Assembly (NCBI RefSeq): GCF_000738435.1
Contig: NZ_CP003984.1
Span: 1,302,001 to 1,366,000 of the forward strand
Reading direction: 5' to 3'
DNA from: Planktomarina temperata RCA23
GTDB taxonomy: Bacteria; Pseudomonadota; Alphaproteobacteria; Rhodobacterales; Rhodobacteraceae
DNA length: 64,000 nucleotides
Each line of letters starts with the position of its first letter. The first letter of the stretch is position 1. Of this stretch, positions 1 to 64,000 are shown one piece after another. The translations under genes were made by a program, and so were the position numbers. The notes under the pieces were generated by a model, which made no database searches, had not been told where the DNA came from, and worked only from the letters and a program-made list of their open reading frames with translations.

Positions 1-1130
1 AGCGCCTTGGCGTCTGACTCGGGCCGGCGCCAGTATCCTTCAAAGGCCTCATCCCCTGCCAGGGTTGCGATGATCTCGCCTTCTTGGCCTACGCTCACCT
101 CGGCCCTCGGGTCGCCACTGCCGACGGTGACAATACGCAGATGCTGATTCAAACCGGCGCGTCCGGCAGAGCCCTGTTTGAGAGATGCCTTCTGGTTGAT
201 TGAAAACGTGTAAACCTCTGAAGAACCGTAGTGGTTGACGAACAGGTCTGGCTTGAAAGCGACGTTGAGACGGCGCAACAGTCCGTCAGTCATCGACGCG
301 CCGGCAAAGCCTAGCCTGCGGACCGAGGAGATGTCAGTCGTTACGAAATCTTCATGCTCCAGCATATCGTGGTAGAGCGTCGGAACCAGATAAAGGCTTG
401 AAATAGCGTGATCCTCTATCAATCGAAGCGCAGTTTTCACATCAAAACGCGGTAGGCAGACAAAGCGTCCTCCCAGCAACATCACAGCCAGCAGCGACCG
501 CACACCCATCGTATGATAGAGAGGCATGACGCCTAGCGTGCGCTCACCCTGCGGCATTAGGTTCTGTGCCACATGCGCCAACGCTGCAGCGCGTTCGGCT
601 TGGTGCCTTCGCGGCACGCCCTTTGGCTTCGCCGTGGTACCGGAGGTGTAGAACATCAGAGACAGGTCGTCCGGTCCGGCCACGGGCATTGCGTCGGCCT
701 GAGCCTGGTACAATTCAGCTATATCGATTGCGTCCTTGCAGTTGGCTTCAACAGAAATCCACGGCATTCCCGCAGCCCTGAGCGAACCTTTGACAGCGTC
801 TTCGCTGGAGGCGTCGAAAACCAGCGCCGTGCCTTCTGCGTCATCCAGCACGAAATCAAGTTCATCCGGTGTCACACGCCAGTTGATCGGAACGATGACC
901 ACGCCCGTAAACTGGCAGGCCCAGTGTAGCGTTGCCGCGTCTGCGGTGTTTTGCAGGGCCGTGACCAAACGATCACCCTTTTTCAGACCCACGCGGTGCA
1001 ATCCATCGGCCAGAGCCGCGACACGCGGCAGCCATTCGGCGTAGGTCAATTGAAGGTCGCCATCAACCAGCGCAACTGCATTCGGGTCACGGGCCACAGA
1101 GGCCAGAAATGATCTGCCGAGATCAAGCAT
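1..1130 (-). CDS. AMP-binding acyl-CoA synthetase, C-terminus cut by window edge
   Basis: Adenylate-forming enzyme that would activate a carboxylic acid to its CoA thioester with ATP. The minus-strand frame is open for 376 codons from the ATG at 1128-1130 to the left edge. About residue 165 it carries the P-loop-like signature YTSGTTAKPKGVP (family consensus TSGTTGKPKG), and further on HYGSSEVYTF, matching the YGxTE adenine-binding region with S for T. The C-terminal lysine domain lies outside the window. Its start overlaps the end of the 2Fe-2S subunit gene by 8 bp, so it is the last seen gene of the molybdenum hydroxylase operon. I infer that the ligase acts on the hydroxylase substrate or product; the substrate cannot be named. 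Confidence 0.88.
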   Translation of the reverse strand, partial: MLDLGRSFLASVARDPNAVALVDGDLQLTYAEWLPRVAALADGLHRVGLKKGDRLVTALQNTADAATLHWACQFTGVVIVPINWRVTPDELDFVLDDAEGTALVFDASSEDAVKGSLRAAGMPWISVEANCKDAIDIAELYQAQADAMPVAGPDDLSLMFYTSGTTAKPKGVPRRHQAERAAALAHVAQNLMPQGERTLGVMPLYHTMGVRSLLAVMLLGGRFVCLPRFDVKTALRLIEDHAISSLYLVPTLYHDMLEHEDFVTTDISSVRRLGFAGASMTDGLLRRLNVAFKPDLFVNHYGSSEVYTFSINQKASLKQGSAGRAGLNQHLRIVTVGSGDPRAEVSVGQEGEIIATLAGDEAFEGYWRRPESDAKA

Positions 1131-1632
1131 TCAAACGCTCCTTTTGCAGAATTTTAGCCGCTTCCATCGCGGCAGTGACAATCGGCTCGTATCCGGTACA
1201 GCGACACAGATGGCCGGCAAGCGCGTCGCGGATTTCGGTTTCGCCTGCCTCAGGATGATCGTGCAACAGTGTGTCGAGGGACATTAGGATACCCGCCGTG
1301 CAAAACCCGCATTGCAGGGCATGATGGCGGCGAAATGAATTTTGCAGCACGGACAGGGAGCCCGGTGCTGGCGCCAGATGTTCCACGGTTTCGATTTCGG
1401 CTCCGTCGGCCTGCACCGCCAGTGTCAGGCAGCTACGGGCGAGACCGTCGTCCATGCGAACCGTACAAGCTCCACAGACGCCGTGTTCACAGCCAACATG
1501 GGTGCCCTTGGCGCCAAGAACGTGTCGTATAAAATCGGACAGCAGCATGCGGGGCTCCGCCTCTGCATGTACCGGTTTTCCATTAAGTTTCAGACTGATG
1601 GAATGCGTTTTGTCAGCAATCAGGCGGCGCAT
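1123..1632 (-). CDS. Molybdenum hydroxylase small subunit, 2Fe-2S (CoxS/XdhA-like)
   Basis: Iron-sulfur subunit that passes electrons from the molybdopterin centre to FAD, 169 aa. The plant-type 2Fe-2S cluster motif CEHGVCGACTV is at about residues 44-54, followed by a further Cys in RSCLTL. The C-terminal helical domain has the second cluster motif QCGFCTAGIL and then GHLCRCTGY. I place the start at the ATG at 1632, which has a strong Shine-Dalgarno (AAAGGAGG) just upstream; the frame is open further upstream but that part is antisense-like and overlaps the FAD subunit. It overlaps the FAD subunit gene by 13 bp and the ligase by 8 bp, typical of translational coupling. Confidence 0.93.
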   Translation of the reverse strand: MRRLIADKTHSISLKLNGKPVHAEAEPRMLLSDFIRHVLGAKGTHVGCEHGVCGACTVRMDDGLARSCLTLAVQADGAEIETVEHLAPAPGSLSVLQNSFRRHHALQCGFCTAGILMSLDTLLHDHPEAGETEIRDALAGHLCRCTGYEPIVTAAMEAAKILQKERLNA

Positions 1633-2444
1633 TGGCGGGCCTCCTTTATGGTTTTGCGCCCCAGTCGCCGGACAAGATCCCGGCGGTAGCGGGCGGTGGC
1701 GTGGAGATCGTTGCGGGCATCGAGCGACCAAGCGAGATCGTTGAGCGCGTCGTCGACCTGCCGCTCATCCAGCGAGGACCAATCGCGCACCAGCGGCGTG
1801 TCGTTGACGCCACCGATGGCGAGCCGTAGTCGGTCGCCGGTGGCGATTGCGGCAACGGAAACAATGGCAAAATCGCCGTGGCGTATGCCTACCTCGTTGA
1901 AGGCGTGTCCGGTGCCTTCTTGGGAGAGCGGGAAGCTGACCGCTTCGATCATCTCGTCCGGTCTGGCGGCGGTCTGCATCATACCGGTGAAAAATTCGGC
2001 AGCGGGAAGGCGGCGCGCACCGCGCCCGCGCAGATGTACCCTGCCGTCGAGGGCCACCAGAGCCAAAGCGATTTCCGCAGACGGATCAGCATGCGCGACA
2101 GAGCCGCAAACCGTACCCCGCGCCCGTGTCTGGACGTGACCGACCCACGGCAGGGCAGCGGCCAGCAAGGGCACTTCAGACAGGAGATCCCGTCGATTTA
2201 AAAGAGCCGCTTGACGCACGGCGAAGGGCACGACCAGTTGACCGCGCTCAACTCGTATCTCGGCACCGCCCGCCACATGCATTACGTCCACCAGCAGGGT
2301 CGGCCGCGCAAGGCGCATGTTCAGCATTGCGACCAGCGACTGGCCGCCGGCGATGACCCGGGCGCCTTCGCCTTCGGCAGCCAGCGCTGCCTGTGCCTCC
2401 TGAACCGTGCCAGCCCGCAAATAGTCAAAGGGAGCAGGTTTCAT
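1620..2444 (-). CDS. Molybdenum hydroxylase FAD-binding subunit (CoxM-like)
   Basis: Medium subunit, 274 aa, usual family length, that binds FAD and hands electrons to the final acceptor. The N-terminal FAD motif AGGQSLVAMLNMRLARP is at about residues 32-48, and the second flavin motif RGTVCGSVAHADPSAE at about 110-125. The C-terminal CO-dehydrogenase flavoprotein domain follows (LRLAIGGVNDTPL). The gene starts in a 4-bp ATGA-type overlap with the large subunit upstream and ends 13 bp inside the small subunit. The large-medium-small gene order differs from the medium-small-large order of classical form I CO dehydrogenase operons. Confidence 0.93.
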   Translation of the reverse strand: MKPAPFDYLRAGTVQEAQAALAAEGEGARVIAGGQSLVAMLNMRLARPTLLVDVMHVAGGAEIRVERGQLVVPFAVRQAALLNRRDLLSEVPLLAAALPWVGHVQTRARGTVCGSVAHADPSAEIALALVALDGRVHLRGRGARRLPAAEFFTGMMQTAARPDEMIEAVSFPLSQEGTGHAFNEVGIRHGDFAIVSVAAIATGDRLRLAIGGVNDTPLVRDWSSLDERQVDDALNDLAWSLDARNDLHATARYRRDLVRRLGRKTIKEARQCAA

Positions 2445-5380
2445 TTACCATCTCCGATCCATACGAACAGACGTGCAAAAAGACTCCGCTGGCCACCGGC
2501 CCGACGACCTAGGGCCGTAAAGAACTGCCCGATCACGATGCGCGCCGCACCATCCAGCAGGCGACCGCCCACGGAGGCGACCTTGCCACCGACACGGGCT
2601 TCGTATTCATAGGCGATCTCGGTTCCGCCATCAGGCAGCACGGTCAAACTGACGTGTCCCGTTCCCTCACCCATGCCAAGCGCACCGGCGGCACGCCCCG
2701 TCAAGAGGGCGGAGCTTGGCGGATCAAGCTCGCTGAGCGCGACATCGATCTTGTAGCGGCCCTTTACCGGTCCAACACCAAGGGTCACATCGGCGCTGAA
2801 CCGGTCTTCGCTGGGCTGGGTGACGCCGTGGGCCCCTGGAATAATCGCTGCAAGTTGTTCCGGGTCCATCAACAGATCCCAGATTGCCTGCGGCGACGCG
2901 GACACCTTGGCTCTGCCTCGCCCCGTCAGGCCCTTGCCTGTCGTAGGTGCGGCGGGTTGGTAGCCTTCCGGTGCTGCAGGTTCGGCGTCCAGAAATTCGG
3001 CAATACGCGCGGGCGTCAGCGGCAGGACAAGGTCGACCGCGCCACACTTCGGCGCCAGTGCGTCGGCGACGGCATTGGCTACGCAGACCGGCGTCGACAT
3101 GCAGTTGCCCTCTCCGACACCTTTGGCACCGGTCAGCGTCAGCGGCGACGGCGTTTCGATATGCAGGATATCCAAGGTTGGGATTTCCAGAACGGTCGGC
3201 ACCGGATAATCCGCGAAGGTGCCTGCCAGAAAGGCCCCGTCCGGACCGTAGGCGAACTCTTCGAACAGAGACGCGCCGATCGCCTGCGCGAAAGCGCCGC
3301 GAATTTGTCCTTCGACCATGCCGGCATGCAGAACGCGTCCACAGTCATGCATAGTAACATAACGGTCGACCCGAACCTGACCGGAGACCGCGTCGATCTC
3401 TACACCACAAAAATCAAAGATAAAGGAATGACACAGCGAGGAATTGATCCCATCCTCGCCAGTAGGTGCCGCCAATTCTTCGGGCGACCAGATCGCTGTT
3501 TCACGAACTACGGGGTCCATATCGTCGGGCAGCGTTCCCGGAGCCCAATGGCTGGCCGAGGCGATACGCGCAAAGGATATGCTGGCTTCAGGGTTGCCAT
3601 TCAGATGTACGCGCCCTCCGGCAAAGACGATATCTTCCGGCCGGCCGTTCAGTTGCCCCGCAGCGATCCGCGCGAGGCGATGGCGCAGTCTGTCGGCGGC
3701 AAGTTGCACTGCCGAAAGAGTGGAGGCTGCAAACCGGCTGGAATAGTTGCCGGCGGCGATGGACCAGGCATCCTTGGCGGTATCAAATTCAGCAACAACC
3801 CTGACATCTTTGGAGCGAAGTCCCAGAACACCGCTCACCAGTTTCGCCGCTACCGTCTGGTGCCCCTGTCCTTGCGGCACGCTGTCTATTTGCACAGTCA
3901 CAGATCCCACTGGATCCAGCGAGATCGTAGCTGCAGCATGTGCGCCGTTTTTCGGGCCAGATTTGGCGCGCTGCGCCGGCGTCAGCGCCGTGGAAAGATA
4001 GCCCATGTTCGAAACCGACGGCTCGACTGCAGCAGTCAGGCCGATGCCATAGATCCGCCCCGCGGCGCGCGCCAGATCACGTCGAGACAGCAGCTCGCCA
4101 TAACGGCCGTCATTCAGTGCAACATCGAAGGCGCGGACATAATCGCCCGAGTCATAAGTGGTTCCGCTGGCTGTCCGGTAGGGAAAAGAACTAATCAGGT
4201 TGCGGCGTATGACGTCAAGCGGATCAAGTTCCAGTTCCTGGGCGATCCTCTGCATTAGCCGTTCCAGCGCGTAGTAGATCTGCGGCCCTCCAAAACCCCG
4301 GTTGAGGCCAGTTGGCGTCTTGTTGGTCATCACGATCCTGTTTCGAACCGAAAGGTTCGCAATGTCGTAAGCACCGCAAAGATTACCGTGCATCCGGTAG
4401 AGCGTTGCCGGTTCAGGAGCGCGCAGATAGGCTCCGACATCTTCGATCTGATCCCAGAACAGAGCTGTCACGCGGCCGTCAGGCTCGACGGCGGCTTGCA
4501 GTTCGACGACACGGTTGGTTGCGGACACCGACGCGGTCAGGTGCTCAAGACGGTCTTCGATCCACTTCACGGGGCGGGCCGCGATGCGGGCGCAGGCAGC
4601 CATCAGAACGATATAGGGGAATACTCCCTGCTTGACCCCAAAACTGCCGCCGGAATTCGGCGGGGTGCGCAGTCGCAGCTTGCTTCCAGGAACCTTCAGC
4701 GCACGCGCGATTACGGGATGAATCGAAAACGGACCCTGGAAGTTCGCCTGAATGTCATATCCGGTACCGTGCGGATCGTATTCGGCCAGAACCCCGTAGG
4801 TTTCCATCGGCGTGCAGGAATTGCGGGGATAGCGGACCTTGACCGCGATGCAGCGTGGAGCAGCCTCGCGGGCAGATTCTGGGTCACCATAGCGGAATGT
4901 GCGTTCCGAACCGAGGTTGTTTTCAAGTTCTTCGTGCAGGACATACGCGTTCATGTCCAAGGCGGCCTCAGGGTCGATCACCGGCGGTAACGGGGTGTAG
5001 TTCACCTCGATCAGGTCAAGCGCATCTTCGGCAACATAACGGTCTTCGGCCAGCACAACCACCACCGGTTCCCCGACATATCGCGCGCGATCCACAGCCA
5101 TCGGCCAGCATTTGATCGGAATTTTGACGCCGACCATCAGGGGTTCCGACACTTTGGCCAAGGCGGTGCCGTCGATTACCGCAGCCACACCCGGCAAAGC
5201 GCGGGCGCGACTACTATCTATCGAGACAATGCTGGCATGGGCATGTGGAGCGCGCAGAATAGCGGCGTGCAACGTGCCTACGGCGAAGGGCAGGTCGTCA
5301 ATGAATTGTGCCGATCCGGACAGGAGCGCGCCATCCTCGATGCGCTCTTCCACGTCCGCTGTCTTTGTATCAAATGCCAT
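2441..5380 (-). CDS. Molybdenum hydroxylase large subunit fused to a CoxG (SRPBCC) domain
   Basis: Catalytic molybdopterin subunit of a xanthine oxidase/CO dehydrogenase-family hydroxylase, 979 aa, about 180 aa longer than typical CoxL. Residues about 15-125 form the a/b hammerhead and about 140-770 the two molybdopterin-binding domains (SGGSFGVKQG, NRGFGGPQ, LTGAKGVGEGNC). The active-site loop reads LNRGFGGPQ, not the AYXCSFR of form I CO dehydrogenase, so CO oxidation is unlikely. After a linker near 780-800 the last 180 residues match CoxG (ASPQAIWDLLMDPEQLAAIIPG and VASVGGRLLDGAARIVIGQFF regions), normally a separate protein thought to act in cofactor maturation. The first gene of the operon, 107 bp downstream of the AraC regulator. 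Confidence 0.92.
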   Translation of the reverse strand: MAFDTKTADVEERIEDGALLSGSAQFIDDLPFAVGTLHAAILRAPHAHASIVSIDSSRARALPGVAAVIDGTALAKVSEPLMVGVKIPIKCWPMAVDRARYVGEPVVVVLAEDRYVAEDALDLIEVNYTPLPPVIDPEAALDMNAYVLHEELENNLGSERTFRYGDPESAREAAPRCIAVKVRYPRNSCTPMETYGVLAEYDPHGTGYDIQANFQGPFSIHPVIARALKVPGSKLRLRTPPNSGGSFGVKQGVFPYIVLMAACARIAARPVKWIEDRLEHLTASVSATNRVVELQAAVEPDGRVTALFWDQIEDVGAYLRAPEPATLYRMHGNLCGAYDIANLSVRNRIVMTNKTPTGLNRGFGGPQIYYALERLMQRIAQELELDPLDVIRRNLISSFPYRTASGTTYDSGDYVRAFDVALNDGRYGELLSRRDLARAAGRIYGIGLTAAVEPSVSNMGYLSTALTPAQRAKSGPKNGAHAAATISLDPVGSVTVQIDSVPQGQGHQTVAAKLVSGVLGLRSKDVRVVAEFDTAKDAWSIAAGNYSSRFAASTLSAVQLAADRLRHRLARIAAGQLNGRPEDIVFAGGRVHLNGNPEASISFARIASASHWAPGTLPDDMDPVVRETAIWSPEELAAPTGEDGINSSLCHSFIFDFCGVEIDAVSGQVRVDRYVTMHDCGRVLHAGMVEGQIRGAFAQAIGASLFEEFAYGPDGAFLAGTFADYPVPTVLEIPTLDILHIETPSPLTLTGAKGVGEGNCMSTPVCVANAVADALAPKCGAVDLVLPLTPARIAEFLDAEPAAPEGYQPAAPTTGKGLTGRGRAKVSASPQAIWDLLMDPEQLAAIIPGAHGVTQPSEDRFSADVTLGVGPVKGRYKIDVALSELDPPSSALLTGRAAGALGMGEGTGHVSLTVLPDGGTEIAYEYEARVGGKVASVGGRLLDGAARIVIGQFFTALGRRAGGQRSLFARLFVWIGDGK

Positions 5381-5486
5381 TAATGGCAGCCTCCCTGATG
5401 AGCGTATTCGAGCTCTTATCAGGTACGGTGGATTACAATCTGGCTGTAAATCGATACCGAGGCATCGCAGAATTTACCCTAGAGTC

Positions 5487-6353
5487 TCAAAGATGGAAGG
5501 CTTCGCCTATATCCCCGATCCGGGCGATGGACCGAAACTGGCTGGGCGCAACACCGGCGTGATCGCGGAAAAAGCGGGTAAAGTGCGCTTGGGTGGAAAA
5601 GCCGAGCTTATCGGACATTTGGCCAAAACTCATATCGCCATTGACTGTTCCGAAAATGGCCTGCTCCAGTCGCACAACATTCAGAAAGACGCGCGGGCTT
5701 ACGCCGGTCGAGGCTTCGAACACACGGAAGAAATTGGCGCGGCTCATGCCTGCCTCTGCCGCCAGTCGCTCGATATTGTCGACCTCGCCCGGTTCGCGTC
5801 GGATCATGGCTATGGCTTTTCGTACGCGCCAGTCCACCGATTGCACGCGCGACGCCTCGCGCAGTCCCGCCCCGACACTGCGCCATTCTGTAAAGCGTTC
5901 GATCACGGCGATCATCAGGTCACCGAGCAATTTCTCGTGCTCTACGACATCCGTCGGCGCATGGATCATGGACGTGGCCAGCGCCATCGACAATTTGCGG
6001 ATGTTTAGCGTTATGGCACCTGTGGCGGATGCGAAGAACCCGGTATCGCCTGACGAAGCCCAATTCTTTCGGAACTCTGCCAGCCAGATCGGTTCAATAT
6101 AGAGGGCAAGGATTAGGCAACGCGGCTGATCCGGCTTATGAACATAGGCATGCGGCGTCCAGGCATTCACCAAAACAGCGCTTTCATCCGTGAGGTGCGC
6201 TACAGTCTCGCCGACAAGAAACTGCGTGTCAGCACCATCGACTTTCAAAAGGACATGGCAGTGGGGATGAGCGTGCCGCACAAGATTGCGATCCATGTCC
6301 AGTAGTGCGACACGGCCAAAACTACCAGAACGTATGCGCAGGGCTTCTGACAT
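5487..6353 (-). CDS. AraC-family transcriptional regulator
   Basis: Probable local regulator of the molybdenum hydroxylase operon, about 289 aa. The N-terminal half is a cupin-like ligand-binding domain (VRHAHPHCHVLLKVDGADTQ, about residues 22-41). The C-terminal half holds two helix-turn-helix units (IERLAAEAGMSRANFFRVFE and FGQMSDKLGFSTQAHFTRFF), the second matching the AraC signature. I choose the ATG at 6353 (MSEALRIRSG); an ATG two codons earlier is equally possible, and the longer open frame to 6482 runs into IS3 sequence. Same strand as the operon and immediately upstream. An IS3 relic lies only about 65 bp upstream of the start, so its native promoter may have been changed. Confidence 0.9.
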   Translation of the reverse strand: MSEALRIRSGSFGRVALLDMDRNLVRHAHPHCHVLLKVDGADTQFLVGETVAHLTDESAVLVNAWTPHAYVHKPDQPRCLILALYIEPIWLAEFRKNWASSGDTGFFASATGAITLNIRKLSMALATSMIHAPTDVVEHEKLLGDLMIAVIERFTEWRSVGAGLREASRVQSVDWRVRKAIAMIRREPGEVDNIERLAAEAGMSRANFFRVFEASTGVSPRVFLNVVRLEQAIFGTVNGDMSFGQMSDKLGFSTQAHFTRFFRDHAGVAPSQFRSIARIGDIGEAFHL

Positions 6354-6419
6354 CAGCATAACATAGCAGTACAGACAGACAATAGATAGTAGTAATGATG
6401 TAAGGCTGGAATACCCCAT

Positions 6420-6574
6420 CTGATTTGGCCCACCGTTATGTTTAGAAAACGGAGGACGAAGGATGGCAAACAAGCGGCACAAGCTCGAGGAAATAGTTCA
6501 GAAGTTGCGGCAGGTTGATGTGCTTGTCGGCCAAGCGATGCAGCGGGTGGATGCAATCCACAAAGCTGTAAGCG
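6420..6574 (+). mobile_element. IS3-family relic with 5' end of orfA
   Basis: The sequence starts with an IS-end-like CTGATTTGGCCCACC and has a ribosome binding site (ACGGAGGACGAAGG) before an ATG at 6463. The frame reads MANKRHKLEEIVQKLRQVDV and then LVGQAMQRVDAIHKAVSG, the N-terminus of IS3-type OrfA. It is cut at about 6574 by the left end of an IS6 copy, so only some 37 codons remain and the protein is not functional. Confidence 0.75.
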
Positions 6575-7103
6575 GGTACTGTCAGACAAAACGAGCTTGA
6601 GACGGGGCGGGCGGTTTCGTAGCCTCTCCGTATAACAAAACACTCCCCATTTAGGTACATGAAACCTGGCCCGGGGTTCCTGGACCATCTTGCTTAGGTC
6701 TGTGGACTGGGGATCAAGAGCCAAGGTCCACGGATAGTAAAGCACCCATCCACGTTTCCGCCTTCAGTGTTACCTGTGCACAGGTGGCGTTGGATAGTTT
6801 TGCTCGGGCCGCGGTCCTTGGACCAACGGCAGAGGGTTACTGTACGTAATCGCTACAGTTCACACGCAGGACCACGGACCGGGCCCCCCTATCATAGGGC
6901 CCCGCGTCTCGGACCACGGGCCTTTAGTATTGGGGGCGTAGGTTCATTTGGGCGGGGTTTTGTTTGCTAACGCCATCTTTATTCACGCACCAATTTCAAG
7001 CTGAACCGTGCCACTGCTCTCGCTGAGTGGCGTCAATTATAGAGCGCGTAGATTTAGGCTCATCCTGCAATCCGATGCGAGTTCTTATTTGTTTGACAGC
7101 ACC
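6575..7103 (+). mobile_element. IS6-family relic A: both ends present, transposase core replaced by unrelated filler
   Basis: The left end GGTACTGTCAGACAAAACGA and the right end GTTTGACAGCACC form the inverted terminal repeats seen in the other copies of this window. Left of the filler only the transposase start region remains (ACAAAACACTCCCCATTTAG, normally MTKHSPF); right of it the transposase C-terminus is recognisable (FKLNRATALAEWRQL-type sequence ending at about 7040). The interior (about 6660-6980) is GC-rich, not transposase-like, has no credible gene and contains several short palindromes, including a perfect 14-bp one, ACCTGTGCACAGGT, at 6772-6785. No target duplication is seen. Confidence 0.75.
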
Positions 7104-8095
7104 TTGAGTTGGACCAAAATGTGGCGAGATACAGCTTTGCGCCAGATGGCCTGATAACTTTCAACAACATTTGATCGAGAGACAGTTAAGCCAGGCAAGG
7201 CAATCCAATCTGGGCATGGGCGGTCAAGCAATGCCGTGATTGTAGTGTGGGCGACGGCCTCACCTTGCTGAAAAGGACGCTGGCCTGCAATCCCAATCAC
7301 AGGCACTCCTTTTGCAAGACTTTCTGTCATCTCTTGCCCAAGATCCACCGTTGTAATGGGCATATCTGGGTTCCGTTTTGAAACTGCACTGATGACCTTA
7401 ACGCAGGGGGTATCCCAGACTACGAACAGCCCTAAAATTTCCGAGTGATCACTGATGAGTTGGACAGCTTCGTTGCCGGCGCTGTCGATGGTTGAGAACC
7501 TCGCTGTTTTCACCGCGACGTCAGGACGGTTGATCTCCATCCAACGACTAAAAGCGATTTCGCGTTCATTCGTGGCAAAAAAATCAGAATCATAAGCCAG
7601 CATCCCGGCAGAAGCGCCCTGCGGTAAGCCGGCAGACAGAAGCTCGGCTGCAATTTCGCCCAACCCAAAGTTGTCAGCTGAAACAAGAGAGACATAATCT
7701 TTGCCTGGAAGCATCCCAGTGGGGGCATTGTCAATCAAAACGAGTTTTATGCCTGCACCCGAGACCGCAAGGTGGGCATTTGTGACGGCTGTATTATTGA
7801 CGGGAAGCGAAATAATCGCATCAGGATTGTCGCCCCGCAAACGGTCCAATGCATCAATTTGCGCTTTGGATGAAAAGTTACAATCTACAACGTCAATGAC
7901 GATCGCACCGCATTCACCCAATGTTCCAATGATGCCCTGTACGACATGCCTGGCCCAGTCGCTTTCAAGAGTGTGCATGACGATTGCGACGCGTAATTTT
8001 TTTGCACGTGCCGCAGTTATGTCCTGTGGTAAAAGAGTAACGCGCTCTGGTGGCGAAGCGCGTTCACCGTGTGGTCCAAGTCCAAATATTGTCAT
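7085..8095 (-). CDS. Cytosolic sugar-binding-protein-like sensor (periplasmic binding protein fold without signal peptide)
   Basis: A 336-aa type I periplasmic-binding-protein fold with no signal peptide or membrane segment, so probably cytoplasmic. It is a clear paralogue of the operon's exported binding protein: YVSLVSADNFGLG versus YVSVVSADNYGNG, DSDFFATNEREIAF versus AADFFVTRQRYDAF, VVWDTPCVKVISA versus AVWDVPAEGVISA, and GQRPFQQG versus AQRPFDQG. It lies 10 bp downstream of the ROK regulator gene on the same strand, so I infer a ligand sensor working with that regulator. There is no N-terminal DNA-binding domain. The last codons (VLSNK and stop) are encoded by the inverted repeat of the neighbouring IS6 relic, so the C-terminus was altered by insertion, though alignment with the paralogue suggests only a few residues changed. 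Confidence 0.8.
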   Translation of the reverse strand: MTIFGLGPHGERASPPERVTLLPQDITAARAKKLRVAIVMHTLESDWARHVVQGIIGTLGECGAIVIDVVDCNFSSKAQIDALDRLRGDNPDAIISLPVNNTAVTNAHLAVSGAGIKLVLIDNAPTGMLPGKDYVSLVSADNFGLGEIAAELLSAGLPQGASAGMLAYDSDFFATNEREIAFSRWMEINRPDVAVKTARFSTIDSAGNEAVQLISDHSEILGLFVVWDTPCVKVISAVSKRNPDMPITTVDLGQEMTESLAKGVPVIGIAGQRPFQQGEAVAHTTITALLDRPCPDWIALPGLTVSRSNVVESYQAIWRKAVSRHILVQLKVLSNK

Positions 8096-8105
8096 GCCAA
8101 TTCCT

Positions 8106-9473
8106 TCAACTGCTCGGTGGAGCTTGGGCCTCGTCGTCGGCTTGCCGCGTAATAGAGTTCAAAGTTTCTAGGCCGTATACAAAGTCTGGATGCTGAGTTG
8201 GAGTTCCCAACAATATCCAGTCTTTCAAAAAGACCGGCTCAAAGAGCGCGGAAACAGCGATGCCCGCCGCACCTAAAAGGGCGGCGGAATTGCCCATTTG
8301 CGACCGCAGGATGCGCAGATCTCGGGTGACTAGCGGATGCGATGCGCCATAAACGGTTTCACGTATGCTTGCGAGCAAGATGTCATTCGTCTGAGCTATC
8401 GACCCGGCGAAGACGATAAGTTGTGGGTTTAGCATGTTAGCAAGGGTTGCCACGACGCCGCCAATGAGGCGACCGCTCTGCACGACGATTTCTGTACTCA
8501 CGGAATCGCCCATTTGTGCCGCCTGACAAACTTCAACCGCCGTTATATTTTTTTCACGTTCAAGCAATTCAGCCAGATAGGCGCTTTCCCCAGATTGTGC
8601 GGCCTTGATGCCCTTCGCCTTGATCATACTGGCACCAGCCATAGCATCCAGTGAACCAGTGGTGTCGTCAGATGTCACTGGCAATTGTCCAATTAAACCA
8701 ACGGCGCCAGCAGCACCGTGGTAAGGTTTACCGTTGCTGACCAGACCGGCACCAATTCGCTGGCCGACTTTGATAAATAGCATGGTTTGTTGACCTATCC
8801 CAGCACCGCCATTCAATTCCCCCATCGTCATCGTCTCAACGTTAGAGTGCATCCAGACGGGGACTTTAAACCGCTGCATTAGTGCCTCGACAAAACCGCT
8901 GTTGTCCCAATTAGGCAGGAAGTTAGGGGTTTCGAGCAGAAATGGGATGTTGGGATCGGTGAGAACCGGGCCAGGTACGGAAATTGAAATACCCCACAAA
9001 TTGGGAATTTTTGGTTGCCGCGTCATCAGCCAATTAATCAAGGTGCAGACACGGTCCGCAGTTAAGGTCTGATTCGCGATGTTGATTGCTTCGTGATGTT
9101 CCATAATGAGCTTGCCCTGCAGGTCGGCAAGTCCAACGCCGATGGCCGATTGGTCAAGTGTGACAACAACAAGTCGGGCGCGATCTTTAGTGAATTGGAC
9201 GAGGCGCGGCGCCCGGCCACCTGTCGCTACGCCCGTTTCACTTTCGCTAACCAAAACCAATTCCGAAAGAATCGCAAGTCTGTCGGCAATAATAGCCCGC
9301 CCATATTCGCTGACACGCTCTAGTTCATGGCGGGTTGTCGCTTCACTCAAACGCACATGGTTCAGTATAGCTACAAGGCTTGCTGTAGCCGCTTCGCTGT
9401 TACGCTGCCGTCCTTTGCCCCTTTGGCGTTTCGGCGCTGATTTGTCTGTGTTCACGAAATTTTGACTCTTCAT
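8106..9473 (-). CDS. ROK-family transcriptional regulator
   Basis: About 455 aa, the usual length for ROK repressors (HTH plus sugar-kinase-like domain). The N-terminal winged helix-turn-helix region covers about residues 25-85 (LVAILNHVRLSEATTRHELE). The ROK domain follows, with the sugar-binding/Walker-like stretch NGGAGIGQQTMLFIKVG and GAAGAVGLIG. The canonical ROK cysteine zinc-binding cluster (CxCGxxGC) is not seen, so zinc binding is doubtful. I start it at the ATG at 9473 (MKSQNFVNTD); an earlier ATG at 9515 is in frame. It diverges from the catabolic operon, with a perfect inverted repeat in the shared 168-bp intergenic region, and probably represses that operon until a sugar binds. 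Confidence 0.9.
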   Translation of the reverse strand: MKSQNFVNTDKSAPKRQRGKGRQRNSEAATASLVAILNHVRLSEATTRHELERVSEYGRAIIADRLAILSELVLVSESETGVATGGRAPRLVQFTKDRARLVVVTLDQSAIGVGLADLQGKLIMEHHEAINIANQTLTADRVCTLINWLMTRQPKIPNLWGISISVPGPVLTDPNIPFLLETPNFLPNWDNSGFVEALMQRFKVPVWMHSNVETMTMGELNGGAGIGQQTMLFIKVGQRIGAGLVSNGKPYHGAAGAVGLIGQLPVTSDDTTGSLDAMAGASMIKAKGIKAAQSGESAYLAELLEREKNITAVEVCQAAQMGDSVSTEIVVQSGRLIGGVVATLANMLNPQLIVFAGSIAQTNDILLASIRETVYGASHPLVTRDLRILRSQMGNSAALLGAAGIAVSALFEPVFLKDWILLGTPTQHPDFVYGLETLNSITRQADDEAQAPPSS

Positions 9474-9519
9474 ATGATAATTTACAACAATAGTTCCCGA
9501 GTATTTGCAAGGCAAGTCC

Positions 9520-9548
9520 TAACTTTTGCTGCTAAAATGCAAAAGTTA
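9520..9548. promoter_or_regulatory. Inverted repeat, candidate ROK operator
   Basis: Perfect 9-bp arms TAACTTTTG (9520-9528) and CAAAAGTTA (9540-9548) separated by 11 bp. It sits in the divergent intergenic region about 23 bp upstream of a good -35 box for the plus-strand operon and about 47 bp upstream of the ROK start. Binding by the ROK protein is inferred from position only. Confidence 0.5.
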
Positions 9549-9570
9549 TATTACTTATGCATAAATAGTG

Positions 9571-9599
9571 TTGACTAAAGTTTAAATTATACCTTATCA
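9571..9599 (+). promoter_or_regulatory. Sigma-70-type promoter of the sugar operon
   Basis: TTGACT at 9571-9576 and TTATCA at 9594-9599 with a 17-bp spacer, about 42 bp upstream of the first start codon. The first gene has the ribosome binding site GGGAGGACAAC just before the ATG at 9642. Confidence 0.5.
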
Positions 9600-9641
9600 G
9601 TTAAGTCGAACGGCTTTACTTGCCGAATTTGGGAGGACAAC

Positions 9642-10454
9642 ATGGGTGACTGGAAGCTTGCGTATCAAGCAAATTGTTGGGGTGATCTTGGCGGCAATGC
9701 AGAGGGGGTGACCTCGATCTCGCAGCTCAGCTATCGTACATTTGGTGACATGGATCGAGCGTGCGCGGAGATCGCTTCTGCGGGTTATAAAGGTGTTGAA
9801 TTGTTTGACGGCAACCTGCTCGACTATAGCGCCGCCGATTTTCGCACTGTGCTTGCCAACAACGGCTTATTTTTGGTTGCCACTTATTCTGGTGCCAACT
9901 TCATTTTTGACGACATACTGCCAGAGGAACTGGCGCGCATCACACGAGCCGCTGACCGTGCCGCAGAACTAGATGCCCCGCATTTGGTAGTTGGGGGTGG
10001 CGCTAAGCGTTTTGATGGTATTCGCGATACGGACTATGATAAATTGGGGGCGGCACTTGATCGGGTTAAGTCATTGGCTGAGGATCGTAATCTTACTGCG
10101 CATTTCCATCCACATCTGTCGACAATCGTCGAGGGCCCCGAAGAGGTGCGCCGTATCTTCCGTCTGACTTCAATAGACTTTTGTCCGGACACAGCACACT
10201 TGGCTGCTGCTGGTGGCGATCCAGCGCAGCTGATCCGCGAATTTGCTGATCGTATTTCCTATGTCCACCTAAAGGGTTTCCAAAAAGAGCCCTTTGCATT
10301 CACACCACTCGATCGTGGTGATGTGCCTACCGACGAAATTATTGCAGCTATGCGCGAAACGAATTTCGCGGGCTGGGTCTGCACTGAACTTGATGCTTGG
10401 GACGATCCCGCTGATGGGGCGCGTTCCAGCATGGACTATTTAAACCAAGCCTAA
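9642..10454 (+). CDS. Sugar phosphate isomerase/epimerase-like TIM-barrel protein
   Basis: 270-aa xylose-isomerase-like (AP endonuclease 2 fold) TIM barrel. Family features seen: an early YKGVELFDGN strand/loop, LVVGGGAKRF, the metal-ligand region HFHPHLSTIVE at about residues 154-164, FCPDTAHLAAAGGD at about 181-194 and ISYVHLKGFQKE at about 205-216. His, Asp and Glu at these places usually bind a divalent metal. First gene of the operon, after a GGGAGG ribosome binding site. I infer isomerisation or epimerisation of a sugar or its keto derivative made by the Gfo/Idh/MocA enzymes encoded downstream. Confidence 0.87.
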   Translation: MGDWKLAYQANCWGDLGGNAEGVTSISQLSYRTFGDMDRACAEIASAGYKGVELFDGNLLDYSAADFRTVLANNGLFLVATYSGANFIFDDILPEELARITRAADRAAELDAPHLVVGGGAKRFDGIRDTDYDKLGAALDRVKSLAEDRNLTAHFHPHLSTIVEGPEEVRRIFRLTSIDFCPDTAHLAAAGGDPAQLIREFADRISYVHLKGFQKEPFAFTPLDRGDVPTDEIIAAMRETNFAGWVCTELDAWDDPADGARSSMDYLNQA

Positions 10455-10503
10455 CTTGCTGGCATCAACCGGGGTACGCCCCAATCTTCTGGGAGGAAGA
10501 ACT

Positions 10504-11622
10504 ATGATTATGAAACGAAATATTTTGGGAATCGCCGCTGCGCTGGGGCTGGCAGTGTCCACTGCACCTGCTGTAGCTGATCCGTCCGCCGCATTGGCGG
10601 CATTACAGGAAACAGTCCTGTCCAAAGGCCCCAGCGGAGAAAATCCAAGCCCTGCAGCAGACCTCATGCTCAGCCAAACGGAAATTGATCAGATCAAGGC
10701 GATGAATGCGACCGCAGCCATTGTGATGCACTATGGTGGTAATGACTGGTCGAGCGCGCAGATCGAAGGCCTCAAGTTCCAATTTGGGGAAATGGGTATC
10801 AAGGTTATTGCCGTTACAGATGCTGGTTTCAAACCTGAAAAGCAAGTGGCAGATATTGAAACAATAATGATGATGGAGCCTGACATCATGGTTTCCGTTC
10901 CAACAGACCCATCGGCAACAGCTGCCGCCTATAAGGCTGTGGCTGCGGCTGGTGTTCAAATTGTATTCATGGAAAACACCCCTCCGGGTATGACGGCAGG
11001 CGTGGACTACGTTTCAGTGGTTTCGGCTGACAACTATGGCAACGGCGTTGCTTCAGCTCACCTTATGGCGCAGGCATTAGGTGACGAGGGTGGTCAGATA
11101 GGTCTCGTTTTTCATGCGGCCGATTTTTTTGTGACACGGCAACGCTATGATGCGTTCAAAGCAACGATCAATGAGAATTACCCAAACATCGAGATTGTAG
11201 CAGAGCAAGGCATCGGCGGACCGGATTTCTCGGGCGACGCAGATAAAGCAGCTTCTGCAATGCTGGTGTCGCATGCCGACCTCGATGGTATTTGGGCTGT
11301 TTGGGATGTTCCGGCTGAAGGTGTCATCTCGGCAGCTCGCGTTGCCGGCCGGGACGACCTGGTAATCACAACCATTGACCTCGGCGAAAACGTTGCGATC
11401 AATATGGCGCAGGGTGGCTTTATCAAGGGTTTGGGCGCACAGCGGCCTTTCGACCAAGGTGTTGCTGAAGCGATGCTTGCGGGCTATGGCTTGTTGGGCA
11501 AAGAAGCCCCTGCATTCGTCGCGGTTCCTGCTCTTCCAGTAACCAAAGACAACCTGCTCGAAGCCTGGGAGACAGTATACCGCTCCGAAGCGACGAAAAA
11601 TATTCAAAATAGTATGAACTGA
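10504..11622 (+). CDS. Sugar ABC transporter, periplasmic substrate-binding protein (CUT2 type)
   Basis: Captures the sugar in the periplasm for the ATPase and permease encoded downstream; 372 aa. A signal peptide is plain: MIMKRN, a hydrophobic stretch of about 16 residues and a cleavage site after PAVA before DPS. The start is the ATG at 10504, preceded by GGGAGGAAG; the frame stays open upstream to 10456 but without a ribosome binding site. A ribose-binding-type two-lobe fold is indicated by IMVSVPTDPSATAAAYKAV, VSADNYGNG and TTIDLGENVA. It has a signal-less paralogue at the other end of the locus (7085-8095). Confidence 0.92.
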   Translation: MIMKRNILGIAAALGLAVSTAPAVADPSAALAALQETVLSKGPSGENPSPAADLMLSQTEIDQIKAMNATAAIVMHYGGNDWSSAQIEGLKFQFGEMGIKVIAVTDAGFKPEKQVADIETIMMMEPDIMVSVPTDPSATAAAYKAVAAAGVQIVFMENTPPGMTAGVDYVSVVSADNYGNGVASAHLMAQALGDEGGQIGLVFHAADFFVTRQRYDAFKATINENYPNIEIVAEQGIGGPDFSGDADKAASAMLVSHADLDGIWAVWDVPAEGVISAARVAGRDDLVITTIDLGENVAINMAQGGFIKGLGAQRPFDQGVAEAMLAGYGLLGKEAPAFVAVPALPVTKDNLLEAWETVYRSEATKNIQNSMN

Positions 11623-11693
11623 CTTTGCAAAGGTCCTGTGGCAGTTCTCGCGCCGCAGGACCACTTTACACATTTTATTTACGGAGCATATCG

Positions 11694-12857
11694 ATGACTA
11701 AAACACTAAACGTTGCACTAATTGGTGGCGGCTTCATGGGTAAGGCACATGCCTTGGCATATGCAGCGATGCCAATGTTTTTTTGGCCTGCCCCGGCAAT
11801 ACCCCACCGGAAGGTGGTGGTCGATTTAACCGAAGAGGCCGCTCAAGAGGCGCGTGACCGTTTCGGTTTTGAAGAAGCATCAAGTGACTGGAAAGCGATT
11901 GTCAACCGCCCCGACATCGACATTGTCGATATTTGCACTCCAAACAATTCTCACGCTGAAATCGCAATTGAAGCCTTGAAAGCTGGTAAACATGTAATTT
12001 GCGAGAAGCCACTTGCCGGGACACTTGCGGAATCTGTCGCAATGGCGAAGGCCGCCCGTGCGTCCAACGCTACAACGATGGTCGCCTTTAACTATCGCCG
12101 TACACCCGCTGTCGCTCTCGCCAAGAAATTCATTGATGAAGGTAAAATCGGCGACATAACCAACTTTCGTGGCACTTATTTGCAAGACTGGTCCGCAGAT
12201 CCAAATGGGCCGTTATCCTGGCGCTTTCAAAAGAAGATAGCAGGGTCAGGCGCAATCGGCGATATTGGCACCCATGTAGTTGATATGGCACACTATCTTG
12301 TGGGTCCCATAGACACCGTGCAAGCGATTACTTCGACCTACGTAAAAACCCGCCCGATGCAACAAGGCGGTGTCGACAAACTGGGGGCATCCGACAAATC
12401 TGCCGACGCTGAACGCGCCGAAGTTGATGTTGATGATGAAGTCATGTCGATGGTGCGCTTTAAATCTGGCGCTGTTGGCAGTATCGAGGCCAGCCGCAAC
12501 GCATGGGGTCGCAATAACTTCATCACGCTGGAAATCCACGGGACGAAAGGCTCGATTCTGTTCAACTACGAACGCCGGGACGAATTACAGGTTATGTTCG
12601 CCGATGATCCGGTTAATTCACGTGGCTTCCGTACTATCTACACAGGCCCTGCCCATCCCTATGGTGAAGGCCTTTGGCCGATCCCAGCACTGGGCATAGG
12701 TTACGGTGAGACCAAGATCATCGAGTGTTATGATTTCTGCAAAGCGATCATGAATGGTTCTCAGCCCTCGCCAAATTTTGAAGAGGCACTTTTAATTGAA
12801 AAGGTTGCCGATGCCCTCATCCGATCGGGTGAAACAAGCGCTTGGGAGAAGGTATAA
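11694..12857 (+). CDS. Gfo/Idh/MocA-family NAD(P)-dependent oxidoreductase
   Basis: 387-aa sugar dehydrogenase. The Rossmann motif VALIGGGFMGKAHA is at residues 7-20, the conserved EKPLAGT at about 106-112 carries the catalytic lysine, and GDIGTHVVDMAHYLVG near 190 has the family GxHxxD-type motif. The C-terminal a/b dehydrogenase domain follows. Start ATG at 11694 has TACGGAG upstream; the upstream in-frame extension to 11625 overlaps non-coding sequence. It ends in TAATG, sharing one base with the ATPase start. Likely oxidises a sugar hydroxyl to a ketone; the position cannot be told from sequence. Confidence 0.92.
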   Translation: MTKTLNVALIGGGFMGKAHALAYAAMPMFFWPAPAIPHRKVVVDLTEEAAQEARDRFGFEEASSDWKAIVNRPDIDIVDICTPNNSHAEIAIEALKAGKHVICEKPLAGTLAESVAMAKAARASNATTMVAFNYRRTPAVALAKKFIDEGKIGDITNFRGTYLQDWSADPNGPLSWRFQKKIAGSGAIGDIGTHVVDMAHYLVGPIDTVQAITSTYVKTRPMQQGGVDKLGASDKSADAERAEVDVDDEVMSMVRFKSGAVGSIEASRNAWGRNNFITLEIHGTKGSILFNYERRDELQVMFADDPVNSRGFRTIYTGPAHPYGEGLWPIPALGIGYGETKIIECYDFCKAIMNGSQPSPNFEEALLIEKVADALIRSGETSAWEKV

Positions 12858-14431
12858 TGTCAACCGTTGCCGTCCGCATGGCCGGCATTTCAAAAAACTT
12901 TGGCGGTGTTAAAGCCCTGAAAAATGTTAACTTTGAAGTTTTGGCAGGAGAAGTCCACGCACTTTTGGGCGGCAACGGTGCCGGAAAATCAACGATCCTG
13001 AAGGTTCTGAACGGCGTGCATGTACCGTCGGCCGGCACAATTGAAGTATTGGGTGTACCACTCACCATTCATACACCCGAAGCCTCTCGCGCTGCAGGGA
13101 TTGCAATGAATTATCAAGAAATGAGCTTGATCCCGACGCTAACTGTGGCTCAAAACGTTTTTTTGACGCGCGAGACGAAGTCAGGCGGTCTAATCGACGA
13201 TAAAAAGGCAGAGCGCAAAGCCGCCAAACTCTTTGCAATGCTTGGTGTAGACGTTGATCCGCGCGCAATTGTTGGTGATCTTGGTGCAGGGCAAAAACAA
13301 CTGACTGAAATCGTCAAGGCTATTTCCCAAAACGCACGCATTCTAGTGCTTGATGAACCATCCACTGCTTTGGCGATATCTGATGTAGATAGGCTGTTCA
13401 CCTTCCTGCGCAAACTGAAGAAGCAAGGTGTTGCGGTCATATATGTAAGTCATCGAATGGACGAAATTGCCCGCATCGCTGACCGTGCTACGATCTTGCG
13501 TGACGGTAAGCATGTTATTACAGCTGCTATCGGCGACCTACCAATCGATACGATGATCGAACATATCGTTGGAAAACGGTCCCTTGGCCTTGCTGATATA
13601 GAACGGAGCGATGCTGTTCGCGGTGATATAGCTCTGGAGCTGCGCAACGTGTCGGGTCGTAATAAACCCGATAATATCTCGCTCACGATTTACAAAGGTG
13701 AGGTCGTCGGGTTGGCTGGCCTCCTTGGCTCGGGCCGCACATCTCTCGCAAAACTTGTCGCAGGGATTGAACCAGTGGTTTCTGGTGAAATTCGCATCAA
13801 CGACCGCCCTGTTAGTTTCCGTCGTCCCGGTGACGCAATCACAGCGGGTGTGGCACTTGTGCCTGAAGCTCGAGCGACGCAAGGTATCATCGCAGCTCAT
13901 TCAGTTTCCGACAACCTAACACTTGCTGCGCTGGATGGTCTTTCAAAGGCAGGCTTTGTCATTGCAGCTAAGGCGCACGCAGCGACAAACGCCCAAATCG
14001 AGCGGCTTTCGATCAAAACAGCAAGCTGCGATCATTCTGTTAGCACGCTTTCGGGCGGCAATCAGCAAAAGGTCGTCATTGGCAAATGGTTGGCCGTTGA
14101 CCCGGACGTGTTGGTGCTTGACGAGCCAACAGCAGGCATCGACATCGGATCAAAATCCGAAATTATCAGACTAGTGCGTGAGCTGGCCGCGAACGGCAAA
14201 GCAATTCTAATGATTTCCTCGGAGTTATCGGAGCTTTTGACTGCCTGCGATCGGATTGTCGTAATGGCTGACGGACGCGTCTATGAGGATTTTTCACGCG
14301 CCGCGCTGGATGATCCAGCTGAGGCAAATACCGACATCACACACCGCTTGCAAGCCGCTGAACAGCGGTTGCAAATTTCTATTCAAGAAGCCCTCGCTGC
14401 AGGGCAGGAGATTTCCCATGCCCAACAGTGA
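12857..14431 (+). CDS. Sugar ABC transporter ATP-binding protein, two ATPase domains (RbsA/XylG-like)
   Basis: Energises CUT2-type sugar uptake; 524 aa. First domain: Walker A GGNGAGKST at about residues 36-44, LGAGQKQL in the signature position and Walker B ILVLDEPSTAL near 165. Second domain: degenerate Walker A GLLGSGRTSL near 287, signature LSGGNQQK near 395 and Walker B VLVLDEPTAGID near 418. The degenerate second P-loop is normal in this family. It overlaps the previous gene by 1 bp and the permease by 14 bp. Confidence 0.95.
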   Translation: MSTVAVRMAGISKNFGGVKALKNVNFEVLAGEVHALLGGNGAGKSTILKVLNGVHVPSAGTIEVLGVPLTIHTPEASRAAGIAMNYQEMSLIPTLTVAQNVFLTRETKSGGLIDDKKAERKAAKLFAMLGVDVDPRAIVGDLGAGQKQLTEIVKAISQNARILVLDEPSTALAISDVDRLFTFLRKLKKQGVAVIYVSHRMDEIARIADRATILRDGKHVITAAIGDLPIDTMIEHIVGKRSLGLADIERSDAVRGDIALELRNVSGRNKPDNISLTIYKGEVVGLAGLLGSGRTSLAKLVAGIEPVVSGEIRINDRPVSFRRPGDAITAGVALVPEARATQGIIAAHSVSDNLTLAALDGLSKAGFVIAAKAHAATNAQIERLSIKTASCDHSVSTLSGGNQQKVVIGKWLAVDPDVLVLDEPTAGIDIGSKSEIIRLVRELAANGKAILMISSELSELLTACDRIVVMADGRVYEDFSRAALDDPAEANTDITHRLQAAEQRLQISIQEALAAGQEISHAQQ

Positions 14432-15386
14432 CACAACCCACGCCGCTGGCTTGGTCGGCGCCTTTCTACAAAATTGGCGGCAAAATATCATCTATATCGG
14501 TTTTATTGCGATCTTTGTGGTCTTTGCGCTTACGCTGAATGACAGGGGGTTTCTGAACCCAAACAATCTGCTCAACATTGTCCGCCAGACAGCGATGATC
14601 GCCGTGATGGCTATAGCAATGACTTTCGTGTTGTCTGCAGGTGAAATTGATCTGTCTGTTGGTGCTGTCGCGGGCCTCTCCAGTGTCACTGTTGCCATGG
14701 TGATTTCTGTTGCTGGGCCATTTGCGGGGATTCTTGCAGGTCTGGCAACAGGCATTGCCATCGGCACCTTTAACGGCTGGCTAACTACAAAAATTGGTAT
14801 CCCTTCGTTTTTAACGACACTCGCAATGATGGGTATTGCAAAAGGAATTGCGATGTGGGTTTCGGGCACATCCGCAGTTCCGATCTTGTCACAAAGCTAT
14901 GCCTGGTGGTTTGGCGGTGGCTCCATCGGGCCCATTCCGGTATTGCTTTTTTGGATTTTGATTTTTAGTGCAATCGGTCATGTAGTCTTACGCCGTACTG
15001 GTTTTGGTCGCAGGGTGCTCGCAACAGGTGGTGGCGAGCAAGCCGCTGGCTATTCCGGCATCAACACCGCCAAGATCAAGTTTCGGGTTCTGGTCATTTC
15101 ATCTACTGCTGCGGCTTTGGCTGGGATGTTTTATGCGGGCCGACTGCAATCGGGCCGATTTCAGCTAGGCGAAGGAGACGAGCTATCAGTTATCGCCGCG
15201 GCTGTGCTGGGCGGAACCTCGCTTTTTGGTGGTAAAGGAACCGTTATAGGCACCATCGTTGGCGCGCTCATGATTGGCCTTATTAACAATGGATTAATTC
15301 TGATGGGGCTGGAGTTTAGTCAACAACTGATCGCACGCGGTGGTATCATTATTCTTGCTGTTGCGCTTAGCCAGAAAAGAGCGTGA
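14418..15386 (+). CDS. Sugar ABC transporter permease (CUT2 type)
   Basis: Inner-membrane channel, 322 aa, with about eight to ten hydrophobic segments, the usual layout of RbsC-type permeases. Motifs: SAGEIDLSVGAVAGLSS near residue 75 and AAVLGGTSLFGGKGTVIG near 270, both characteristic. Start at the ATG at 14418 with AGGGCAGGAG upstream, inside the last codons of the ATPase gene. Only one permease gene is present, as expected when the channel is a homodimer. Confidence 0.94.
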   Translation: MPNSDTTHAAGLVGAFLQNWRQNIIYIGFIAIFVVFALTLNDRGFLNPNNLLNIVRQTAMIAVMAIAMTFVLSAGEIDLSVGAVAGLSSVTVAMVISVAGPFAGILAGLATGIAIGTFNGWLTTKIGIPSFLTTLAMMGIAKGIAMWVSGTSAVPILSQSYAWWFGGGSIGPIPVLLFWILIFSAIGHVVLRRTGFGRRVLATGGGEQAAGYSGINTAKIKFRVLVISSTAAALAGMFYAGRLQSGRFQLGEGDELSVIAAAVLGGTSLFGGKGTVIGTIVGALMIGLINNGLILMGLEFSQQLIARGGIIILAVALSQKRA

Positions 15387-15691
15387 AAATGAAAAATGTT
15401 ACCATCATAGGTACTGTAACTGCAAAGCCGGAAACACGCGAGGAACTGTATGCGCTTTTGTCTGCGCAGGTTGAGCCAACTCGTAAGGAAAATGGTTGCA
15501 TCAACTATGATTTCCATGTCGATGCAGAAGACACGTGCGTCTTTGTTTTCTATGAAAACTGGAGATCTCAAGAAGATCTGGACGCCCATTTGAGAATGTC
15601 GCATCTTGAGCCGTTGTTTTTGCAGGTTCACAGGCTTTTGGCATGTCCGGTAAATATTCGTTACCTTGCAATGCTTAGCAAGATGGCGTGA
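15383..15691 (+). CDS. Small ABM-domain protein (YgiN-like putative monooxygenase)
   Basis: About 100-aa antibiotic biosynthesis monooxygenase (ABM) fold. Seen: KPETREELYALLSAQVEPTRKE at the start and YDFHVDAEDTCVFVFYENW in the middle, then DLDAHLRMSHLEPLF, the conserved HxxxxHxxxF region. The start is either the GTG at 15383 overlapping the permease stop or the ATG at 15389. Such proteins often sit in sugar and aromatic operons without a proven role; here it is translationally coupled to the permease. Confidence 0.85.
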   Translation: MKMKNVTIIGTVTAKPETREELYALLSAQVEPTRKENGCINYDFHVDAEDTCVFVFYENWRSQEDLDAHLRMSHLEPLFLQVHRLLACPVNIRYLAMLSKMA

Positions 15692-15804
15692 TGGAGGCGC
15701 AAATCACACCAACATTTAGAACTCTTTAATAAGTTGAAATTAGGACCTTTCTGATTCAATCAAAATGAAAACGCTTTGATGTAAAAACACTCGATGGAGA
15801 AGAC

Positions 15805-16863
15805 ATGAAAACAATCAAGGGCCCAGCTTTATTTTTAGCGCAATTTGTTGGTGATAAGTCGCCTTTCAATTCATGGCAATCGATCACTAAATGGGCCGCT
15901 GAGTGTGGCTATATAGGCGTTCAAGTTCCAAGTTGGGACAAACGTCTTATTGACTTAGACCTCGCCGCAGAAAGCAAAAATTATTGTGACGAATTCAAGG
16001 GGCAGGCTGCGATGAATGGTATTGTCGTGACGGAATTGTCTAGCCACTTGCAAGGTCAGCTCGTTGCGGTGCATCCGGCTTATGACACTGCATTCGACGG
16101 ATTCTGTCCTGAGCACTTTCGGGGGAGACCTGCTGCTCGACAGGAATGGGCAGTTGATCAAGTCAAGAAAGCGATCACAGCTTCGCGAAACATGGGAATT
16201 TCTGAACATGCGACGTTTTCTGGAGCACTTGCATGGCCATATTTATACCCTTGGCCGCAACGACCCACTGGCCTAGTTGAAACAGCCTTTGACGAACTAG
16301 CTCACCGCTGGATGCCCATTCTCGATCACGCGGAAACCAATGGTGTCGACATTTGCTATGAAATACATCCGGGTGAAGATTTACACGACGGCGATACTTT
16401 TGAAATGTTTCTGGAGCGTGTTGACAACCACGCTCGTTGCAACATGCTATATGATCCCAGCCATTACCTTCTGCAGCAATTAGATTATCTGGACAACATC
16501 GACATATATGCCGAGCGTATAAAAATGTTTCATGTCAAAGACGCAGAATTCAATCCAACTGGCAGAAAAGGAATATATGGTGGATTTCAAGCTTGGGCAG
16601 ACCGTGCGGGCCGCTTCCGCAGTCTTGGCGATGGCCAAATAGACTTCGGAGCAATTTTTTCGAAGATGGCAACCAATAATTTCGATGGTTGGGCGGTTGT
16701 CGAGTGGGAGTGCGCGATTAAGCATCCAGAAGATGGTGCCAAGGAAGGCGCTCAGTTTGTGAAAGACCAAATCATTCGTGTGACACCTCACGCATTCGAT
16801 GATTTTGCAGGGGTCGAATACAACGAAGCTGAGAACCGCAAAATGCTTGGATTGGAAAGTTGA
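15805..16863 (+). CDS. Second sugar isomerase/epimerase-like TIM-barrel protein
   Basis: 352-aa xylose-isomerase-like TIM barrel, larger than the first one. Metal and substrate-binding regions: VTELSSHLQGQLVAVHPAYD near residue 75, ICYEIHPGEDLHDGD near 185, MLYDPSHYLLQQLDYLD near 213 and MFHVKDAEFNPTG near 238, then VVEWECAIKHPEDG near 294. Preceded by ATGGAGAAGAC. It is followed 3 bp later by a second Gfo/Idh/MocA gene, so the two probably catalyse consecutive steps. Isomerases of this size are often found next to such dehydrogenases in keto-glycoside pathways; that assignment is inference. Confidence 0.88.
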   Translation: MKTIKGPALFLAQFVGDKSPFNSWQSITKWAAECGYIGVQVPSWDKRLIDLDLAAESKNYCDEFKGQAAMNGIVVTELSSHLQGQLVAVHPAYDTAFDGFCPEHFRGRPAARQEWAVDQVKKAITASRNMGISEHATFSGALAWPYLYPWPQRPTGLVETAFDELAHRWMPILDHAETNGVDICYEIHPGEDLHDGDTFEMFLERVDNHARCNMLYDPSHYLLQQLDYLDNIDIYAERIKMFHVKDAEFNPTGRKGIYGGFQAWADRAGRFRSLGDGQIDFGAIFSKMATNNFDGWAVVEWECAIKHPEDGAKEGAQFVKDQIIRVTPHAFDDFAGVEYNEAENRKMLGLES

Positions 16864-16866
16864 ACT

Positions 16867-18018
16867 ATGAGTGATCCAATTAAATTAGGAATGGTGGGCG
16901 GTGGTAATGATGCATCTATCGGTGCAGTACACCGTATCGCAGCTCGCTTAGATGGTGAATTTGTCCTCACTGCAGGTGCGTTATCATCAACTCCTGAAAA
17001 GGCGATGGCATCCGGTAAAGCTTTAGGTCTTGCAGCCGACCGGACCTACCCGACATTTTTGGATATGGCTAAACGCGAAGCCCGACTGAAAGATGGGATC
17101 GAAGCTGTCGCAATTGTCACGCCAAATCACTTGCACTATCCAGTGGCCCGAGAATTTATAAAACGAGGTATACACGTTATCTGCGACAAGCCTTTGACGT
17201 CAACTCTTTCAGATGCAAAAAAAATGGAGGTCGCCGTCAGGAAGTCAGACGCACTCTTTATTCTGTCACACAATTACACTGGTTACCCAATGATCCGTCA
17301 GGCCAAAGAAATGATTGCGGATGACACATTGGGAAATTTGCGGATGATTCAAGTTGAGTATGTTCAGGATTGGCTTACCGAACCTGCAGAAGAGTTGGGA
17401 GTAAAGCAGGCGGAATGGCGCACAGATCCTGCTCGCTCAGGAGTTGGAGGAGCGATTGGCGATATAGGGACTCACGCCTACAATTTGGCACGGTTTGTGA
17501 CCGGATATAAACTAGATAGTTTGGCAGCAGACCTTGATTCTTTTGTGCCTGGAAGGAGACTTGATGACAACGCACATGTAATGATGCGATTTGAAGGCGG
17601 AGCAAAGGGAATGTTGTGGTGTAGCCAGGTCGCTCCGGGTAATGAAAATAACCTACGCTTACGTATTTTTGGTGAAAATGGCGGCATAGAGTGGAGCCAG
17701 GAAGATCCAAATTATCTTTGGTATTCACCATATGGGGCTCCAAAGCAGCTGTTAACCCGTGCTGGTAGTGGCGCGGCAGACTCTGCAAATGCTGTCAGCC
17801 GCACCCCTGGGGGGCATCCCGAAGGGTACTTAGAAGGGTTTGCAAACATTTATACGGAAGCTGCAAAAGCTATAAGAGCGGTGGGTGCTGCAAAACCCAT
17901 TCCAACGGATATCAAACTGCAAGGTATCGAGGAAGGTATTGAAGGCGTTCGCTTTCTCACCGCATGCGTCCAATCTTCGAAAAGAAATTCTGCCTGGGTT
18001 TCACTTTGGCAAGTGTGA
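16867..18018 (+). CDS. Second Gfo/Idh/MocA-family oxidoreductase
   Basis: 383 aa. Rossmann motif LGMVGGGNDASIGAVHR at residues 7-23, CDKPLTSTLSDAKKME near 113 with the catalytic lysine, and GAIGDIGTHAYNLARFVTG near 195. Last gene of the sugar operon, 3 bp after the isomerase. Its codon use and base composition look somewhat more AT-rich than the first Gfo gene, so the isomerase 2/oxidoreductase 2 pair may have been added separately. Reaction partner unknown. Confidence 0.9.
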   Translation: MSDPIKLGMVGGGNDASIGAVHRIAARLDGEFVLTAGALSSTPEKAMASGKALGLAADRTYPTFLDMAKREARLKDGIEAVAIVTPNHLHYPVAREFIKRGIHVICDKPLTSTLSDAKKMEVAVRKSDALFILSHNYTGYPMIRQAKEMIADDTLGNLRMIQVEYVQDWLTEPAEELGVKQAEWRTDPARSGVGGAIGDIGTHAYNLARFVTGYKLDSLAADLDSFVPGRRLDDNAHVMMRFEGGAKGMLWCSQVAPGNENNLRLRIFGENGGIEWSQEDPNYLWYSPYGAPKQLLTRAGSGAADSANAVSRTPGGHPEGYLEGFANIYTEAAKAIRAVGAAKPIPTDIKLQGIEEGIEGVRFLTACVQSSKRNSAWVSLWQV

Positions 18019-18167
18019 GTAACACCAAGCGATCCCACCGGTTCTTATATACATTTTGTTTGTGTGTCCCAGGATGAGACGAATTCTACGTAACAGAAAT
18101 TAATGCTGAGTAGTGAAACGCAAAATGAGAAAGCCCAGCATAAAGGCAAATCCAGAAGGCCCCTATG
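18019..18167. other. Intergenic stretch, possible end of a lost gene
   Basis: No complete gene. On the minus strand the 60 bp next to the IS6 copy read GPSGFAFMLGFLILRFTTQH then stop, which resembles the C-terminus of a membrane protein truncated by the insertion. It is too short to assign. Confidence 0.25.
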
Positions 18168-18509
18168 GGTACTGTCAGACCAAACGAGCTTGAGACGGGG
18201 CGGGCTGTTTCGTAGCCTCTTCGTATGACAAAACGCTCTCCATTCAGGTGCTTCAAAACACGCCCAGAGATCATCCGCCTGGCTGTGATGCTTTTTACCT
18301 GCTGAGACGGCCTGGTTTGTTCAGGCGCTACACAGGTTGCGTGTGGGGTGAGGTTGACTGTGACAGGGTGCAGGAACGCCACTTCTACTCACGAGACAAT
18401 TTCAAGCTCAATCGAACCGCTGCTCTTGCTGAGTGGCGCCAACTATTGAGCGCATAGGTTCAGGCTGCGCCTGCAATCTGATGCGAGTTCTCATTCGTCT
18501 GACAGCACC
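18168..18509 (+). mobile_element. IS6-family non-autonomous copy B (342 bp)
   Basis: Ends GGTACTGTCAGACCAAACGA and TTCGTCTGACAGCACC are inverted terminal repeats. Inside, the transposase start MTKRSPFRCFKTRPEIIRLA reads from 18227 and the transposase end HFYSRDNFKLNRTAALAEWR reads to a stop at about 18457; the whole catalytic core between them is missing. The internal junction region (GGTTGCGTGTGGGGTGAGGT) is shared with copy D at 23220-23563, so the deletion form itself has spread. About 180 bp of gene-free sequence follow before the M20 gene. Confidence 0.85.
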
Positions 18510-18688
18510 GTTTGAAAGCACCTTTTGACAATTCTAGGCGTAATGTTCATGCTGCCCTGTACGTCGCGCTTCGGACTTGCGAAGTTAATTGAGGCGTTTG
18601 TAAACTTTCCTGCAAGAGGTCGTTTTCTTGCCTGCATGCCTGATTATTCAAGCTAACCTCTTGGGGAACCATTTTGTGAGACAAACTT

Positions 18689-19837
<1,149 letters not shown>

Positions 19838-19839
19838 TT

Positions 19840-20985
19840 ATGTTTGAAACCCGTATGAACATTTTTCGCGCCGAAATGGGCGAAAAAGGCCTCGACGTCG
19901 CTCTTATTACCGATGATGACAATGTATATTACCTCACAGGCTACTACGACTACTTGCACATGGAATTTGGCCGTCCGACCATACTTATAGTGTTACGCGA
20001 CGGTCCTAGCCTATTGATCACGCCTACAATTGACCTCAACACGGCTCAATCTGCGGCGCGCGTGGACAAGATTGCGGCGTGGAACGATGGTATGGGGGCG
20101 GAATGGCGCGCTGAAATACCTGCTGCGGTAAAAGGGGCGGCGCTTATTGGGATAGAGCCAGATCACATGCCGGCTCTTGTACGCAGATATGTTGATGGAC
20201 TGGTTGGTGCAAGACATCTCATTTCGATCACACCTATCCTATCTGAGATGCGTATGATCAAATCGACGCAAGAGCTACAGCTTGCCCGCCATGCGGGTCT
20301 GGTCGCAAACGCCATGATGGACGCCGGCCGCGCTGCCATTGGGGATCGTGTGCCTGAATACGAAATAGCAATTGCAACGTCGGAAGCAGGCACGCGCAAA
20401 GCGGCAGAACTTTTAACCACGCATTATGGCGACGTCGATATGTCGCCGAATACGCATTTCCTGCAAATTATGGCATCCGGCGAGACGATTACTAAAACTC
20501 ACCACCGTGCCACAACACGTGTTATGCGTCGTGGCGAGCCAGTGTTTCTCTGCTTTTGTGGCATGACGAATTTTCACCGGTTCAAGTTAGGTTTTGACCG
20601 AACGTTCTGGATCGGTGAGATGATGGATACGTCTCAAGCTGCTGTTTACGAAGTCGCATTGGCCAGCCAGCAAGCCGCGCTTGATGCGTTACGCCCCGGT
20701 GTTACGGCTGAAAGCGTTCACGCAGCTTACGCAGAAGTTATTCAAAGTGCAGGGTACGCGTATCCGTTCCGTTGCGGCCGTGCAACAGGTTTCAGTTTTC
20801 TGGAGGCCCCACAATTGGTCACGGGAGATACAACAATCCTTCAGCCAGGTATGGTTCTGGCAGTGGATGGATCTGTAGCAGTTGATGAATTTCGCGCCCA
20901 AATTGGTGATAGCTTTATCATCACTCAAGACGGTTATGAGCCAGTTACCGAACACCCGAAGACTATTGACCAACTCATCGTATAA
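19840..20985 (+). CDS. M24/creatinase-family hydrolase, metal ligands apparently lost
   Basis: 381-aa protein with an N-terminal creatinase domain (MNIFRAEMGEKGLDVALITD) and a pita-bread catalytic domain from about residue 155. Canonical M24 aminopeptidases bind two metals through D, D, H, E, E. Here the DxG and DITRT regions read FCGMTNFHRFKLGFDRTFWIG and the usual GHGxG..HE region reads GRATGFSFLEAPQ, so several ligands are absent. This resembles metal-independent relatives such as creatinase and ectoine hydrolase (EutD/DoeA). Ectoine hydrolase is possible, but the rest of an ectoine pathway is not seen. Two bases after the M20 gene. Confidence 0.85.
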   Translation: MFETRMNIFRAEMGEKGLDVALITDDDNVYYLTGYYDYLHMEFGRPTILIVLRDGPSLLITPTIDLNTAQSAARVDKIAAWNDGMGAEWRAEIPAAVKGAALIGIEPDHMPALVRRYVDGLVGARHLISITPILSEMRMIKSTQELQLARHAGLVANAMMDAGRAAIGDRVPEYEIAIATSEAGTRKAAELLTTHYGDVDMSPNTHFLQIMASGETITKTHHRATTRVMRRGEPVFLCFCGMTNFHRFKLGFDRTFWIGEMMDTSQAAVYEVALASQQAALDALRPGVTAESVHAAYAEVIQSAGYAYPFRCGRATGFSFLEAPQLVTGDTTILQPGMVLAVDGSVAVDEFRAQIGDSFIITQDGYEPVTEHPKTIDQLIV

Positions 20986-20989
20986 TCTG

Positions 20990-21172
20990 AGCGCTATCAA
21001 AGTAAACTTGCTTGAAGCAGGCAAAGTGGGTTTGTGGCGTGCGTGAAAGACAAAACACTCGCCATTCACCTCAATCGAACCGCCGCTCTTGCTGAGTGGC
21101 GCCAACTATTGAGCGCATAGATTCAGGCTGCGCCAGCAATCCGATGCGAGTTCTCATTAGTCTGACAGCACC
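20990..21172 (+). mobile_element. IS6-family relic E (about 183 bp)
   Basis: Diverged left end (CTATCAAAGTAAACTTGCTTG, matching the CTGTCAGATTAAACTCGGTTG of copy D), ACAAAACACTCGCCATTCAC for the transposase start, then straight into CTCAATCGAACCGCCGCTCTTGCTGAGTGG, the C-terminus, and the right end GTCTGACAGCACC. The deletion is larger than in copies B and D. It begins only about 4 bp after the M24 stop codon. Confidence 0.75.
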
Positions 21173-21370
21173 CTTATCGTTACTAGTACAGGGGATGTGA
21201 TGGTGGTGATGGTGATACACTGTACGTGATGTACACCTAAAGTGACCCTAACCTTCGGTGTTCAATGTAGGACAGTTACCTATCGCATAGGGGTATGCAG
21301 GAGCCATGGGGGGTACACTGGTATATGTATATGGGCCGTTATACAGATCATGGTTTGTGGAGAGGGAGGG
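21173..21370. other. Gene-free stretch after IS6 relic E
   Basis: No credible coding frame on either strand. Short imperfect repeats of GGTGATGGTGAT and a TGTACGTGATGTAC-type partial palindrome are visible. It carries no feature I can name. Confidence 0.4.
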
Positions 21371-21739
21371 TTAATTGCTTTGTTGCTCGCTTGAATTTTG
21401 ATAGGCCCAGTACCCTATAACGAAATGTAAAGCGCCAATTAGCAATAGTATTGGGCCCACGTAGTAAGAGAGTGGCTGAAACAAAAGGCCTGCAATCACT
21501 AAACACAAACCACCAAAAAATAGAAAGAAAGAAAGGGGAGAAACTCTACTCTCACCTCGTATCTGGCCATGAAATTTGTACGTGGAAGCAATCACTGCGA
21601 TTGGACAAACAATGGAAGCAAAATACGTTTGGTGAGCTACGAAACTGTAGACGGCAAAAATGCTTATTCCAACAGACCAAAATATGCCCAACAAAATGGC
21701 TACATTATTTTTAGTGCTATTTTTCAGTGGCATTCGCAA
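21371..21739 (-). CDS. Small membrane protein of unknown function
   Basis: 122 aa with four hydrophobic segments (about residues 12-33, 38-52, 66-84 and 90-110), the last one AYQNSSEQQSN-tailed. No known motif recognised. It is flanked by an IS6 relic and by an unrelated gene pair, transcribed in the same direction as that pair. Confidence 0.55.
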   Translation of the reverse strand: MRMPLKNSTKNNVAILLGIFWSVGISIFAVYSFVAHQTYFASIVCPIAVIASTYKFHGQIRGESRVSPLSFFLFFGGLCLVIAGLLFQPLSYYVGPILLLIGALHFVIGYWAYQNSSEQQSN

Positions 21740-21852
21740 ACCTCACGCATTTTATATTGTTAGAATTGGCCTAACGATCTTAATCCGCAAACAAATGTCT
21801 AAATTTAAGAACTGGGATTTCGTAGCTCAATCTCTACTATTTTTTCAATACA

Positions 21853-22296
21853 TTAATTTGTTTCGCAGGTTGGCATCATACTGTTGAGCATATCTGGAGC
21901 TGGTTGCACAGCAGCAGGTAAGCCGACAAGTACTTCGTCAATTACATCAGAAGAGACAGCTGCTAACTCACATAAATATTCAGATCTGCTACCGCCAGGG
22001 TTGTCAGCTAACCACTCTTGATATTCTTGCTCCTCAAAGTAAGCGCCTGCAGCTAAACCCGCCAATGGTATCATTGTGACCATCCGTTTTAGCCTTGCTT
22101 TAGCTTTAACTCGCATAACGGTGGCCGATAGCTCTTTACGATGTCTAACCGCTGTGCTGGCCACCTCGGTAGCTAGCCTGGTGGCAGTAAATGTGGCTTG
22201 CACTGCCCACATCGATGTTCCAGCAGCTACCAAAACCATGCCAGCCGTAAACCATAGCAAAAAAGCAGTCGTCTTGACCAAGCTTAGTAATTTCAT
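21853..22296 (-). CDS. Hypothetical membrane-anchored protein, partner of the upstream repeat protein
   Basis: 147 aa. One N-terminal hydrophobic segment (LLWFTAGMVLVAAGTSMW, about residues 13-30), a basic region (KAKARLKRM), a second short hydrophobic stretch (MIPLAGLAAGAYF), and a C-terminal part with two cysteines (LCELAAVSSD, PTCETN). No known domain recognised. Its start overlaps the end of the 272-aa gene by 4 bp, so both are likely made together. Probably inner membrane. Confidence 0.6.
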   Translation of the reverse strand: MKLLSLVKTTAFLLWFTAGMVLVAAGTSMWAVQATFTATRLATEVASTAVRHRKELSATVMRVKAKARLKRMVTMIPLAGLAAGAYFEEQEYQEWLADNPGGSRSEYLCELAAVSSDVIDEVLVGLPAAVQPAPDMLNSMMPTCETN

Positions 22297-23111
22297 TCGT
22301 CTGATAGCGATCCCAGTACGTAACCAACTTTCCCAAGCTGAGTGTTTGGCCCCCAGTCTTTATGTCTTAGCACACCGTCTTCAATATAAAGTTTATCTAC
22401 ACTATATTTAGTTCGCTCCATAACTTTGCCGTTTGCCTCTACCTCTGTAGCTACATAGATCGTTGCGGCGCCATCCGCCTCGTCTACTAGCTCAAAGTAG
22501 TTTGCATCACTTTGCAGTGCCAAGTTTTGAACGACTGCCATAATTAATTCGGGATCATCAAGTCGGTCCACAGCAAAGTAGCAAGCGCCTTCGAATACAG
22601 CAGTACCACCGCCAATAACGGCCCCAGTAACTATAGTGACGGGTGCCATCAGAACCGCACCTATGGTTCCTATAGCTCCCGCTGTTCCTCCCATAATTCC
22701 CACTGTGCCAGCCGCTGATACTCCACCCGCAGTAGATCCGAGCATTGTTGCGCCAGTTATTGCATTGGTCAAAGTGTAAAATCCTGCTGCTTTTGCGCCA
22801 ACACCTGCAGCGGCGGTTGCAGTTGCAGCGGTGGCAGCAGCGCCAGTACCAGCGCCTCCAATGAGGTTGCTTGGTCTATATCCACATGCAGCTACCGAGC
22901 CGGATTTAGTTTTCTCCCAAGCTACAGAGGACCCACTTTTAGTGGCTTCCCACGCTGTTACTGATCCACTTTTTGTTACGTCCCAGATGGAACTGGCACC
23001 ACTGGCAGTAAACGATTTTACACTCTGCCACATTGTAGTGTCACTGGATTGGTCCGATGCAGAGGTCATACTTCCTAAACTAAGCAGCAAGATTGATAAG
23101 AATTTACGCAT
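22293..23111 (-). CDS. Exported protein with tandem 11-residue repeats and glycine/alanine-rich hydrophobic domain
   Basis: 272 aa. Signal peptide MRKFLSILLLSLGSMTSASD. Residues about 28-75 hold tandem repeats of the form SVxAWExTKSG (SIWDVTKSG, SVTAWEATKSG, SSVAWEKTKSG, SVAA). Residues about 85-185 are very rich in Gly and Ala with several hydrophobic stretches (AAATAATATAAAGVGAKAAG, GTVGIMGGTAGAIGTIGAVL), resembling glycine-zipper membrane segments. A soluble C-terminal part follows. Function unknown. It could be an envelope or membrane-inserting protein; that is inference. Confidence 0.6.
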   Translation of the reverse strand: MRKFLSILLLSLGSMTSASDQSSDTTMWQSVKSFTASGASSIWDVTKSGSVTAWEATKSGSSVAWEKTKSGSVAACGYRPSNLIGGAGTGAAATAATATAAAGVGAKAAGFYTLTNAITGATMLGSTAGGVSAAGTVGIMGGTAGAIGTIGAVLMAPVTIVTGAVIGGGTAVFEGACYFAVDRLDDPELIMAVVQNLALQSDANYFELVDEADGAATIYVATEVEANGKVMERTKYSVDKLYIEDGVLRHKDWGPNTQLGKVGYVLGSLSDE

Positions 23112-23160
23112 ATCGAGGTTCCTTTAACCTACCTTTGGGGCTATCAAATATCCTTTAATC

Positions 23161-23219
23161 GGTACTGTCAAACAAAACGAGCTTGAGACGGGGCGGGCGG
23201 TCTCGTAGCCTCTCCGCAT
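23161..23219 (+). mobile_element. IS6 left-end fragment C
   Basis: GGTACTGTCAAACAAAACGA and the following CTTGAGACGGGGCGGGCGG match the left end of copies A and B for 59 bp, then a second IS6 left end (copy D) begins. This is a stump left when another copy inserted next to or into it. Confidence 0.7.
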
Positions 23220-23563
23220 GGTACTGTCAGATTAAACTCGGTTGAAGCGAGCAGGGTATATTTGTAGAATCCCCAAATGACAAAACACTCCCCATTCAGG
23301 TACTTTAAAACGAGTCCTGAGATCATCCGCTTGGCTGTGATGCTGTGTTCCCACTGACGCCACTCTGAACCGCTTAATGCGCTAAACAGGCTGGGTGTGG
23401 GGTTAGGTTGATTGTACAGCCCTAAATGAACGCCACTTCTACTCACGCTTCAATTTTAAGCTGAACCGCGCTGCCGCTCTCGCTGAGTGGCGCCAGTTAT
23501 TGAACGTATAGGTTCAGGCTGTACCTGCGATCCGATGCGATTTCTTAGCTGTCTGTCTGCACC
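23220..23563 (+). mobile_element. IS6-family non-autonomous copy D (344 bp)
   Basis: Left end GGTACTGTCAGATTAAACTC; transposase start frame MTKHSPFRYFKTSPEIIRLA from about 23278; deleted core; C-terminus FKLNRAAALAEWRQLL; right end GTCTGTCTGCACC. Size and internal junction match copy B (342 bp), although the two differ by many substitutions. This is evidence for a non-autonomous family. Confidence 0.82.
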
Positions 23564-23669
23564 ATGGGCTATCCACAGTTAAATAATTGTGGCCCCAGAG
23601 CGTCCCTAGGAATTTTTGGACATAAAAAACACGGGCTAATCACGGGCTGTCTTAGAATTTTCCATAAAA

Positions 23670-23697
23670 AACACCCTACAAAATTCGCTAGGGTGTT
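23670..23697 (-). terminator. Rho-independent terminator downstream of the split tRNA-Asn
   Basis: Stem AACACCCTA (23670-23678) and TAGGGTGTT (23689-23697), perfect 9 bp, with T-rich sequence (TTTTTT) after the stem when read on the minus strand. It lies just past the 3' end of the tRNA-Asn fragment and was probably its native terminator. Confidence 0.7.
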
Positions 23698-23705
23698 GTT
23701 TTAAA

Positions 23706-23750
23706 TGGCTCCGGCGGTAGGGATCGAACCTACGACCAATTGATTAACAG
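23706..23750 (-). tRNA. 3' fragment of tRNA-Asn (GTT): attachment site at island boundary
   Basis: Minus-strand sequence starts CTGTTAATCAATTGG, continues through a T-arm GTAGGTTCGATCCCTAC and ends CGCCGGAGCCA. This is tRNA-Asn from the anticodon loop (CUGUUAA, anticodon GUU) to the CCA. The 5' half including the 5' anticodon stem (ATTGA expected) is missing, so it is not a functional tRNA. The break in the anticodon loop next to an integrase gene marks a tyrosine-integrase crossover site. Geometry predicts the restored complete tRNA-Asn at the far, right end of the island, outside this window. Confidence 0.8.
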
Positions 23751-23831
23751 GTATCTTGGCATTTATTAGTATCAATAGGTTAATAGATGGTTTATAACTA
23801 GGGTTTATAACTTTGGTTTTGGATCTTCATA

Positions 23832-25037
23832 ATGTCTAAAGCGCCTTCAGCTATAAAGCTTTACAAGGGTTTATCCCTTTACCGTGTCGAACGATCGACC
23901 AAGTGGTATGTTCGTGTCTGGGATAAGAAAACCAAAAAATACCTGGTTAAGTCAACCGGTGAAGATACGGTAATAAGGGCGAGGGAGGTTGCTCAAGAAC
24001 TTGCCCTATCTCTGCTCAAGTCAGAAAAGCCTGTTGAGCGTGAGTACACCTTCAGCCATTTTGCTCTGAAACTCCTTCACAGATCCAGGTTACAGCACCA
24101 AACAGGTGAACGAAGCCAAGGTTACATAAAAGCATTGCATTGGGCTGTTCAGAATGAAGATTGGGGACTGCTACGGTTTTTTGGTGACCGGGATGTAAGG
24201 CAGATCCGGACCCACACATATCAAGAATACATTGCTGATCTAACCAAGCGTCGTCCAAGTTTGGCTGCGTCAACCAAGAATACACTTATGGCGGCATTTC
24301 GGAATGTAATGAAGATCGCCAGAGATGAGGGCGTTGTTGACGTCGTACCGCAAACTCCTCGAGTGAAATCCAAAGACAACCCCAGACCGTTCTTTCGGTT
24401 CCATCCACTGGTGGCAAAAGAGGATGATAATTACCAAAAGCTTTTAGCGGCGATTAAGAAAGCGGCAGAGGAGGGGGTAAGTGTCCGGGGTTTTGCCGTC
24501 ACCGACGAATTCTATGACATGATCCTATTTCTAACGCATTCCTTCGTCAGACCTATTTCGTCAGAGCTCTATGCGATCAAACACAGCGATGTGACGGTTG
24601 CAGATGATCCCAGGCGGCTCATAGTGACGGTTAGAGACGGGAAAACGGGTTTTAGGGGTGCGAACACAATGCCGGCTGCTGTGTCCGTCTATGAACGTAT
24701 TTTACAGCGTTACCCGAATGCAAAACCCGAGGATTACATTTTCTACCCTCAATACAAGAACCGAACTACTGCTTCAGGCATGATCCAGAGGCTGTTTACA
24801 GAGGTTCTGAGGTATGGAGAACTACAAACAGATACTCCGACGGGTAAAACCCATACGCTGTACTCCTTGCGTCACACGGCGATTTGCATGAGGATCATCA
24901 ACAGTGAGGGTAAGGTGAATATCTTTAACCTTGCTAAGAACGCTGGAACATCTGTTGATCAGATCGAACGGTTTTATGCTCGGTTTCTTCCACTATCCAA
25001 AGAGATGGCGAAGAACCTGCAGAGTTTTGGGGAGTAA
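23832..25037 (+). CDS. Tyrosine-family site-specific integrase
   Basis: 401-aa phage-type integrase, 81 bp from the tRNA-Asn fragment. The N-terminal AP2-like/arm domain is at about residues 10-60 (LYRVERSTKWYVRVWDKKTK), a SAM-like core-binding domain at about 70-170, and the catalytic domain from about 185. Catalytic residues visible: Arg in SFVRPISSELYAIK, the RH pair in LYSLRHTAICM and the nucleophile Tyr in IERFYARFL. It should catalyse excision and integration of the island at tRNA-Asn. Confidence 0.93.
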   Translation: MSKAPSAIKLYKGLSLYRVERSTKWYVRVWDKKTKKYLVKSTGEDTVIRAREVAQELALSLLKSEKPVEREYTFSHFALKLLHRSRLQHQTGERSQGYIKALHWAVQNEDWGLLRFFGDRDVRQIRTHTYQEYIADLTKRRPSLAASTKNTLMAAFRNVMKIARDEGVVDVVPQTPRVKSKDNPRPFFRFHPLVAKEDDNYQKLLAAIKKAAEEGVSVRGFAVTDEFYDMILFLTHSFVRPISSELYAIKHSDVTVADDPRRLIVTVRDGKTGFRGANTMPAAVSVYERILQRYPNAKPEDYIFYPQYKNRTTASGMIQRLFTEVLRYGELQTDTPTGKTHTLYSLRHTAICMRIINSEGKVNIFNLAKNAGTSVDQIERFYARFLPLSKEMAKNLQSFGE

Positions 25038-25085
25038 CTTTTGGTGAGTTTCTATTTAGCCTAAGTATACATTAGGGAGACTTAA

Positions 25086-26645
25086 ATGTCTGACTCAATT
25101 TATGATGAAAATGGACAATTTACTAGTGAATACAAGGTGAAGGTAACTACTCATCCTGTAATTTATCATATTACAAAGGTAATTTTCGAGACGAAAAAGA
25201 AAAATGAAAACATAAATGCCAGAGACATCTATAGTACTTTCTTTAAAGAGTTAAAGAACTCTTCAAAATCATTTTATGAGTTGCAGGGTGAAGCATTCGA
25301 TCAGGCAGAATTAGTGCAGCATGGTCTGCACATGATAAACTGCACAATGTATCAATTTTTTCCAAGTGTTGTTCAGATCCGATCTTTAGATGAGACATAT
25401 TTAGAAATAAATAAAAATTTCTGGGGGTATTACTTTTACCTAAACGGGATCGACGGGGCTAAACAAGCTGCAGCAGAAAAACAAATATCTGTTTGGGAAG
25501 CCGCCAAATTTTTTGCAAACGAATATTGGAAGTTTGGTCAGTCAGAATTCATGGAAACTATAGCGCTTGGATATCAATATTTATTAGAAAATGAAGCGAA
25601 GGAAGGCGTAAAGGATAAGATCAGATTTGATGCTATTCCGGAACTTCTTGAACGCTTCAATTACTCAAACAAAGTTATTCTTGGATACTGTTATTTTTTA
25701 GGGCTTTCTGCACAGTCTGGTAAAAAAGGTGAAGAAATTGAAGACATACATGCACGTTTAGCCAGACTACCGTATGTTGATATAAACAGAGAATATGAAG
25801 AACTGCTGGGACCACTCCAGGATTTCAGTCTTCATACTATTTTTGATGAACTTGTATGGCGTTTTAATGGAAAAATAGAAGTAAGAGAAATTCAAATTCC
25901 AAACTCTGAACGTACTGTATCCGAGTATTCATTTAAAAATCACGGAGTTCTTTTCACCGATGACCGAACAGTAAATACACTTAATGACTCTGAAGAAATC
26001 TTTACAAAAGCGATGGAAAGATTTGGGCATCAGTTTGAAGAAAAAAAATACGATGCGACAAAAACGTTTAAAACTGGCGTTTGTGCAGCAAATATACGAG
26101 CTCAAGCTGATGCCAAAGCTACTGGACTAGCTGGCGGGTTTTTTGATAGTTATTTGCCGTTGATTTTTAGTGCAGCTAATTTGATTGCCAGAGAAAATAT
26201 TTCCTGGTCTGGTCATTTGAAAATTCAAATTCCGCTTCAACAGTTTCTTGGTGGGCTTAATTATGATTTGGGTGAACTGATTTGGGCATTTCAGTCATCA
26301 ATCCTTTTCAAAAATCAAAAACCTAGAGATCACATTGAACATCTTGAGATGTTTGATTTCATGGCCGAGTGTAAAAGCAAGGTTTTAGAATTTTATCACA
26401 GGTACCCGGCAAAATGCCGAGAGTTGGCAATACAAAAAAACCACTGGAGTGTCTTTCCACATTTGCAGTCTGAAGTTGATGAAAGAGAGGCTATTTTAAA
26501 CTCAATCGGTCAATCTCTGGGATATCATTATCCCACAGAAAATTTAGCTTCTGAGTACATTCTAAAAGCTTTAATAATTTTTGGATATTTCTGTTCGCTA
26601 TGTGAAACGATAATTTTTCAAGATGAAGGCTCGGTTTTGCAATGA
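25086..26645 (+). CDS. Unknown 519-aa protein next to the integrase
   Basis: Soluble, mostly helical-looking protein with no motif I recognise. AT-rich, and only 48 bp downstream of the integrase with AGGGAGACTTAA before the ATG. It contains several aromatic-rich stretches (NFWGYYFYLNG, ILGYCYFLGLSAQS) but no clear signal peptide or nucleotide-binding motif. Position between an integrase and a replication-like module in a defence-rich island makes a cargo gene likely, but no function can be assigned. Confidence 0.7.
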   Translation: MSDSIYDENGQFTSEYKVKVTTHPVIYHITKVIFETKKKNENINARDIYSTFFKELKNSSKSFYELQGEAFDQAELVQHGLHMINCTMYQFFPSVVQIRSLDETYLEINKNFWGYYFYLNGIDGAKQAAAEKQISVWEAAKFFANEYWKFGQSEFMETIALGYQYLLENEAKEGVKDKIRFDAIPELLERFNYSNKVILGYCYFLGLSAQSGKKGEEIEDIHARLARLPYVDINREYEELLGPLQDFSLHTIFDELVWRFNGKIEVREIQIPNSERTVSEYSFKNHGVLFTDDRTVNTLNDSEEIFTKAMERFGHQFEEKKYDATKTFKTGVCAANIRAQADAKATGLAGGFFDSYLPLIFSAANLIARENISWSGHLKIQIPLQQFLGGLNYDLGELIWAFQSSILFKNQKPRDHIEHLEMFDFMAECKSKVLEFYHRYPAKCRELAIQKNHWSVFPHLQSEVDEREAILNSIGQSLGYHYPTENLASEYILKALIIFGYFCSLCETIIFQDEGSVLQ

Positions 26646-26700
26646 AAGCACAAGTAATTATTGTATAAATTTCCATAAAGAGAGGGTCTTGCTCTTATAA

Positions 26701-26736
26701 ATACTCAAAACAACACTAGAGGTCTGTCTTGAGTAT
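26701..26736 (+). promoter_or_regulatory. Inverted repeat spanning the start region of the HUH-like gene
   Basis: Perfect 8-bp arms ATACTCAA (26701-26708) and TTGAGTAT (26729-26736) with a 20-bp loop that contains the ribosome binding site CTAGAGG. The right arm contains the TTG start codon. A hairpin here would hide the start, or the site could be an autoregulatory or nicking site for the encoded protein. Confidence 0.4.
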
Positions 26737-27205
26737 CCAAGCCCATATCAAACAATTTTATGATCAGCATTCAGTGCCTAACCCTGTCAACCTAACGTTG
26801 ACGGAGAAACAGCTTGTGAATGGTCAGAAGATTGATGACTTGGCTTCTGAGCAGAACCTTCGTCACTTCCGCAATCTAATCAATACAAAGCTGTATAAGA
26901 ACGCATATAAGCGCCATAGAAAGCAGCTTTCGATGTTTGTGGTGCGTGAGAGCGATGCAACGCATAGACACCACCTTCACCTTGTTATTGAGCAGCCAAA
27001 AGACATCGAGCTGCACTTCTTCATGCATATGGTAAAGTCATGCTGGCAGAAGACCAAATTTGGGTACAACGAAATACATTTTGAAAAGCCAGCTGAGTTC
27101 TCCAGGGAGGATGGTTGGATTGATTATTGTTTAAAGAAGAGGACTAAGAGCGATCTGGCTTCCTCGATTGATTGGGCAAATTCCACTTGCTTTGAGCTTC
27201 GCTGA
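26729..27205 (+). CDS. Small HUH-type replication/relaxase-like protein
   Basis: 158 aa, TTG start with AGAGG upstream. A metal-binding HUH-type motif is visible as RHHLHLVIEQ at about residues 88-97 (two His around one residue), and a candidate nucleophile Tyr in GWIDYCLKK at about 130-138 lies the expected distance downstream with a Lys three residues later. This is the layout of rolling-circle Rep proteins, but no helicase domain is present and the protein is short. Nicking activity is inferred; the RHH gene and small genes downstream suggest a minimal replication module. Confidence 0.6.
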   Translation: MSIQAHIKQFYDQHSVPNPVNLTLTEKQLVNGQKIDDLASEQNLRHFRNLINTKLYKNAYKRHRKQLSMFVVRESDATHRHHLHLVIEQPKDIELHFFMHMVKSCWQKTKFGYNEIHFEKPAEFSREDGWIDYCLKKRTKSDLASSIDWANSTCFELR

Positions 27206-27376
27206 GCACAGTCTCCTTAGCCACCCTAATCAGTTTCTATAACCTTCCATAAGGGGATTACTGCTCTCAGTGGTCCTTTAATTATTACTATTACCCAATG
27301 AAATTATAACAATATAAAATACATAATTAACAATTTATTAAAATATAAAGCTAAACCAAATTTGAGGAGCTAACCA
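27206..27376. other. AT-rich non-coding region, possible replication origin or promoter region
   Basis: No gene. About 27280-27350 is almost purely A/T (TTATAACAATATAAAATACATAATTAAC), lying directly after the HUH-like gene. A double-strand or single-strand origin is possible; no iterons are evident. Confidence 0.3.
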
Positions 27377-27556
27377 ATGAATTACCAGCTAATAAACTTT
27401 AACATACCAACCAGGCTTAAGACCCAACTAGACCTTATAGCCAAACACAAGCACATCAGCCGAACAGCTATCATAAACACCCAACTAGAAAGCTATTGTC
27501 GTTCAGAGCTAGCGTATATTGAAACCAGCAATCAGCCTATTGGTTCATTGCAATGA
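27377..27556 (+). CDS. Small ribbon-helix-helix-like DNA-binding protein
   Basis: 59 aa, ATG at 27377 after TTTGAGGAGCTAACCA, a clear ribosome binding site. The sequence MNYQLINFNIPTRLKTQLDL continues into IAKHKHISRTAIINTQLESY, the beta strand plus two helices of CopG/Arc-type repressors. Likely a transcriptional or copy-control regulator of the module. It overlaps the next gene by 4 bp (ATGA). Confidence 0.6.
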   Translation: MNYQLINFNIPTRLKTQLDLIAKHKHISRTAIINTQLESYCRSELAYIETSNQPIGSLQ

Positions 27557-27744
27557 TTAGTTCAACCAAAGCGCCAAAGACCAAGCACAAGCTATCACAA
27601 GCAATCTTAAAGCTGAGACAGCCGGAGATAGCTATCTATGAGGTTCTGGATAGACCTAGTGCCAATGCAGCCAAGAAGGCTATCGATACTCAATGCAGGC
27701 ATCATGCAATATCAGTCGTTATCATTAAGGATAGGAGCCAATGA
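27553..27744 (+). CDS. Small unknown protein of the HUH module
   Basis: 63 aa, basic, no recognised motif. The second half (DRPSANAAKKAIDTQCRHHA) may be a helix-turn-helix-like region, but I cannot support that. It overlaps the neighbouring genes by 4 bp on both sides, which is the main evidence that it is real. Confidence 0.5.
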   Translation: MISSTKAPKTKHKLSQAILKLRQPEIAIYEVLDRPSANAAKKAIDTQCRHHAISVVIIKDRSQ

Positions 27745-27983
27745 AAAGCTTCAGGACATTCATAGCAGAAGGTAAGTATCCATTATGGGTCAGAGTGACT
27801 GTTGGATCACTAGTGTTAAGGATTAAGAACCTATCCAGTCGTATTGAGAATGAAGATGATCCAGCTAAGCAAAATGCATTAATTGCTCAACAGAATAAGC
27901 TTTTGTCATACATCAACGGCTTGGGTGTTGGTGTAGGTTCATCAGATACTGTTTTGCTTAAGAGACTGAAGTCTATGAAGTGA
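27741..27983 (+). CDS. Small unknown protein, last gene of the HUH module
   Basis: 80 aa, basic N-terminus with one moderately hydrophobic stretch (LWVRVTVGSLVLRI) and a helical middle. It begins in a 4-bp overlap with the previous gene. No function recognised. About 100 bp separate it from hsdM. Confidence 0.5.
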   Translation: MKSFRTFIAEGKYPLWVRVTVGSLVLRIKNLSSRIENEDDPAKQNALIAQQNKLLSYINGLGVGVGSSDTVLLKRLKSMK

Positions 27984-28087
27984 GATGTGCTGGGAATGCC
28001 TGGTTTTTGGAGATATTGCTTGATTGCAAAGATATTGGAACTGGCTATTGTTTGTAGAAACTATAATCAGTCTGAATTGGCAAGTTT

Positions 28088-29644
28088 ATGTCCGAACAAG
28101 ATTTCAAACAAACCCTATGGAAAACTGCTGACAAGCTTCGGGCTCAGATGGATGCTGCCGAATACAAGCACATCGTCTTAGGTCTGATATTCCTGAAATA
28201 CATTTCTGATACTTTTGTAAAGCAGCAGGAAAAGATCAGAGATTCAGTTTCAGATCCTGCCTCTGAACTGTTCATCAGTGAAGACCCTTCCGAGTACCAA
28301 GAGGAACTAGAAGAACGGGACTATTACGTTCAGGACAACGTATTCTGGGTTCCGCAAGAGGCTCGCTGGGAAGCGTTAAGGGCAAAAGCTAAGCAACCAG
28401 ACATCGGCTCGCTTGTTGATGCAGCTATGACCGCTATTGAAAATGAGAACACCTCTTTGCGGGGGAAATTAGACAAGCGCTTTGGTCGTGCTCAGCTTGG
28501 CCAAGGCGTACTAGGAGAACTAGTTGATCTCATTTCTACGATTGGGTTTGCTGATAAATACGATTCCTCCGATCTTCTGGGCGAAGTATACGAATACTTC
28601 ATCGGCCAGTTTGCTTCTGCAGAAGGCAAGAAAGGCGGTCAGTTCTACACGCCGTCTCATGTCGTGAAGACCCTTGTTGCTGTCCTTTCTCCTAACTCGG
28701 GCAGGGTCTATGATCCCTGTTGTGGTTCTGGAGGTATGTTTGTTCAGAGTGAAGAGTTCGTAAAGGCACATGGCGGACGTGTAGACGATATTTCGATATA
28801 TGGGCAGGAAAGTAATCCTACTACATGGCGATTAGCAGCAATGAACTTGGCCATTCGTGGATTTGCAGCTGATCTTGGCAAAGAGCCTGGCGATACCTTT
28901 GGGCGGGATCAATTCCCAGATCTGAAGTTCGATTACATCATGGCTAATCCACCGTTTAACATTTCGGATTGGGGTGGAGAGAAGTACGAGAGTGACCCAC
29001 GCTGGCAGTTCGGCAGACCCCCAGTCGGTAATGCGAACTACGCATGGCTACAGCATATGCTTTGGAAGCTGCGTCCCGGAGGTCAGGCAGGTGTTGTACT
29101 GGCTAATGGATCGATGAGTTCCAACACTGGTGGTGAGGGGCAGATACGAGAGGCGATGGTGCGAGGTGACGTGGTTGAGGTCATGGTCGCATTGCCCGGT
29201 CAGTTGTTTCTCAATACCCAGATTCCGGTCTGTTTGTGGTTCTTAACAAATGACAAAACAGCCAATGGGCGGGATCGTCGAGGCGAGACGCTGTTTATCG
29301 ATGCTCGGCAATTAGGAACTATGGAGAGCCGGGTTCTGAAGGTGTTCTCTGATGAAGACATTGGAAAGATTCAAGAGACGGTGCAGTCGTGGAAGACAGG
29401 TGAAGGTTACGAGGACGTTGCAGGGTTCCACAAGTCAGCGTCTTTGGAAGAGATTGAGAAGAACGGCTTTGTATTGACGCCAGGACGGTATGTAGGCTCA
29501 TCTATTGACGAATATTCGGATGAAGAATTTTCAGTAAAAATGGATAAACTCACTCAAACTTTATCCGACATAAAAAAGAGGTCATTAGATCTTGACGTCG
29601 AGGTTCAGACGAGCCTTACGCATCTTGGATTAGCCCATGAATGA
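28088..29644 (+). CDS. hsdM: Type I restriction-modification methyltransferase subunit HsdM
   Basis: 518-aa N6-adenine methyltransferase subunit. The N-terminal HsdM helical domain (FKQTLWKTADKLRAQMDAAE) covers about residues 5-150. The SAM-binding motif I appears as DPCCGSGGMF near residue 210 and the catalytic NPPF motif near 289. Uses SAM to methylate the site chosen by HsdS. Start ATG at 28088. Overlaps hsdS by 8 bp; the three hsd genes form one operon. Confidence 0.97.
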   Translation: MSEQDFKQTLWKTADKLRAQMDAAEYKHIVLGLIFLKYISDTFVKQQEKIRDSVSDPASELFISEDPSEYQEELEERDYYVQDNVFWVPQEARWEALRAKAKQPDIGSLVDAAMTAIENENTSLRGKLDKRFGRAQLGQGVLGELVDLISTIGFADKYDSSDLLGEVYEYFIGQFASAEGKKGGQFYTPSHVVKTLVAVLSPNSGRVYDPCCGSGGMFVQSEEFVKAHGGRVDDISIYGQESNPTTWRLAAMNLAIRGFAADLGKEPGDTFGRDQFPDLKFDYIMANPPFNISDWGGEKYESDPRWQFGRPPVGNANYAWLQHMLWKLRPGGQAGVVLANGSMSSNTGGEGQIREAMVRGDVVEVMVALPGQLFLNTQIPVCLWFLTNDKTANGRDRRGETLFIDARQLGTMESRVLKVFSDEDIGKIQETVQSWKTGEGYEDVAGFHKSASLEEIEKNGFVLTPGRYVGSSIDEYSDEEFSVKMDKLTQTLSDIKKRSLDLDVEVQTSLTHLGLAHE

Positions 29645-30842
29645 ATGGCGTGAGGTAACTTGGGGAGATATTTCTAAACTCAAGTACGGTAAAGGATTGA
29701 AGGGCTACAAAGAAAAAACAGAGGGCGTTCCTGTTTTTGGCACAAATGGGCAAGTCGGTTTTACTGATAGTGCATTATGTGAATCCAGTGGCGTGATTAT
29801 TGGTCGAAAAGGCGCTTATAGAGGCGTTCATTACTCTTCAAAACCATTTTATGTCATTGATACTGCGTATTGGTTAGCACCAGGCGAAATGGTTTACCCA
29901 AAGTGGGCTTACTACAACCTCAAGACCGTTGATATCAATGGACTCGATAGCGGTTCAGCAATCCCATCACTATCAAGAACCGATTTTGAAAGTATCCCTT
30001 GCTTACTGCCGGAAATCGATGAGCAAAAAGCAATCGCCCACATCCTTGGCACGCTAGACGATAAGATCGAACTTAACCAAAAGATGAACCAAACTCTTGA
30101 GGAGATCGCCAAGGCAATCTTCAAGTCATGGTTCGTGGACTTTGATCCTGTGCGAGCAAAGGCAGAGGGTCGCCCCACAGGTCTTTCCCCTGAAATCAGT
30201 GACCTGTTTCCTGATGAGTCGGTGGATTCGGAGATTGGGGAGATTCCGAAGGGGTGGGACGTCGGGACACTATCAGATGTCGCTGACATTACCATGGGAC
30301 AGTCTCCGCCCGGCGATACCTACAACGACTACGGCGTTGGACTTCCGTTTTATCAGGGTAGCACTGATTTTGGATTTAGATTTCCTTCACTGAGAAAATA
30401 CTGCTCAGAACCCAAACGACTGGCGGATGCGGATGATGTGTTAATTAGTGTTAGGGCACCTGTAGGTGACCTCAATCGTGCAAAAGACGACTGTTGTATC
30501 GGGCGAGGGTTGGCGTCAGTGCGAGCTAAAAATTCGCTGCAATCGTGGGTTTTTTACAGATGCAAATTTCTGTCTCAACAATTGGAGATGTTTAATTCTG
30601 AGGGCACAGTATTCGGCTCGATTAATGGTAAGGACTTGAAGGGTCTTCCAACCATTCTTGCGCCTGAATTCTTGTGCAAGGCGTTTGATGAAATTGGTAA
30701 ACCGATGGATGACGCAGTGAGAAACAGAAGTTTGGAAATCGAGGTTCTAACTGAACTCAGAGACATCCTTCTCCCCAAACTCATCTCCGGTGAACTTCGC
30801 ATCCCTGACGCTGAGAAGTTCCTCGAAGCGGTAGGCATCTGA
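29637..30842 (+). CDS. hsdS: Type I restriction-modification specificity subunit HsdS
   Basis: 401 aa with two target-recognition domains. The first spans about residues 1-140, ending in ISGSKQG-type conserved context [20 protein letters not shown]; the second spans about 200-390 with the same closing pattern. The central conserved helix and linker includes [20 protein letters not shown]. Target sequence cannot be read from the protein. Overlaps hsdR by 1 bp. Confidence 0.96.
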
Positions 30843-33800
30843 TGGCGTTGGTAACTGAAGATCAGGTTGAACTGCAGAGTATCGAATGGTTCAAGGACCT
30901 TGGATATGACTATATCTGCGGCTACGATATCGCACCTGATGGCGACACACCTGAACGGTCTGATTATGTATCGGTTGTTCTGAAAGATCGGTTGCTCTCA
31001 GCGCTAACTTGCATCAATCCTGATATTCCTCAAGCAGCAATCACCACAGCACTTTCTCAAGTTACTAACCCCAACATCCCTGCACTTATGTCTGCGAACC
31101 GGCAGGTGCATTCCTGGTTAACCAAAGGGGTTAAGGTGGCCTATCATGAGGGCGATCAGGAGATTGGTAAGCAACTAAAAGTCATCGATTTTGATAACCC
31201 AGACAATAACGAATGGCTAGTGGTTAACCAGTTCACGATACATGGGCAAAAGCACAACCGCAGGCCGGATGTTTTGGTCTTTGTAAACGGGCTCCCTCTA
31301 TCAGTTCTGGAACTGAAGAATGCAGCAGATGAACAAGCCGATATTTGGGCGGCCTATAACCAACTGCAGACCTATAAGAACGACATTCCAGACCTGTTTA
31401 ATTACAACACGTGCATGGTGATATCTGACGGTATATTTGCCCGCTTAGGATCGCTCTCGGCTAATGAAGAACGCTTTATGCGCTGGCGAACCATCGACGG
31501 TGTTGAGGTGGATCCATTAGGACAGCATCGTGAACTGGAAACTCTAATCAAAGGCCTCTTTAACAAGGAGGTATTTCTTAGTTACTTGCGGTATTTCTGC
31601 CTGTTTGAGGATGATAAGACAGTCATCAAAAAGATCGCAGGTTACCACCAATTCCACGCCGTACAGGCTGCTGTAGAGAGCGTTGTTACAGCGTCTGGCA
31701 TAGAGGGCTCCAAAAAAGGTGGTGTTGTCTGGCATACGCAGGGAGCGGGTAAGAGCATTGAGATGGCATGCCTCGCAGGACGTTTGATAGCAGAGGCTCG
31801 CCTAGAAAACCCCACGCTGGTCATGGTTACAGATCGTCAAGATCTTGATGGGCAACTGTTCGGTGTATTTGCTGGCGCTGGCGAACTGTTGGGTGAAACA
31901 CCAAAGCAGGCTAACTCGAGGGCAGAACTTCGGGAGCACTTAAAGAACCGTCCGTCGGGCGGTATCATCTTCACCACCATTCAGAAGTTCGGTTTGGATG
32001 CAGACGAAGATAAGTTTCCAGTGCTTTCAGATCGCCATAATGTCGTGGTTATTGCAGATGAGGCACATCGTACTCAGTATGGCTTCAAAGCTAAGATCGA
32101 CGGTCAAACAGGTATCATTAAATATGGACTAGCAAAGTCACTCAGAGATGCGCTGCCCAATGCTACTTTCCTAGCCTTTACCGGCACTCCGATATCACAA
32201 GATGACCGAGATACTCAGTCAGTCTTTGGTAACTACGTCTCGATCTATGACATCCAACAAGCTGTGGATGATGGGGCTACAGTACCGATTTACTATGAAT
32301 CCCGGCTAGCCAAGATCAACCTAAACCAAGACGCTTTGCCAACGATTGATGCGGAAGTAGAAGAACTGCTCGATGATGAGGTGGAAGATGATCGTGATAA
32401 AGAGAAAGTTAAGTCGCAATGGTCGGCACTTGAAGCGATTGTAGGCACTGAGGCTCGTTTGCAAGAAATAGCCAAAGACCTAATCCAACACTACGAAACC
32501 AGAAGCCAAACTCAGCCTGGTAAGGCTATGATTGTAGCTATGTCTAGGGACATTTGTGTGCGCCTCTATGATCAGATTATTAAGGTTCGACCTGATTGGC
32601 ATTCAGATGATCACATGCAGGGTGCGGTCAAAGTCGTGATGACAGCCTCCGCTTCAGATAAGGCATACTTTCAACCACACCACACCAATAAGTCGCAAAA
32701 GAAAGATTTAGAAAAACGCATCAAGGATCCTGATGATCCACTGAAGATAGTGATAGTGAGAGACATGTGGTTGACGGGATTTGATGCCCCATGCCTATCA
32801 ACTATGTATATTGATAAGCCTATGCAGGGGGCTAACCTGGCGCAGGCAATTGCTCGTGTTAACCGTGTGTTTAAAGATAAGCCAGGTGGTTTAGTTGTTG
32901 ACTACATAGGTATTGCGCCTCAGCTTAAAGAAGCACTCGCAACCTATAGCGCTGCCAAGGGTAAAGGGCGTCCCACGATAGACTCCAGTGAGGCTCTGCG
33001 CATCCTTAAAGAGAAGATCCAGATTGCTCGAGACTTTTTGCATAAGGTTGATTGGAGCGAATTCAGAACAAAAGCCCTTATACTGATACCTGAATGCATG
33101 GACTGTGTACTAGCACAGGAGGACGGCAAACGCCGGTATGCAGACACTGTGCTTCAAATGACCAAGGCCTTTGCTTTATGCGGTACATTGGATGAAGCAC
33201 TAGAATTATCTCCAGAGGTGGCATTCCATCAGGCGGTTAGAGCGCCGCTGATAAAAGGAAGCGATGGGGATAGACCCAAGAAGGATGTGAACTACGAGTT
33301 ACGCCAACTTGTTTCTCAAGCGGTAGTAGGTGAGGGCGTATCAGATGTTTTCAAGCTTGCGGGCCTTAAAACTCCTGACATCTCTATCTTGTCTGATGAG
33401 TTTTTATCTGAGGTCATGAAGATGCCTCATAAGAACCTCGCTGTTGAGTTGTTGCAGAGGCTTATAAAAGACGAGGTTAAATCCAAATTTAGAACTAACG
33501 TGGTCAAACAGCGGAAGTTTAGTGATTTGCTGCAAACATCCTTAGGTAGGTATGCCAACAGGGCTATTGAGGCTGCGCAGGTTATTGAAGAACTCATCGC
33601 TATGGCTAAACAATTCCAAGAGGATCTTGCCAGGCGTGAAAGCCATGACATGAGTGATGAGGAAGAGGCCTTCTATGATGCTCTAGCCAAGAATAAGTCT
33701 GCTCAAGAAGTCATAGGGGAAGAAGTCCTAGTTGAGATGGCTAGAGAGATAGCTGCTAAGCTACGAGATAATCTTACCGTGGATTGGGCAGTGCGAGATA

Positions 33801-33937
33801 GTGTGCGGGCTAAACTTCGTATAATGATCAGAACCCTGCTGAGACGATATAAGTATCCCCCTGATCAGGCTAGGGATGCAGTAGAGATGGTCTTAAGGCA
33901 GGCTGAGGTGGTATCTGAGTTTGAAATGGCCGCATAA
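30842..33937 (+). CDS. hsdR: Type I restriction endonuclease subunit HsdR
   Basis: 1031-aa motor and nuclease subunit. N-terminal PD-(D/E)xK nuclease: [20 protein letters not shown] near residue 140-160. Superfamily II helicase: Walker [12 protein letters not shown] near 298, DEAHRTQYG near 405, [10 protein letters not shown] near 450 and QAIARVNRV near 675. The C-terminal helical HsdM-contact domain follows. Translocates DNA and cuts unmodified molecules. Full length with no frameshift, so the system looks intact. Confidence 0.97.
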
Positions 33938-34025
33938 CATAACTGATTATAGAATATCATTTCTATGGTCAGTTGGCCTTGATACAGTAAGTTTTGTCCA
34001 ATTAAGATGTTTTGGGTTTGATGAA

Positions 34026-35000
34026 ATGTTTGAACTAGAGGTAAAAAGATTAGAGCGACTGTGTAGGTTAAAGCCTAGTAATCTCCACTTACCTAAGGCG
34101 TATACAGAGCCACCAAAGTCTGCCTCTATTGAGCAAAAGAAATTACATATATATCGAACCACAAGGTCCTATTTTTCATGTATTCGTATAATCGAAGCGT
34201 TCAATTATACGATGTGCTTAGATGTAAGGGACACCCTTGTTCAAATAATGAGTTCATTTGAAAATTTGGAACATAAATCTTTATATTTTCATACTCGGAA
34301 TCTGTTAGAGACCGTAGCGGCATTCAATGATGGTTCTGAAAAAATTAAGCGCTTCTTAACGGAATATGAGACGAAATGTGTGAAGAATCCTCCTAACTTG
34401 GAGGATATGGTTTGGATTAAGAACATTAAATTCTTTTATGATCAGGCGATGCCCATAGTACTGCCATCAAGCTTAGATCCACGGAAATTAGCTGGTGGTC
34501 AGGCAGTACGGGATAGAGACGGTATATTGTCTAACTCAAATATTTTGACCAAATTAAAGAAACTTGAGCGCAATGTAGAAGGTCTAGAAGAATTTTATGA
34601 TTTATTAAGCGAATTCATTCATCCAAATTCTTTTCCATTCCTGAACAATACTCAATTTGAGATCAAAAATTTGCAAGAATCTGACCGATATGAATTGGAA
34701 TTCTTTCTTGAGTTGGATGGGATCGTTAAATTTGGTCCTGGGGCCGTCGCCATTTCAAATTTAGAACCATATTCTTTGATATATAAAAAACATGAGAATA
34801 TTATTAGAAAAGCGATTTTATTAATGGTTAGGAAAAATGAAGAACTTAATAATCACACTACCAACAATCTAAACATTTTGAGAAAAATGATACGAAAAGA
34901 TGCTGGTGGTGCGATGCCTCAAAGTTTCCTTGATAAGGCTTGTATTTGTGGCTCACACAAAAAACTTAGAAAGTGCTGTGGAACTAAATCAAGATCTTAA
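34026..35000 (+). CDS. SEC-C motif protein downstream of hsdR
   Basis: About 325 aa, with a C-terminal zinc-binding SEC-C motif ACICGSHKKLRKCCG. The remainder is helical with no recognised domain. The frame is open from 33921, overlapping the hsdR end by 17 bp; I prefer the ATG at 34026 (MFELEVKRLERL) but the earlier ATG would make it translationally coupled to hsdR. SEC-C motifs are common at the ends of accessory proteins in defence loci. The role here is unknown. Confidence 0.7.
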   Translation: MFELEVKRLERLCRLKPSNLHLPKAYTEPPKSASIEQKKLHIYRTTRSYFSCIRIIEAFNYTMCLDVRDTLVQIMSSFENLEHKSLYFHTRNLLETVAAFNDGSEKIKRFLTEYETKCVKNPPNLEDMVWIKNIKFFYDQAMPIVLPSSLDPRKLAGGQAVRDRDGILSNSNILTKLKKLERNVEGLEEFYDLLSEFIHPNSFPFLNNTQFEIKNLQESDRYELEFFLELDGIVKFGPGAVAISNLEPYSLIYKKHENIIRKAILLMVRKNEELNNHTTNNLNILRKMIRKDAGGAMPQSFLDKACICGSHKKLRKCCGTKSRS

Positions 35001-35141
35001 ACAGTTGAAAAAAAAGCTAAATATCGTGGTCAATTGATTATAGTTCCCCTATACTGTCACCAACGCAACTCATTTTATCATTCAGTTGTTTTGAAGATAA
35101 TTTATTATTGAGATATAGTGCCCTTTAGCGCAAAACTGGGA

Positions 35142-36152
35142 ATGGAACTAAATTGGATGCTATCGATGAGTAATGTTGTAAATTTAGCCCCATTTAACGA
35201 TGTCCTTCCATTATGCCCGTTTTGTGGACAGCGTCCCTTGGGTTTTGCCTGTGATCATCTAGAAGCTTTCATAGAATTTGAAGATCCAGAAGAAGGCGAA
35301 AGTAGGGTTGTATATTTGAGCCCTAATTTGCAGTCAGTTTTGAAGAAAATTATCGGGGCAGAGTTTAAGTTCTCAATTGATCGAGATGGTCAGCCTGGGC
35401 GTGATCTTGATCATGAATATTATTTTAATGTTTCTGGTGAATTGGAAGACTCTAAACATCTAGCTGAACTTTCTAGTTCGATTGAAGGAGCTCTAACGTT
35501 CCAGCAAAGAATGACAAACAAATTAACTCGCTCCATTACGTTTGCAATTAATGCTGAACAATATGAACGGCTGAAAATAAAAAATGATGAAATTAAATCC
35601 TTTCAATACGTTACGCAGGGCAGAGCGACTAATGCTTACCAAAAGCTTTGTAGGCCTCTTGGAAATGGAAGATATTGCTTAGACCTCGAAGAATCTGAGA
35701 CCATAGAATTTAAGCAATCATTTTCTAAAGATGTGCGAACAGGACAAATTTCAAAGGAATTAAGGCGGGCGGCAATTAAAGAAGTATGTGGGTTTCTGAA
35801 TACAAATTCAGGCGATCTCATTATTGGTGTAAGAGATCAAGATAAAGAGATCGTGGGAATTAAAAGTGATGATTTTAAAGACAGAGATAAATACTCACTT
35901 TTGATCATGAACCAAATTAATGAATTGTGTGGCACAACAGCAGCTAGCTTAGTAGAGATACATTTCGTTGAGATTGTTGATAAGACCATTTGTATTGTAA
36001 AATGTAAAAAATCAAACCAGCCGATCTATTGTAAGTATAATGGGAATGAGCCAGTTCCATTCGTTAGATATGGATCCAGTACCAAGCAGCCTGGTTATCA
36101 AGAGTGGGCTAAGTTTCAAAACGAATATTTTGGAAAACGGTTTAATTTTTAA
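35142..36152 (+). CDS. AlbA_2 (Schlafen-like) domain protein with N-terminal zinc-finger motif
   Basis: About 336 aa. Near residue 25 is LCPFCGQRPLGFACDHL, with a CxxC pair and a later C and H that may bind zinc. The C-terminal half from about residue 180 is an AlbA_2 domain: ESETIEFKQSF, KEVCGFLNTNSGDLIIGV and PFVRYGSSTK. Such domains occur in Schlafen-type nucleases and in anti-phage proteins. An alternative GTG start lies at 35118 and an ATG at 35166. Separate from the hsd operon by about 140 bp. Confidence 0.78.
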   Translation: MELNWMLSMSNVVNLAPFNDVLPLCPFCGQRPLGFACDHLEAFIEFEDPEEGESRVVYLSPNLQSVLKKIIGAEFKFSIDRDGQPGRDLDHEYYFNVSGELEDSKHLAELSSSIEGALTFQQRMTNKLTRSITFAINAEQYERLKIKNDEIKSFQYVTQGRATNAYQKLCRPLGNGRYCLDLEESETIEFKQSFSKDVRTGQISKELRRAAIKEVCGFLNTNSGDLIIGVRDQDKEIVGIKSDDFKDRDKYSLLIMNQINELCGTTAASLVEIHFVEIVDKTICIVKCKKSNQPIYCKYNGNEPVPFVRYGSSTKQPGYQEWAKFQNEYFGKRFNF

Positions 36153-36240
36153 CATCTATTCAAATTAAACTTGAATCATTCATCAGCTGATGAGCTTACT
36201 AAAAAGTCAAATGGCTTGGACTAATCATGGCAATTACTCA

Positions 36241-36864
36241 CTATGCTTCTTCAAACCATATTTCTTTTTGCTGCTCATAATAAGCAAAAAGTTCTGGATA
36301 AAATGTCGACTCTACTATGACAAATTCAATACTTTCTTCTTTTCCACAACCATCTTGTTTCATGTATTCTATCACTGGTTTGATCAGTCCAACATATTCT
36401 ATCTCTTCTCCACTGTCGTACAAAACTTCTTTAGAGGTATCGAGAATTTGTATTACTTCTTTCATTGAAAGGGGTTTTGTACTCGTTTTTTTTGTAAGGG
36501 TGAATTTGTTGGAATATTCATCGACAATCCGGTAAACATAGCGCCGTTTCTGTTTTCTAACACGTAGTGAAGTTACATCCATGGTTGTCGAATTCAGAAC
36601 TACCCTACACAGCTCAATTTCATTTATTAGGTGTTGTGGAAGGTACTCACCACCCATCATTGAAGGATGCATTTGACCCTGAAAATCCCTCAAGCTGGGA
36701 TCAAGGGAGGTCTCTGTTAGACTGGATGGAACACTGGTTTTATCGATAGCCTCCGAGACCATATTCCCACGAATTTGACCTAGAATGCGGGATTTATAAA
36801 AATCCTTTAGATCTTGAGGTCCAAAATAGAATGGAGGTCGATCACCTAGATTAAATTCGTTCAA
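36241..36864 (-). CDS. Unknown protein downstream of a superfamily I helicase
   Basis: 207 aa, TTG start at 36864 with GGGGAA upstream. The middle part (STTMDVTSLRVRKQKRRYVY, then RIVDEY) and the acidic C-terminus resemble hypothetical proteins found in variable islands, but I cannot name a family. It follows the helicase gene on the same strand by 40 bp, so they are probably cotranscribed. Confidence 0.6.
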   Translation of the reverse strand: MNEFNLGDRPPFYFGPQDLKDFYKSRILGQIRGNMVSEAIDKTSVPSSLTETSLDPSLRDFQGQMHPSMMGGEYLPQHLINEIELCRVVLNSTTMDVTSLRVRKQKRRYVYRIVDEYSNKFTLTKKTSTKPLSMKEVIQILDTSKEVLYDSGEEIEYVGLIKPVIEYMKQDGCGKEESIEFVIVESTFYPELFAYYEQQKEIWFEEA

Positions 36865-36904
36865 TCATCGTTCCCCATACTCAATCCTTTTTTTCCTTAG
36901 ATCA

Positions 36905-38710
36905 TTACAATGAATTTTTTAAAAATGAGTTTAATTCTATATTGGAACTTACAATAAATAAAGAATGACCGAGTGCGCCTGCTTTAAGCCGGGAAAGACC
37001 CACATAAACTAATTTTTTAAAGCTATGATTTCGATTATTATCCAGTACCAGGATTACCCTTGAGCCCCCCATACCTTTAAAACTATGGATTGTGGAAATT
37101 TTTACTTTGCCAGAAAGAGAAGAAAATTCTAGCTTCATATCTCGTTCAGTGAGGGTTCCTTTTTGTCTTTTTAATGGAAATGTTGTCTCGATTTTGACTT
37201 TAAGTTCTGAGAGACGAGCACCAATATCGGCACCAATATTCTTCTTCGAAACTAGAATAATGATATCTTCAACAGACCTATTCGGATTGCCTCGTTCAGC
37301 AGCTTTATCTTGTGTAATTAATTTATGAATAACCTCAAATGCAGTTTTGGGCAAATTGGTATCAGAGCATTCAATCACATCTAATTTATCACCCAAAGAT
37401 AACTGCTCACCTATTTCATCGGAAAGATCTAATGCCTCTATTTCTTCAAGACTGGAATGATCCAAAAATCTTGTCTTAAATTTATTAATTAGTGGGATTA
37501 AGTATGCTGGCGTTCTATGAGATTTGCCCAGCGTTAACCAAGGGCCGTTAAAGCCTAAACCATTCATCTCAACACTCGTCCAATTCTGACTTCTATCATA
37601 GATATCTTGCCTCGTGTCTGCAGCAATTAGCAGCTCTCCCCCTGACTTTAAAAACAAAGTTGCTGCCTTTATCCAATCGAGAGCCATATCCTGGGCTTCG
37701 TCAACAATTATAACATCAAACTTATGTTCATCCGGAATTGCCATATGCTCAAGTTGAATAATAATAAATTCTCCAACGTTTTCAAAAGCTTTATCATCAT
37801 TTTCTCGAAAAAATCTAGACGACCAATCTTTCTCAAAACCAAATTGATGAGCTAATCTCTTGCACCAGTCATGGTAATTCAACCAAGTTATGAACCCATT
37901 CTTATTGGTAACATGGCTCAAGAATCGAGACCGAAGCTCATTAAGTATGGTTATATTGTAAGTGAGATAAAGGACCTCTTTATTCTGCGAAAATAAATTA
38001 GCAGCTCTGGCTAATAGTGCCTCGGTCTTCCCTGTCCCGGGTCCACCTCTAACTCTTCTCCGTTTGATATTATCAGGATTTGAAACAATACGCATTTGAT
38101 TATTGGTAAACTTAATTTGGACTGCACGTTTTGAGTCAGGTTGCTTAAGCCAGTTCCGCAGATCTGCAATTGCCTTGGGTTCAATAACTGGAAAAGATTC
38201 ATAATAAGATTGGGGAAAAAAATTACTGGACTTGGCTGAAAGATCAACAATATCAGATTTATCAAGTAAATAACCATCTATATTTTTAAGAAATTTATTG
38301 ATTTTAATTCGGTCCTGGCTTGAGAATTTGATGTTCGGGTAAAGTAAAGTAAATGTCATTGTAGGGGGATTTATTTGCTGCCCGATAACACGTGTTCTTA
38401 GCCGGAAGCCATACAGTCTATTTAATTCCAAACTCGCTAATTTTAATTTCCAAAACGGTATTTTATGCATTATTTCCGTAGTTTCGGTTTTAGACTTTAT
38501 GTGTGTGGTATCTTCATTTTCACCTAAAACTTGAAACCCTTCTGGAAAATTTAAATAGTCTACAAATATAGTGTTTAATCCTTTTTCCGGGTGCAGAACT
38601 ACCAGATCAGGCTTAATACCATTTAAATATGGTTCAATAAATATTTCTAATCCTGACGTTAACTCAGAACAGAGTTCTAAACAAAAATTTCGAAATTCTT
38701 CACGATTCAT
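36905..38710 (-). CDS. Superfamily I (UvrD/Rep-like) ATP-dependent helicase
   Basis: About 601 aa. Walker A RGGPGTGKTEALLARAAN at about residues 223-240, Walker B IIVDEAQDMALDW near 335, motif III-like LLIAADTRQDIYDRSQ near 365 and the C-terminal UvrD_C-type STIHSFKGMGGSRVILVL near 550. The N-terminal 200 residues are not helicase and resemble no family I recognise; similar N-termini often carry nucleases in defence helicases. The start is the ATG at 38710 (MNREEFRNF); the frame continues to 38773. AT-rich, probably acquired. Confidence 0.85.
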   Translation of the reverse strand: MNREEFRNFCLELCSELTSGLEIFIEPYLNGIKPDLVVLHPEKGLNTIFVDYLNFPEGFQVLGENEDTTHIKSKTETTEIMHKIPFWKLKLASLELNRLYGFRLRTRVIGQQINPPTMTFTLLYPNIKFSSQDRIKINKFLKNIDGYLLDKSDIVDLSAKSSNFFPQSYYESFPVIEPKAIADLRNWLKQPDSKRAVQIKFTNNQMRIVSNPDNIKRRRVRGGPGTGKTEALLARAANLFSQNKEVLYLTYNITILNELRSRFLSHVTNKNGFITWLNYHDWCKRLAHQFGFEKDWSSRFFRENDDKAFENVGEFIIIQLEHMAIPDEHKFDVIIVDEAQDMALDWIKAATLFLKSGGELLIAADTRQDIYDRSQNWTSVEMNGLGFNGPWLTLGKSHRTPAYLIPLINKFKTRFLDHSSLEEIEALDLSDEIGEQLSLGDKLDVIECSDTNLPKTAFEVIHKLITQDKAAERGNPNRSVEDIIILVSKKNIGADIGARLSELKVKIETTFPLKRQKGTLTERDMKLEFSSLSGKVKISTIHSFKGMGGSRVILVLDNNRNHSFKKLVYVGLSRLKAGALGHSLFIVSSNIELNSFLKNSL

Positions 38711-38969
38711 TTTCCAAAACCATTTAAAATTTGAACTGCTAAAATTGTACGCAGATCGTTTATAGAATAGCAATTATATATCCAGTTGGATTTAAATGAC
38801 CCTAAAGACACCATAAGTTTGCATTTTACAGAACCATCTATTGTTGTTCAAAAATTACAATTAGATACTCTTACTATGCTGAGCGTGTAGAAATTTTAGC
38901 ATGAGGCTACTTGCTGTCTGAGGAGCCTTCCGTCATCTTTAAAGGGAAAGCTAGCTCGAGGCATTAATC

Positions 38970-39416
38970 ATGGTCGAAGTTGATCCTGTAAAACAGATAC
39001 GTAACTTTAAAGAACTTAAGCAAATTGATGCATATAAAAAGTGGCATAAAAATATATCCGAAGAACTAGCGGTGGAATTAGACGAAAAGGAAAGAGAACT
39101 GTTTTGTCTTTCAATGAATGCAGAAACGCCGCTCGAACATTCATTTTGGAAACAAGTATGGCATTATGAACAATTTCTAACTGCAAAGAATAAGAAAAAG
39201 ACCTATGCCAGATATACGAGACGGGCGGTTGAAGAACTAGATGTTAAAAGATTTTTAGAAAATTTGGTTAGGAAACCGGAAACGCTGGGTTTTAAACATT
39301 TAGAAGAATTTGACAGTTTAGACATTTCTTACGAACAAGTGATACTCGAGCATGCAGATAAATTCGATGCTGATATAATCGAAGCCGTGAACAAAAGACT
39401 TTCTAAGCAAGACTGA
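38970..39416 (+). CDS. Unknown 148-aa protein
   Basis: Highly charged, helical protein (FKELKQIDAYKKWHKNISEE and YARYTRRAVEELDVKRFLEN) with no signal peptide. The ATG at 38970 follows GAGGCATTAATC. No family recognised. Diverges from the helicase gene across about 260 bp. Confidence 0.55.
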   Translation: MVEVDPVKQIRNFKELKQIDAYKKWHKNISEELAVELDEKERELFCLSMNAETPLEHSFWKQVWHYEQFLTAKNKKKTYARYTRRAVEELDVKRFLENLVRKPETLGFKHLEEFDSLDISYEQVILEHADKFDADIIEAVNKRLSKQD

Positions 39417-39556
39417 TTATAGAATACTGATTATATCACCAGTTATCTTAACCTATTGTTATATTGATAACTTATTCTCTGCCTAATAGTTGCCTTAAAT
39501 TAAGTGATGCTGGACCCTCTGATTATCAATCAAACATAATCAATTGAGGATCAAAT

Positions 39557-40156
39557 ATGGGTCTTGGGAAACAAGCAAAAACACTAAGCCGTGTTCAGGT
39601 CAAAATGATAAGCGAATACCTCCTAACCAACCGATATGGTCTCAGAGATCAAACAATCTTCTACTTTTCCGTTAAAGCTGGATTGCGAGCTAAAGAGATA
39701 GCTCACCTCAAATGGTCAATGGTGATGAATTCTGATGGATCAGTTGGTGATTACCTCAATCTTCCCAATGCTTCATCCAAAGGTAATGGGGGCAGGGTGG
39801 TCCCACTGAACAAAGACCTAAAACTCAATTTGATTAAATTGTTAAAAGAGCACTCAAGCTGCCAGCACTTCAGCCCAAGTACTTCAGCAATCATTCGAAC
39901 CGAACGCTCAAAGAGCACTAGCTCTCAAGCAATCGTGAATATGTTTCAACGTTGGTATGGTAGGCTTGGTTTAGTTGGGTGCTCATCGCACAGCGGTCGA
40001 AGAACGTTTATTACGGAAACATCCAAGAAGATCTCAACAGTTGGTGGGTCGTTGAGGGACATTCAGATGATGGTTGGGCACGCATCACTTCAGACAACAC
40101 AGAGATATATTGAGAGTGATAGTGACAGTCAGATGAGAGTGGTAAATCTCATCTGA
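39557..40156 (+). CDS. Minimal tyrosine recombinase (catalytic domain only)
   Basis: 199 aa, about half the usual integrase length: it starts almost at the catalytic domain. Active-site residues are visible: Arg in KAGLRAKEIAHLKW, HxxR in SSHSGRRTFIT, His in MVGHASLQTTQRYIE and the Tyr nucleophile in the same stretch. The N-terminal core-binding domain is nearly absent. Compare with XerC/D-like domestic or cassette recombinases. TTGAGGATC before the ATG. Confidence 0.87.
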   Translation: MGLGKQAKTLSRVQVKMISEYLLTNRYGLRDQTIFYFSVKAGLRAKEIAHLKWSMVMNSDGSVGDYLNLPNASSKGNGGRVVPLNKDLKLNLIKLLKEHSSCQHFSPSTSAIIRTERSKSTSSQAIVNMFQRWYGRLGLVGCSSHSGRRTFITETSKKISTVGGSLRDIQMMVGHASLQTTQRYIESDSDSQMRVVNLI

Positions 40157-40180
40157 CTGGACTGTTGAATGTGAGAAAAT

Positions 40181-40597
40181 TTAGCTTAGTGCTTTTCGAA
40201 TTCTTGCTCGTTCGTAAGGAGTTTGAATAAAACAGTCATCCACCAACTCGGATATCCACTCAACAAAACTTTCTTCATTCAGACATTTTTTCAACTCAAA
40301 ATCTCTCAGAAATTCCTCTTCGAAAGCTTCAAACTCAATTAGTATTTCATATAATTCATCTTCAAAGCCATACTGTGCAGATTCTGTGAAAATTTTCCAA
40401 AATGCGTCTCTGTCGTCTATATAAAAAGGAATAATTTCCTCTAAAGTGAAATCTTTAAATGTATCAGCTTCGAAAAGATCAATAGAACCTGTGAAATTTT
40501 CAAAAACTATCTGGTTCAGAGAACCAAAGATATTTTCTATTTTAGACAGAATTGACAGAATTGGAGTGTCCGGTGTGGCACAATTAAGCTCGCTCAT
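40181..40597 (-). CDS. Unknown acidic protein, member of a co-regulated small-gene cluster
   Basis: 138 aa, strongly acidic and helical (FEDELYEILIEFEAFEEEFL). GAAGGACT upstream of the ATG at 40597. No family recognised. Preceded 57 bp upstream by the inverted-repeat motif shared with two neighbouring minus-strand genes. Acidity recalls DNA-mimic or antitoxin proteins, which is speculation. Confidence 0.55.
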   Translation of the reverse strand: MSELNCATPDTPILSILSKIENIFGSLNQIVFENFTGSIDLFEADTFKDFTLEEIIPFYIDDRDAFWKIFTESAQYGFEDELYEILIEFEAFEEEFLRDFELKKCLNEESFVEWISELVDDCFIQTPYERARIRKALS

Positions 40598-40653
40598 TTT
40601 TAGTCCTTCTCTATTTGATTTCGTATTTACATTTTAATATTTTAGGGGAGACA

Positions 40654-40686
40654 TATTTAGGACAGTAGAATGATCCACTACTGTCC
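40654..40686 (-). promoter_or_regulatory. Shared dyad motif, site 1 (GGACA-N17-TGTCC)
   Basis: ATTTAGGACAGTAGAA at 40655-40670 with inverted GGACAGTAG (40660-40668) and CTACTGTCC (40678-40686). 57 bp upstream of the 138-aa gene start on the minus strand. The flank ATTTAGGACA is shared with the sites at 41301 and 42571. Confidence 0.55.
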
Positions 40687-40701
40687 CAATCAGTTTTTGA
40701 T

Positions 40702-41211
40702 TTACGGAAGAATTGGGAATTCTACTGAGATTTTTTTTTTGAATGTCTCAAAACTATTTGGACCAAATCCAACTGTGTACTCACCATGGAAAGTAGATAG
40801 GTCGATCACACCTTCTTCTAAGACCTCATCGATCCATTCTTCTGATGTAATTGAATGTTCAGATTTTTCGACTGAAGAGAAAAACCCGCAATCAACTACT
40901 GTCTTTTCATCGATGTGTGAGATGTGGAAACAACTGTTAAAGAAAAAATCAGACGATTTTTGATGTTGAATAATATTCAAACCAACATTCATCACTGAAA
41001 GTAGATCCATACCTAACCATATTTTAAGCAGTCGGTGAGGAGTACAACGCACGATACCAAACGGTGGTTTCATCTGATTGATGTGTTCACAACGTTTTTT
41101 TACCGTCATCCCTTTGACTGACTTTTCTCTTAGTTCTTTAGTTAATTCCAATTGGTCAAAACCCTTCTGTTTCATCATTATTGAAATTTGTTTATCTGTA
41201 GATTTATCCAT
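40702..41211 (-). CDS. Unknown 169-aa protein, co-regulated small-gene cluster
   Basis: Begins MDKSTDKQISIMMKQKGFDQ; the region around residues 17-50 (LELTKELREKSVKGMTVKKR) followed by RCTPHRLLKIWLGMDLLSVM is arranged like an XRE-type helix-turn-helix, but the match is weak. CC-rich spacing places a ribosome binding site CCAGGA close to the ATG at 41211. Site 2 of the shared dyad lies about 90 bp upstream. If it is a DNA-binding protein it could be the regulator of the three sites. Confidence 0.55.
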   Translation of the reverse strand: MDKSTDKQISIMMKQKGFDQLELTKELREKSVKGMTVKKRCEHINQMKPPFGIVRCTPHRLLKIWLGMDLLSVMNVGLNIIQHQKSSDFFFNSCFHISHIDEKTVVDCGFFSSVEKSEHSITSEEWIDEVLEEGVIDLSTFHGEYTVGFGPNSFETFKKKISVEFPILP

Positions 41212-41300
41212 TCCTGGATTCTTTCTTAGGATTTAAATTTTAAAGCCAAACAAATTTATTTTTGTTTGATAATATGAATATAAATGAAAGAATGATTTCA

Positions 41301-41333
41301 ATTTAGGACAGTAGAAGTGAGACAGTAATGTCC
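41301..41333 (-). promoter_or_regulatory. Shared dyad motif, site 2 (GGACA-N18-TGTCC)
   Basis: ATTTAGGACAGTAGAA at 41301-41316 with GGACA at 41306-41310 and TGTCC at 41329-41333. It lies between the divergent 169-aa and 232-aa genes and overlaps the start codon of the latter. Confidence 0.55.
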
Positions 41334-42026
41334 CCCCAATCAATAAACATTTCGATGAGATCAAAAAAACAACACATTAGATTGTGGTTTGAATGTCTTC
41401 AGATTTGTCAATCAGATCCGCAATATTCCGGCAATCTCAAACGATCAAAAGGCTTCTATGAAGAGTGGGGAAATTTAACGACCATCAAGTTCGATGATTG
41501 GTGGAAAGATCACAAATACCTGTTTGACGAAGTGATGGTGAAAGAGGTTTCAAAGGTGTCTCACTCACCTAACACAATTGTCCTCAGCATTCCGCTTAAT
41601 GAAAATGTATCGACGATCATCAAAGACGTAAAAAGGATCGTTGAGCAGAAACAATCAGTTCGGTTGGACGAACTAGGCGAGGATCAAAATAGCAGAAAAT
41701 CTAAAAGCCTAGGGATAGGAAAATACAGCTTTACTCAGAAGGAGATCAAAGGTCTTTTCCACTATCAGAACTTAGAGATGTATAAAATTTTCCTTCAATT
41801 AGGCAGACCACCGATCAACCGAAACTTCTTAATGAAAGTCAGAAAAAGCTTTGACGCTCGGGTGCGCTCGCAACTTAGAAGGACAATGGTTAACCTTCCG
41901 CAAATGAGCGACTTTGAAAGATACAAAACCAATGGTGACTTTGAGGACGTCATTCGATCAGTAAGGAGAAGCATTAAGGGTGTCGAAAAGACCCTTACCA
42001 ACGTAAGCAAGGGTCGTTTTCCTTAA
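41328..42026 (+). CDS. Unknown 232-aa protein
   Basis: Basic, helical protein (FYEEWGNLTTIKFDDWWKDH; SFDARVRSQLRRTMVNLPQM). No recognised domain. The first ATG is at 41328; an alternative is 41355. Diverges from the 169-aa gene, with dyad site 2 at its start. A terminator sits at its 3' end. Confidence 0.6.
   Translation: MSPQSINISMRSKKQHIRLWFECLQICQSDPQYSGNLKRSKGFYEEWGNLTTIKFDDWWKDHKYLFDEVMVKEVSKVSHSPNTIVLSIPLNENVSTIIKDVKRIVEQKQSVRLDELGEDQNSRKSKSLGIGKYSFTQKEIKGLFHYQNLEMYKIFLQLGRPPINRNFLMKVRKSFDARVRSQLRRTMVNLPQMSDFERYKTNGDFEDVIRSVRRSIKGVEKTLTNVSKGRFP
41989..42020 (+). terminator. Rho-independent terminator of the 232-aa gene
   Basis: GACCCTT (41990-41996) and AAGGGTC (42009-42015) around a short loop, then GTTTT. 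The stem overlaps the last codons of the 232-aa gene. It may also serve the convergent minus-strand gene. Confidence 0.55.
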
Positions 42027-42036
42027 CAAATTTTCG

Positions 42037-42489
42037 TTATAATTCCGCACAAAACGGGTGAGATTTTGAATAATCTATTCCAAAATGTTCATACCGTAAA
42101 TAGTCATCGATTGTGTATTCATCATTAATTACAATCTCCGTTTCATACTGAATTATTCTAACGATGTGATAGGGATCAACTCCTGCCATTCTAAAATAAT
42201 TCACATAATAGTCACTTTCTGTAGAGTGATCTTTCAGGCAGTTAAGGGTAATGAAATTACTACTCTCATTTTTAAATTCTCTATAAGGATAAACCAGATC
42301 TTTTTTAAAATATGATTGTATAGCGTAATCTTTCTGATCGATTGCGATTGGGCAACCGCCATCGTCCTTTTGCGTTGATTTATCGATCTGGTGATTAAGC
42401 ATAATTAATTCCAATTCATTATACTTTGCGCAAATAGACTGAAGTTGTGAAATTTTTATACGCATTGTTGGTTCGAAATTAGTACTCAT
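42037..42489 (-). CDS. Unknown 150-aa protein, co-regulated small-gene cluster
   Basis: Starts at the ATG at 42489 (MSTNFEPTMRIKISQLQ) behind AAAAAGGACC, a good ribosome binding site; the open frame continues upstream from a TTG but without one. Mixed charged sequence with aromatic patches (YYVNYFRMAGVDPYHIVRII), no known domain. Dyad site 3 lies 82 bp upstream and a perfect 11-bp inverted repeat lies between. Confidence 0.55.
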   Translation of the reverse strand: MSTNFEPTMRIKISQLQSICAKYNELELIMLNHQIDKSTQKDDGGCPIAIDQKDYAIQSYFKKDLVYPYREFKNESSNFITLNCLKDHSTESDYYVNYFRMAGVDPYHIVRIIQYETEIVINDEYTIDDYLRYEHFGIDYSKSHPFCAEL

Positions 42490-42512
42490 AATTTGGTCCT
42501 TTTTACTTTTAA

Positions 42513-42540
42513 ACAAAATGAACGGAATTGTTCATTTTGT
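42513..42540. promoter_or_regulatory. Perfect 11-bp inverted repeat upstream of the 150-aa gene
   Basis: ACAAAATGAAC (42513-42523) and GTTCATTTTGT (42530-42540), 6-bp spacer. About 24 bp upstream of the start codon, in 5' UTR or promoter position; likely operator or attenuator hairpin. Confidence 0.45.
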
Positions 42541-42570
42541 AATTCAAGAATACCAGCAGGACGTGTTTAA

Positions 42571-42605
42571 ATTTAGGACATAAGACTGACCTTAGAATTG
42601 TCCTA
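42571..42605 (-). promoter_or_regulatory. Shared dyad motif, site 3 (GGACA-N18-TGTCC)
   Basis: ATTTAGGACATAAGA at 42571-42585, with TAGGACA (42574-42580) and TGTCCTA (42599-42605) as 7-bp inverted arms. 82 bp upstream of the 150-aa gene on the minus strand; same orientation as sites 1 and 2. Confidence 0.5.
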
Positions 42606-42704
42606 TCATTTGAATGCGCATTTTAAATTTGAAAATAGATATGAGCGTTTTTATAGTTGTCTTTAAGATTATTATTCAAAACGATGAAGCAATCTAACAT
42701 CATC

Positions 42705-42725
42705 AAACCGCTTGCGGTTTTTCTT
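42705..42725 (+). terminator. Rho-independent terminator-like hairpin
   Basis: AAACCG, CTTG loop, CGGTTT then TTCTT at 42705-42725, plus-strand orientation. No plus-strand gene immediately precedes it, so its transcript is unknown. Confidence 0.4.
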
Positions 42726-42771
42726 ATCCATCACGTTTCAGATCTTATTTAAAAGTGTGAAATATAGAAAA

Positions 42772-42795
42772 GGCCCTCGCTAATGAGCAAGGGCC
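42772..42795 (-). terminator. Rho-independent terminator-like hairpin (minus strand)
   Basis: GGCCCT..GCT AATG AGC..AGGGCC with one mismatch; on the minus strand it is followed by TTTTC. Similar in loop and stem to the terminator at 41989. Confidence 0.4.
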
Positions 42796-42844
42796 GATTT
42801 CCGTAGTAGATCCGATTTTAATCAATTAATTTTAGGTAGGTTCC

Positions 42845-42964
42845 ATGTTATGTTTGAAACAGCCTGCTTCAGATTTTCACAAGTCTTACCTTGCGCAAAA
42901 AATAAAAGAATTCGATAGTGAACCGTCTTTTTTAGAATTTTTTAAAAATAATGGATTAAACTGA
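42845..42964 (+). CDS. Possible small 39-aa protein
   Basis: ATG at 42845 behind TTTTAGGTAGG. Reads MLCLKQPASDFHKSYLAQKI and continues KEFDSEPSFLEFFKNNGLN then stop. No homology recognised; support is only the ribosome binding site, so it may not be real. Confidence 0.28.
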   Translation: MLCLKQPASDFHKSYLAQKIKEFDSEPSFLEFFKNNGLN

Positions 42965-43301
42965 GTTCATTTGATTAATTGAAATATTTTCGCCACAAAT
43001 AGTACATGTACTCATGTTCTTTTCATTTTTTATGAAAACCGGCTTATTCTCAAAAACAAAGGCTTCCCCGGGAGAAAAGAAAGCCTTAGGTCGATTGCTG
43101 CTCGTTTCGACGGTGTTTCAGCCCATCTTGGAGGTATTGATATTATACTTTTTGCTCATTAACAAAAATATTGATCGTGTGCTCACAAATAGGCAAATTT
43201 TTGCTGCATGCAAAAAATTTCTGACTCATCATTTACTGAACAATTTACCTTAAAGTTTGCATAATTTGAGCATCATTTCTGCATTTCATTTAGCCAAAAG
43301 A

Positions 43302-43430
43302 CCTTTAAGCGGCCGAGGAAAGCGACCGCTTAAAGGCTGGCTTAAACAAGAGCCAGTCTCCAACCTTCTCTCTGGCGATGGATAATGGTCGCTCATTGTC
43401 AGAGAGATTTTAAGCGACCTATCTGGAGAC
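43302..43430 (+). promoter_or_regulatory. Structured RNA leader of the small secreted protein gene
   Basis: Five nested or adjacent stems: P1 CCTTTAAGCGG (43302-43312)/CCGCTTAAAGG (43326-43336), perfect 11 bp; P2 CTGGCT (43337-43342)/AGCCAG (43351-43356); P3 GTCTCCA (43356-43362)/TGGAGAC (43424-43430); P4 TCTCTCTG (43367-43374)/CAGAGAGA (43400-43407) inside P3; P5 GCGA (43375-43378)/TCGC (43389-43392). The P3 3' strand is the ribosome binding site (GGAGAC) 4 bp before the ATG, so it can be occluded. GGTCGCT (43388-43394) can pair with AGCGACC in P1's loop side (43321) or at 43413, giving alternative folds. This looks like a cis-regulatory RNA. Confidence 0.55.
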
Positions 43431-43434
43431 CTAA

Positions 43435-43638
43435 ATGAAAAATTTTCTTACTGCCGCTGTAATCAGTTTAAGTGCAATGTCTGTTTCTGCGGGTGGCATG
43501 CCCGAAGAATTGGTCGAACCGACTAAAACCGTTCTGGAAACTGTTGAGCCGGTATCTACTACCTCAGATACAGCGACTGCCCACCCTTTTGATCAGTTGA
43601 TGCATTTTGTCTTCATGGCTTTTCTTGGAATTGTTTGA
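43435..43638 (+). CDS. Small secreted protein of unknown function
   Basis: 67 aa. Signal peptide MKNFLTAAVISLSAMSVSAG with cleavage near SAG, then an acidic Thr/Pro-rich segment (VEPTKTVLETVEPVSTTSD) and a hydrophobic C-terminus (HPFDQLMHFVFMAFLGIV) that could insert in a membrane. Ribosome binding site GGAGAC. It ends directly at the convergent HNH gene. Its expression is likely controlled by the structured leader in front. The protein could be an immunity-like, envelope or toxin-like peptide; no homologue is recognised. Confidence 0.6.
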   Translation: MKNFLTAAVISLSAMSVSAGGMPEELVEPTKTVLETVEPVSTTSDTATAHPFDQLMHFVFMAFLGIV

Positions 43639-44190
43639 TCAATCACAATATTGCTGCTGAGCTTTATTTATCAATTGAAGTTCAGCGGCACTTTGACTGA
43701 GACCATATAATTTAACCACCCGCTGGAACCTTAATATATATTGGCATCGAAACTGTATATTCGGTGGTAGCCATTCAGCTGGTCCAGATGCGGATTTCTG
43801 GCGGTTTACACTTTTTTCAACTGCAAACAGATTGATTGGATCATTTGAAAACTGTCGACGCTGTTTTGAAGTCCAAGAATGCGCTCCTCGGTCCCAGCTG
43901 TATTTTAGGGGAACCAAGTGATCGATATCTAGCAAACGGCTCTCATAGAACATTTTGTCCGTATAGGGATCAAGCCATCTACCTCGAGTAACCCTGCAAG
44001 CATTTTGTGAAAAACTGACAACAGCCGTGGAAAGGTCTTGGAGAAGTTCGTGCCGCATATTTTGGCAATCACGGTCTGTATCAGACCAGCCACCAAATAG
44101 ATCTCTATCATATTTAGGAATTTGGTCGCTGAAAGCAGTACCTGCAGCCAGTATGGTGAATGTGACGAATACTAGAAGTCGACTGAACAT
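43639..44190 (-). CDS. Secreted HNH endonuclease-like protein
   Basis: 183 aa with signal peptide MFSRLLVFVTFTILAAGTAF. HNH core visible as LLDIDHLVPLKYSWDRGAHS near residue 90-110 and FSNDPINLFAVEKSVNRQKS near 130-150, the DxDHxVPL and NL..N..K arrangement typical of extracellular nucleases of the DUF1524/HNH type. Probably degrades DNA outside the cytoplasm. The ATG at 44190 lies inside the end of the exonuclease I gene (19-bp overlap), so it is translated from the same operon. Confidence 0.83.
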   Translation of the reverse strand: MFSRLLVFVTFTILAAGTAFSDQIPKYDRDLFGGWSDTDRDCQNMRHELLQDLSTAVVSFSQNACRVTRGRWLDPYTDKMFYESRLLDIDHLVPLKYSWDRGAHSWTSKQRRQFSNDPINLFAVEKSVNRQKSASGPAEWLPPNIQFRCQYILRFQRVVKLYGLSQSAAELQLINKAQQQYCD

Positions 44191-45575
44191 CCCTGAGCCT
44201 TTATCCGATTTCGGTAGAATATCCTCATTTCTTCCAGCAGGATTTCATCAAAGCCTTCTTTTTCCAACTCACTGAGCTGTTCGTGTACGGATGCTATTGT
44301 TGCCCATCTAACATTAGCTTCACCAGCAGACCATTTATCTGCTAGGTATTCTTGCACGACATTTTGATATTTATCATCCAAGAGATGTCCTGCATTAAAT
44401 GCTACTAGTCTGCGACCCAGTTGCTGGATGCGTTCGTCTTGAACCTCGCCCAGAAGGGTTAAGCGTCCTGTCCAATTGCTTGTTTGGAATTTCTGAAGCA
44501 GTTCTTTATCTTGATAGGAATAGAAACCAGCGAAGATCTTTTCTTCAACCAGTAGATCTATGTCTTCCGCTTCAGAGTATTTGTTTTCCAGACATTTAGA
44601 TACCATCGCCTGAAAAGCTTCATTACCTTCGATAACAGCACAGATATGGTCCCATTCGAAGTTTTCGGTGGAAGCGGGTCTTATAGTGTCCCCCTGATTT
44701 AGCCTCAAGGATCTTATCCGTTGTGGGCTTTTGGTCATTGCTTCTATTATTTCTCGCTCAGTCCCGTGAATGAGGTCCATTGAATTTGATTGATTGAGGT
44801 CGAAAAACCCCACCATATTTTTGTTGTTATGAGGGATCCCACAAAAACACCCGGTATATGTCTTGGGCGCATTGCCCCCAAAACGCAGTGTTACATCTAC
44901 TGGTTTAAAGCTCTTTAAAAGCCGCAAATTGCGCTCTTTATCACGTGCCTCAAACAGCTTTTGATAAAGATCCGGCTTTTGAGTCCTTATTTTATCAACA
45001 ATGAAAATCGTTGCCTCAACATCTCCAAGGGCGTCGTGCGCATTATGAGCGTGAAACCCATTCAAAGGCGCAAGTTGATCCAATTTGAAGCTCACTTTGC
45101 CTTTGTCGTTTAACGGCCACTTTAAGATCTCTGGCGCTTCAGCATGGACGGCAAAGATCATTTTCATGACATCCAATCTTGTATTGTCGTGAAACTGGGT
45201 CGCAAAAATATTTGGTTGAAGGTTTTGGTAAAACATCTGCCTTAACATGGCTTCGTCAAAAGCAATGGAATTGTAGCCAATCCAAATTGAAGGTGCCCAT
45301 TGTTCCGTAAATTTTTGAATGGTTTGCGCAAACTCAAACGCACTTGGCAGGTTGTTATTCTCCAATTGGCTTGGCCTTACCCCTGTAACCGCTAAAGCCT
45401 TTGGGGATGGCAGTATATGCGGAGATAACTGACAACGAATATCGACCCGTTCGATTTCGTTTAGTTCAAGATCAGTAACGATTGCAGCGAACTGAAGGGG
45501 CTGATCAAAAGCTGGCGAGATGCCGGTCGTCTCGAGGTCGTAAAATACAAACTTCGTTTTACAAGATTGATCCAT
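44172..45575 (-). CDS. sbcB: Exodeoxyribonuclease I-like DEDDh exonuclease
   Basis: 467 aa, family length. Exo motif I FYDLETTGISPAFDQPLQFA at about residues 11-30 with catalytic Asp and Glu; further DEDD residues in IGYNSIAFDEAMLRQ near 104 and HNAHDALGDVEATIFI near 188. The C-terminal SH3-like and helical domains of exonuclease I follow. Digests single-stranded DNA 3' to 5'. It shares a TAATG junction with the PBP1c gene upstream. Confidence 0.9.
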   Translation of the reverse strand: MDQSCKTKFVFYDLETTGISPAFDQPLQFAAIVTDLELNEIERVDIRCQLSPHILPSPKALAVTGVRPSQLENNNLPSAFEFAQTIQKFTEQWAPSIWIGYNSIAFDEAMLRQMFYQNLQPNIFATQFHDNTRLDVMKMIFAVHAEAPEILKWPLNDKGKVSFKLDQLAPLNGFHAHNAHDALGDVEATIFIVDKIRTQKPDLYQKLFEARDKERNLRLLKSFKPVDVTLRFGGNAPKTYTGCFCGIPHNNKNMVGFFDLNQSNSMDLIHGTEREIIEAMTKSPQRIRSLRLNQGDTIRPASTENFEWDHICAVIEGNEAFQAMVSKCLENKYSEAEDIDLLVEEKIFAGFYSYQDKELLQKFQTSNWTGRLTLLGEVQDERIQQLGRRLVAFNAGHLLDDKYQNVVQEYLADKWSAGEANVRWATIASVHEQLSELEKEGFDEILLEEMRIFYRNRIKAQGCSVDF

Positions 45576-47548
45576 TAATTCTCTTCCTTCTGGAATTCAA
45601 CGAAAAACTCGTTTGTTTGTGAACATTCAGAAGATTTTGCAGTTAGTCTTTGGATACCAGGTTCTAATACCTGAACTTGCTTTTGAGATGCGTCAAATTT
45701 TTCAGCATTCAAATACCAGTCTGCAGTTTGCGAACCGATCACTCGAATTATAGCATTATCTGATTTAATCCATGCACCGTTCTCAGGATAATCAATAAGT
45801 GTTGTGCAGACGATGCCTGCTTCAGGGAGAGAAGCCCCATTAGAAATCTGGAGTTTTGGTACTTCCGGTGATTTGAGGCCGAGGGCTAAGCCAATTTCAT
45901 TTGAAAGTGGGAAGGCGGCATCTCTACCAGTTAATATTTCTGTTGGCTGGTTGTCTGGAGTGCCAAACCAGGAAATTACTACGTGGGATTTAAAGATCTG
46001 AATGCTCCACGCATCATGCCTAGCAAAAGAGGTTCCAGTTTTAAACGCAACCCGCTCTCCATTAGGAAGATTTTGTATCAAAAGATGCATTATTTGTTTT
46101 GCAGCCCTAATGTTTAAAAATTTGGCATCTTGGTCACTGATTTTTTGACTTTGATTAGGACTGAACGAAATGTGTCTGCTCGTTCCAGGATCAATCGCTA
46201 TCAGGTATAGGCTCGCAAGCTGTTCGGCATTTAAATAAAATCCGCCAACAGCCAAGCTCAATCCTGCTTCCCTATCTGAGGTGACAGGTGCGTTGATTAG
46301 ATTTTTAATTTCAGATTCAAAAATTCTTGGATTAAGCTTTTCTAAAGTGATTAAGGCTGGGATATTTAAAGACCGTAACAAGGCTTCTTTTAAGGTTACT
46401 TTTCCAGAGTAAGTATTATCAAAGTTAGTCGGATTATATCCGCCACGGTAAAAATTAGCGTCGTTGAATACTTCATTAAATTCTATCAAATTTCGCTGAA
46501 GCGCCTTGCCGTATATCAAGGGTTTCAAAGTTGAGCCAGGACTACGCACAGCGGTCAAGAAGTTATTGGCGCCCTTCCGTTCTTCGGATCTATATTCGCT
46601 TGAGCCTACGTATGCTTTGACGTTGCCTGTTCGTCTTTCAACAATAAGGGCGGCAGCTTGTATGGGGGCGGGAAACTCCTGGATTTTTGTTTCTAAAATG
46701 TTTTGAACTTGTTTTTGCCACTCTTCGTCTATTGTCGTGTTATTTCCCTGTAAAATGAAACCAGTGAGACGGTCAGCAAGATGAGGTGCGTATGATGCGG
46801 GCTTAATTAATCTAGCTGGTAACTGTTCCACTAGAGCTTCGTTGAAAGCGTCATCATCTATATTCAGCCTGCCTTGGATTTTGTTTAGAACACCGATTTT
46901 AGCTGCATAAGCGTTGTCGGGATATCTATCTGGACGTCTGCGTTCGGGAGATTGTGGAAGTGCTACTAACAAAGCGATTTCGTTAAGTCTCAAATCTTTT
47001 GGAGGCTTTTGAAACCAGGCCTCAGACGCTGCACTAACGCCCTCAATATTGCCACCATAGGGCGCAAGCGTGAAATAGGCTTCAAGAATAGCTTCTTTGC
47101 TCCAGTGCGCATCTAGTCGGATAGCAGCAAGCATTTGTCGCAGCTTTGCCGTAAAAGTCCTTCTCGCTAAATAGGGATCCATTAAGCGAACAGTTTGCAT
47201 AGTTAAGGTTGAGGCTCCGGAAGAAATTTTACCACTTTTTAGATAGTCAAAAACCGCTCGCCCTAATGCGAGTGGATCAACACCATGATGTTTCCAATAG
47301 CGTTGATCCTCGTACGCAATTAGGGTTCTTATCAAATCTGGATCTAATTCTGATAAGATCACCCTTTCCCGCCAAAACCCCTTTGAAGTTAATCGCAGAT
47401 TCATGATCTGACCAGTTTCAGATCGGATGACTTGGGATGTTTCGCTAAACCTCCCCACTTCGGGTGGTTGTAGAATATAAAAACACAAGCTTCCCAAACT
47501 TGCCGTTGCTACAAAAATAGCGGCGTATATTGTTCGCCATCCGATCAT
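45575..47548 (-). CDS. pbpC: Penicillin-binding protein 1C (PbpC)
   Basis: 657 aa, one N-terminal membrane segment (TIYAAIFVATASLGSLCFYI). Transglycosylase GT51 domain: YEDQRYWKHHGVDP near residue 77 and SSGASTLTMQTV near 110. Transpeptidase: SPGSTLKPLIYG (SxxK) near 338, SLNIPAL (SxN) near 380 and KTGTS near 515. A C-terminal BiPBP-type region follows. Polymerises and cross-links peptidoglycan. Pairing with an alpha-2-macroglobulin gene, 4-bp overlap upstream, is a known arrangement (E. coli pbpC-yfhM). Confidence 0.95.
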   Translation of the reverse strand: MIGWRTIYAAIFVATASLGSLCFYILQPPEVGRFSETSQVIRSETGQIMNLRLTSKGFWRERVILSELDPDLIRTLIAYEDQRYWKHHGVDPLALGRAVFDYLKSGKISSGASTLTMQTVRLMDPYLARRTFTAKLRQMLAAIRLDAHWSKEAILEAYFTLAPYGGNIEGVSAASEAWFQKPPKDLRLNEIALLVALPQSPERRRPDRYPDNAYAAKIGVLNKIQGRLNIDDDAFNEALVEQLPARLIKPASYAPHLADRLTGFILQGNNTTIDEEWQKQVQNILETKIQEFPAPIQAAALIVERRTGNVKAYVGSSEYRSEERKGANNFLTAVRSPGSTLKPLIYGKALQRNLIEFNEVFNDANFYRGGYNPTNFDNTYSGKVTLKEALLRSLNIPALITLEKLNPRIFESEIKNLINAPVTSDREAGLSLAVGGFYLNAEQLASLYLIAIDPGTSRHISFSPNQSQKISDQDAKFLNIRAAKQIMHLLIQNLPNGERVAFKTGTSFARHDAWSIQIFKSHVVISWFGTPDNQPTEILTGRDAAFPLSNEIGLALGLKSPEVPKLQISNGASLPEAGIVCTTLIDYPENGAWIKSDNAIIRVIGSQTADWYLNAEKFDASQKQVQVLEPGIQRLTAKSSECSQTNEFFVEFQKEEN

Positions 47549-50500
47549 CTAGAGGAAACGATGCTTTCCGTGATTTCAGATCTACCATTAACCTCTGGTG
47601 CATACATTTCCTCAACAACTGCATCTGGAATAATTGCATTAGTTTCATATGCGGCTCGCACAGTGTAGCGAATGTAGGCAAAGGAATTTCCATGCCAACG
47701 AGACTGAAAATGAGCTATGAAACGATCATCCATTTCAGCGGTGTAAAAAGCTTTTTTACCCATATCAAAATCAAGTGTTGCTGATAAAACCCCATCTACT
47801 TTTGGATCTGCTAGAACCGCTTTTTCAATTTCAAATCCGGCTGGCAAAAGATCTGTTAGTAAAAGGTCTGATCCACTGCCACTTTTGGTCCGATCAATGG
47901 AAATGACAACCGTATACAAATCGCCCTGTTTGGCGGGTAGAACGCCTGATTTGAGATCAACGTAATCACCGTTTCTATCATACCACCATTTTTGAACCTG
48001 ATAGCCATTGTCCTGCGCTTTTATTCCCCGCCGTTTCCCCGTCGACTTTACATTCAAATAAAGTGCGGAAGACGCATTGTGAGAAATTTTAAAACCGTCA
48101 GTGAGTTGTTTCAAACTAATTGGCAATGAACCAGTTTCGTCGAGCTCGTATTTAAAGCCATCTAAACTTACTGCGGTTCCAGAAAGTGAGCGCTCTTTAT
48201 GCTTTTGCAAAGTGACTAATTTAGCATTCGAGTGCGTTGATCTGTACTGTCGCTGAGCCAGATATTCATGCGTATTTTGAATAATGGTCTCGAATACAGG
48301 AGCCAACTGGTCAGATGACAAATCGGTCAACAAATGGGCATACGCTATGGAAGATTTGCTCCATAGATTAGAAAATTGCGGTTTTTCTGTCGAAATCCAT
48401 GCGCCCGAAATTAGTTGCAGTACTGGTTCTTGCGACGTCATTTGTCCAAGTGCAAATCGAGCGTTATCGGAAATTTGAAACATTCTTTTTGTATCATTTA
48501 GATTGGCAGCAACCCAATATGCCAACACTAAATCATCGACCTGCATTGCAGAATTGTTTGATGAGTTCGTAGTTTGCATAACGTCACTTTGCAGTTCTTG
48601 ATCTATTGAATATCTCGCTCTCGAAGTAACCTCGTAACCTGCTTTTGCGAGCAGACCATAGCTGTATAATTTGGTCTCGGCGTCCCGAAAGCTTGTTCGG
48701 TAGAGATATTCCAAACCGTTTTCAATTGCGGCCTTCACTTTTGCCTTATCACTTGCAAAAGGTAACGTTTTTTGAAGGGTATCAACGGCATACGGTTGAA
48801 ATCTTTCGTACACGGCTGAATTGCGATCCCAATAGCCAAAAGCGCCAGATAACTTTTGCTTTGCCATTAAGTTATCAATCCCAATTTGAATTTTTTTGGT
48901 CGTTTCTTCAGTAATACCGCTTACTTGAGATAAGGCTATCAGGCCTCTTGTTTTAGAAGATACTTGTTCAACGCAACCATATGGGTAGCGATTAAGGTCA
49001 GCTACGACTTGTTGGAGGTTCATGCCCAGCGATGAGGTCAGACTAACCGAGTACTCATTTCCGGGTTCAGCCAAATCTATCAATGAAGACTGATATGGTT
49101 GCACTTGCACACTGCCAAGGCCAAGCCAATTTTTCTTCTCTAATTTTGTGGATGAAATCTCGGTAACTGGGTACGAACTTGAACGAGAAACGATACTGTA
49201 GTTTCTGGTGTATTCCTGCCCGCCCGCCATTACTGCGACACTGATTGGAACTCTGCCTAAGCCTTTTGCTGAAATAGGAAGCTCCAGTTTGTATGAGTTG
49301 GTCTCGGGTTGCGAAATTATAGAGGTCGTTTTTATATCAAAAACCCGTGTTGTTAACTCAATTGGACCTTTGAATTCATTCCATCTGACATTGAGTTTTG
49401 CGACAACATTATCAATTGGAGTTACAAATCTAGGCATCGACACATCGATACTGACTGGATCTTGAACTGTTATAAATTCTTCGGTGAATCCAAAGCCTCT
49501 ATCATCGATGCTAAAAGCCACAACCCTTAGCTTACCCTCCCATTCAATTGTTGGCGGGAAGGTAAATTCTGCTTGTCCGTTTTGGATATCGAGCAGGGGA
49601 CTTGCGTATGTTACTGTCTTGAAGAATTCAGATTTATCAGCAGCGGCAGCGGCGGATAACATATCCCCATCACCGCCAACTCGGAGTGTAGAAAGATCTG
49701 AGTTTTGGGAGATGAGTTGTCCAAAATTTGTGAATACCCCAAAATTTAACGCTCGCTCACTCAAAAAATGGTCTTTCAAATTTTTGTTTTGGTAACCGGT
49801 TAGAGCGTGTATGCCTTCATCAATTACAAATATTTTAGCAGTCCCGGACTTTGACTGCGAGCTCAAGGCAACTGTTATTGGCGTAGCGCTATCAACATCT
49901 CTAACAGAATTAATTTTTAGGCTTACATTACGCTCGGATGATACGTTTGAGACCCAAGTTTTGCCTATAGATATTTGCGGTAAATGTTCAGAACCCTTTT
50001 CTATAGGACGCACCAAAGACGCTAAGAGGTGCGCTCCAGGCTCTGAAATATTCGGCAGGGGTATCTGCACCTCGAAATCACCTTTGACCACAGATACAGT
50101 TTCCAGAGAGACAATATCTTGATCAGCGACTAACACAGACAAAGTTCCAGAATATCCTGCATTACCTCGTAAGATCCCGTTTGTGTAAGACAGGGAGAGT
50201 TCTTCTGGCTCCGAGGCCGGTTTAGCATCGGCTCCCCAACCAGAAAAGAATTCACTTACTGTTTTGAACCCGGCTTCGTTGGATACGGTAATTTCATAGC
50301 GTCCCCAATCGAGGGGAGTTCTTACAGTGAGTTGTTTGCCGGAAACGATACCAGCCTCTATGACCTCAGTATCTACCCGGACCCTGTTCCAGCGCCAGCC
50401 ACTATTGTAGAACCAATTGTAGTCATAATAAATTTTTCGGACGCTATAAGAGACGTTATCAAAGTCGAGAGGTTTACCTGCTCGAGTTACGTTTACGATC

Positions 50501-52560
50501 GTAAACGATGGAGTAGAGCCCTCATCAATGTACGTTTCAAAGTCTTTTCTGATGCCGACGTAGCTGCTTATTGTATCCAGTGGGATATTTAGCCGAGCCG
50601 TGTTTGCTCTACCGCCAACGTCAAAAACGGTACCATCGATTGAGACTTCGTATAGACGAGACGGATCTGTATCAAAGTCGGTTAGAAGCGTTGCAGCCAT
50701 TTTGCCTTCCAAATCTAGCTCAGACTGAAATTCGTTTAACGCCGCTGTGGTTGAACTACCGACATTGCCAAACACAAAATCTTCTAATTCTGGCACGCCT
50801 ATGTTGTCGGTTGTTTTAACATAGGTCGAGATTTGTGCCTTCATCCCTCCCGTAGGACCCCCAGAGTAGTAATCTCCAGATAATTGAATTTTTTGAGTAC
50901 TGTTCAGTGACCAAATTTCATTGTTGGTTTGTAATTTAGGCTCGATAGTCAGGGGCACAAAATCTTCAAGTCTGATAACATGGTTGGCAAGAATAAGGTC
51001 ATCTACACTCTTAATTTGGACAGTATACTGCCCAAGTCTGTAGCTTTGCCCAAGGTTGAGATCTGCCTCAAAAGCCCCATAACTATCTAATTTAAGGCTT
51101 GCCCTTTTAATTTGATTGCCATTTCGATCTACCAAGTGAACATAAAGCTCATCACTTCCAATAACATCTAGGTCTAATTTCCGGACTACGCCGAAAACGG
51201 AAACCGTTTCGCCAGTTCGATAGATTTCACGATCGGTTGTTACATAAACGTCTTCGAGATTTTGTTTTATTTCACCACCACGAAGGAACTTAGGCTTTTG
51301 CTTGAGATCGGGCACTTGCAAGATACTAGTCCCGAATTTGTCAGAACTGACGACAAGATATTCAGGTGTGAATCCGCCTGATCCAGCGAGCAAATTGTTG
51401 GATACGCTTAATCTACCGCCGTCAGTGGTTGTTCCTTTGAAGAGTTCTCGGTTGTTGCCGGCAATAATTTCAACGGTGGCGCCATCAATCGGATTGGTAT
51501 TTTCAAAACTTTTAAGAAGGATGTCAGTCTTATTGAGTCCACTAAATACTTGTACCGAGATATCTGAAATCGAGAACCATTGTGTTGGTTGATTTTGGTA
51601 GGAACGGATTTCAATGTCTGGTGATGTGAATGTTGCAACAAATACACCTCTCTCATCGGCGCTTATCAGATCAGAGAAATTTAGATTGATGCTTTGTTTT
51701 TTGTTGAGTGGACTATCAAGTTTTATAGTCTTTTTAGTGAGAACGTCTCCCCAGTAATTGCTGAGACTGTCAACATCGTAACTATCTAAAACATTAAAAA
51801 TGGAACTGTACGAAGTCAGTGAAGCCAGATCTACCCTGTGCAACGATATTTCGATTTCATTAACATTAACGTACTCTAAAGGAATAACGGCATTCTCGGC
51901 ATTGGTAAGAATGGTTTTAGAACCATCAACGGTTAGTTTGGGGCTCATGCTTGGCGTTTTCACTTGAAAGGAAATAGGCTGATCCAAAGTAACCGAGTAT
52001 GACTGTCGCTTAGCTTCGAGACCTGGCAGCAATGTGATTTGGTACGATGTGGAGTGATCTAAGCCATTGACGCAAAATTCACTCTGATTGTCTTGCCAGG
52101 AAAAAATGTCTTCTGGCTTTGTAACTGTATAGCCGTCGACGATGCTATTATTTGCTTTGACTTCAAAATACATTTGATAATTTTCATTGGCGAAGGTCAG
52201 GCTATTGCCATTATTTTGTGTAGTCATGGTTGTGCATATGGAGGCGTTATTTCCCAAATCCGAGCCACGTGCGGGGTATGTCGTGAAGGCTGAGTTCGTT
52301 GTCGGTTGATAGAACAGTGCTGCATCTGCATTAAAAATGCGATCTTCGAAAGTGAATGTTGCAAGCCTACCGCTTGGGGAAATTGACTGTGAGACATCAA
52401 TGGTGCCTAAAAAATTTACTGTTGAGCCAGCAGGTATCGTGGTCGAAGAGTTTACCACAATATTTTCAATTGAAACGTGTCGTCCAAAGCTTTCAGAATG
52501 CAATAATGAAGGAAGCATCAGCGAAACCACTAGGATTAAACATCTAAATATTTGGCCCAT
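47545..52560 (-). CDS. Alpha-2-macroglobulin family protein (YfhM-like)
   Basis: 1671 aa, exported: signal peptide MGQIFRCLILVVSLMLPSLL with no lipobox, so probably periplasmic rather than a lipoprotein. Macroglobulin-like domains fill the N-terminal part (TTDREIYRTGETVSVFGVVR). The thioester motif GCVEQ is at about residue 1196 (core C-V-E-Q rather than CLEQ), inside the thioester-containing helical domain that extends to about 1450; a bait region is expected between. Protects the envelope by trapping proteases. The first gene of a four-gene operon with pbpC, exonuclease I and the HNH nuclease. Confidence 0.95.
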   Translation of the reverse strand: MGQIFRCLILVVSLMLPSLLHSESFGRHVSIENIVVNSSTTIPAGSTVNFLGTIDVSQSISPSGRLATFTFEDRIFNADAALFYQPTTNSAFTTYPARGSDLGNNASICTTMTTQNNGNSLTFANENYQMYFEVKANNSIVDGYTVTKPEDIFSWQDNQSEFCVNGLDHSTSYQITLLPGLEAKRQSYSVTLDQPISFQVKTPSMSPKLTVDGSKTILTNAENAVIPLEYVNVNEIEISLHRVDLASLTSYSSIFNVLDSYDVDSLSNYWGDVLTKKTIKLDSPLNKKQSINLNFSDLISADERGVFVATFTSPDIEIRSYQNQPTQWFSISDISVQVFSGLNKTDILLKSFENTNPIDGATVEIIAGNNRELFKGTTTDGGRLSVSNNLLAGSGGFTPEYLVVSSDKFGTSILQVPDLKQKPKFLRGGEIKQNLEDVYVTTDREIYRTGETVSVFGVVRKLDLDVIGSDELYVHLVDRNGNQIKRASLKLDSYGAFEADLNLGQSYRLGQYTVQIKSVDDLILANHVIRLEDFVPLTIEPKLQTNNEIWSLNSTQKIQLSGDYYSGGPTGGMKAQISTYVKTTDNIGVPELEDFVFGNVGSSTTAALNEFQSELDLEGKMAATLLTDFDTDPSRLYEVSIDGTVFDVGGRANTARLNIPLDTISSYVGIRKDFETYIDEGSTPSFTIVNVTRAGKPLDFDNVSYSVRKIYYDYNWFYNSGWRWNRVRVDTEVIEAGIVSGKQLTVRTPLDWGRYEITVSNEAGFKTVSEFFSGWGADAKPASEPEELSLSYTNGILRGNAGYSGTLSVLVADQDIVSLETVSVVKGDFEVQIPLPNISEPGAHLLASLVRPIEKGSEHLPQISIGKTWVSNVSSERNVSLKINSVRDVDSATPITVALSSQSKSGTAKIFVIDEGIHALTGYQNKNLKDHFLSERALNFGVFTNFGQLISQNSDLSTLRVGGDGDMLSAAAAADKSEFFKTVTYASPLLDIQNGQAEFTFPPTIEWEGKLRVVAFSIDDRGFGFTEEFITVQDPVSIDVSMPRFVTPIDNVVAKLNVRWNEFKGPIELTTRVFDIKTTSIISQPETNSYKLELPISAKGLGRVPISVAVMAGGQEYTRNYSIVSRSSSYPVTEISSTKLEKKNWLGLGSVQVQPYQSSLIDLAEPGNEYSVSLTSSLGMNLQQVVADLNRYPYGCVEQVSSKTRGLIALSQVSGITEETTKKIQIGIDNLMAKQKLSGAFGYWDRNSAVYERFQPYAVDTLQKTLPFASDKAKVKAAIENGLEYLYRTSFRDAETKLYSYGLLAKAGYEVTSRARYSIDQELQSDVMQTTNSSNNSAMQVDDLVLAYWVAANLNDTKRMFQISDNARFALGQMTSQEPVLQLISGAWISTEKPQFSNLWSKSSIAYAHLLTDLSSDQLAPVFETIIQNTHEYLAQRQYRSTHSNAKLVTLQKHKERSLSGTAVSLDGFKYELDETGSLPISLKQLTDGFKISHNASSALYLNVKSTGKRRGIKAQDNGYQVQKWWYDRNGDYVDLKSGVLPAKQGDLYTVVISIDRTKSGSGSDLLLTDLLPAGFEIEKAVLADPKVDGVLSATLDFDMGKKAFYTAEMDDRFIAHFQSRWHGNSFAYIRYTVRAAYETNAIIPDAVVEEMYAPEVNGRSEITESIVSSR

Positions 52561-52686
52561 AACATTTCCTATTTTTTGCAGTGATTGGCAGTCTGATTAC
52601 TAACCTTCAGGATCACAAAAGCACGTTAACTGAATAAATTCCACACGTGTCATTCCTATACTAAAAATTTTGCTTTAATGCTTACC

Positions 52687-52953
52687 TTAATCCAGGTGGA
52701 AAAGTATTTGATCCAGAACAAAGTCGTTAGTGCTTTCGTATGCGTCTGATGCTGGCAGGGTAATTATTATTGTAAACAAGGTTAACGCTAGGAAGCTGGC
52801 GACCCCCATTCTGATAGCGGTCACTCTTTGATGATTTAAAAAAGCGTCATTCGATGTGAAGGTTCTGGTATTTGAAGGATAGGTTATTTCGGTTCCACAA
52901 TTGTGCCTTTTTTTATGAGTGTCCTGGTTTGGATCATGTTTTGCCTTGCTCAT
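52687..52953 (-). CDS. Small single-pass membrane protein of unknown function
   Basis: 88 aa from the ATG at 52953, which has AGGAGAT just upstream. A hydrophilic N-terminus (MSKAKHDPNQDTHKKRHNC) then one transmembrane helix (MGVASFLALTLFTIIITLP, about residues 46-64) and a short tail. The frame extends upstream to 53076, but that part covers the hairpin leader. No family recognised. The stretch between it and the GIY-YIG gene (52954-53321) holds the leader described next and nothing else visible. Confidence 0.55.
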   Translation of the reverse strand: MSKAKHDPNQDTHKKRHNCGTEITYPSNTRTFTSNDAFLNHQRVTAIRMGVASFLALTLFTIIITLPASDAYESTNDFVLDQILFHLD

Positions 52954-52970
52954 TTCATATCTCCTGGTTG

Positions 52971-53072
52971 CCCCGATGGTGACGAGGGATACGCACCACC
53001 GGGGATTTGTGAACATTGTCGAGGGGAGGCGGCTCGACGTGTTCTGCTCGACAGGATCTTGCTGCATCCTGT
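52971..53072 (-). promoter_or_regulatory. Hairpin-rich leader of the small membrane protein gene
   Basis: Minus-strand hairpins: CCCCGGTGGTG/CACCATCGGGG (52971-52981 with 52994-53004, one mismatch), GTCGAG/CTCGAC (53018-53039 area) and ACAGGAT/ATCCTGT (53051-53057 with 53066-53072). The first lies a few bases upstream of the ribosome binding site AGGAGAT. Possibly regulatory RNA structure; weaker case than the leader at 43302. Confidence 0.35.
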
Positions 53073-53321
53073 GCAATAGCTTTTGCTACAGGCTTTCGCA
53101 TTAAATTTGAGGTTTCTATGCAAATGCTGTGATTTGTTGTGCATAAAATATGCAGACGTGGCTGGTTTAGTCAGGGCTGAGCCCATATCATTGAGAGTTA
53201 GTAGAAAAGTATGAAGGTGATCTAGACGAAGGCCAACATTCCGAACAAGGTGAAATGATTAAGAATGGCGAAACCTTTATAAGTGAATATAGAAATAGTA
53301 AGTTTATAAGGTAGGTAAGTT

Positions 53322-53774
53322 ATGGGTGTTTCGTGTAGAATATGTGGAGCAAAGACTGAAAAATCAGGACATTTGTTCACTTGCCAGAATAAAGCTTGCG
53401 GTGGTGTTCATTGGGATAAAGGCAAAATTAAAACTATCAAAAAAGCTTTGAAAGCTGACCCTGAATTACTTAACCAAGTTCTGAACGATGCTAATGTCCC
53501 TGAGCCTATAAAAGGTGGCAATTCCCACTTTGTATATGTGTTGCGTTTGAGAGGTGAACTAAACGCAGTTTACGTTGGTATGACAGGGTTACACCCTTAT
53601 GCACGTTATTTGAATCACGTACGGGGTTACAAATCTTCTCATCATGCCAAAAAACGTGCGACGGCTCTGATTTCTTACGAAGGCCCAATGCTACATGCTG
53701 ATGCTAAGGAACGTGAACCTAAGTTGGCAGATGAGTTACGCCAAAAAGAGTTCGTAGTCTATGGTGGCCATTAA
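53322..53774 (+). CDS. GIY-YIG-like nuclease with N-terminal zinc ribbon
   Basis: 150 aa. Residues 5-28 contain CRICGAKTEKSGHLFTCQNK then CGG, a CxxC...CxxxxC-type zinc ribbon. The GIY-YIG core is seen as FVYVLRLRGELNAVYVGMTG at about 68-87, followed by RYLNHVRGYKSSHH and a Glu-containing segment. The usual G-I-Y is VYV and Y-I-G is YVG. Single-domain nuclease of unknown target. It is AT-rich and its promoter is the gene-free stretch upstream. Confidence 0.65.
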   Translation: MGVSCRICGAKTEKSGHLFTCQNKACGGVHWDKGKIKTIKKALKADPELLNQVLNDANVPEPIKGGNSHFVYVLRLRGELNAVYVGMTGLHPYARYLNHVRGYKSSHHAKKRATALISYEGPMLHADAKEREPKLADELRQKEFVVYGGH

Positions 53775-53827
53775 CCTTAGGCTGAACTGAAAAATTCAAA
53801 ATTTTGGCGGAAACTTAAAAGCCTGGG

Positions 53828-55492
53828 TCAATCCGTTCCTTGTTCGGCGATGATATCTATGATTTTTTGTTTATTTAACTTAAAAGTAATATGTGCCGAG
53901 GCCTCATAACGGGTCAAAGAGAAATCCAGTTTTAAATGGTTTTCCAAAATTGAAATCTGCTTCTCTGTCGGTTCTTCAGTCAACCATGCTTTGGTTTTAT
54001 GAGCTGCATCTTCGGTTTCGTTCTGGTTTAACCAATCATCTGCAGCGGCCAATGCATTTATATGCTTTCCAACAGACAAAACTTTGGGATTCACGCCCTT
54101 TTTACCGCCAATAGAATACCAGTGTCCTTGATAGAAGAAGACGCCTCCCCAAGCATCAAAGCCTGCTGAGATGAACGCAGAATGGTCCGAAAACAAATTT
54201 ACCCATTCAAAACTTGAACGGTTCAGTAAGTTGATCTCCATCATCTCTATGGACGATACTAATTCTGGTGTATCCTTGTCTCGTTCTGTGCGGAAATCGT
54301 AACCACACATTGGACATTCTTGGGAGGCCAGTGGGACGACTGCGGCGCATTCTGGGCAAGTCATTGTGAGTGCAACACCCTCAGTTTCAACACCGTCTAA
54401 GCTCACATCTTGTTCTAGCGTTCCGTGCAGTATGGAAGAAGTTCCAAAATCTAAAATGATGCAGTCGCTTTTTATGACTCCAGGATGTTGTTCTGAGTTG
54501 ACTGTTCTCAAACCCCTTCCAACCATTTGGATCATGGTGGATTTAGCCGAACTTGGGCGAAGTAATACGACACAACTTGTTGGGGGATGATCCCATCCCT
54601 CGGTCAGGACTTGCACATTAACAATCACTGTTACATCGCCACGAGCGTAGCGATCTAAGATATTTGAACGATCGGCGCTAGAAAGTTGTCCAGTGATGGT
54701 TTCGGCTAGAACATTTCTATTTCTGAATGCTTCGGTGACTGCTTCTGCATGCTGCACGGTAGAGCAAAACACAACTGTTTGTCTGCTTTCACCCTTTTCG
54801 AGCCACTGATCAACCACTGCATTATTAATAGGGCGTTGGTTCATAATTTGATCAACAGCGCTCATATCAAAATCAGCGCCAGATTTTTTCACACTCGACA
54901 GTTGGTTTTTGACCCCTACGTCAATTACAAACGTTCTTGGCGTAACAAGATGACCTGAACGGATCAATTCTCCCAGAGAAATTTGATCTGATACTTGAGA
55001 GAAAACCTCTCTGAGGCCCTTGCCGTCGCTTCTATTAGGGGTGGCTGTAACTCCAAATATTATACAGCTTGGGTTTAAAGCTAGAGCGTGATTTATAACC
55101 GTCCTGTAAGAGTTTGCAGCGGCGTGATGAGCTTCATCAATGACCAGTAGATCGATTTTCGGCATGGAGCTGATATTGTCGGACGCAAATAGGGTTTGCA
55201 CCATGGCAAAGGTAACTTGACCACTCCAGTCTTTGGTTTTTGAGTTATAAACTGAGGTTGCGATAGATGGGTTTACCCACGAAAACTTTGTTTGATTTTG
55301 TTCGGTCAACTCGTCTCTGTGTGCAAGAACAAGCGTTTTCGCCTTGGTACCTGTTATGTACTGGCCAATAATTTCCGAAAACAAAATGGTTTTACCTGCT
55401 CCGGTAGGAGCAATGCCAAGGGCGTTTCCATTAGCTTTTAGAGCAACAAGGCTGCGTTCAACGAAATCTTTTTGGCGTGGCCTAAGTAGCAT
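53828..55492 (-). CDS. Superfamily II DEAD/DEAH helicase with C-terminal zinc finger
   Basis: 554 aa. Walker A IAPTGAGKTILFSEI near residue 28, DEAHHAAANSYRTVI near 119, FGVTATPNRSDGKG near 150 and helicase C motif VGRGLRTVNSEQHPG near 330. A CxxC zinc ribbon lies near 377-400 (CPECAAVVPLASQECPMCGY). The same domain order is found in phage and mobile-element helicases of the type III-restriction/SSL2 class. Likely unwinds DNA. The gene follows the 178-aa gene with a 5-bp gap on the same strand. Confidence 0.88.
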   Translation of the reverse strand: MLLRPRQKDFVERSLVALKANGNALGIAPTGAGKTILFSEIIGQYITGTKAKTLVLAHRDELTEQNQTKFSWVNPSIATSVYNSKTKDWSGQVTFAMVQTLFASDNISSMPKIDLLVIDEAHHAAANSYRTVINHALALNPSCIIFGVTATPNRSDGKGLREVFSQVSDQISLGELIRSGHLVTPRTFVIDVGVKNQLSSVKKSGADFDMSAVDQIMNQRPINNAVVDQWLEKGESRQTVVFCSTVQHAEAVTEAFRNRNVLAETITGQLSSADRSNILDRYARGDVTVIVNVQVLTEGWDHPPTSCVVLLRPSSAKSTMIQMVGRGLRTVNSEQHPGVIKSDCIILDFGTSSILHGTLEQDVSLDGVETEGVALTMTCPECAAVVPLASQECPMCGYDFRTERDKDTPELVSSIEMMEINLLNRSSFEWVNLFSDHSAFISAGFDAWGGVFFYQGHWYSIGGKKGVNPKVLSVGKHINALAAADDWLNQNETEDAAHKTKAWLTEEPTEKQISILENHLKLDFSLTRYEASAHITFKLNKQKIIDIIAEQGTD

Positions 55493-55497
55493 TTAAG

Positions 55498-56034
55498 TTA
55501 CTCCCTCATCCACATGGGTGAACTGACCGCCGCAGTAAGTTTTGAAGTCAAGTCAGTCTGCCGCAATCGTGGGGAATGAACTTCGATGTTACTGTCTTCG
55601 GGAATAATTACTTCGTCTATTTCATTTACCTCGTAGCCTTTATAATCTTTTGCAATCTTGATTTTTGCTTGAAATTTGGAACCGTCTAAATCTTTCAACG
55701 ATTTTAAACGCCGGCATCTTAAGGCCTTCTCCGAATTTTCGTTTTTGGACAAAGCATGTTTTGAATTTAAGATGTTTAAAATTAGTTCTCGGCCTCTTTT
55801 GCGCCACCAAGGCCCCTTTGGGCTTTTCAAACCAATCCGTATTTCAAATTTTTTACCAATGTGTCTACCTTCAGTGACTGAGCACTCTGCCCGAATATAC
55901 ACAGACCCAGTTTTTGATATCGTAGCTAACCCATTGGTCCAACCTTGTGATGGGTCACTGTGGCCTCCAGGTAATATGATAAGCCTGAGGAATACGACCG
56001 TGCCAGAAGGTATCAAATTTCTATTTCTCGACAT
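55498..56034 (-). CDS. Unknown protein paired with the superfamily II helicase
   Basis: 178 aa, basic. The sequence (PSGTVVFLRLIILPGGHSDP, SVYIRAECSVTEGRHIGKKF) suggests a mainly beta-strand OB-fold, as in single-stranded DNA-binding or annealing proteins, but I cannot confirm that. Ends five bases before the helicase start, so the two are cotranscribed. Diverges from the kinase gene. Confidence 0.55.
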   Translation of the reverse strand: MSRNRNLIPSGTVVFLRLIILPGGHSDPSQGWTNGLATISKTGSVYIRAECSVTEGRHIGKKFEIRIGLKSPKGPWWRKRGRELILNILNSKHALSKNENSEKALRCRRLKSLKDLDGSKFQAKIKIAKDYKGYEVNEIDEVIIPEDSNIEVHSPRLRQTDLTSKLTAAVSSPMWMRE

Positions 56035-56096
56035 TTGCCTAATCTGATATGTTAGCTTTAATAAGTCTACATTTTTTTGGTCGGATGGTGCGAATT

Positions 56097-57374
56097 ATGT
56101 CTTCAATTGTGACATTTGAAAAACTTTATATGTCCGTTCCTTTTGAAGATAAGGATTGGGCAAAAAATAATGGCTTTAAGTTTGATAGGATGGCAAAAGC
56201 TTGGTATCTGCCTCCTGGTAAAAATCCATTAGAATTTAAACAATACTGGTCATATCTTGAAAACACATACCATGATCGTCACGAGTTGAAAAAGAGAGGC
56301 TGCCGTTTCAATTCTAAATTGAAAAAGTGGTATGTTCCTTCGGATTGTCAGGAACCATACTATGAATTTGTGAAGTGGTGGCCTGAAAGCCTGAAGCAAT
56401 TCGTGTTTAATGATAAATTTATTATCGAAGACTATATCTCTAAAACGGGCCAATCTGAAATGTTTAAAGCCAGAAGTCTCCATGATGGGGAGTTTTATGC
56501 TATAAAGTATTTTTTAGGTGATGTTGCAAATTTTTCTAACGATGCTCATCGCAGGGCTATAGATAGCGAAATCAATGCTTTGCGAAGTTTAGAAGATCAT
56601 CCGAATATTTTAGAAATTGTTGAGTGGGATCAAATTGCGGACAGCTCTCGATTTTATATCGTTTCGCCTTGGATGCCACTTGGAAGCTTGGATAACTACA
56701 TAGGGCGGACAGAGTCCGAGATTGCCGACCTGATTTTTAGTGCTTTCAAAGGGACTTATGATTTAAACCTGCAAGACATTCCAGACGATGATTTAGAAGA
56801 TAATTTAGATACAGAAACGGATGTTTGGCTTGATGAACATCAAATAATTCATGGTATTTTAGATGGAATTGCTCATGCGCATGCAAATAACATTCTTCAT
56901 CGGGACATTAAGCCAGGCAATATACTTTTAGATTGGGTAGATAACGAGGTTGAAAGTGCCAACTTTGTGCCGTTGTTGTGCGATTTTGGTACATCTAAAA
57001 CTTTCTCACGTGATACAATCAAAGAGAGTGAACATACAGTGGTCGGCCTGAGAACACGGCCGTACCGGCCTGAATTCATCGCATCTTCAGCGCAAGGTAA
57101 AAAAGAAATTTCTCATCAAAAAACATGGGATTTATTCGCTTGGGCTATAGTAACTATTGAACTAATGGCGGATCGATCAGTAGATTCATCTGAGGAAGCA
57201 TTGGAAATTTTAGATGCTGAAATAGCGCCTAAACTTGATGAAGCGATTGTGAATCTCATTAAATCTGCATTGTCGTTTAACCCAAATCTAAGACCCCACG
57301 ACACTGACGATTTTCGAAGAAAATTAAACAAACTTACCGAACAGCGTAAAAAGCGGCTGGCATGGACCAATTAA
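56097..57374 (+). CDS. Ser/Thr protein kinase with two N-terminal DUF5710 repeats
   Basis: About 425 aa from the ATG at 56097 (in-frame earlier ATGs at 56049 and 56085 exist). Two DUF5710-type repeats occupy residues about 9-36 (LYMSVPFEDKDWAKNNGFKF) and about 55-83 (LKKRGCRFNSKLKKWYVPSD). The kinase domain begins near residue 110; it has a catalytic loop ILHRDIKPGNILLDW near 266-280 and CDFGTSK (D-F-G) near 293-300, so the kinase is complete. It overlaps the phosphatase gene by 13 bp. A signalling switch for a defence or stress module is inferred. Confidence 0.88.
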   Translation: MSSIVTFEKLYMSVPFEDKDWAKNNGFKFDRMAKAWYLPPGKNPLEFKQYWSYLENTYHDRHELKKRGCRFNSKLKKWYVPSDCQEPYYEFVKWWPESLKQFVFNDKFIIEDYISKTGQSEMFKARSLHDGEFYAIKYFLGDVANFSNDAHRRAIDSEINALRSLEDHPNILEIVEWDQIADSSRFYIVSPWMPLGSLDNYIGRTESEIADLIFSAFKGTYDLNLQDIPDDDLEDNLDTETDVWLDEHQIIHGILDGIAHAHANNILHRDIKPGNILLDWVDNEVESANFVPLLCDFGTSKTFSRDTIKESEHTVVGLRTRPYRPEFIASSAQGKKEISHQKTWDLFAWAIVTIELMADRSVDSSEEALEILDAEIAPKLDEAIVNLIKSALSFNPNLRPHDTDDFRRKLNKLTEQRKKRLAWTN

Positions 57375-58081
57375 GCCTGTCCATAGATGCGTACACGCAG
57401 CAGGGCTTGCGCAGATCCATCAATCAAGACTGTATTGGTATAGGAAGCTGGCGGGGTGGAGCAGGGGGCGGCACAGAACTCTCGTTAAATTATCTGTGTG
57501 AACAAAAATCTGAACTATTTTTGTTAAGTGATGGAATTGGCGGACACGATGATGGAGAAATCGCAAGTCGATTCTCCGTCGATAGCATTTTTGAATTATT
57601 CCAAAGCCAAGAGGATTTTGACATATTAACGGCGATTTCCATAACACATGACAAATTAGTGAATATTGGATTAGGCTCATTACGCCCTTTAGGTGCAACG
57701 CTGGTGGGATTAATTTTTACAAAAAACTTGGTCACAATATTTAGTTTGGGCGACAGCGCTTGCTACCACTTGAACGGTGACAAGCTGGTTAATTTAACAG
57801 AGGACGTGAAATCATCAAAACCGCACTTTAATGTCATTGAGCAGTGCCTTGGTGGAGGGATAACAAAACCAAATCCTAGCATAGTGAAACGAAAATTCAA
57901 AATTGGAGATGTATTTATACTAACATCAGACGGTGTAAGTAATTGGGCAGATAAAGAACAAATAAAAATGACCATCCAATCGAAACAGTTAAGCTTTAGT
58001 AGAAAACTGTGCTCGATTGCAAAAAAATCTGGCAGCAATGATGATCTGTCAGCAGTGGTAATAAAAATAAAATCTCTTTGA
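57362..58081 (+). CDS. PP2C-family Ser/Thr protein phosphatase
   Basis: 239 aa. Metal-binding and catalytic motifs: RRSINQDCIG near residue 18, LLSDGIGGHDDGEIASRF near 54, TIFSLGDSACY near 124, ILTSDGVSNWAD near 185 and GSNDDLSAVVIKI near 225. These are PP2C (PPM) motifs with the acidic metal ligands intact. Starts inside the kinase gene, 13-bp overlap, so the two are produced together. Presumably reverses phosphorylation done by the kinase. Confidence 0.92.
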   Translation: MDQLSLSIDAYTQQGLRRSINQDCIGIGSWRGGAGGGTELSLNYLCEQKSELFLLSDGIGGHDDGEIASRFSVDSIFELFQSQEDFDILTAISITHDKLVNIGLGSLRPLGATLVGLIFTKNLVTIFSLGDSACYHLNGDKLVNLTEDVKSSKPHFNVIEQCLGGGITKPNPSIVKRKFKIGDVFILTSDGVSNWADKEQIKMTIQSKQLSFSRKLCSIAKKSGSNDDLSAVVIKIKSL

Positions 58082-58133
58082 TTGTAGTTACTTGTTTCTA
58101 GAATTATGGGACGACTCGTGACCTTTCAGTATT

Positions 58134-60215
58134 TTATGCAAGATCATAGAGGTATTTGCTGCCAGCTCCGACACCAGTTACCAATAAACTTTCTCGAGCT
58201 CGAGTACAGGCTACATAAAGAAGTTGCCGCTCAGTTCTTTCTATCTCTTCAATGTCTGCTTTCTCGGTAAATAGCCGCATCCTTTCATGCAGTGGTAAAG
58301 CGTCCTGATCACAAGCTATCACCGCAACCGATCTAAATTCTAAGCCTTTAGCTAGATGCATCGTGCCATAGTTTATTGAGCTATCATCACCGTCTAATTT
58401 ATAGTTCAGGACGACCCCAGTGTTTCCACTTTTTTTAATAGCGTTCAGAGCTCTTTTATATTGATGCTCTGTCCTAACAAACACCCCAATTTCTGTAGGA
58501 GCTATACCCTCAGAAATTTGTTTTTCTATCCAATCTGAAACAATTTGTGCCTCGCTTACCTCATCGTCATTTAGAATAATTCTTGGTAGTTCACCTCTGA
58601 AAATTGATATTGTACCTGATCTATCTTCTGCCTGGTTATCACCATCTTTAATTTTCTTTGGTAATAACAGGTCCGCTTGCGCTCTAATCTGCTGGGAAGT
58701 TCTGTAATTGACCTTCAGGATATTTGATTTCCCCCTGACGTCCACGCCAAGCGAACTCCACGAGAATGGCGCTCGGAAAATTCTTTGTCCGATATCGCCT
58801 GCAAAGAACAATCCATTGGACTTTTTGCCGTAATGTCTAGCCAAAAAAGAGAGCTCGGCAGAAGAAATATCCTGAGCCTCATCAACAATTACGTGATCGT
58901 ATTGGGCAACTTTATCATGTGCTAAGTTTAACTCCCTAAAAATGCGTGACCATGTGGTTAACTTACGCTTTTTCAAAAGCAGCTTAGTTTCTTCAAAGAT
59001 TAGCCATAAGTCTTTTCGTTGATTGATGCCAAGTTTTGACTTTCGACCTAAACGAGAAAGGTCCGTGTATTCTTGTAATGTTTCAATACCCCAATCATCA
59101 ATTACGTTGTCCCATTCGGACAACAGAAAACCGTTTTCATAATTCGTGACTTCGGCTGACTGAGCAGATCTCTGAAGAAAGTTCACAAGCTGAGTTTTGG
59201 ACACAATGTTAGGGTTTTGCCCATTTCTTTTCAAATGTGCAGAGGCAAGGCCCTCCAAATGAAATACATCTATTTTATCTAATGCTAATGGGTCTTTTGC
59301 TAAAAGTATCTCAAGTTTCTGCTGTAGTGCAGCTGCAAGAGTTTTTGTAAAAGTGCAGAGAAGTATTTTTTTTGTTGGATCTTGTTTGTGCAGATAGGCA
59401 GCTCGATGAAGTGCAACTATTGTTTTTCCCGTGCCTGCTGATCCAGAGACACGTGCTGATCCATTGTATGATAGCTCTGTGAACTTCTTTTGCTCTGGAT
59501 GTAAAAAGACGGTCCATTTATGCCACGGAAAATCAAGCGCTGCATGTAAACCAGCCTCGTCTGATACCAAAGCAAATCGCCTTCTTGCATCCGGATGGTT
59601 CAAACCCAATTCATCCTCCAATTCGATGTCTTGGGATGTGGGTGTCGGTAGAACTAAATCGTCTTCAGAAATTCCTCCTGCCGCATATTCAATCAGCTTT
59701 TCTGATGCCTCTGCTGGAAGTTTTTCAGTGAGTTCAAAAAACATAGATTCATCGCAAGTTTGTACATGAAAAACGAACTCTTCTGGGACACCAATTGCAG
59801 CTAATTGTTCTTCATCAAGTTCGGCAAATAACTTATCAGGTGCAAGAGTGGCTGATGAAGTACCCCAGATATTAGTATCTTTACTGGACTCCTTGACCTC
59901 AATAATTTGAGCGGCTCCGGTTTTGGGATGTTTTCGGATGACCCTATTAGCGGCCCATTTGTAAGCATCATCGTGATGATCAACGTATGTCAGCATTACT
60001 GATTTGCCAGATTTATGCGCAATTATACGAATATCTGAGTTTACTCTAACAGACCAAAAATTATTATCTTTTGCTCGATCTAACCTATGAAATTGGTTTG
60101 AATTACCTGAGATGTTCAATTGAATGTCAAAAGCTTTGGCCTTAACGATTTTTTGCTCTTGGTTAGTCAAGTTCTCAAGGCTCTTTTGAAATGTTTCTGC
60201 TATTCTGAATTCCAT
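58134..60215 (-). CDS. UvrD-like helicase with RelE/ParE-like N-terminal domain
   Basis: About 694 aa from the ATG at 60215 (MEFRIAETFQKS); an ATG at 60272 would overlap zorA. N-terminal residues 1-95 resemble the RelE/ParE fold: FRIAETFQKSLENLTNQEQK, FWSVRVNSDIRIIAHKSG, VMLTYVDHHDDAYKWA. Superfamily I helicase: Walker A GSAGTGKTIVALHRAAYLHK near 255, VIVDEAQDISSAELSFLARH near 450, MHLAKGLEFRSVAVIACDQD near 620 and ACTRARESLLVTG at the end. Divergent from zorA across 58 bp. A defence-linked helicase is likely. Confidence 0.86.
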   Translation of the reverse strand: MEFRIAETFQKSLENLTNQEQKIVKAKAFDIQLNISGNSNQFHRLDRAKDNNFWSVRVNSDIRIIAHKSGKSVMLTYVDHHDDAYKWAANRVIRKHPKTGAAQIIEVKESSKDTNIWGTSSATLAPDKLFAELDEEQLAAIGVPEEFVFHVQTCDESMFFELTEKLPAEASEKLIEYAAGGISEDDLVLPTPTSQDIELEDELGLNHPDARRRFALVSDEAGLHAALDFPWHKWTVFLHPEQKKFTELSYNGSARVSGSAGTGKTIVALHRAAYLHKQDPTKKILLCTFTKTLAAALQQKLEILLAKDPLALDKIDVFHLEGLASAHLKRNGQNPNIVSKTQLVNFLQRSAQSAEVTNYENGFLLSEWDNVIDDWGIETLQEYTDLSRLGRKSKLGINQRKDLWLIFEETKLLLKKRKLTTWSRIFRELNLAHDKVAQYDHVIVDEAQDISSAELSFLARHYGKKSNGLFFAGDIGQRIFRAPFSWSSLGVDVRGKSNILKVNYRTSQQIRAQADLLLPKKIKDGDNQAEDRSGTISIFRGELPRIILNDDEVSEAQIVSDWIEKQISEGIAPTEIGVFVRTEHQYKRALNAIKKSGNTGVVLNYKLDGDDSSINYGTMHLAKGLEFRSVAVIACDQDALPLHERMRLFTEKADIEEIERTERQLLYVACTRARESLLVTGVGAGSKYLYDLA

Positions 60216-60273
60216 TTGTGGTGTGTGCTCTGTCCTAAGAAATTTCGCTTTGGCTGATGACAAGCGTCTCATT

Positions 60274-62124
60274 ATGAAATATTTGAGTCAAGTAATAGGA
60301 AAGATGGTAGGTGCACTAATGGAATTCATTCAAGCTATTGGTTTGCCCGTAAAGAAAGCAATTTTGTGGTTGGCTGGTGTTTTAACCGAAAGTAACCTTG
60401 ATACGTTGTCATCAGAAAAAGGTGCTGCGCCTGGTTTTGTTGCAGCATTACTTTTTGTCTTCCTGATTATTGGAGTACTTATTTATTCGTTTCAAGTAAG
60501 ACGAAAAAGCCAAGCCATTTTGTGGCTTTATAAACTTATAAAAAGTTACGAAACCCCCCAAGAATTTACGCAGAACATAACAGATATTGACATAGAAGTT
60601 AGAAAGCGTTGGGGGCAAAACGCTTATGATGAATTGGCACGTGGTTGGCTAGAATATAAAGAAACCCTTGTACTATATGGAGAGGGCGATAGCCGTCACC
60701 TTCGCAATTCTGTGAGGCCGGCAACATTTTTCAATGCTGAAGACCTTAATTTCACTCCTGGGTCTTGGAAAATCGTACCTGGTTTATTCGTTACGATTGG
60801 TTTGTTTCTTACATTTTTGGGCCTAGTTGCTGCGCTGGATAGCTTAAAGGTTAGTGGAATGGATGCTGCGCAGCTCAAAGCTAGCCTTCAAACCTTGCTA
60901 GAAACGGCCTCTGCAAAATTTGTTATGTCGTTAACTGGATTGGCCTGCTCGATAATTTTTACTATCAGGCTTCGCACCGGTGTTTCGCAAATCGAGAATA
61001 GATTACATGAATTGGCCAACCATACTGAATTTCTTCTGAAATTTATATCTCTGGAAGATATTGCATCGGATCAACTCGCAGCGATCAAGGAACAAAAAGA
61101 GCATTTTAGAACTATTGGTTTGGAACTCGTTGCCGAGTTAGGTCGGCCGCTCAAGGAGGATCTACCAATAACGATTGCACAATCGATTTCTGACGCAATG
61201 TCTCCGTTAATCTCTCAAGTTACTGAAGTAGGAACTGAGGGTGTCGGAGGGATGGTCAGTGATTTATCTGAAAAGTTTTCAAAAGATGTAAGCGGAGCCT
61301 TAGAAAGTGCCTCATTAAGCATTCAGGCTGCTGGAGATAAAATAGACCAAAGTTCTGCTAACATAGGTGCTGAACTTTCATCTTCGGTATTGGCTCTTAA
61401 ACAAATGATAGATGAGGTTCAGGGAAGCACCAGGGAACGTATGCTCGATACTGGGGAGGCGCTTGCGAGTAGCTTTGGCCAAACTGCAAATCAAATTACA
61501 GAGCAAGCAAATTCCCTTTCGGACACGCTCATTGCACCATTGAACGATTTGCAGGCAAAAATAGCCATTCTAAGTTCTGATATTTCAGAAAGTGGCGCCC
61601 AATTTAAAGTAATGTCAGAAAGTGTTAAACTTGGTGCAGATGCGACGCAAAAAGCAGCTTCATCTTTCGAGAAATCTGCGCAAGATTTCTCAAAAGTAAC
61701 GTCACCCATCAATCGTTCTATTGAGCTTATTGCTGGGTCTATTAGTGATTTAGAGGACTCCACAGCGAATGTTAATGATACCCTGACGGAGGGTATAAAG
61801 CAGCTCATGGCATCTAGTGAAAATGCATTGAATTCCGCTGTAGAAATAATCAGAGGTGAACAGTCCGCACTGGAGAATGCGCTTCAAGGAATGCAAGATG
61901 TTATCGAAGAATTTAGAGGGCAAGGTGACCGTCTGGACGAGTTGGACGAAAAACTTGGCGTAGCATTTGAAACTTATGCCGAGCATGTTGAAAGTCAGCT
62001 TGAAGAGATGAAACTTCACGCAAGAGATCTTACAGAACGCTTAACTCCTGCTTTGGACAAAATGCGTGAGGTTGTGGAGCACGCAGAGCAGTTTATTCCA
62101 GAATCTGGAGTTCAGCGTAGATGA
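60274..62124 (+). CDS. zorA: Zorya anti-phage system membrane motor protein ZorA
   Basis: 616 aa. MotA/TolQ/ExbB-type proton channel: transmembrane segments at about residues 52-72 (FVAALLFVFLIIGVLIYSF), 169-190 (IVPGLFVTIGLFLTFLGLVA) and 211-232 (AKFVMSLTGLACSIIFTIRL). From about 270 a long coiled-coil cytoplasmic tail follows, as in ZorA. Start ATG at 60274. Overlaps zorB by 4 bp. With ZorB it forms the proton-driven motor that senses envelope perturbation during phage infection. Confidence 0.93.
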   Translation: MKYLSQVIGKMVGALMEFIQAIGLPVKKAILWLAGVLTESNLDTLSSEKGAAPGFVAALLFVFLIIGVLIYSFQVRRKSQAILWLYKLIKSYETPQEFTQNITDIDIEVRKRWGQNAYDELARGWLEYKETLVLYGEGDSRHLRNSVRPATFFNAEDLNFTPGSWKIVPGLFVTIGLFLTFLGLVAALDSLKVSGMDAAQLKASLQTLLETASAKFVMSLTGLACSIIFTIRLRTGVSQIENRLHELANHTEFLLKFISLEDIASDQLAAIKEQKEHFRTIGLELVAELGRPLKEDLPITIAQSISDAMSPLISQVTEVGTEGVGGMVSDLSEKFSKDVSGALESASLSIQAAGDKIDQSSANIGAELSSSVLALKQMIDEVQGSTRERMLDTGEALASSFGQTANQITEQANSLSDTLIAPLNDLQAKIAILSSDISESGAQFKVMSESVKLGADATQKAASSFEKSAQDFSKVTSPINRSIELIAGSISDLEDSTANVNDTLTEGIKQLMASSENALNSAVEIIRGEQSALENALQGMQDVIEEFRGQGDRLDELDEKLGVAFETYAEHVESQLEEMKLHARDLTERLTPALDKMREVVEHAEQFIPESGVQRR

Positions 62125-63416
62125 GGTCCCTTGGACGAAAACGCAGAGACGAAGACGAAGAGGAGTCTGTCTTTGTTCCAATGACGGATATGACCGTTTC
62201 ATTTTTGTTTATTGTTATGATTTTACTGGCATTCTTCGCCGTACAATTTACGGATGAAGATAATGTACCACGTTCGATCTATGAGGAAGTTGTTTTAGAG
62301 CGTAATGGTCTGATCGAGGAGGTGAAGCGCTTAAACATAGAGATCGATAAGCTGGAAACGTTGATAAAAAAACTTAAGTTAGAGAATTCAAATTTAACAA
62401 ACCAAAATACTGAGCTCACTGCAAAGAATTCTCGTTTAGATGGTGAAATTAAAATTGCTCTCCGTAAAATTTCTGAACTTAAAGAAGACGTTTCCTTGTT
62501 AAAGGCCGATTTAGCGCAGGCAGATGAAAAAATCAAATCTTTAACTCTAAAAAACAATGATTTGACAGATCAGCTTCAGAAGCTTGAAGATGAAAAGAAT
62601 GATTTATTAAAGGTAATCGATCAAAAGGATGAGTTGCTCAGATCAAAGGATGACATAATTGCCTCTCTAGAACGTAGTGTCAAAAATCTCAATGATCAAG
62701 TTACTGTAAAAAATCAAAAAATTTCTGAATTAGAGCAACAGCTAGAAGAGCTTAAGGCAAAACTAAAAGATGATCCGTTAGAAGCTTATTTGATTGAGTC
62801 ACAATATCGAAGAACGGCCATCTTATCTGAAATTGAAAGAAAACTAAAAATAGAATTCCCGAATATTCTAGTAGAAGTAAGTCCGGAGAATGATGCGTTG
62901 AGGTTCAAAGGTGATGGATTGTTCACATCTGGATCTAGCCAATTAAGCTCATTAAAAAGAAAGATTGTTGAGAAGGTTGGAGTTCTGGTCACGGATGCAA
63001 TTGAGTGCTTTACGATAAATCCAAAAGAGCCTGACTATAAATCCTGCAATCCAGATGGGATACTAATTGAAGCAATCCAGATTGAAGGCCATACCGATAA
63101 TACTAGGTTCGTAGGAGCAGATGGCAGAGATAGGAATATTGAGTTGTCTGCTAAAAGAGCGACATCAGCATTTTTTGCAATGAAAGACGCTAAGCCTAAC
63201 CTGCTATCCTATCAAAATTTGAAAGGGCAGCCTGTAATATCAATCGCTGGATATGGGGATATGCGCCCTGTCAACATTGACCCCAAGATGAAGGCTGAAA
63301 ATCGTCGTATTGATCTACGATTGATTATGTTCACTCCAGTAAGCAGAGATCAGATCAATATTATTCAAAGGCGGATCAAAAGTGATCTTGAAATCCTTCT
63401 TGAGGAGGTAAAGTGA
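62121..63416 (+). CDS. zorB: Zorya anti-phage system protein ZorB (MotB/OmpA-like)
   Basis: 431 aa. One transmembrane helix near residues 24-45 (MTVSFLFIVMILLAFFAVQF), preceded by the predicted proton-binding Asp in VPMTD (residue 23). A long coiled coil, about 55-215, then an OmpA-like peptidoglycan-binding domain with QIEGHTDNTRFVGADGRDRN near 315-335. Partner of ZorA. Ends in TGATG overlapping the zorC start, with TGAGGAGG upstream. Confidence 0.94.
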   Translation: MRSLGRKRRDEDEEESVFVPMTDMTVSFLFIVMILLAFFAVQFTDEDNVPRSIYEEVVLERNGLIEEVKRLNIEIDKLETLIKKLKLENSNLTNQNTELTAKNSRLDGEIKIALRKISELKEDVSLLKADLAQADEKIKSLTLKNNDLTDQLQKLEDEKNDLLKVIDQKDELLRSKDDIIASLERSVKNLNDQVTVKNQKISELEQQLEELKAKLKDDPLEAYLIESQYRRTAILSEIERKLKIEFPNILVEVSPENDALRFKGDGLFTSGSSQLSSLKRKIVEKVGVLVTDAIECFTINPKEPDYKSCNPDGILIEAIQIEGHTDNTRFVGADGRDRNIELSAKRATSAFFAMKDAKPNLLSYQNLKGQPVISIAGYGDMRPVNIDPKMKAENRRIDLRLIMFTPVSRDQINIIQRRIKSDLEILLEEVK

Positions 63417-64000
63417 TGTCTCTTAGCGAAGTTCTAATTCGTCGTAGCCAACCAGCAACACCGTCATCTGTACCAAATACCAACTATGTGGAGTCAGCAA
63501 TCAATCGAATTTTTGATCGTTGGCCAGACATTAACCCTGAGGCACGAGAAGAAGATCACGAAAAAATTTTATTACAATTAAATGATATTATTTTTAAAAA
63601 CATCTGGGAAGATGTTAAAATATCGTTTGTAATTTCGGGTTTCAATATTGCGTTCTTGGAAAGGTACAATAATAGACCTGATGTGCAGGTTATTACAGAT
63701 TTTGCATTTAATGAATTGCGAGCAACGACGAAGCCATCAATAGTAAACGCACTGATGCGTATCTACTCTTCCACTTTTTCTTTGGGCTCTGAAAATACGA
63801 AAAAACTTGGAGAGATGCTAGTATTAAAGACTGAATTATTAAGTCAAAAATGGAAAGGCATATTATATGAGTTTCCCGATTATCTTTTACCACAGCAAGC
63901 CCCTGAAACTATAGCGGACTTTATGTTATTGAGAAAAACTCCTTGGGTCTCGTTAAAGCAGGCTGGCTTTAATGATCCATTTGCCTCTGGCATTATGGAT
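63416..64000 (+). CDS. zorC: Zorya protein ZorC, N-terminal part (runs off window)
   Basis: Open for 195 codons from the ATG at 63416 to the right edge, with the strong ribosome binding site TTGAGGAGG. Begins MSLSEVLIRRSQPATPSS and contains the helical segments expected for the EH-signature protein ZorC (INRIFDRWPDINPEAREEDH; FELPDYLLPQQAPETIADFM-like). Its place directly after zorB supports the assignment, giving a Zorya type I-like locus; zorD (a helicase) would lie beyond the window. Confidence 0.82.
   Translation, partial: MSLSEVLIRRSQPATPSSVPNTNYVESAINRIFDRWPDINPEAREEDHEKILLQLNDIIFKNIWEDVKISFVISGFNIAFLERYNNRPDVQVITDFAFNELRATTKPSIVNALMRIYSSTFSLGSENTKKLGEMLVLKTELLSQKWKGILYEFPDYLLPQQAPETIADFMLLRKTPWVSLKQAGFNDPFASGIMD

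Follow-up and report, generated by a model that had tools for sequence, protein, structure and literature searches.

The KKP module (PfkA-PfkB-PfpC) is a published anti-phage system composed of kinases and a phosphatase (PMC11341870). The two kinases are described there as jointly toxic, and the PP2C phosphatase PfpC neutralises them. The trigger is Gp59 of T4, a helicase loader, which binds PfpC and modestly inhibits it. The gene for the PP2C comes first and is followed by the genes for the two kinases. PfkA carries a cold-shock domain and PfkB carries an FHA domain. Control of prophage production is a further role of KKP (PMC11341870). The part that protein phosphorylation plays in phage defence has been little explored so far. 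A literature search with phage defence, serine threonine kinase and PP2C in combination returned no paper, and KKP was found separately (PMC11341870).

The locus described here probably encodes a rare anti-phage switch based on phosphorylation. It lies on the chromosome (3,288,122 bp) of Planktomarina temperata RCA23, in a stretch of 64,000 nucleotides, which is called the window below and whose coordinates are used unless another contig is named. The unit comprises a gene for a Ser/Thr protein kinase of 425 aa (56097..57374, + strand) and a gene for a PP2C phosphatase. The whole kinase protein matches PF00069 (3.5e-25) and the DUF5710 model PF18974 (1.4e-16) in Pfam. No other Pfam model matches the ORF; no helicase, cold-shock or FHA domain was found on it. 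Two DUF5710 repeats are located at the N-terminus, at 56121..56249 (+ strand, 2.1e-11) and, as a weaker match, at 56253..56384 (+ strand, 9.6e-6), when the repeats are scored apart. The kinase domain follows at residues about 120-400. The catalytic motifs YAIK, HRDIKPGN and DFG are all present by eye, and the Gly-rich loop is degenerate by eye. Both the two N-terminal repeats and the complete catalytic loop with DFG had been recognised in an earlier inspection of the letters without database searches (the sequence-only reading), and both hold.

Among PDB sequences, 46 distinct ones match the whole kinase at 1e-5 or better, and the best (1e-10) is a calcium-dependent protein kinase. An AlphaFold model of the whole kinase, built from two sequences, was discarded at a mean pLDDT of 34.6. 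The DUF5710 domain model, built from 17 rows, has a mean pLDDT of 76.6 and a predicted beta-alpha-beta-beta-alpha order. No PDB fold matches this model below E 1.4, and the DUF5710 profile has a single match among PDB sequences, at 0.73.

The PP2C gene (57362..58081, + strand) is a complete ORF encoding a Ser/Thr phosphatase of 239 aa. It matches PP2C_2 in Pfam (PF13672, 4.8e-7), and the motifs NQD, DGIGGH, TSDG and NDD are present by eye. The match to the NCBIfam Stp1 model is 1.2e-26 with 93.7 bits, under the cut-off of 230. The sole PADLOC match is PDC-M21C (5.3e-6), over 24 residues. The two genes of the unit overlap by 13 bp and both ORFs are intact, as first proposed.

The kinase models of PADLOC with the highest scores are MkoA (106.8 bits), mad6 (97.6) and PD-T4-6 (82.8). 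With 31 kinase domains in the tree, support is 97/97 for a group made up of the window kinase, that of the second copy of the unit (contig L002, described below) and seven MkoA domains. Six of these seven MkoA domains entered the tree because their PP2C, not their kinase, had matched, and thus the grouping is not built in for them. The MkoA grouping has support of 94/99 in a reduced tree of 21 rows, where L002, near-duplicates and most long rows were dropped, and 89/96 in a tree of 20 rows, where the nearest MkoA was also left out; both values are below the tool's star level and neither show nor reject the grouping. All these trees are built on about 29% identity, with a long branch for the window kinase. 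The tree grouping and the best PADLOC model indicate that the kinase domain, for all its long branch, belongs to the MkoA type. A viral scan with a four-row kinase alignment returned 23 loci, in six of which two kinase matches come after a PP2C match. This is the KKP-like order, and the ORFs were read in two of these loci, L168 and L170. The window kinase is placed apart from the kinases of L168 and L170 in the kinase tree.

The PP2C tree gives no supported place for the window PP2C, and the rows closest to it by path belong to Mokosh PP2Cs. The PP2C matches 82 plasmid records, of which 14 were opened. Six of the 14 relatives sit in MkoA-MkoB-PP2C operons in which the PP2C gene overlaps; PADLOC recognised MkoA in every one of the six, and MkoB in all four operons whose second gene was scanned. 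The other relatives are in T6SS loci (5/14), in PknB/FtsW clusters (2/14) and in a locus with no annotated kinase (1/14). Homologues scattered in housekeeping contexts had been named as an argument against a defence module, and the result is divided: the T6SS and PknB/FtsW relatives speak against defence, and those in Mokosh operons speak for it. Among the class genomes, 19/385 match the PP2C, in 23 rows. Ten of these stretches were opened; four have a kinase match too, and two showed no PP2C match when searched again here.

At least 80% of MkoA is matched by 18 plasmid records. At 1e-10, the Mokosh PP2C has a match in seven of the 18 as well, suggesting a PP2C brake in some Mokosh operons; six of the seven were opened. 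All seven are alphaproteobacterial and the eleven others are cyanobacterial or actinobacterial; distant Mokosh PP2Cs could be missed here because the PP2C query is alphaproteobacterial. A literature search on Mokosh with phosphatase or MkoA gave no paper naming a Mokosh phosphatase among those listed. The PP2C-bearing alphaproteobacterial Mokosh operons are those of L011, L194, L195, L196, L197 and L199, and a DUF3800 gene follows in three of the six.

The sequence-only reading called DUF5710 on a kinase unusual, and the distribution confirms this. DUF5710 is present in 15/357 class genomes, RCA23 included, with 34 matches. For 30 of these matches the loci (about 1.5 kb on each side) were available, and a kinase or PP2C match lies beside DUF5710 only in the two loci of RCA23. 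None of the 384 other class genomes matches the kinase at 1e-10. Further genomes with kinase matches are one in the phylum sample (398 genomes), one among the relatives (61) and seven in the family sample (394); these samples share genomes and cover only a small portion of each group. All these matches cover residues of the catalytic part only, and no other DUF5710 kinase is among them. The plasmid search with the kinase returned five records, none spanning both the DUF5710 and the kinase parts. The phage search with the kinase gave no match at 1e-5, the viral scan with a two-row kinase alignment gave no relative, and none of the 23 loci from the four-row alignment has a DUF5710 match. No paper was found in a literature search on DUF5710 with kinase. 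The DUF5710 region itself matches 952 plasmid records at E up to 1, of which 710 are conjugative. The gene names among the 60 DUF5710 plasmid matches listed are mostly zincin-like metallopeptidase, DUF5710 protein, TraC and primase. It is plausible that DUF5710 has a role in sensing DNA-processing machinery.

A tRNA-Asn gene (L004:12720-12794) is located beyond the window end, at about 76.7 kb when its numbering is continued, and a 50-bp repeat at 23701..23750 is identical to the 3' end of this tRNA-Asn plus 5 bp. The repeat is the left attachment repeat, and the window unit therefore lies inside a 53-kb tRNA-Asn island. A further copy of the tRNA-Asn end (64 bp, 97%) is found at about -12.7 kb. 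Other contents of the island are a type I RM system, a NERD/UvrD-type helicase, a Schlafen-AlbA protein, a GmrSD-like HNH protein and an integrase fragment. A tyrosine-recombinase fragment of 199 aa (PF00589) is seen inside the island at 39557-40156. At 44172-52560, genes for an alpha-2-macroglobulin and a penicillin-binding transglycosylase adjoin a DEDD exonuclease, which strongly matches the PADLOC RTasSbcB model (2.6e-127).

A single genome_contigs scan, which reaches close relatives only, returned L002 and L003, the latter a kinase-only stretch that is 26% identical. L002 is a contig of 3,685 bp from a MAG labelled Flavobacteriaceae, whose name includes HE327, the label of a North Sea cruise. 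The gene order of L002 is the same as in the window (part of a helicase, a 178-aa protein, the kinase and the PP2C), in the same orientation, and the contig end falls inside the helicase. The nucleotide identity between L002 and the window is 89% over 3.3 kb. Alignment of the last 249 bp of L002 with the right ends of three tRNA-Met elements in the RCA23 genome covers 193-250 bp at 76-88%, and the end of L002 shows a 46-bp exact match to the 3' end of tRNA-Met. Based on this end, L002 is most likely a mis-binned contig of a relative of P. temperata. Because L002 lies at the end of a tRNA-Met element and the window unit lies in the tRNA-Asn island, the unit appears in two kinds of integrative element. 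The RCA23 genome (G000) contains a tRNA-Met gene and then three copies of its 3' end, at 686.5, 732.4, 779.3 and 872.4 kb (L014-L017). Similar element right ends precede the tRNA-Met end copies, as in three tandem integrative elements, and in L014 and L015 near-identical integrase-like ORFs, found by eye, adjoin the repeats on the right.

Purifying selection acts on all four genes, with dN/dS of 0.05-0.21 between the window and its sole relative. The values are 0.086 for the kinase, 0.206 for the PP2C, 0.048 for the helicase (280 shared codons) and 0.146 for the 178-aa gene. The kinase/PP2C unit is real, under selection and mobile. The window PP2C (57362-58081) and its counterpart in L002 (L002:2702-3436) share 89% identity in residues 1-110 and 60% in the rest, where dS is saturated. 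This drop in identity after residue 110 suggests recombination inside the gene.

The left neighbours had been taken for a superfamily II helicase pair. This is not the case; only one of them is a helicase, of the SF2 superfamily, RadD-like and of phage type, and the other is a different protein. The helicase (554 aa, 53828..55492, - strand) matches PF04851 and PF00271, as well as PHROG 16 DNA helicase (1.3e-90), and scores 174 bits against the NCBIfam RadD model, whose cut-off is 720. It lies downstream of the gene for the 178-aa protein (55498..56034, - strand), which belongs to PHROG 2300, a family of unknown function, and has no match in Pfam, PADLOC or NCBIfam. The 178-aa gene is divergent from the kinase gene. 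By the ORF starts, the intergenic region between them is 62 bp (56035..56096), and the gap is also 62 bp in L002, provided that matching starts are taken.

The 178-aa protein has at least 549 relatives among 600 pattern stretches in an IMG/VR scan, and the neighbourhood counts are from the best 80 of them, with up to 6 kb on each side and many loci shorter. A helicase match, always on the same strand, is present in 76/80 of these viral loci and absent from 4/80, and in 70 of the 80 no more than 250 bp separate it from the 178-aa match. The two genes thus form a phage-type pair, and the window repeats the viral arrangement of the 178-aa gene and then the helicase on one strand. At 1e-3, these 80 viral loci gave no match to the PP2C, to the kinase or to its DUF5710 part. 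In our reading, the neighbours of 178-aa relatives in an Agarilytica plasmid (annotated) and in Shinella (ORFs by eye) resemble phage replication regions. From this place, an ssDNA-binding role for the 178-aa protein is only a guess. Decaying prophage debris was considered as the identity of the pair and is ruled out by the dN/dS of 0.048 and 0.146, since genes under purifying selection are not decaying remnants.

To the right, a UvrD-like helicase gene (58134..60272, - strand, PF00580 6.1e-20) is convergent with the PP2C gene and therefore outside its operon, and it does not appear in the 249 bp that follow the PP2C in L002. The N-terminal part of this helicase shows a weak match to HigB/RelE-type toxins (PF05015, 1.2e-4), under the cut-off. 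A type I Zorya system follows at 60223..64000 (+ strand), with PADLOC matches to ZorA1 (5.4e-216), ZorB1 (8e-97) and ZorC1 (4.4e-45); zorC is partial and runs past the window end. A UvrD-like helicase next to zorAB had been described as a flank of the pair, and it is indeed there, with zorC in addition, although the helicase does not share the operon. In the place of ZorD, outside the window, is an SNF2 protein (L004:1457-4579), whose best NCBIfam model is ZorD, with 281 bits against a cut-off of 1500. Between the PP2C and zorA there is just the UvrD-like gene, so the kinase/PP2C pair might be accessory genes of this neighbouring Zorya. We regard this as very improbable: zorA, zorB, zorC and the ZorD-like gene exist without the pair, and in L002 the tRNA-Met attachment site comes within 249 bp after the unit, with no Zorya. 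L002 is short, and Zorya could lie further upstream there. Zorya membership is set aside because L002 continues into the tRNA-Met site without Zorya, and the unit is probably not part of that system. The expectation that such pairs lie near defence genes holds for the window copy, in its defence-rich island. It does not extend to L002, a 3.7-kb contig on which no defence system was recognised; the window copy is therefore the only one seen beside defence genes.

The preferred reading, to which we give a probability of about one half, is a two-gene phospho-switch on a mobile island that gives protection from phages or other DNA invaders. By analogy with KKP, the pair would be a kinase effector and a PP2C brake. 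The kinase, once released, would phosphorylate proteins of the cell or the invader and stop growth or replication. The overlapping PP2C would be the built-in neutraliser of the kinase, and the DUF5710 repeats would sense or dock on the DNA-processing machinery of the invader. Here the toxicity of the kinase, its neutralisation by the PP2C, the trigger and the role of DUF5710 are what we infer. A distinct defence module had been suggested for the pair. The MkoA-like kinase domain, the PP2C relatives in Mokosh operons, the KKP precedent and the defence-rich island support this, and the PP2C relatives in T6SS loci and PknB/FtsW clusters, the phage-type pair and the single defence-side copy weigh against it. 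The known copies of the unit are two only, from close relatives.

A pure kinase/PP2C system leaves the conserved phage-type pair unexplained. All four genes may form one unit, in which the kinase and the PP2C guard or regulate the phage-type pair, for example as a bait for takeover by a phage or as the element's own switch for replication. This is possible but doubtful. The same genes, orientation and divergent gap in both copies, and the selection on the helicase and the 178-aa gene, fit such a unit, as does the triggering of KKP by a phage helicase loader (as described in PMC11341870). However, the kinase and the PP2C are missing from the 80 best viral loci with the 178-aa gene, and L002 ends inside the helicase. 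The window and L002 copies are close relatives, and thus shared descent alone could keep the four genes together. It is rather unlikely that the pair has a regulatory role for the mobile element or the host, such as control of stress, excision or transfer, instead of defence. The PP2C relatives in T6SS and PknB clusters, the control of prophage production by KKP itself (PMC11341870) and the DUF5710 matches, mostly on conjugative plasmids, are compatible with regulation, but in the trees the kinase groups with MkoA and not with the kinases of T6SS or PknB loci, and the island is defence-rich. A guard system combining these elements is more speculative, and we consider it quite unlikely: an unfused kinase of the Mokosh lineage with DUF5710 sensors would be held by the PP2C check, with the captured phage-type pair alongside as bait, and a phage that engaged or blocked this bait would release the kinase.

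The preferred reading, the two-gene phospho-switch, can be compared with several known systems. The sequence-only reading had named a known defence family with this exact architecture as an argument against a distinct module, and each of the systems compared here departs from the window unit. The TerY-P triad consists of a kinase, a PP2C and a vWA (TerY-like) partner. The window unit shares the kinase and the PP2C, but no vWA protein was found among the seven flanking ORFs scanned with Pfam (53.3-64.0 kb), in agreement with the first inspection. Housekeeping Stp1/PknB pairs and T6SS pairs resemble the unit in the opposition of kinase and PP2C and in the PP2C family; the window kinase is outside those groups in the trees, and no T6SS or division genes are among the same seven ORFs. 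MAD6 of MADS is the best NCBIfam match of the kinase and its second PADLOC match, but its 92 bits are under the curated cut-off of 460, and no other mads model is among the PADLOC matches listed for the flanking and island ORFs. The unit resembles KKP in a kinase activity that would be opposed by a co-encoded PP2C, and in its location on mobile elements (PMC11341870). It differs in having one kinase gene followed by the PP2C gene, whereas KKP has the PP2C followed by two kinases (PMC11341870), and in the lack of cold-shock and FHA domains on the window kinase. With Mokosh type I, the unit shares the grouping of the kinase domain with MkoA kinases, and the PP2C gene overlaps the end of the preceding gene in the six MkoA-MkoB-PP2C operons as it does here. 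In contrast, MkoA is a kinase fused to an SF1 (AAA_11/AAA_12) helicase, as seen in L011, and the window kinase is unfused and preceded by two DUF5710 repeats. MkoB is not found in the PADLOC matches listed for the flanking ORFs (the best 25 for the kinase and both helicases). Three lines meet in the locus: kinases of the MkoA type, neutralisers of the PP2C family, and the DUF5710 domain of unknown function, which is common on plasmid DNA-transfer proteins. The unit belongs to neither Mokosh nor KKP, although its kinase links it to the former and its likely logic to the latter.
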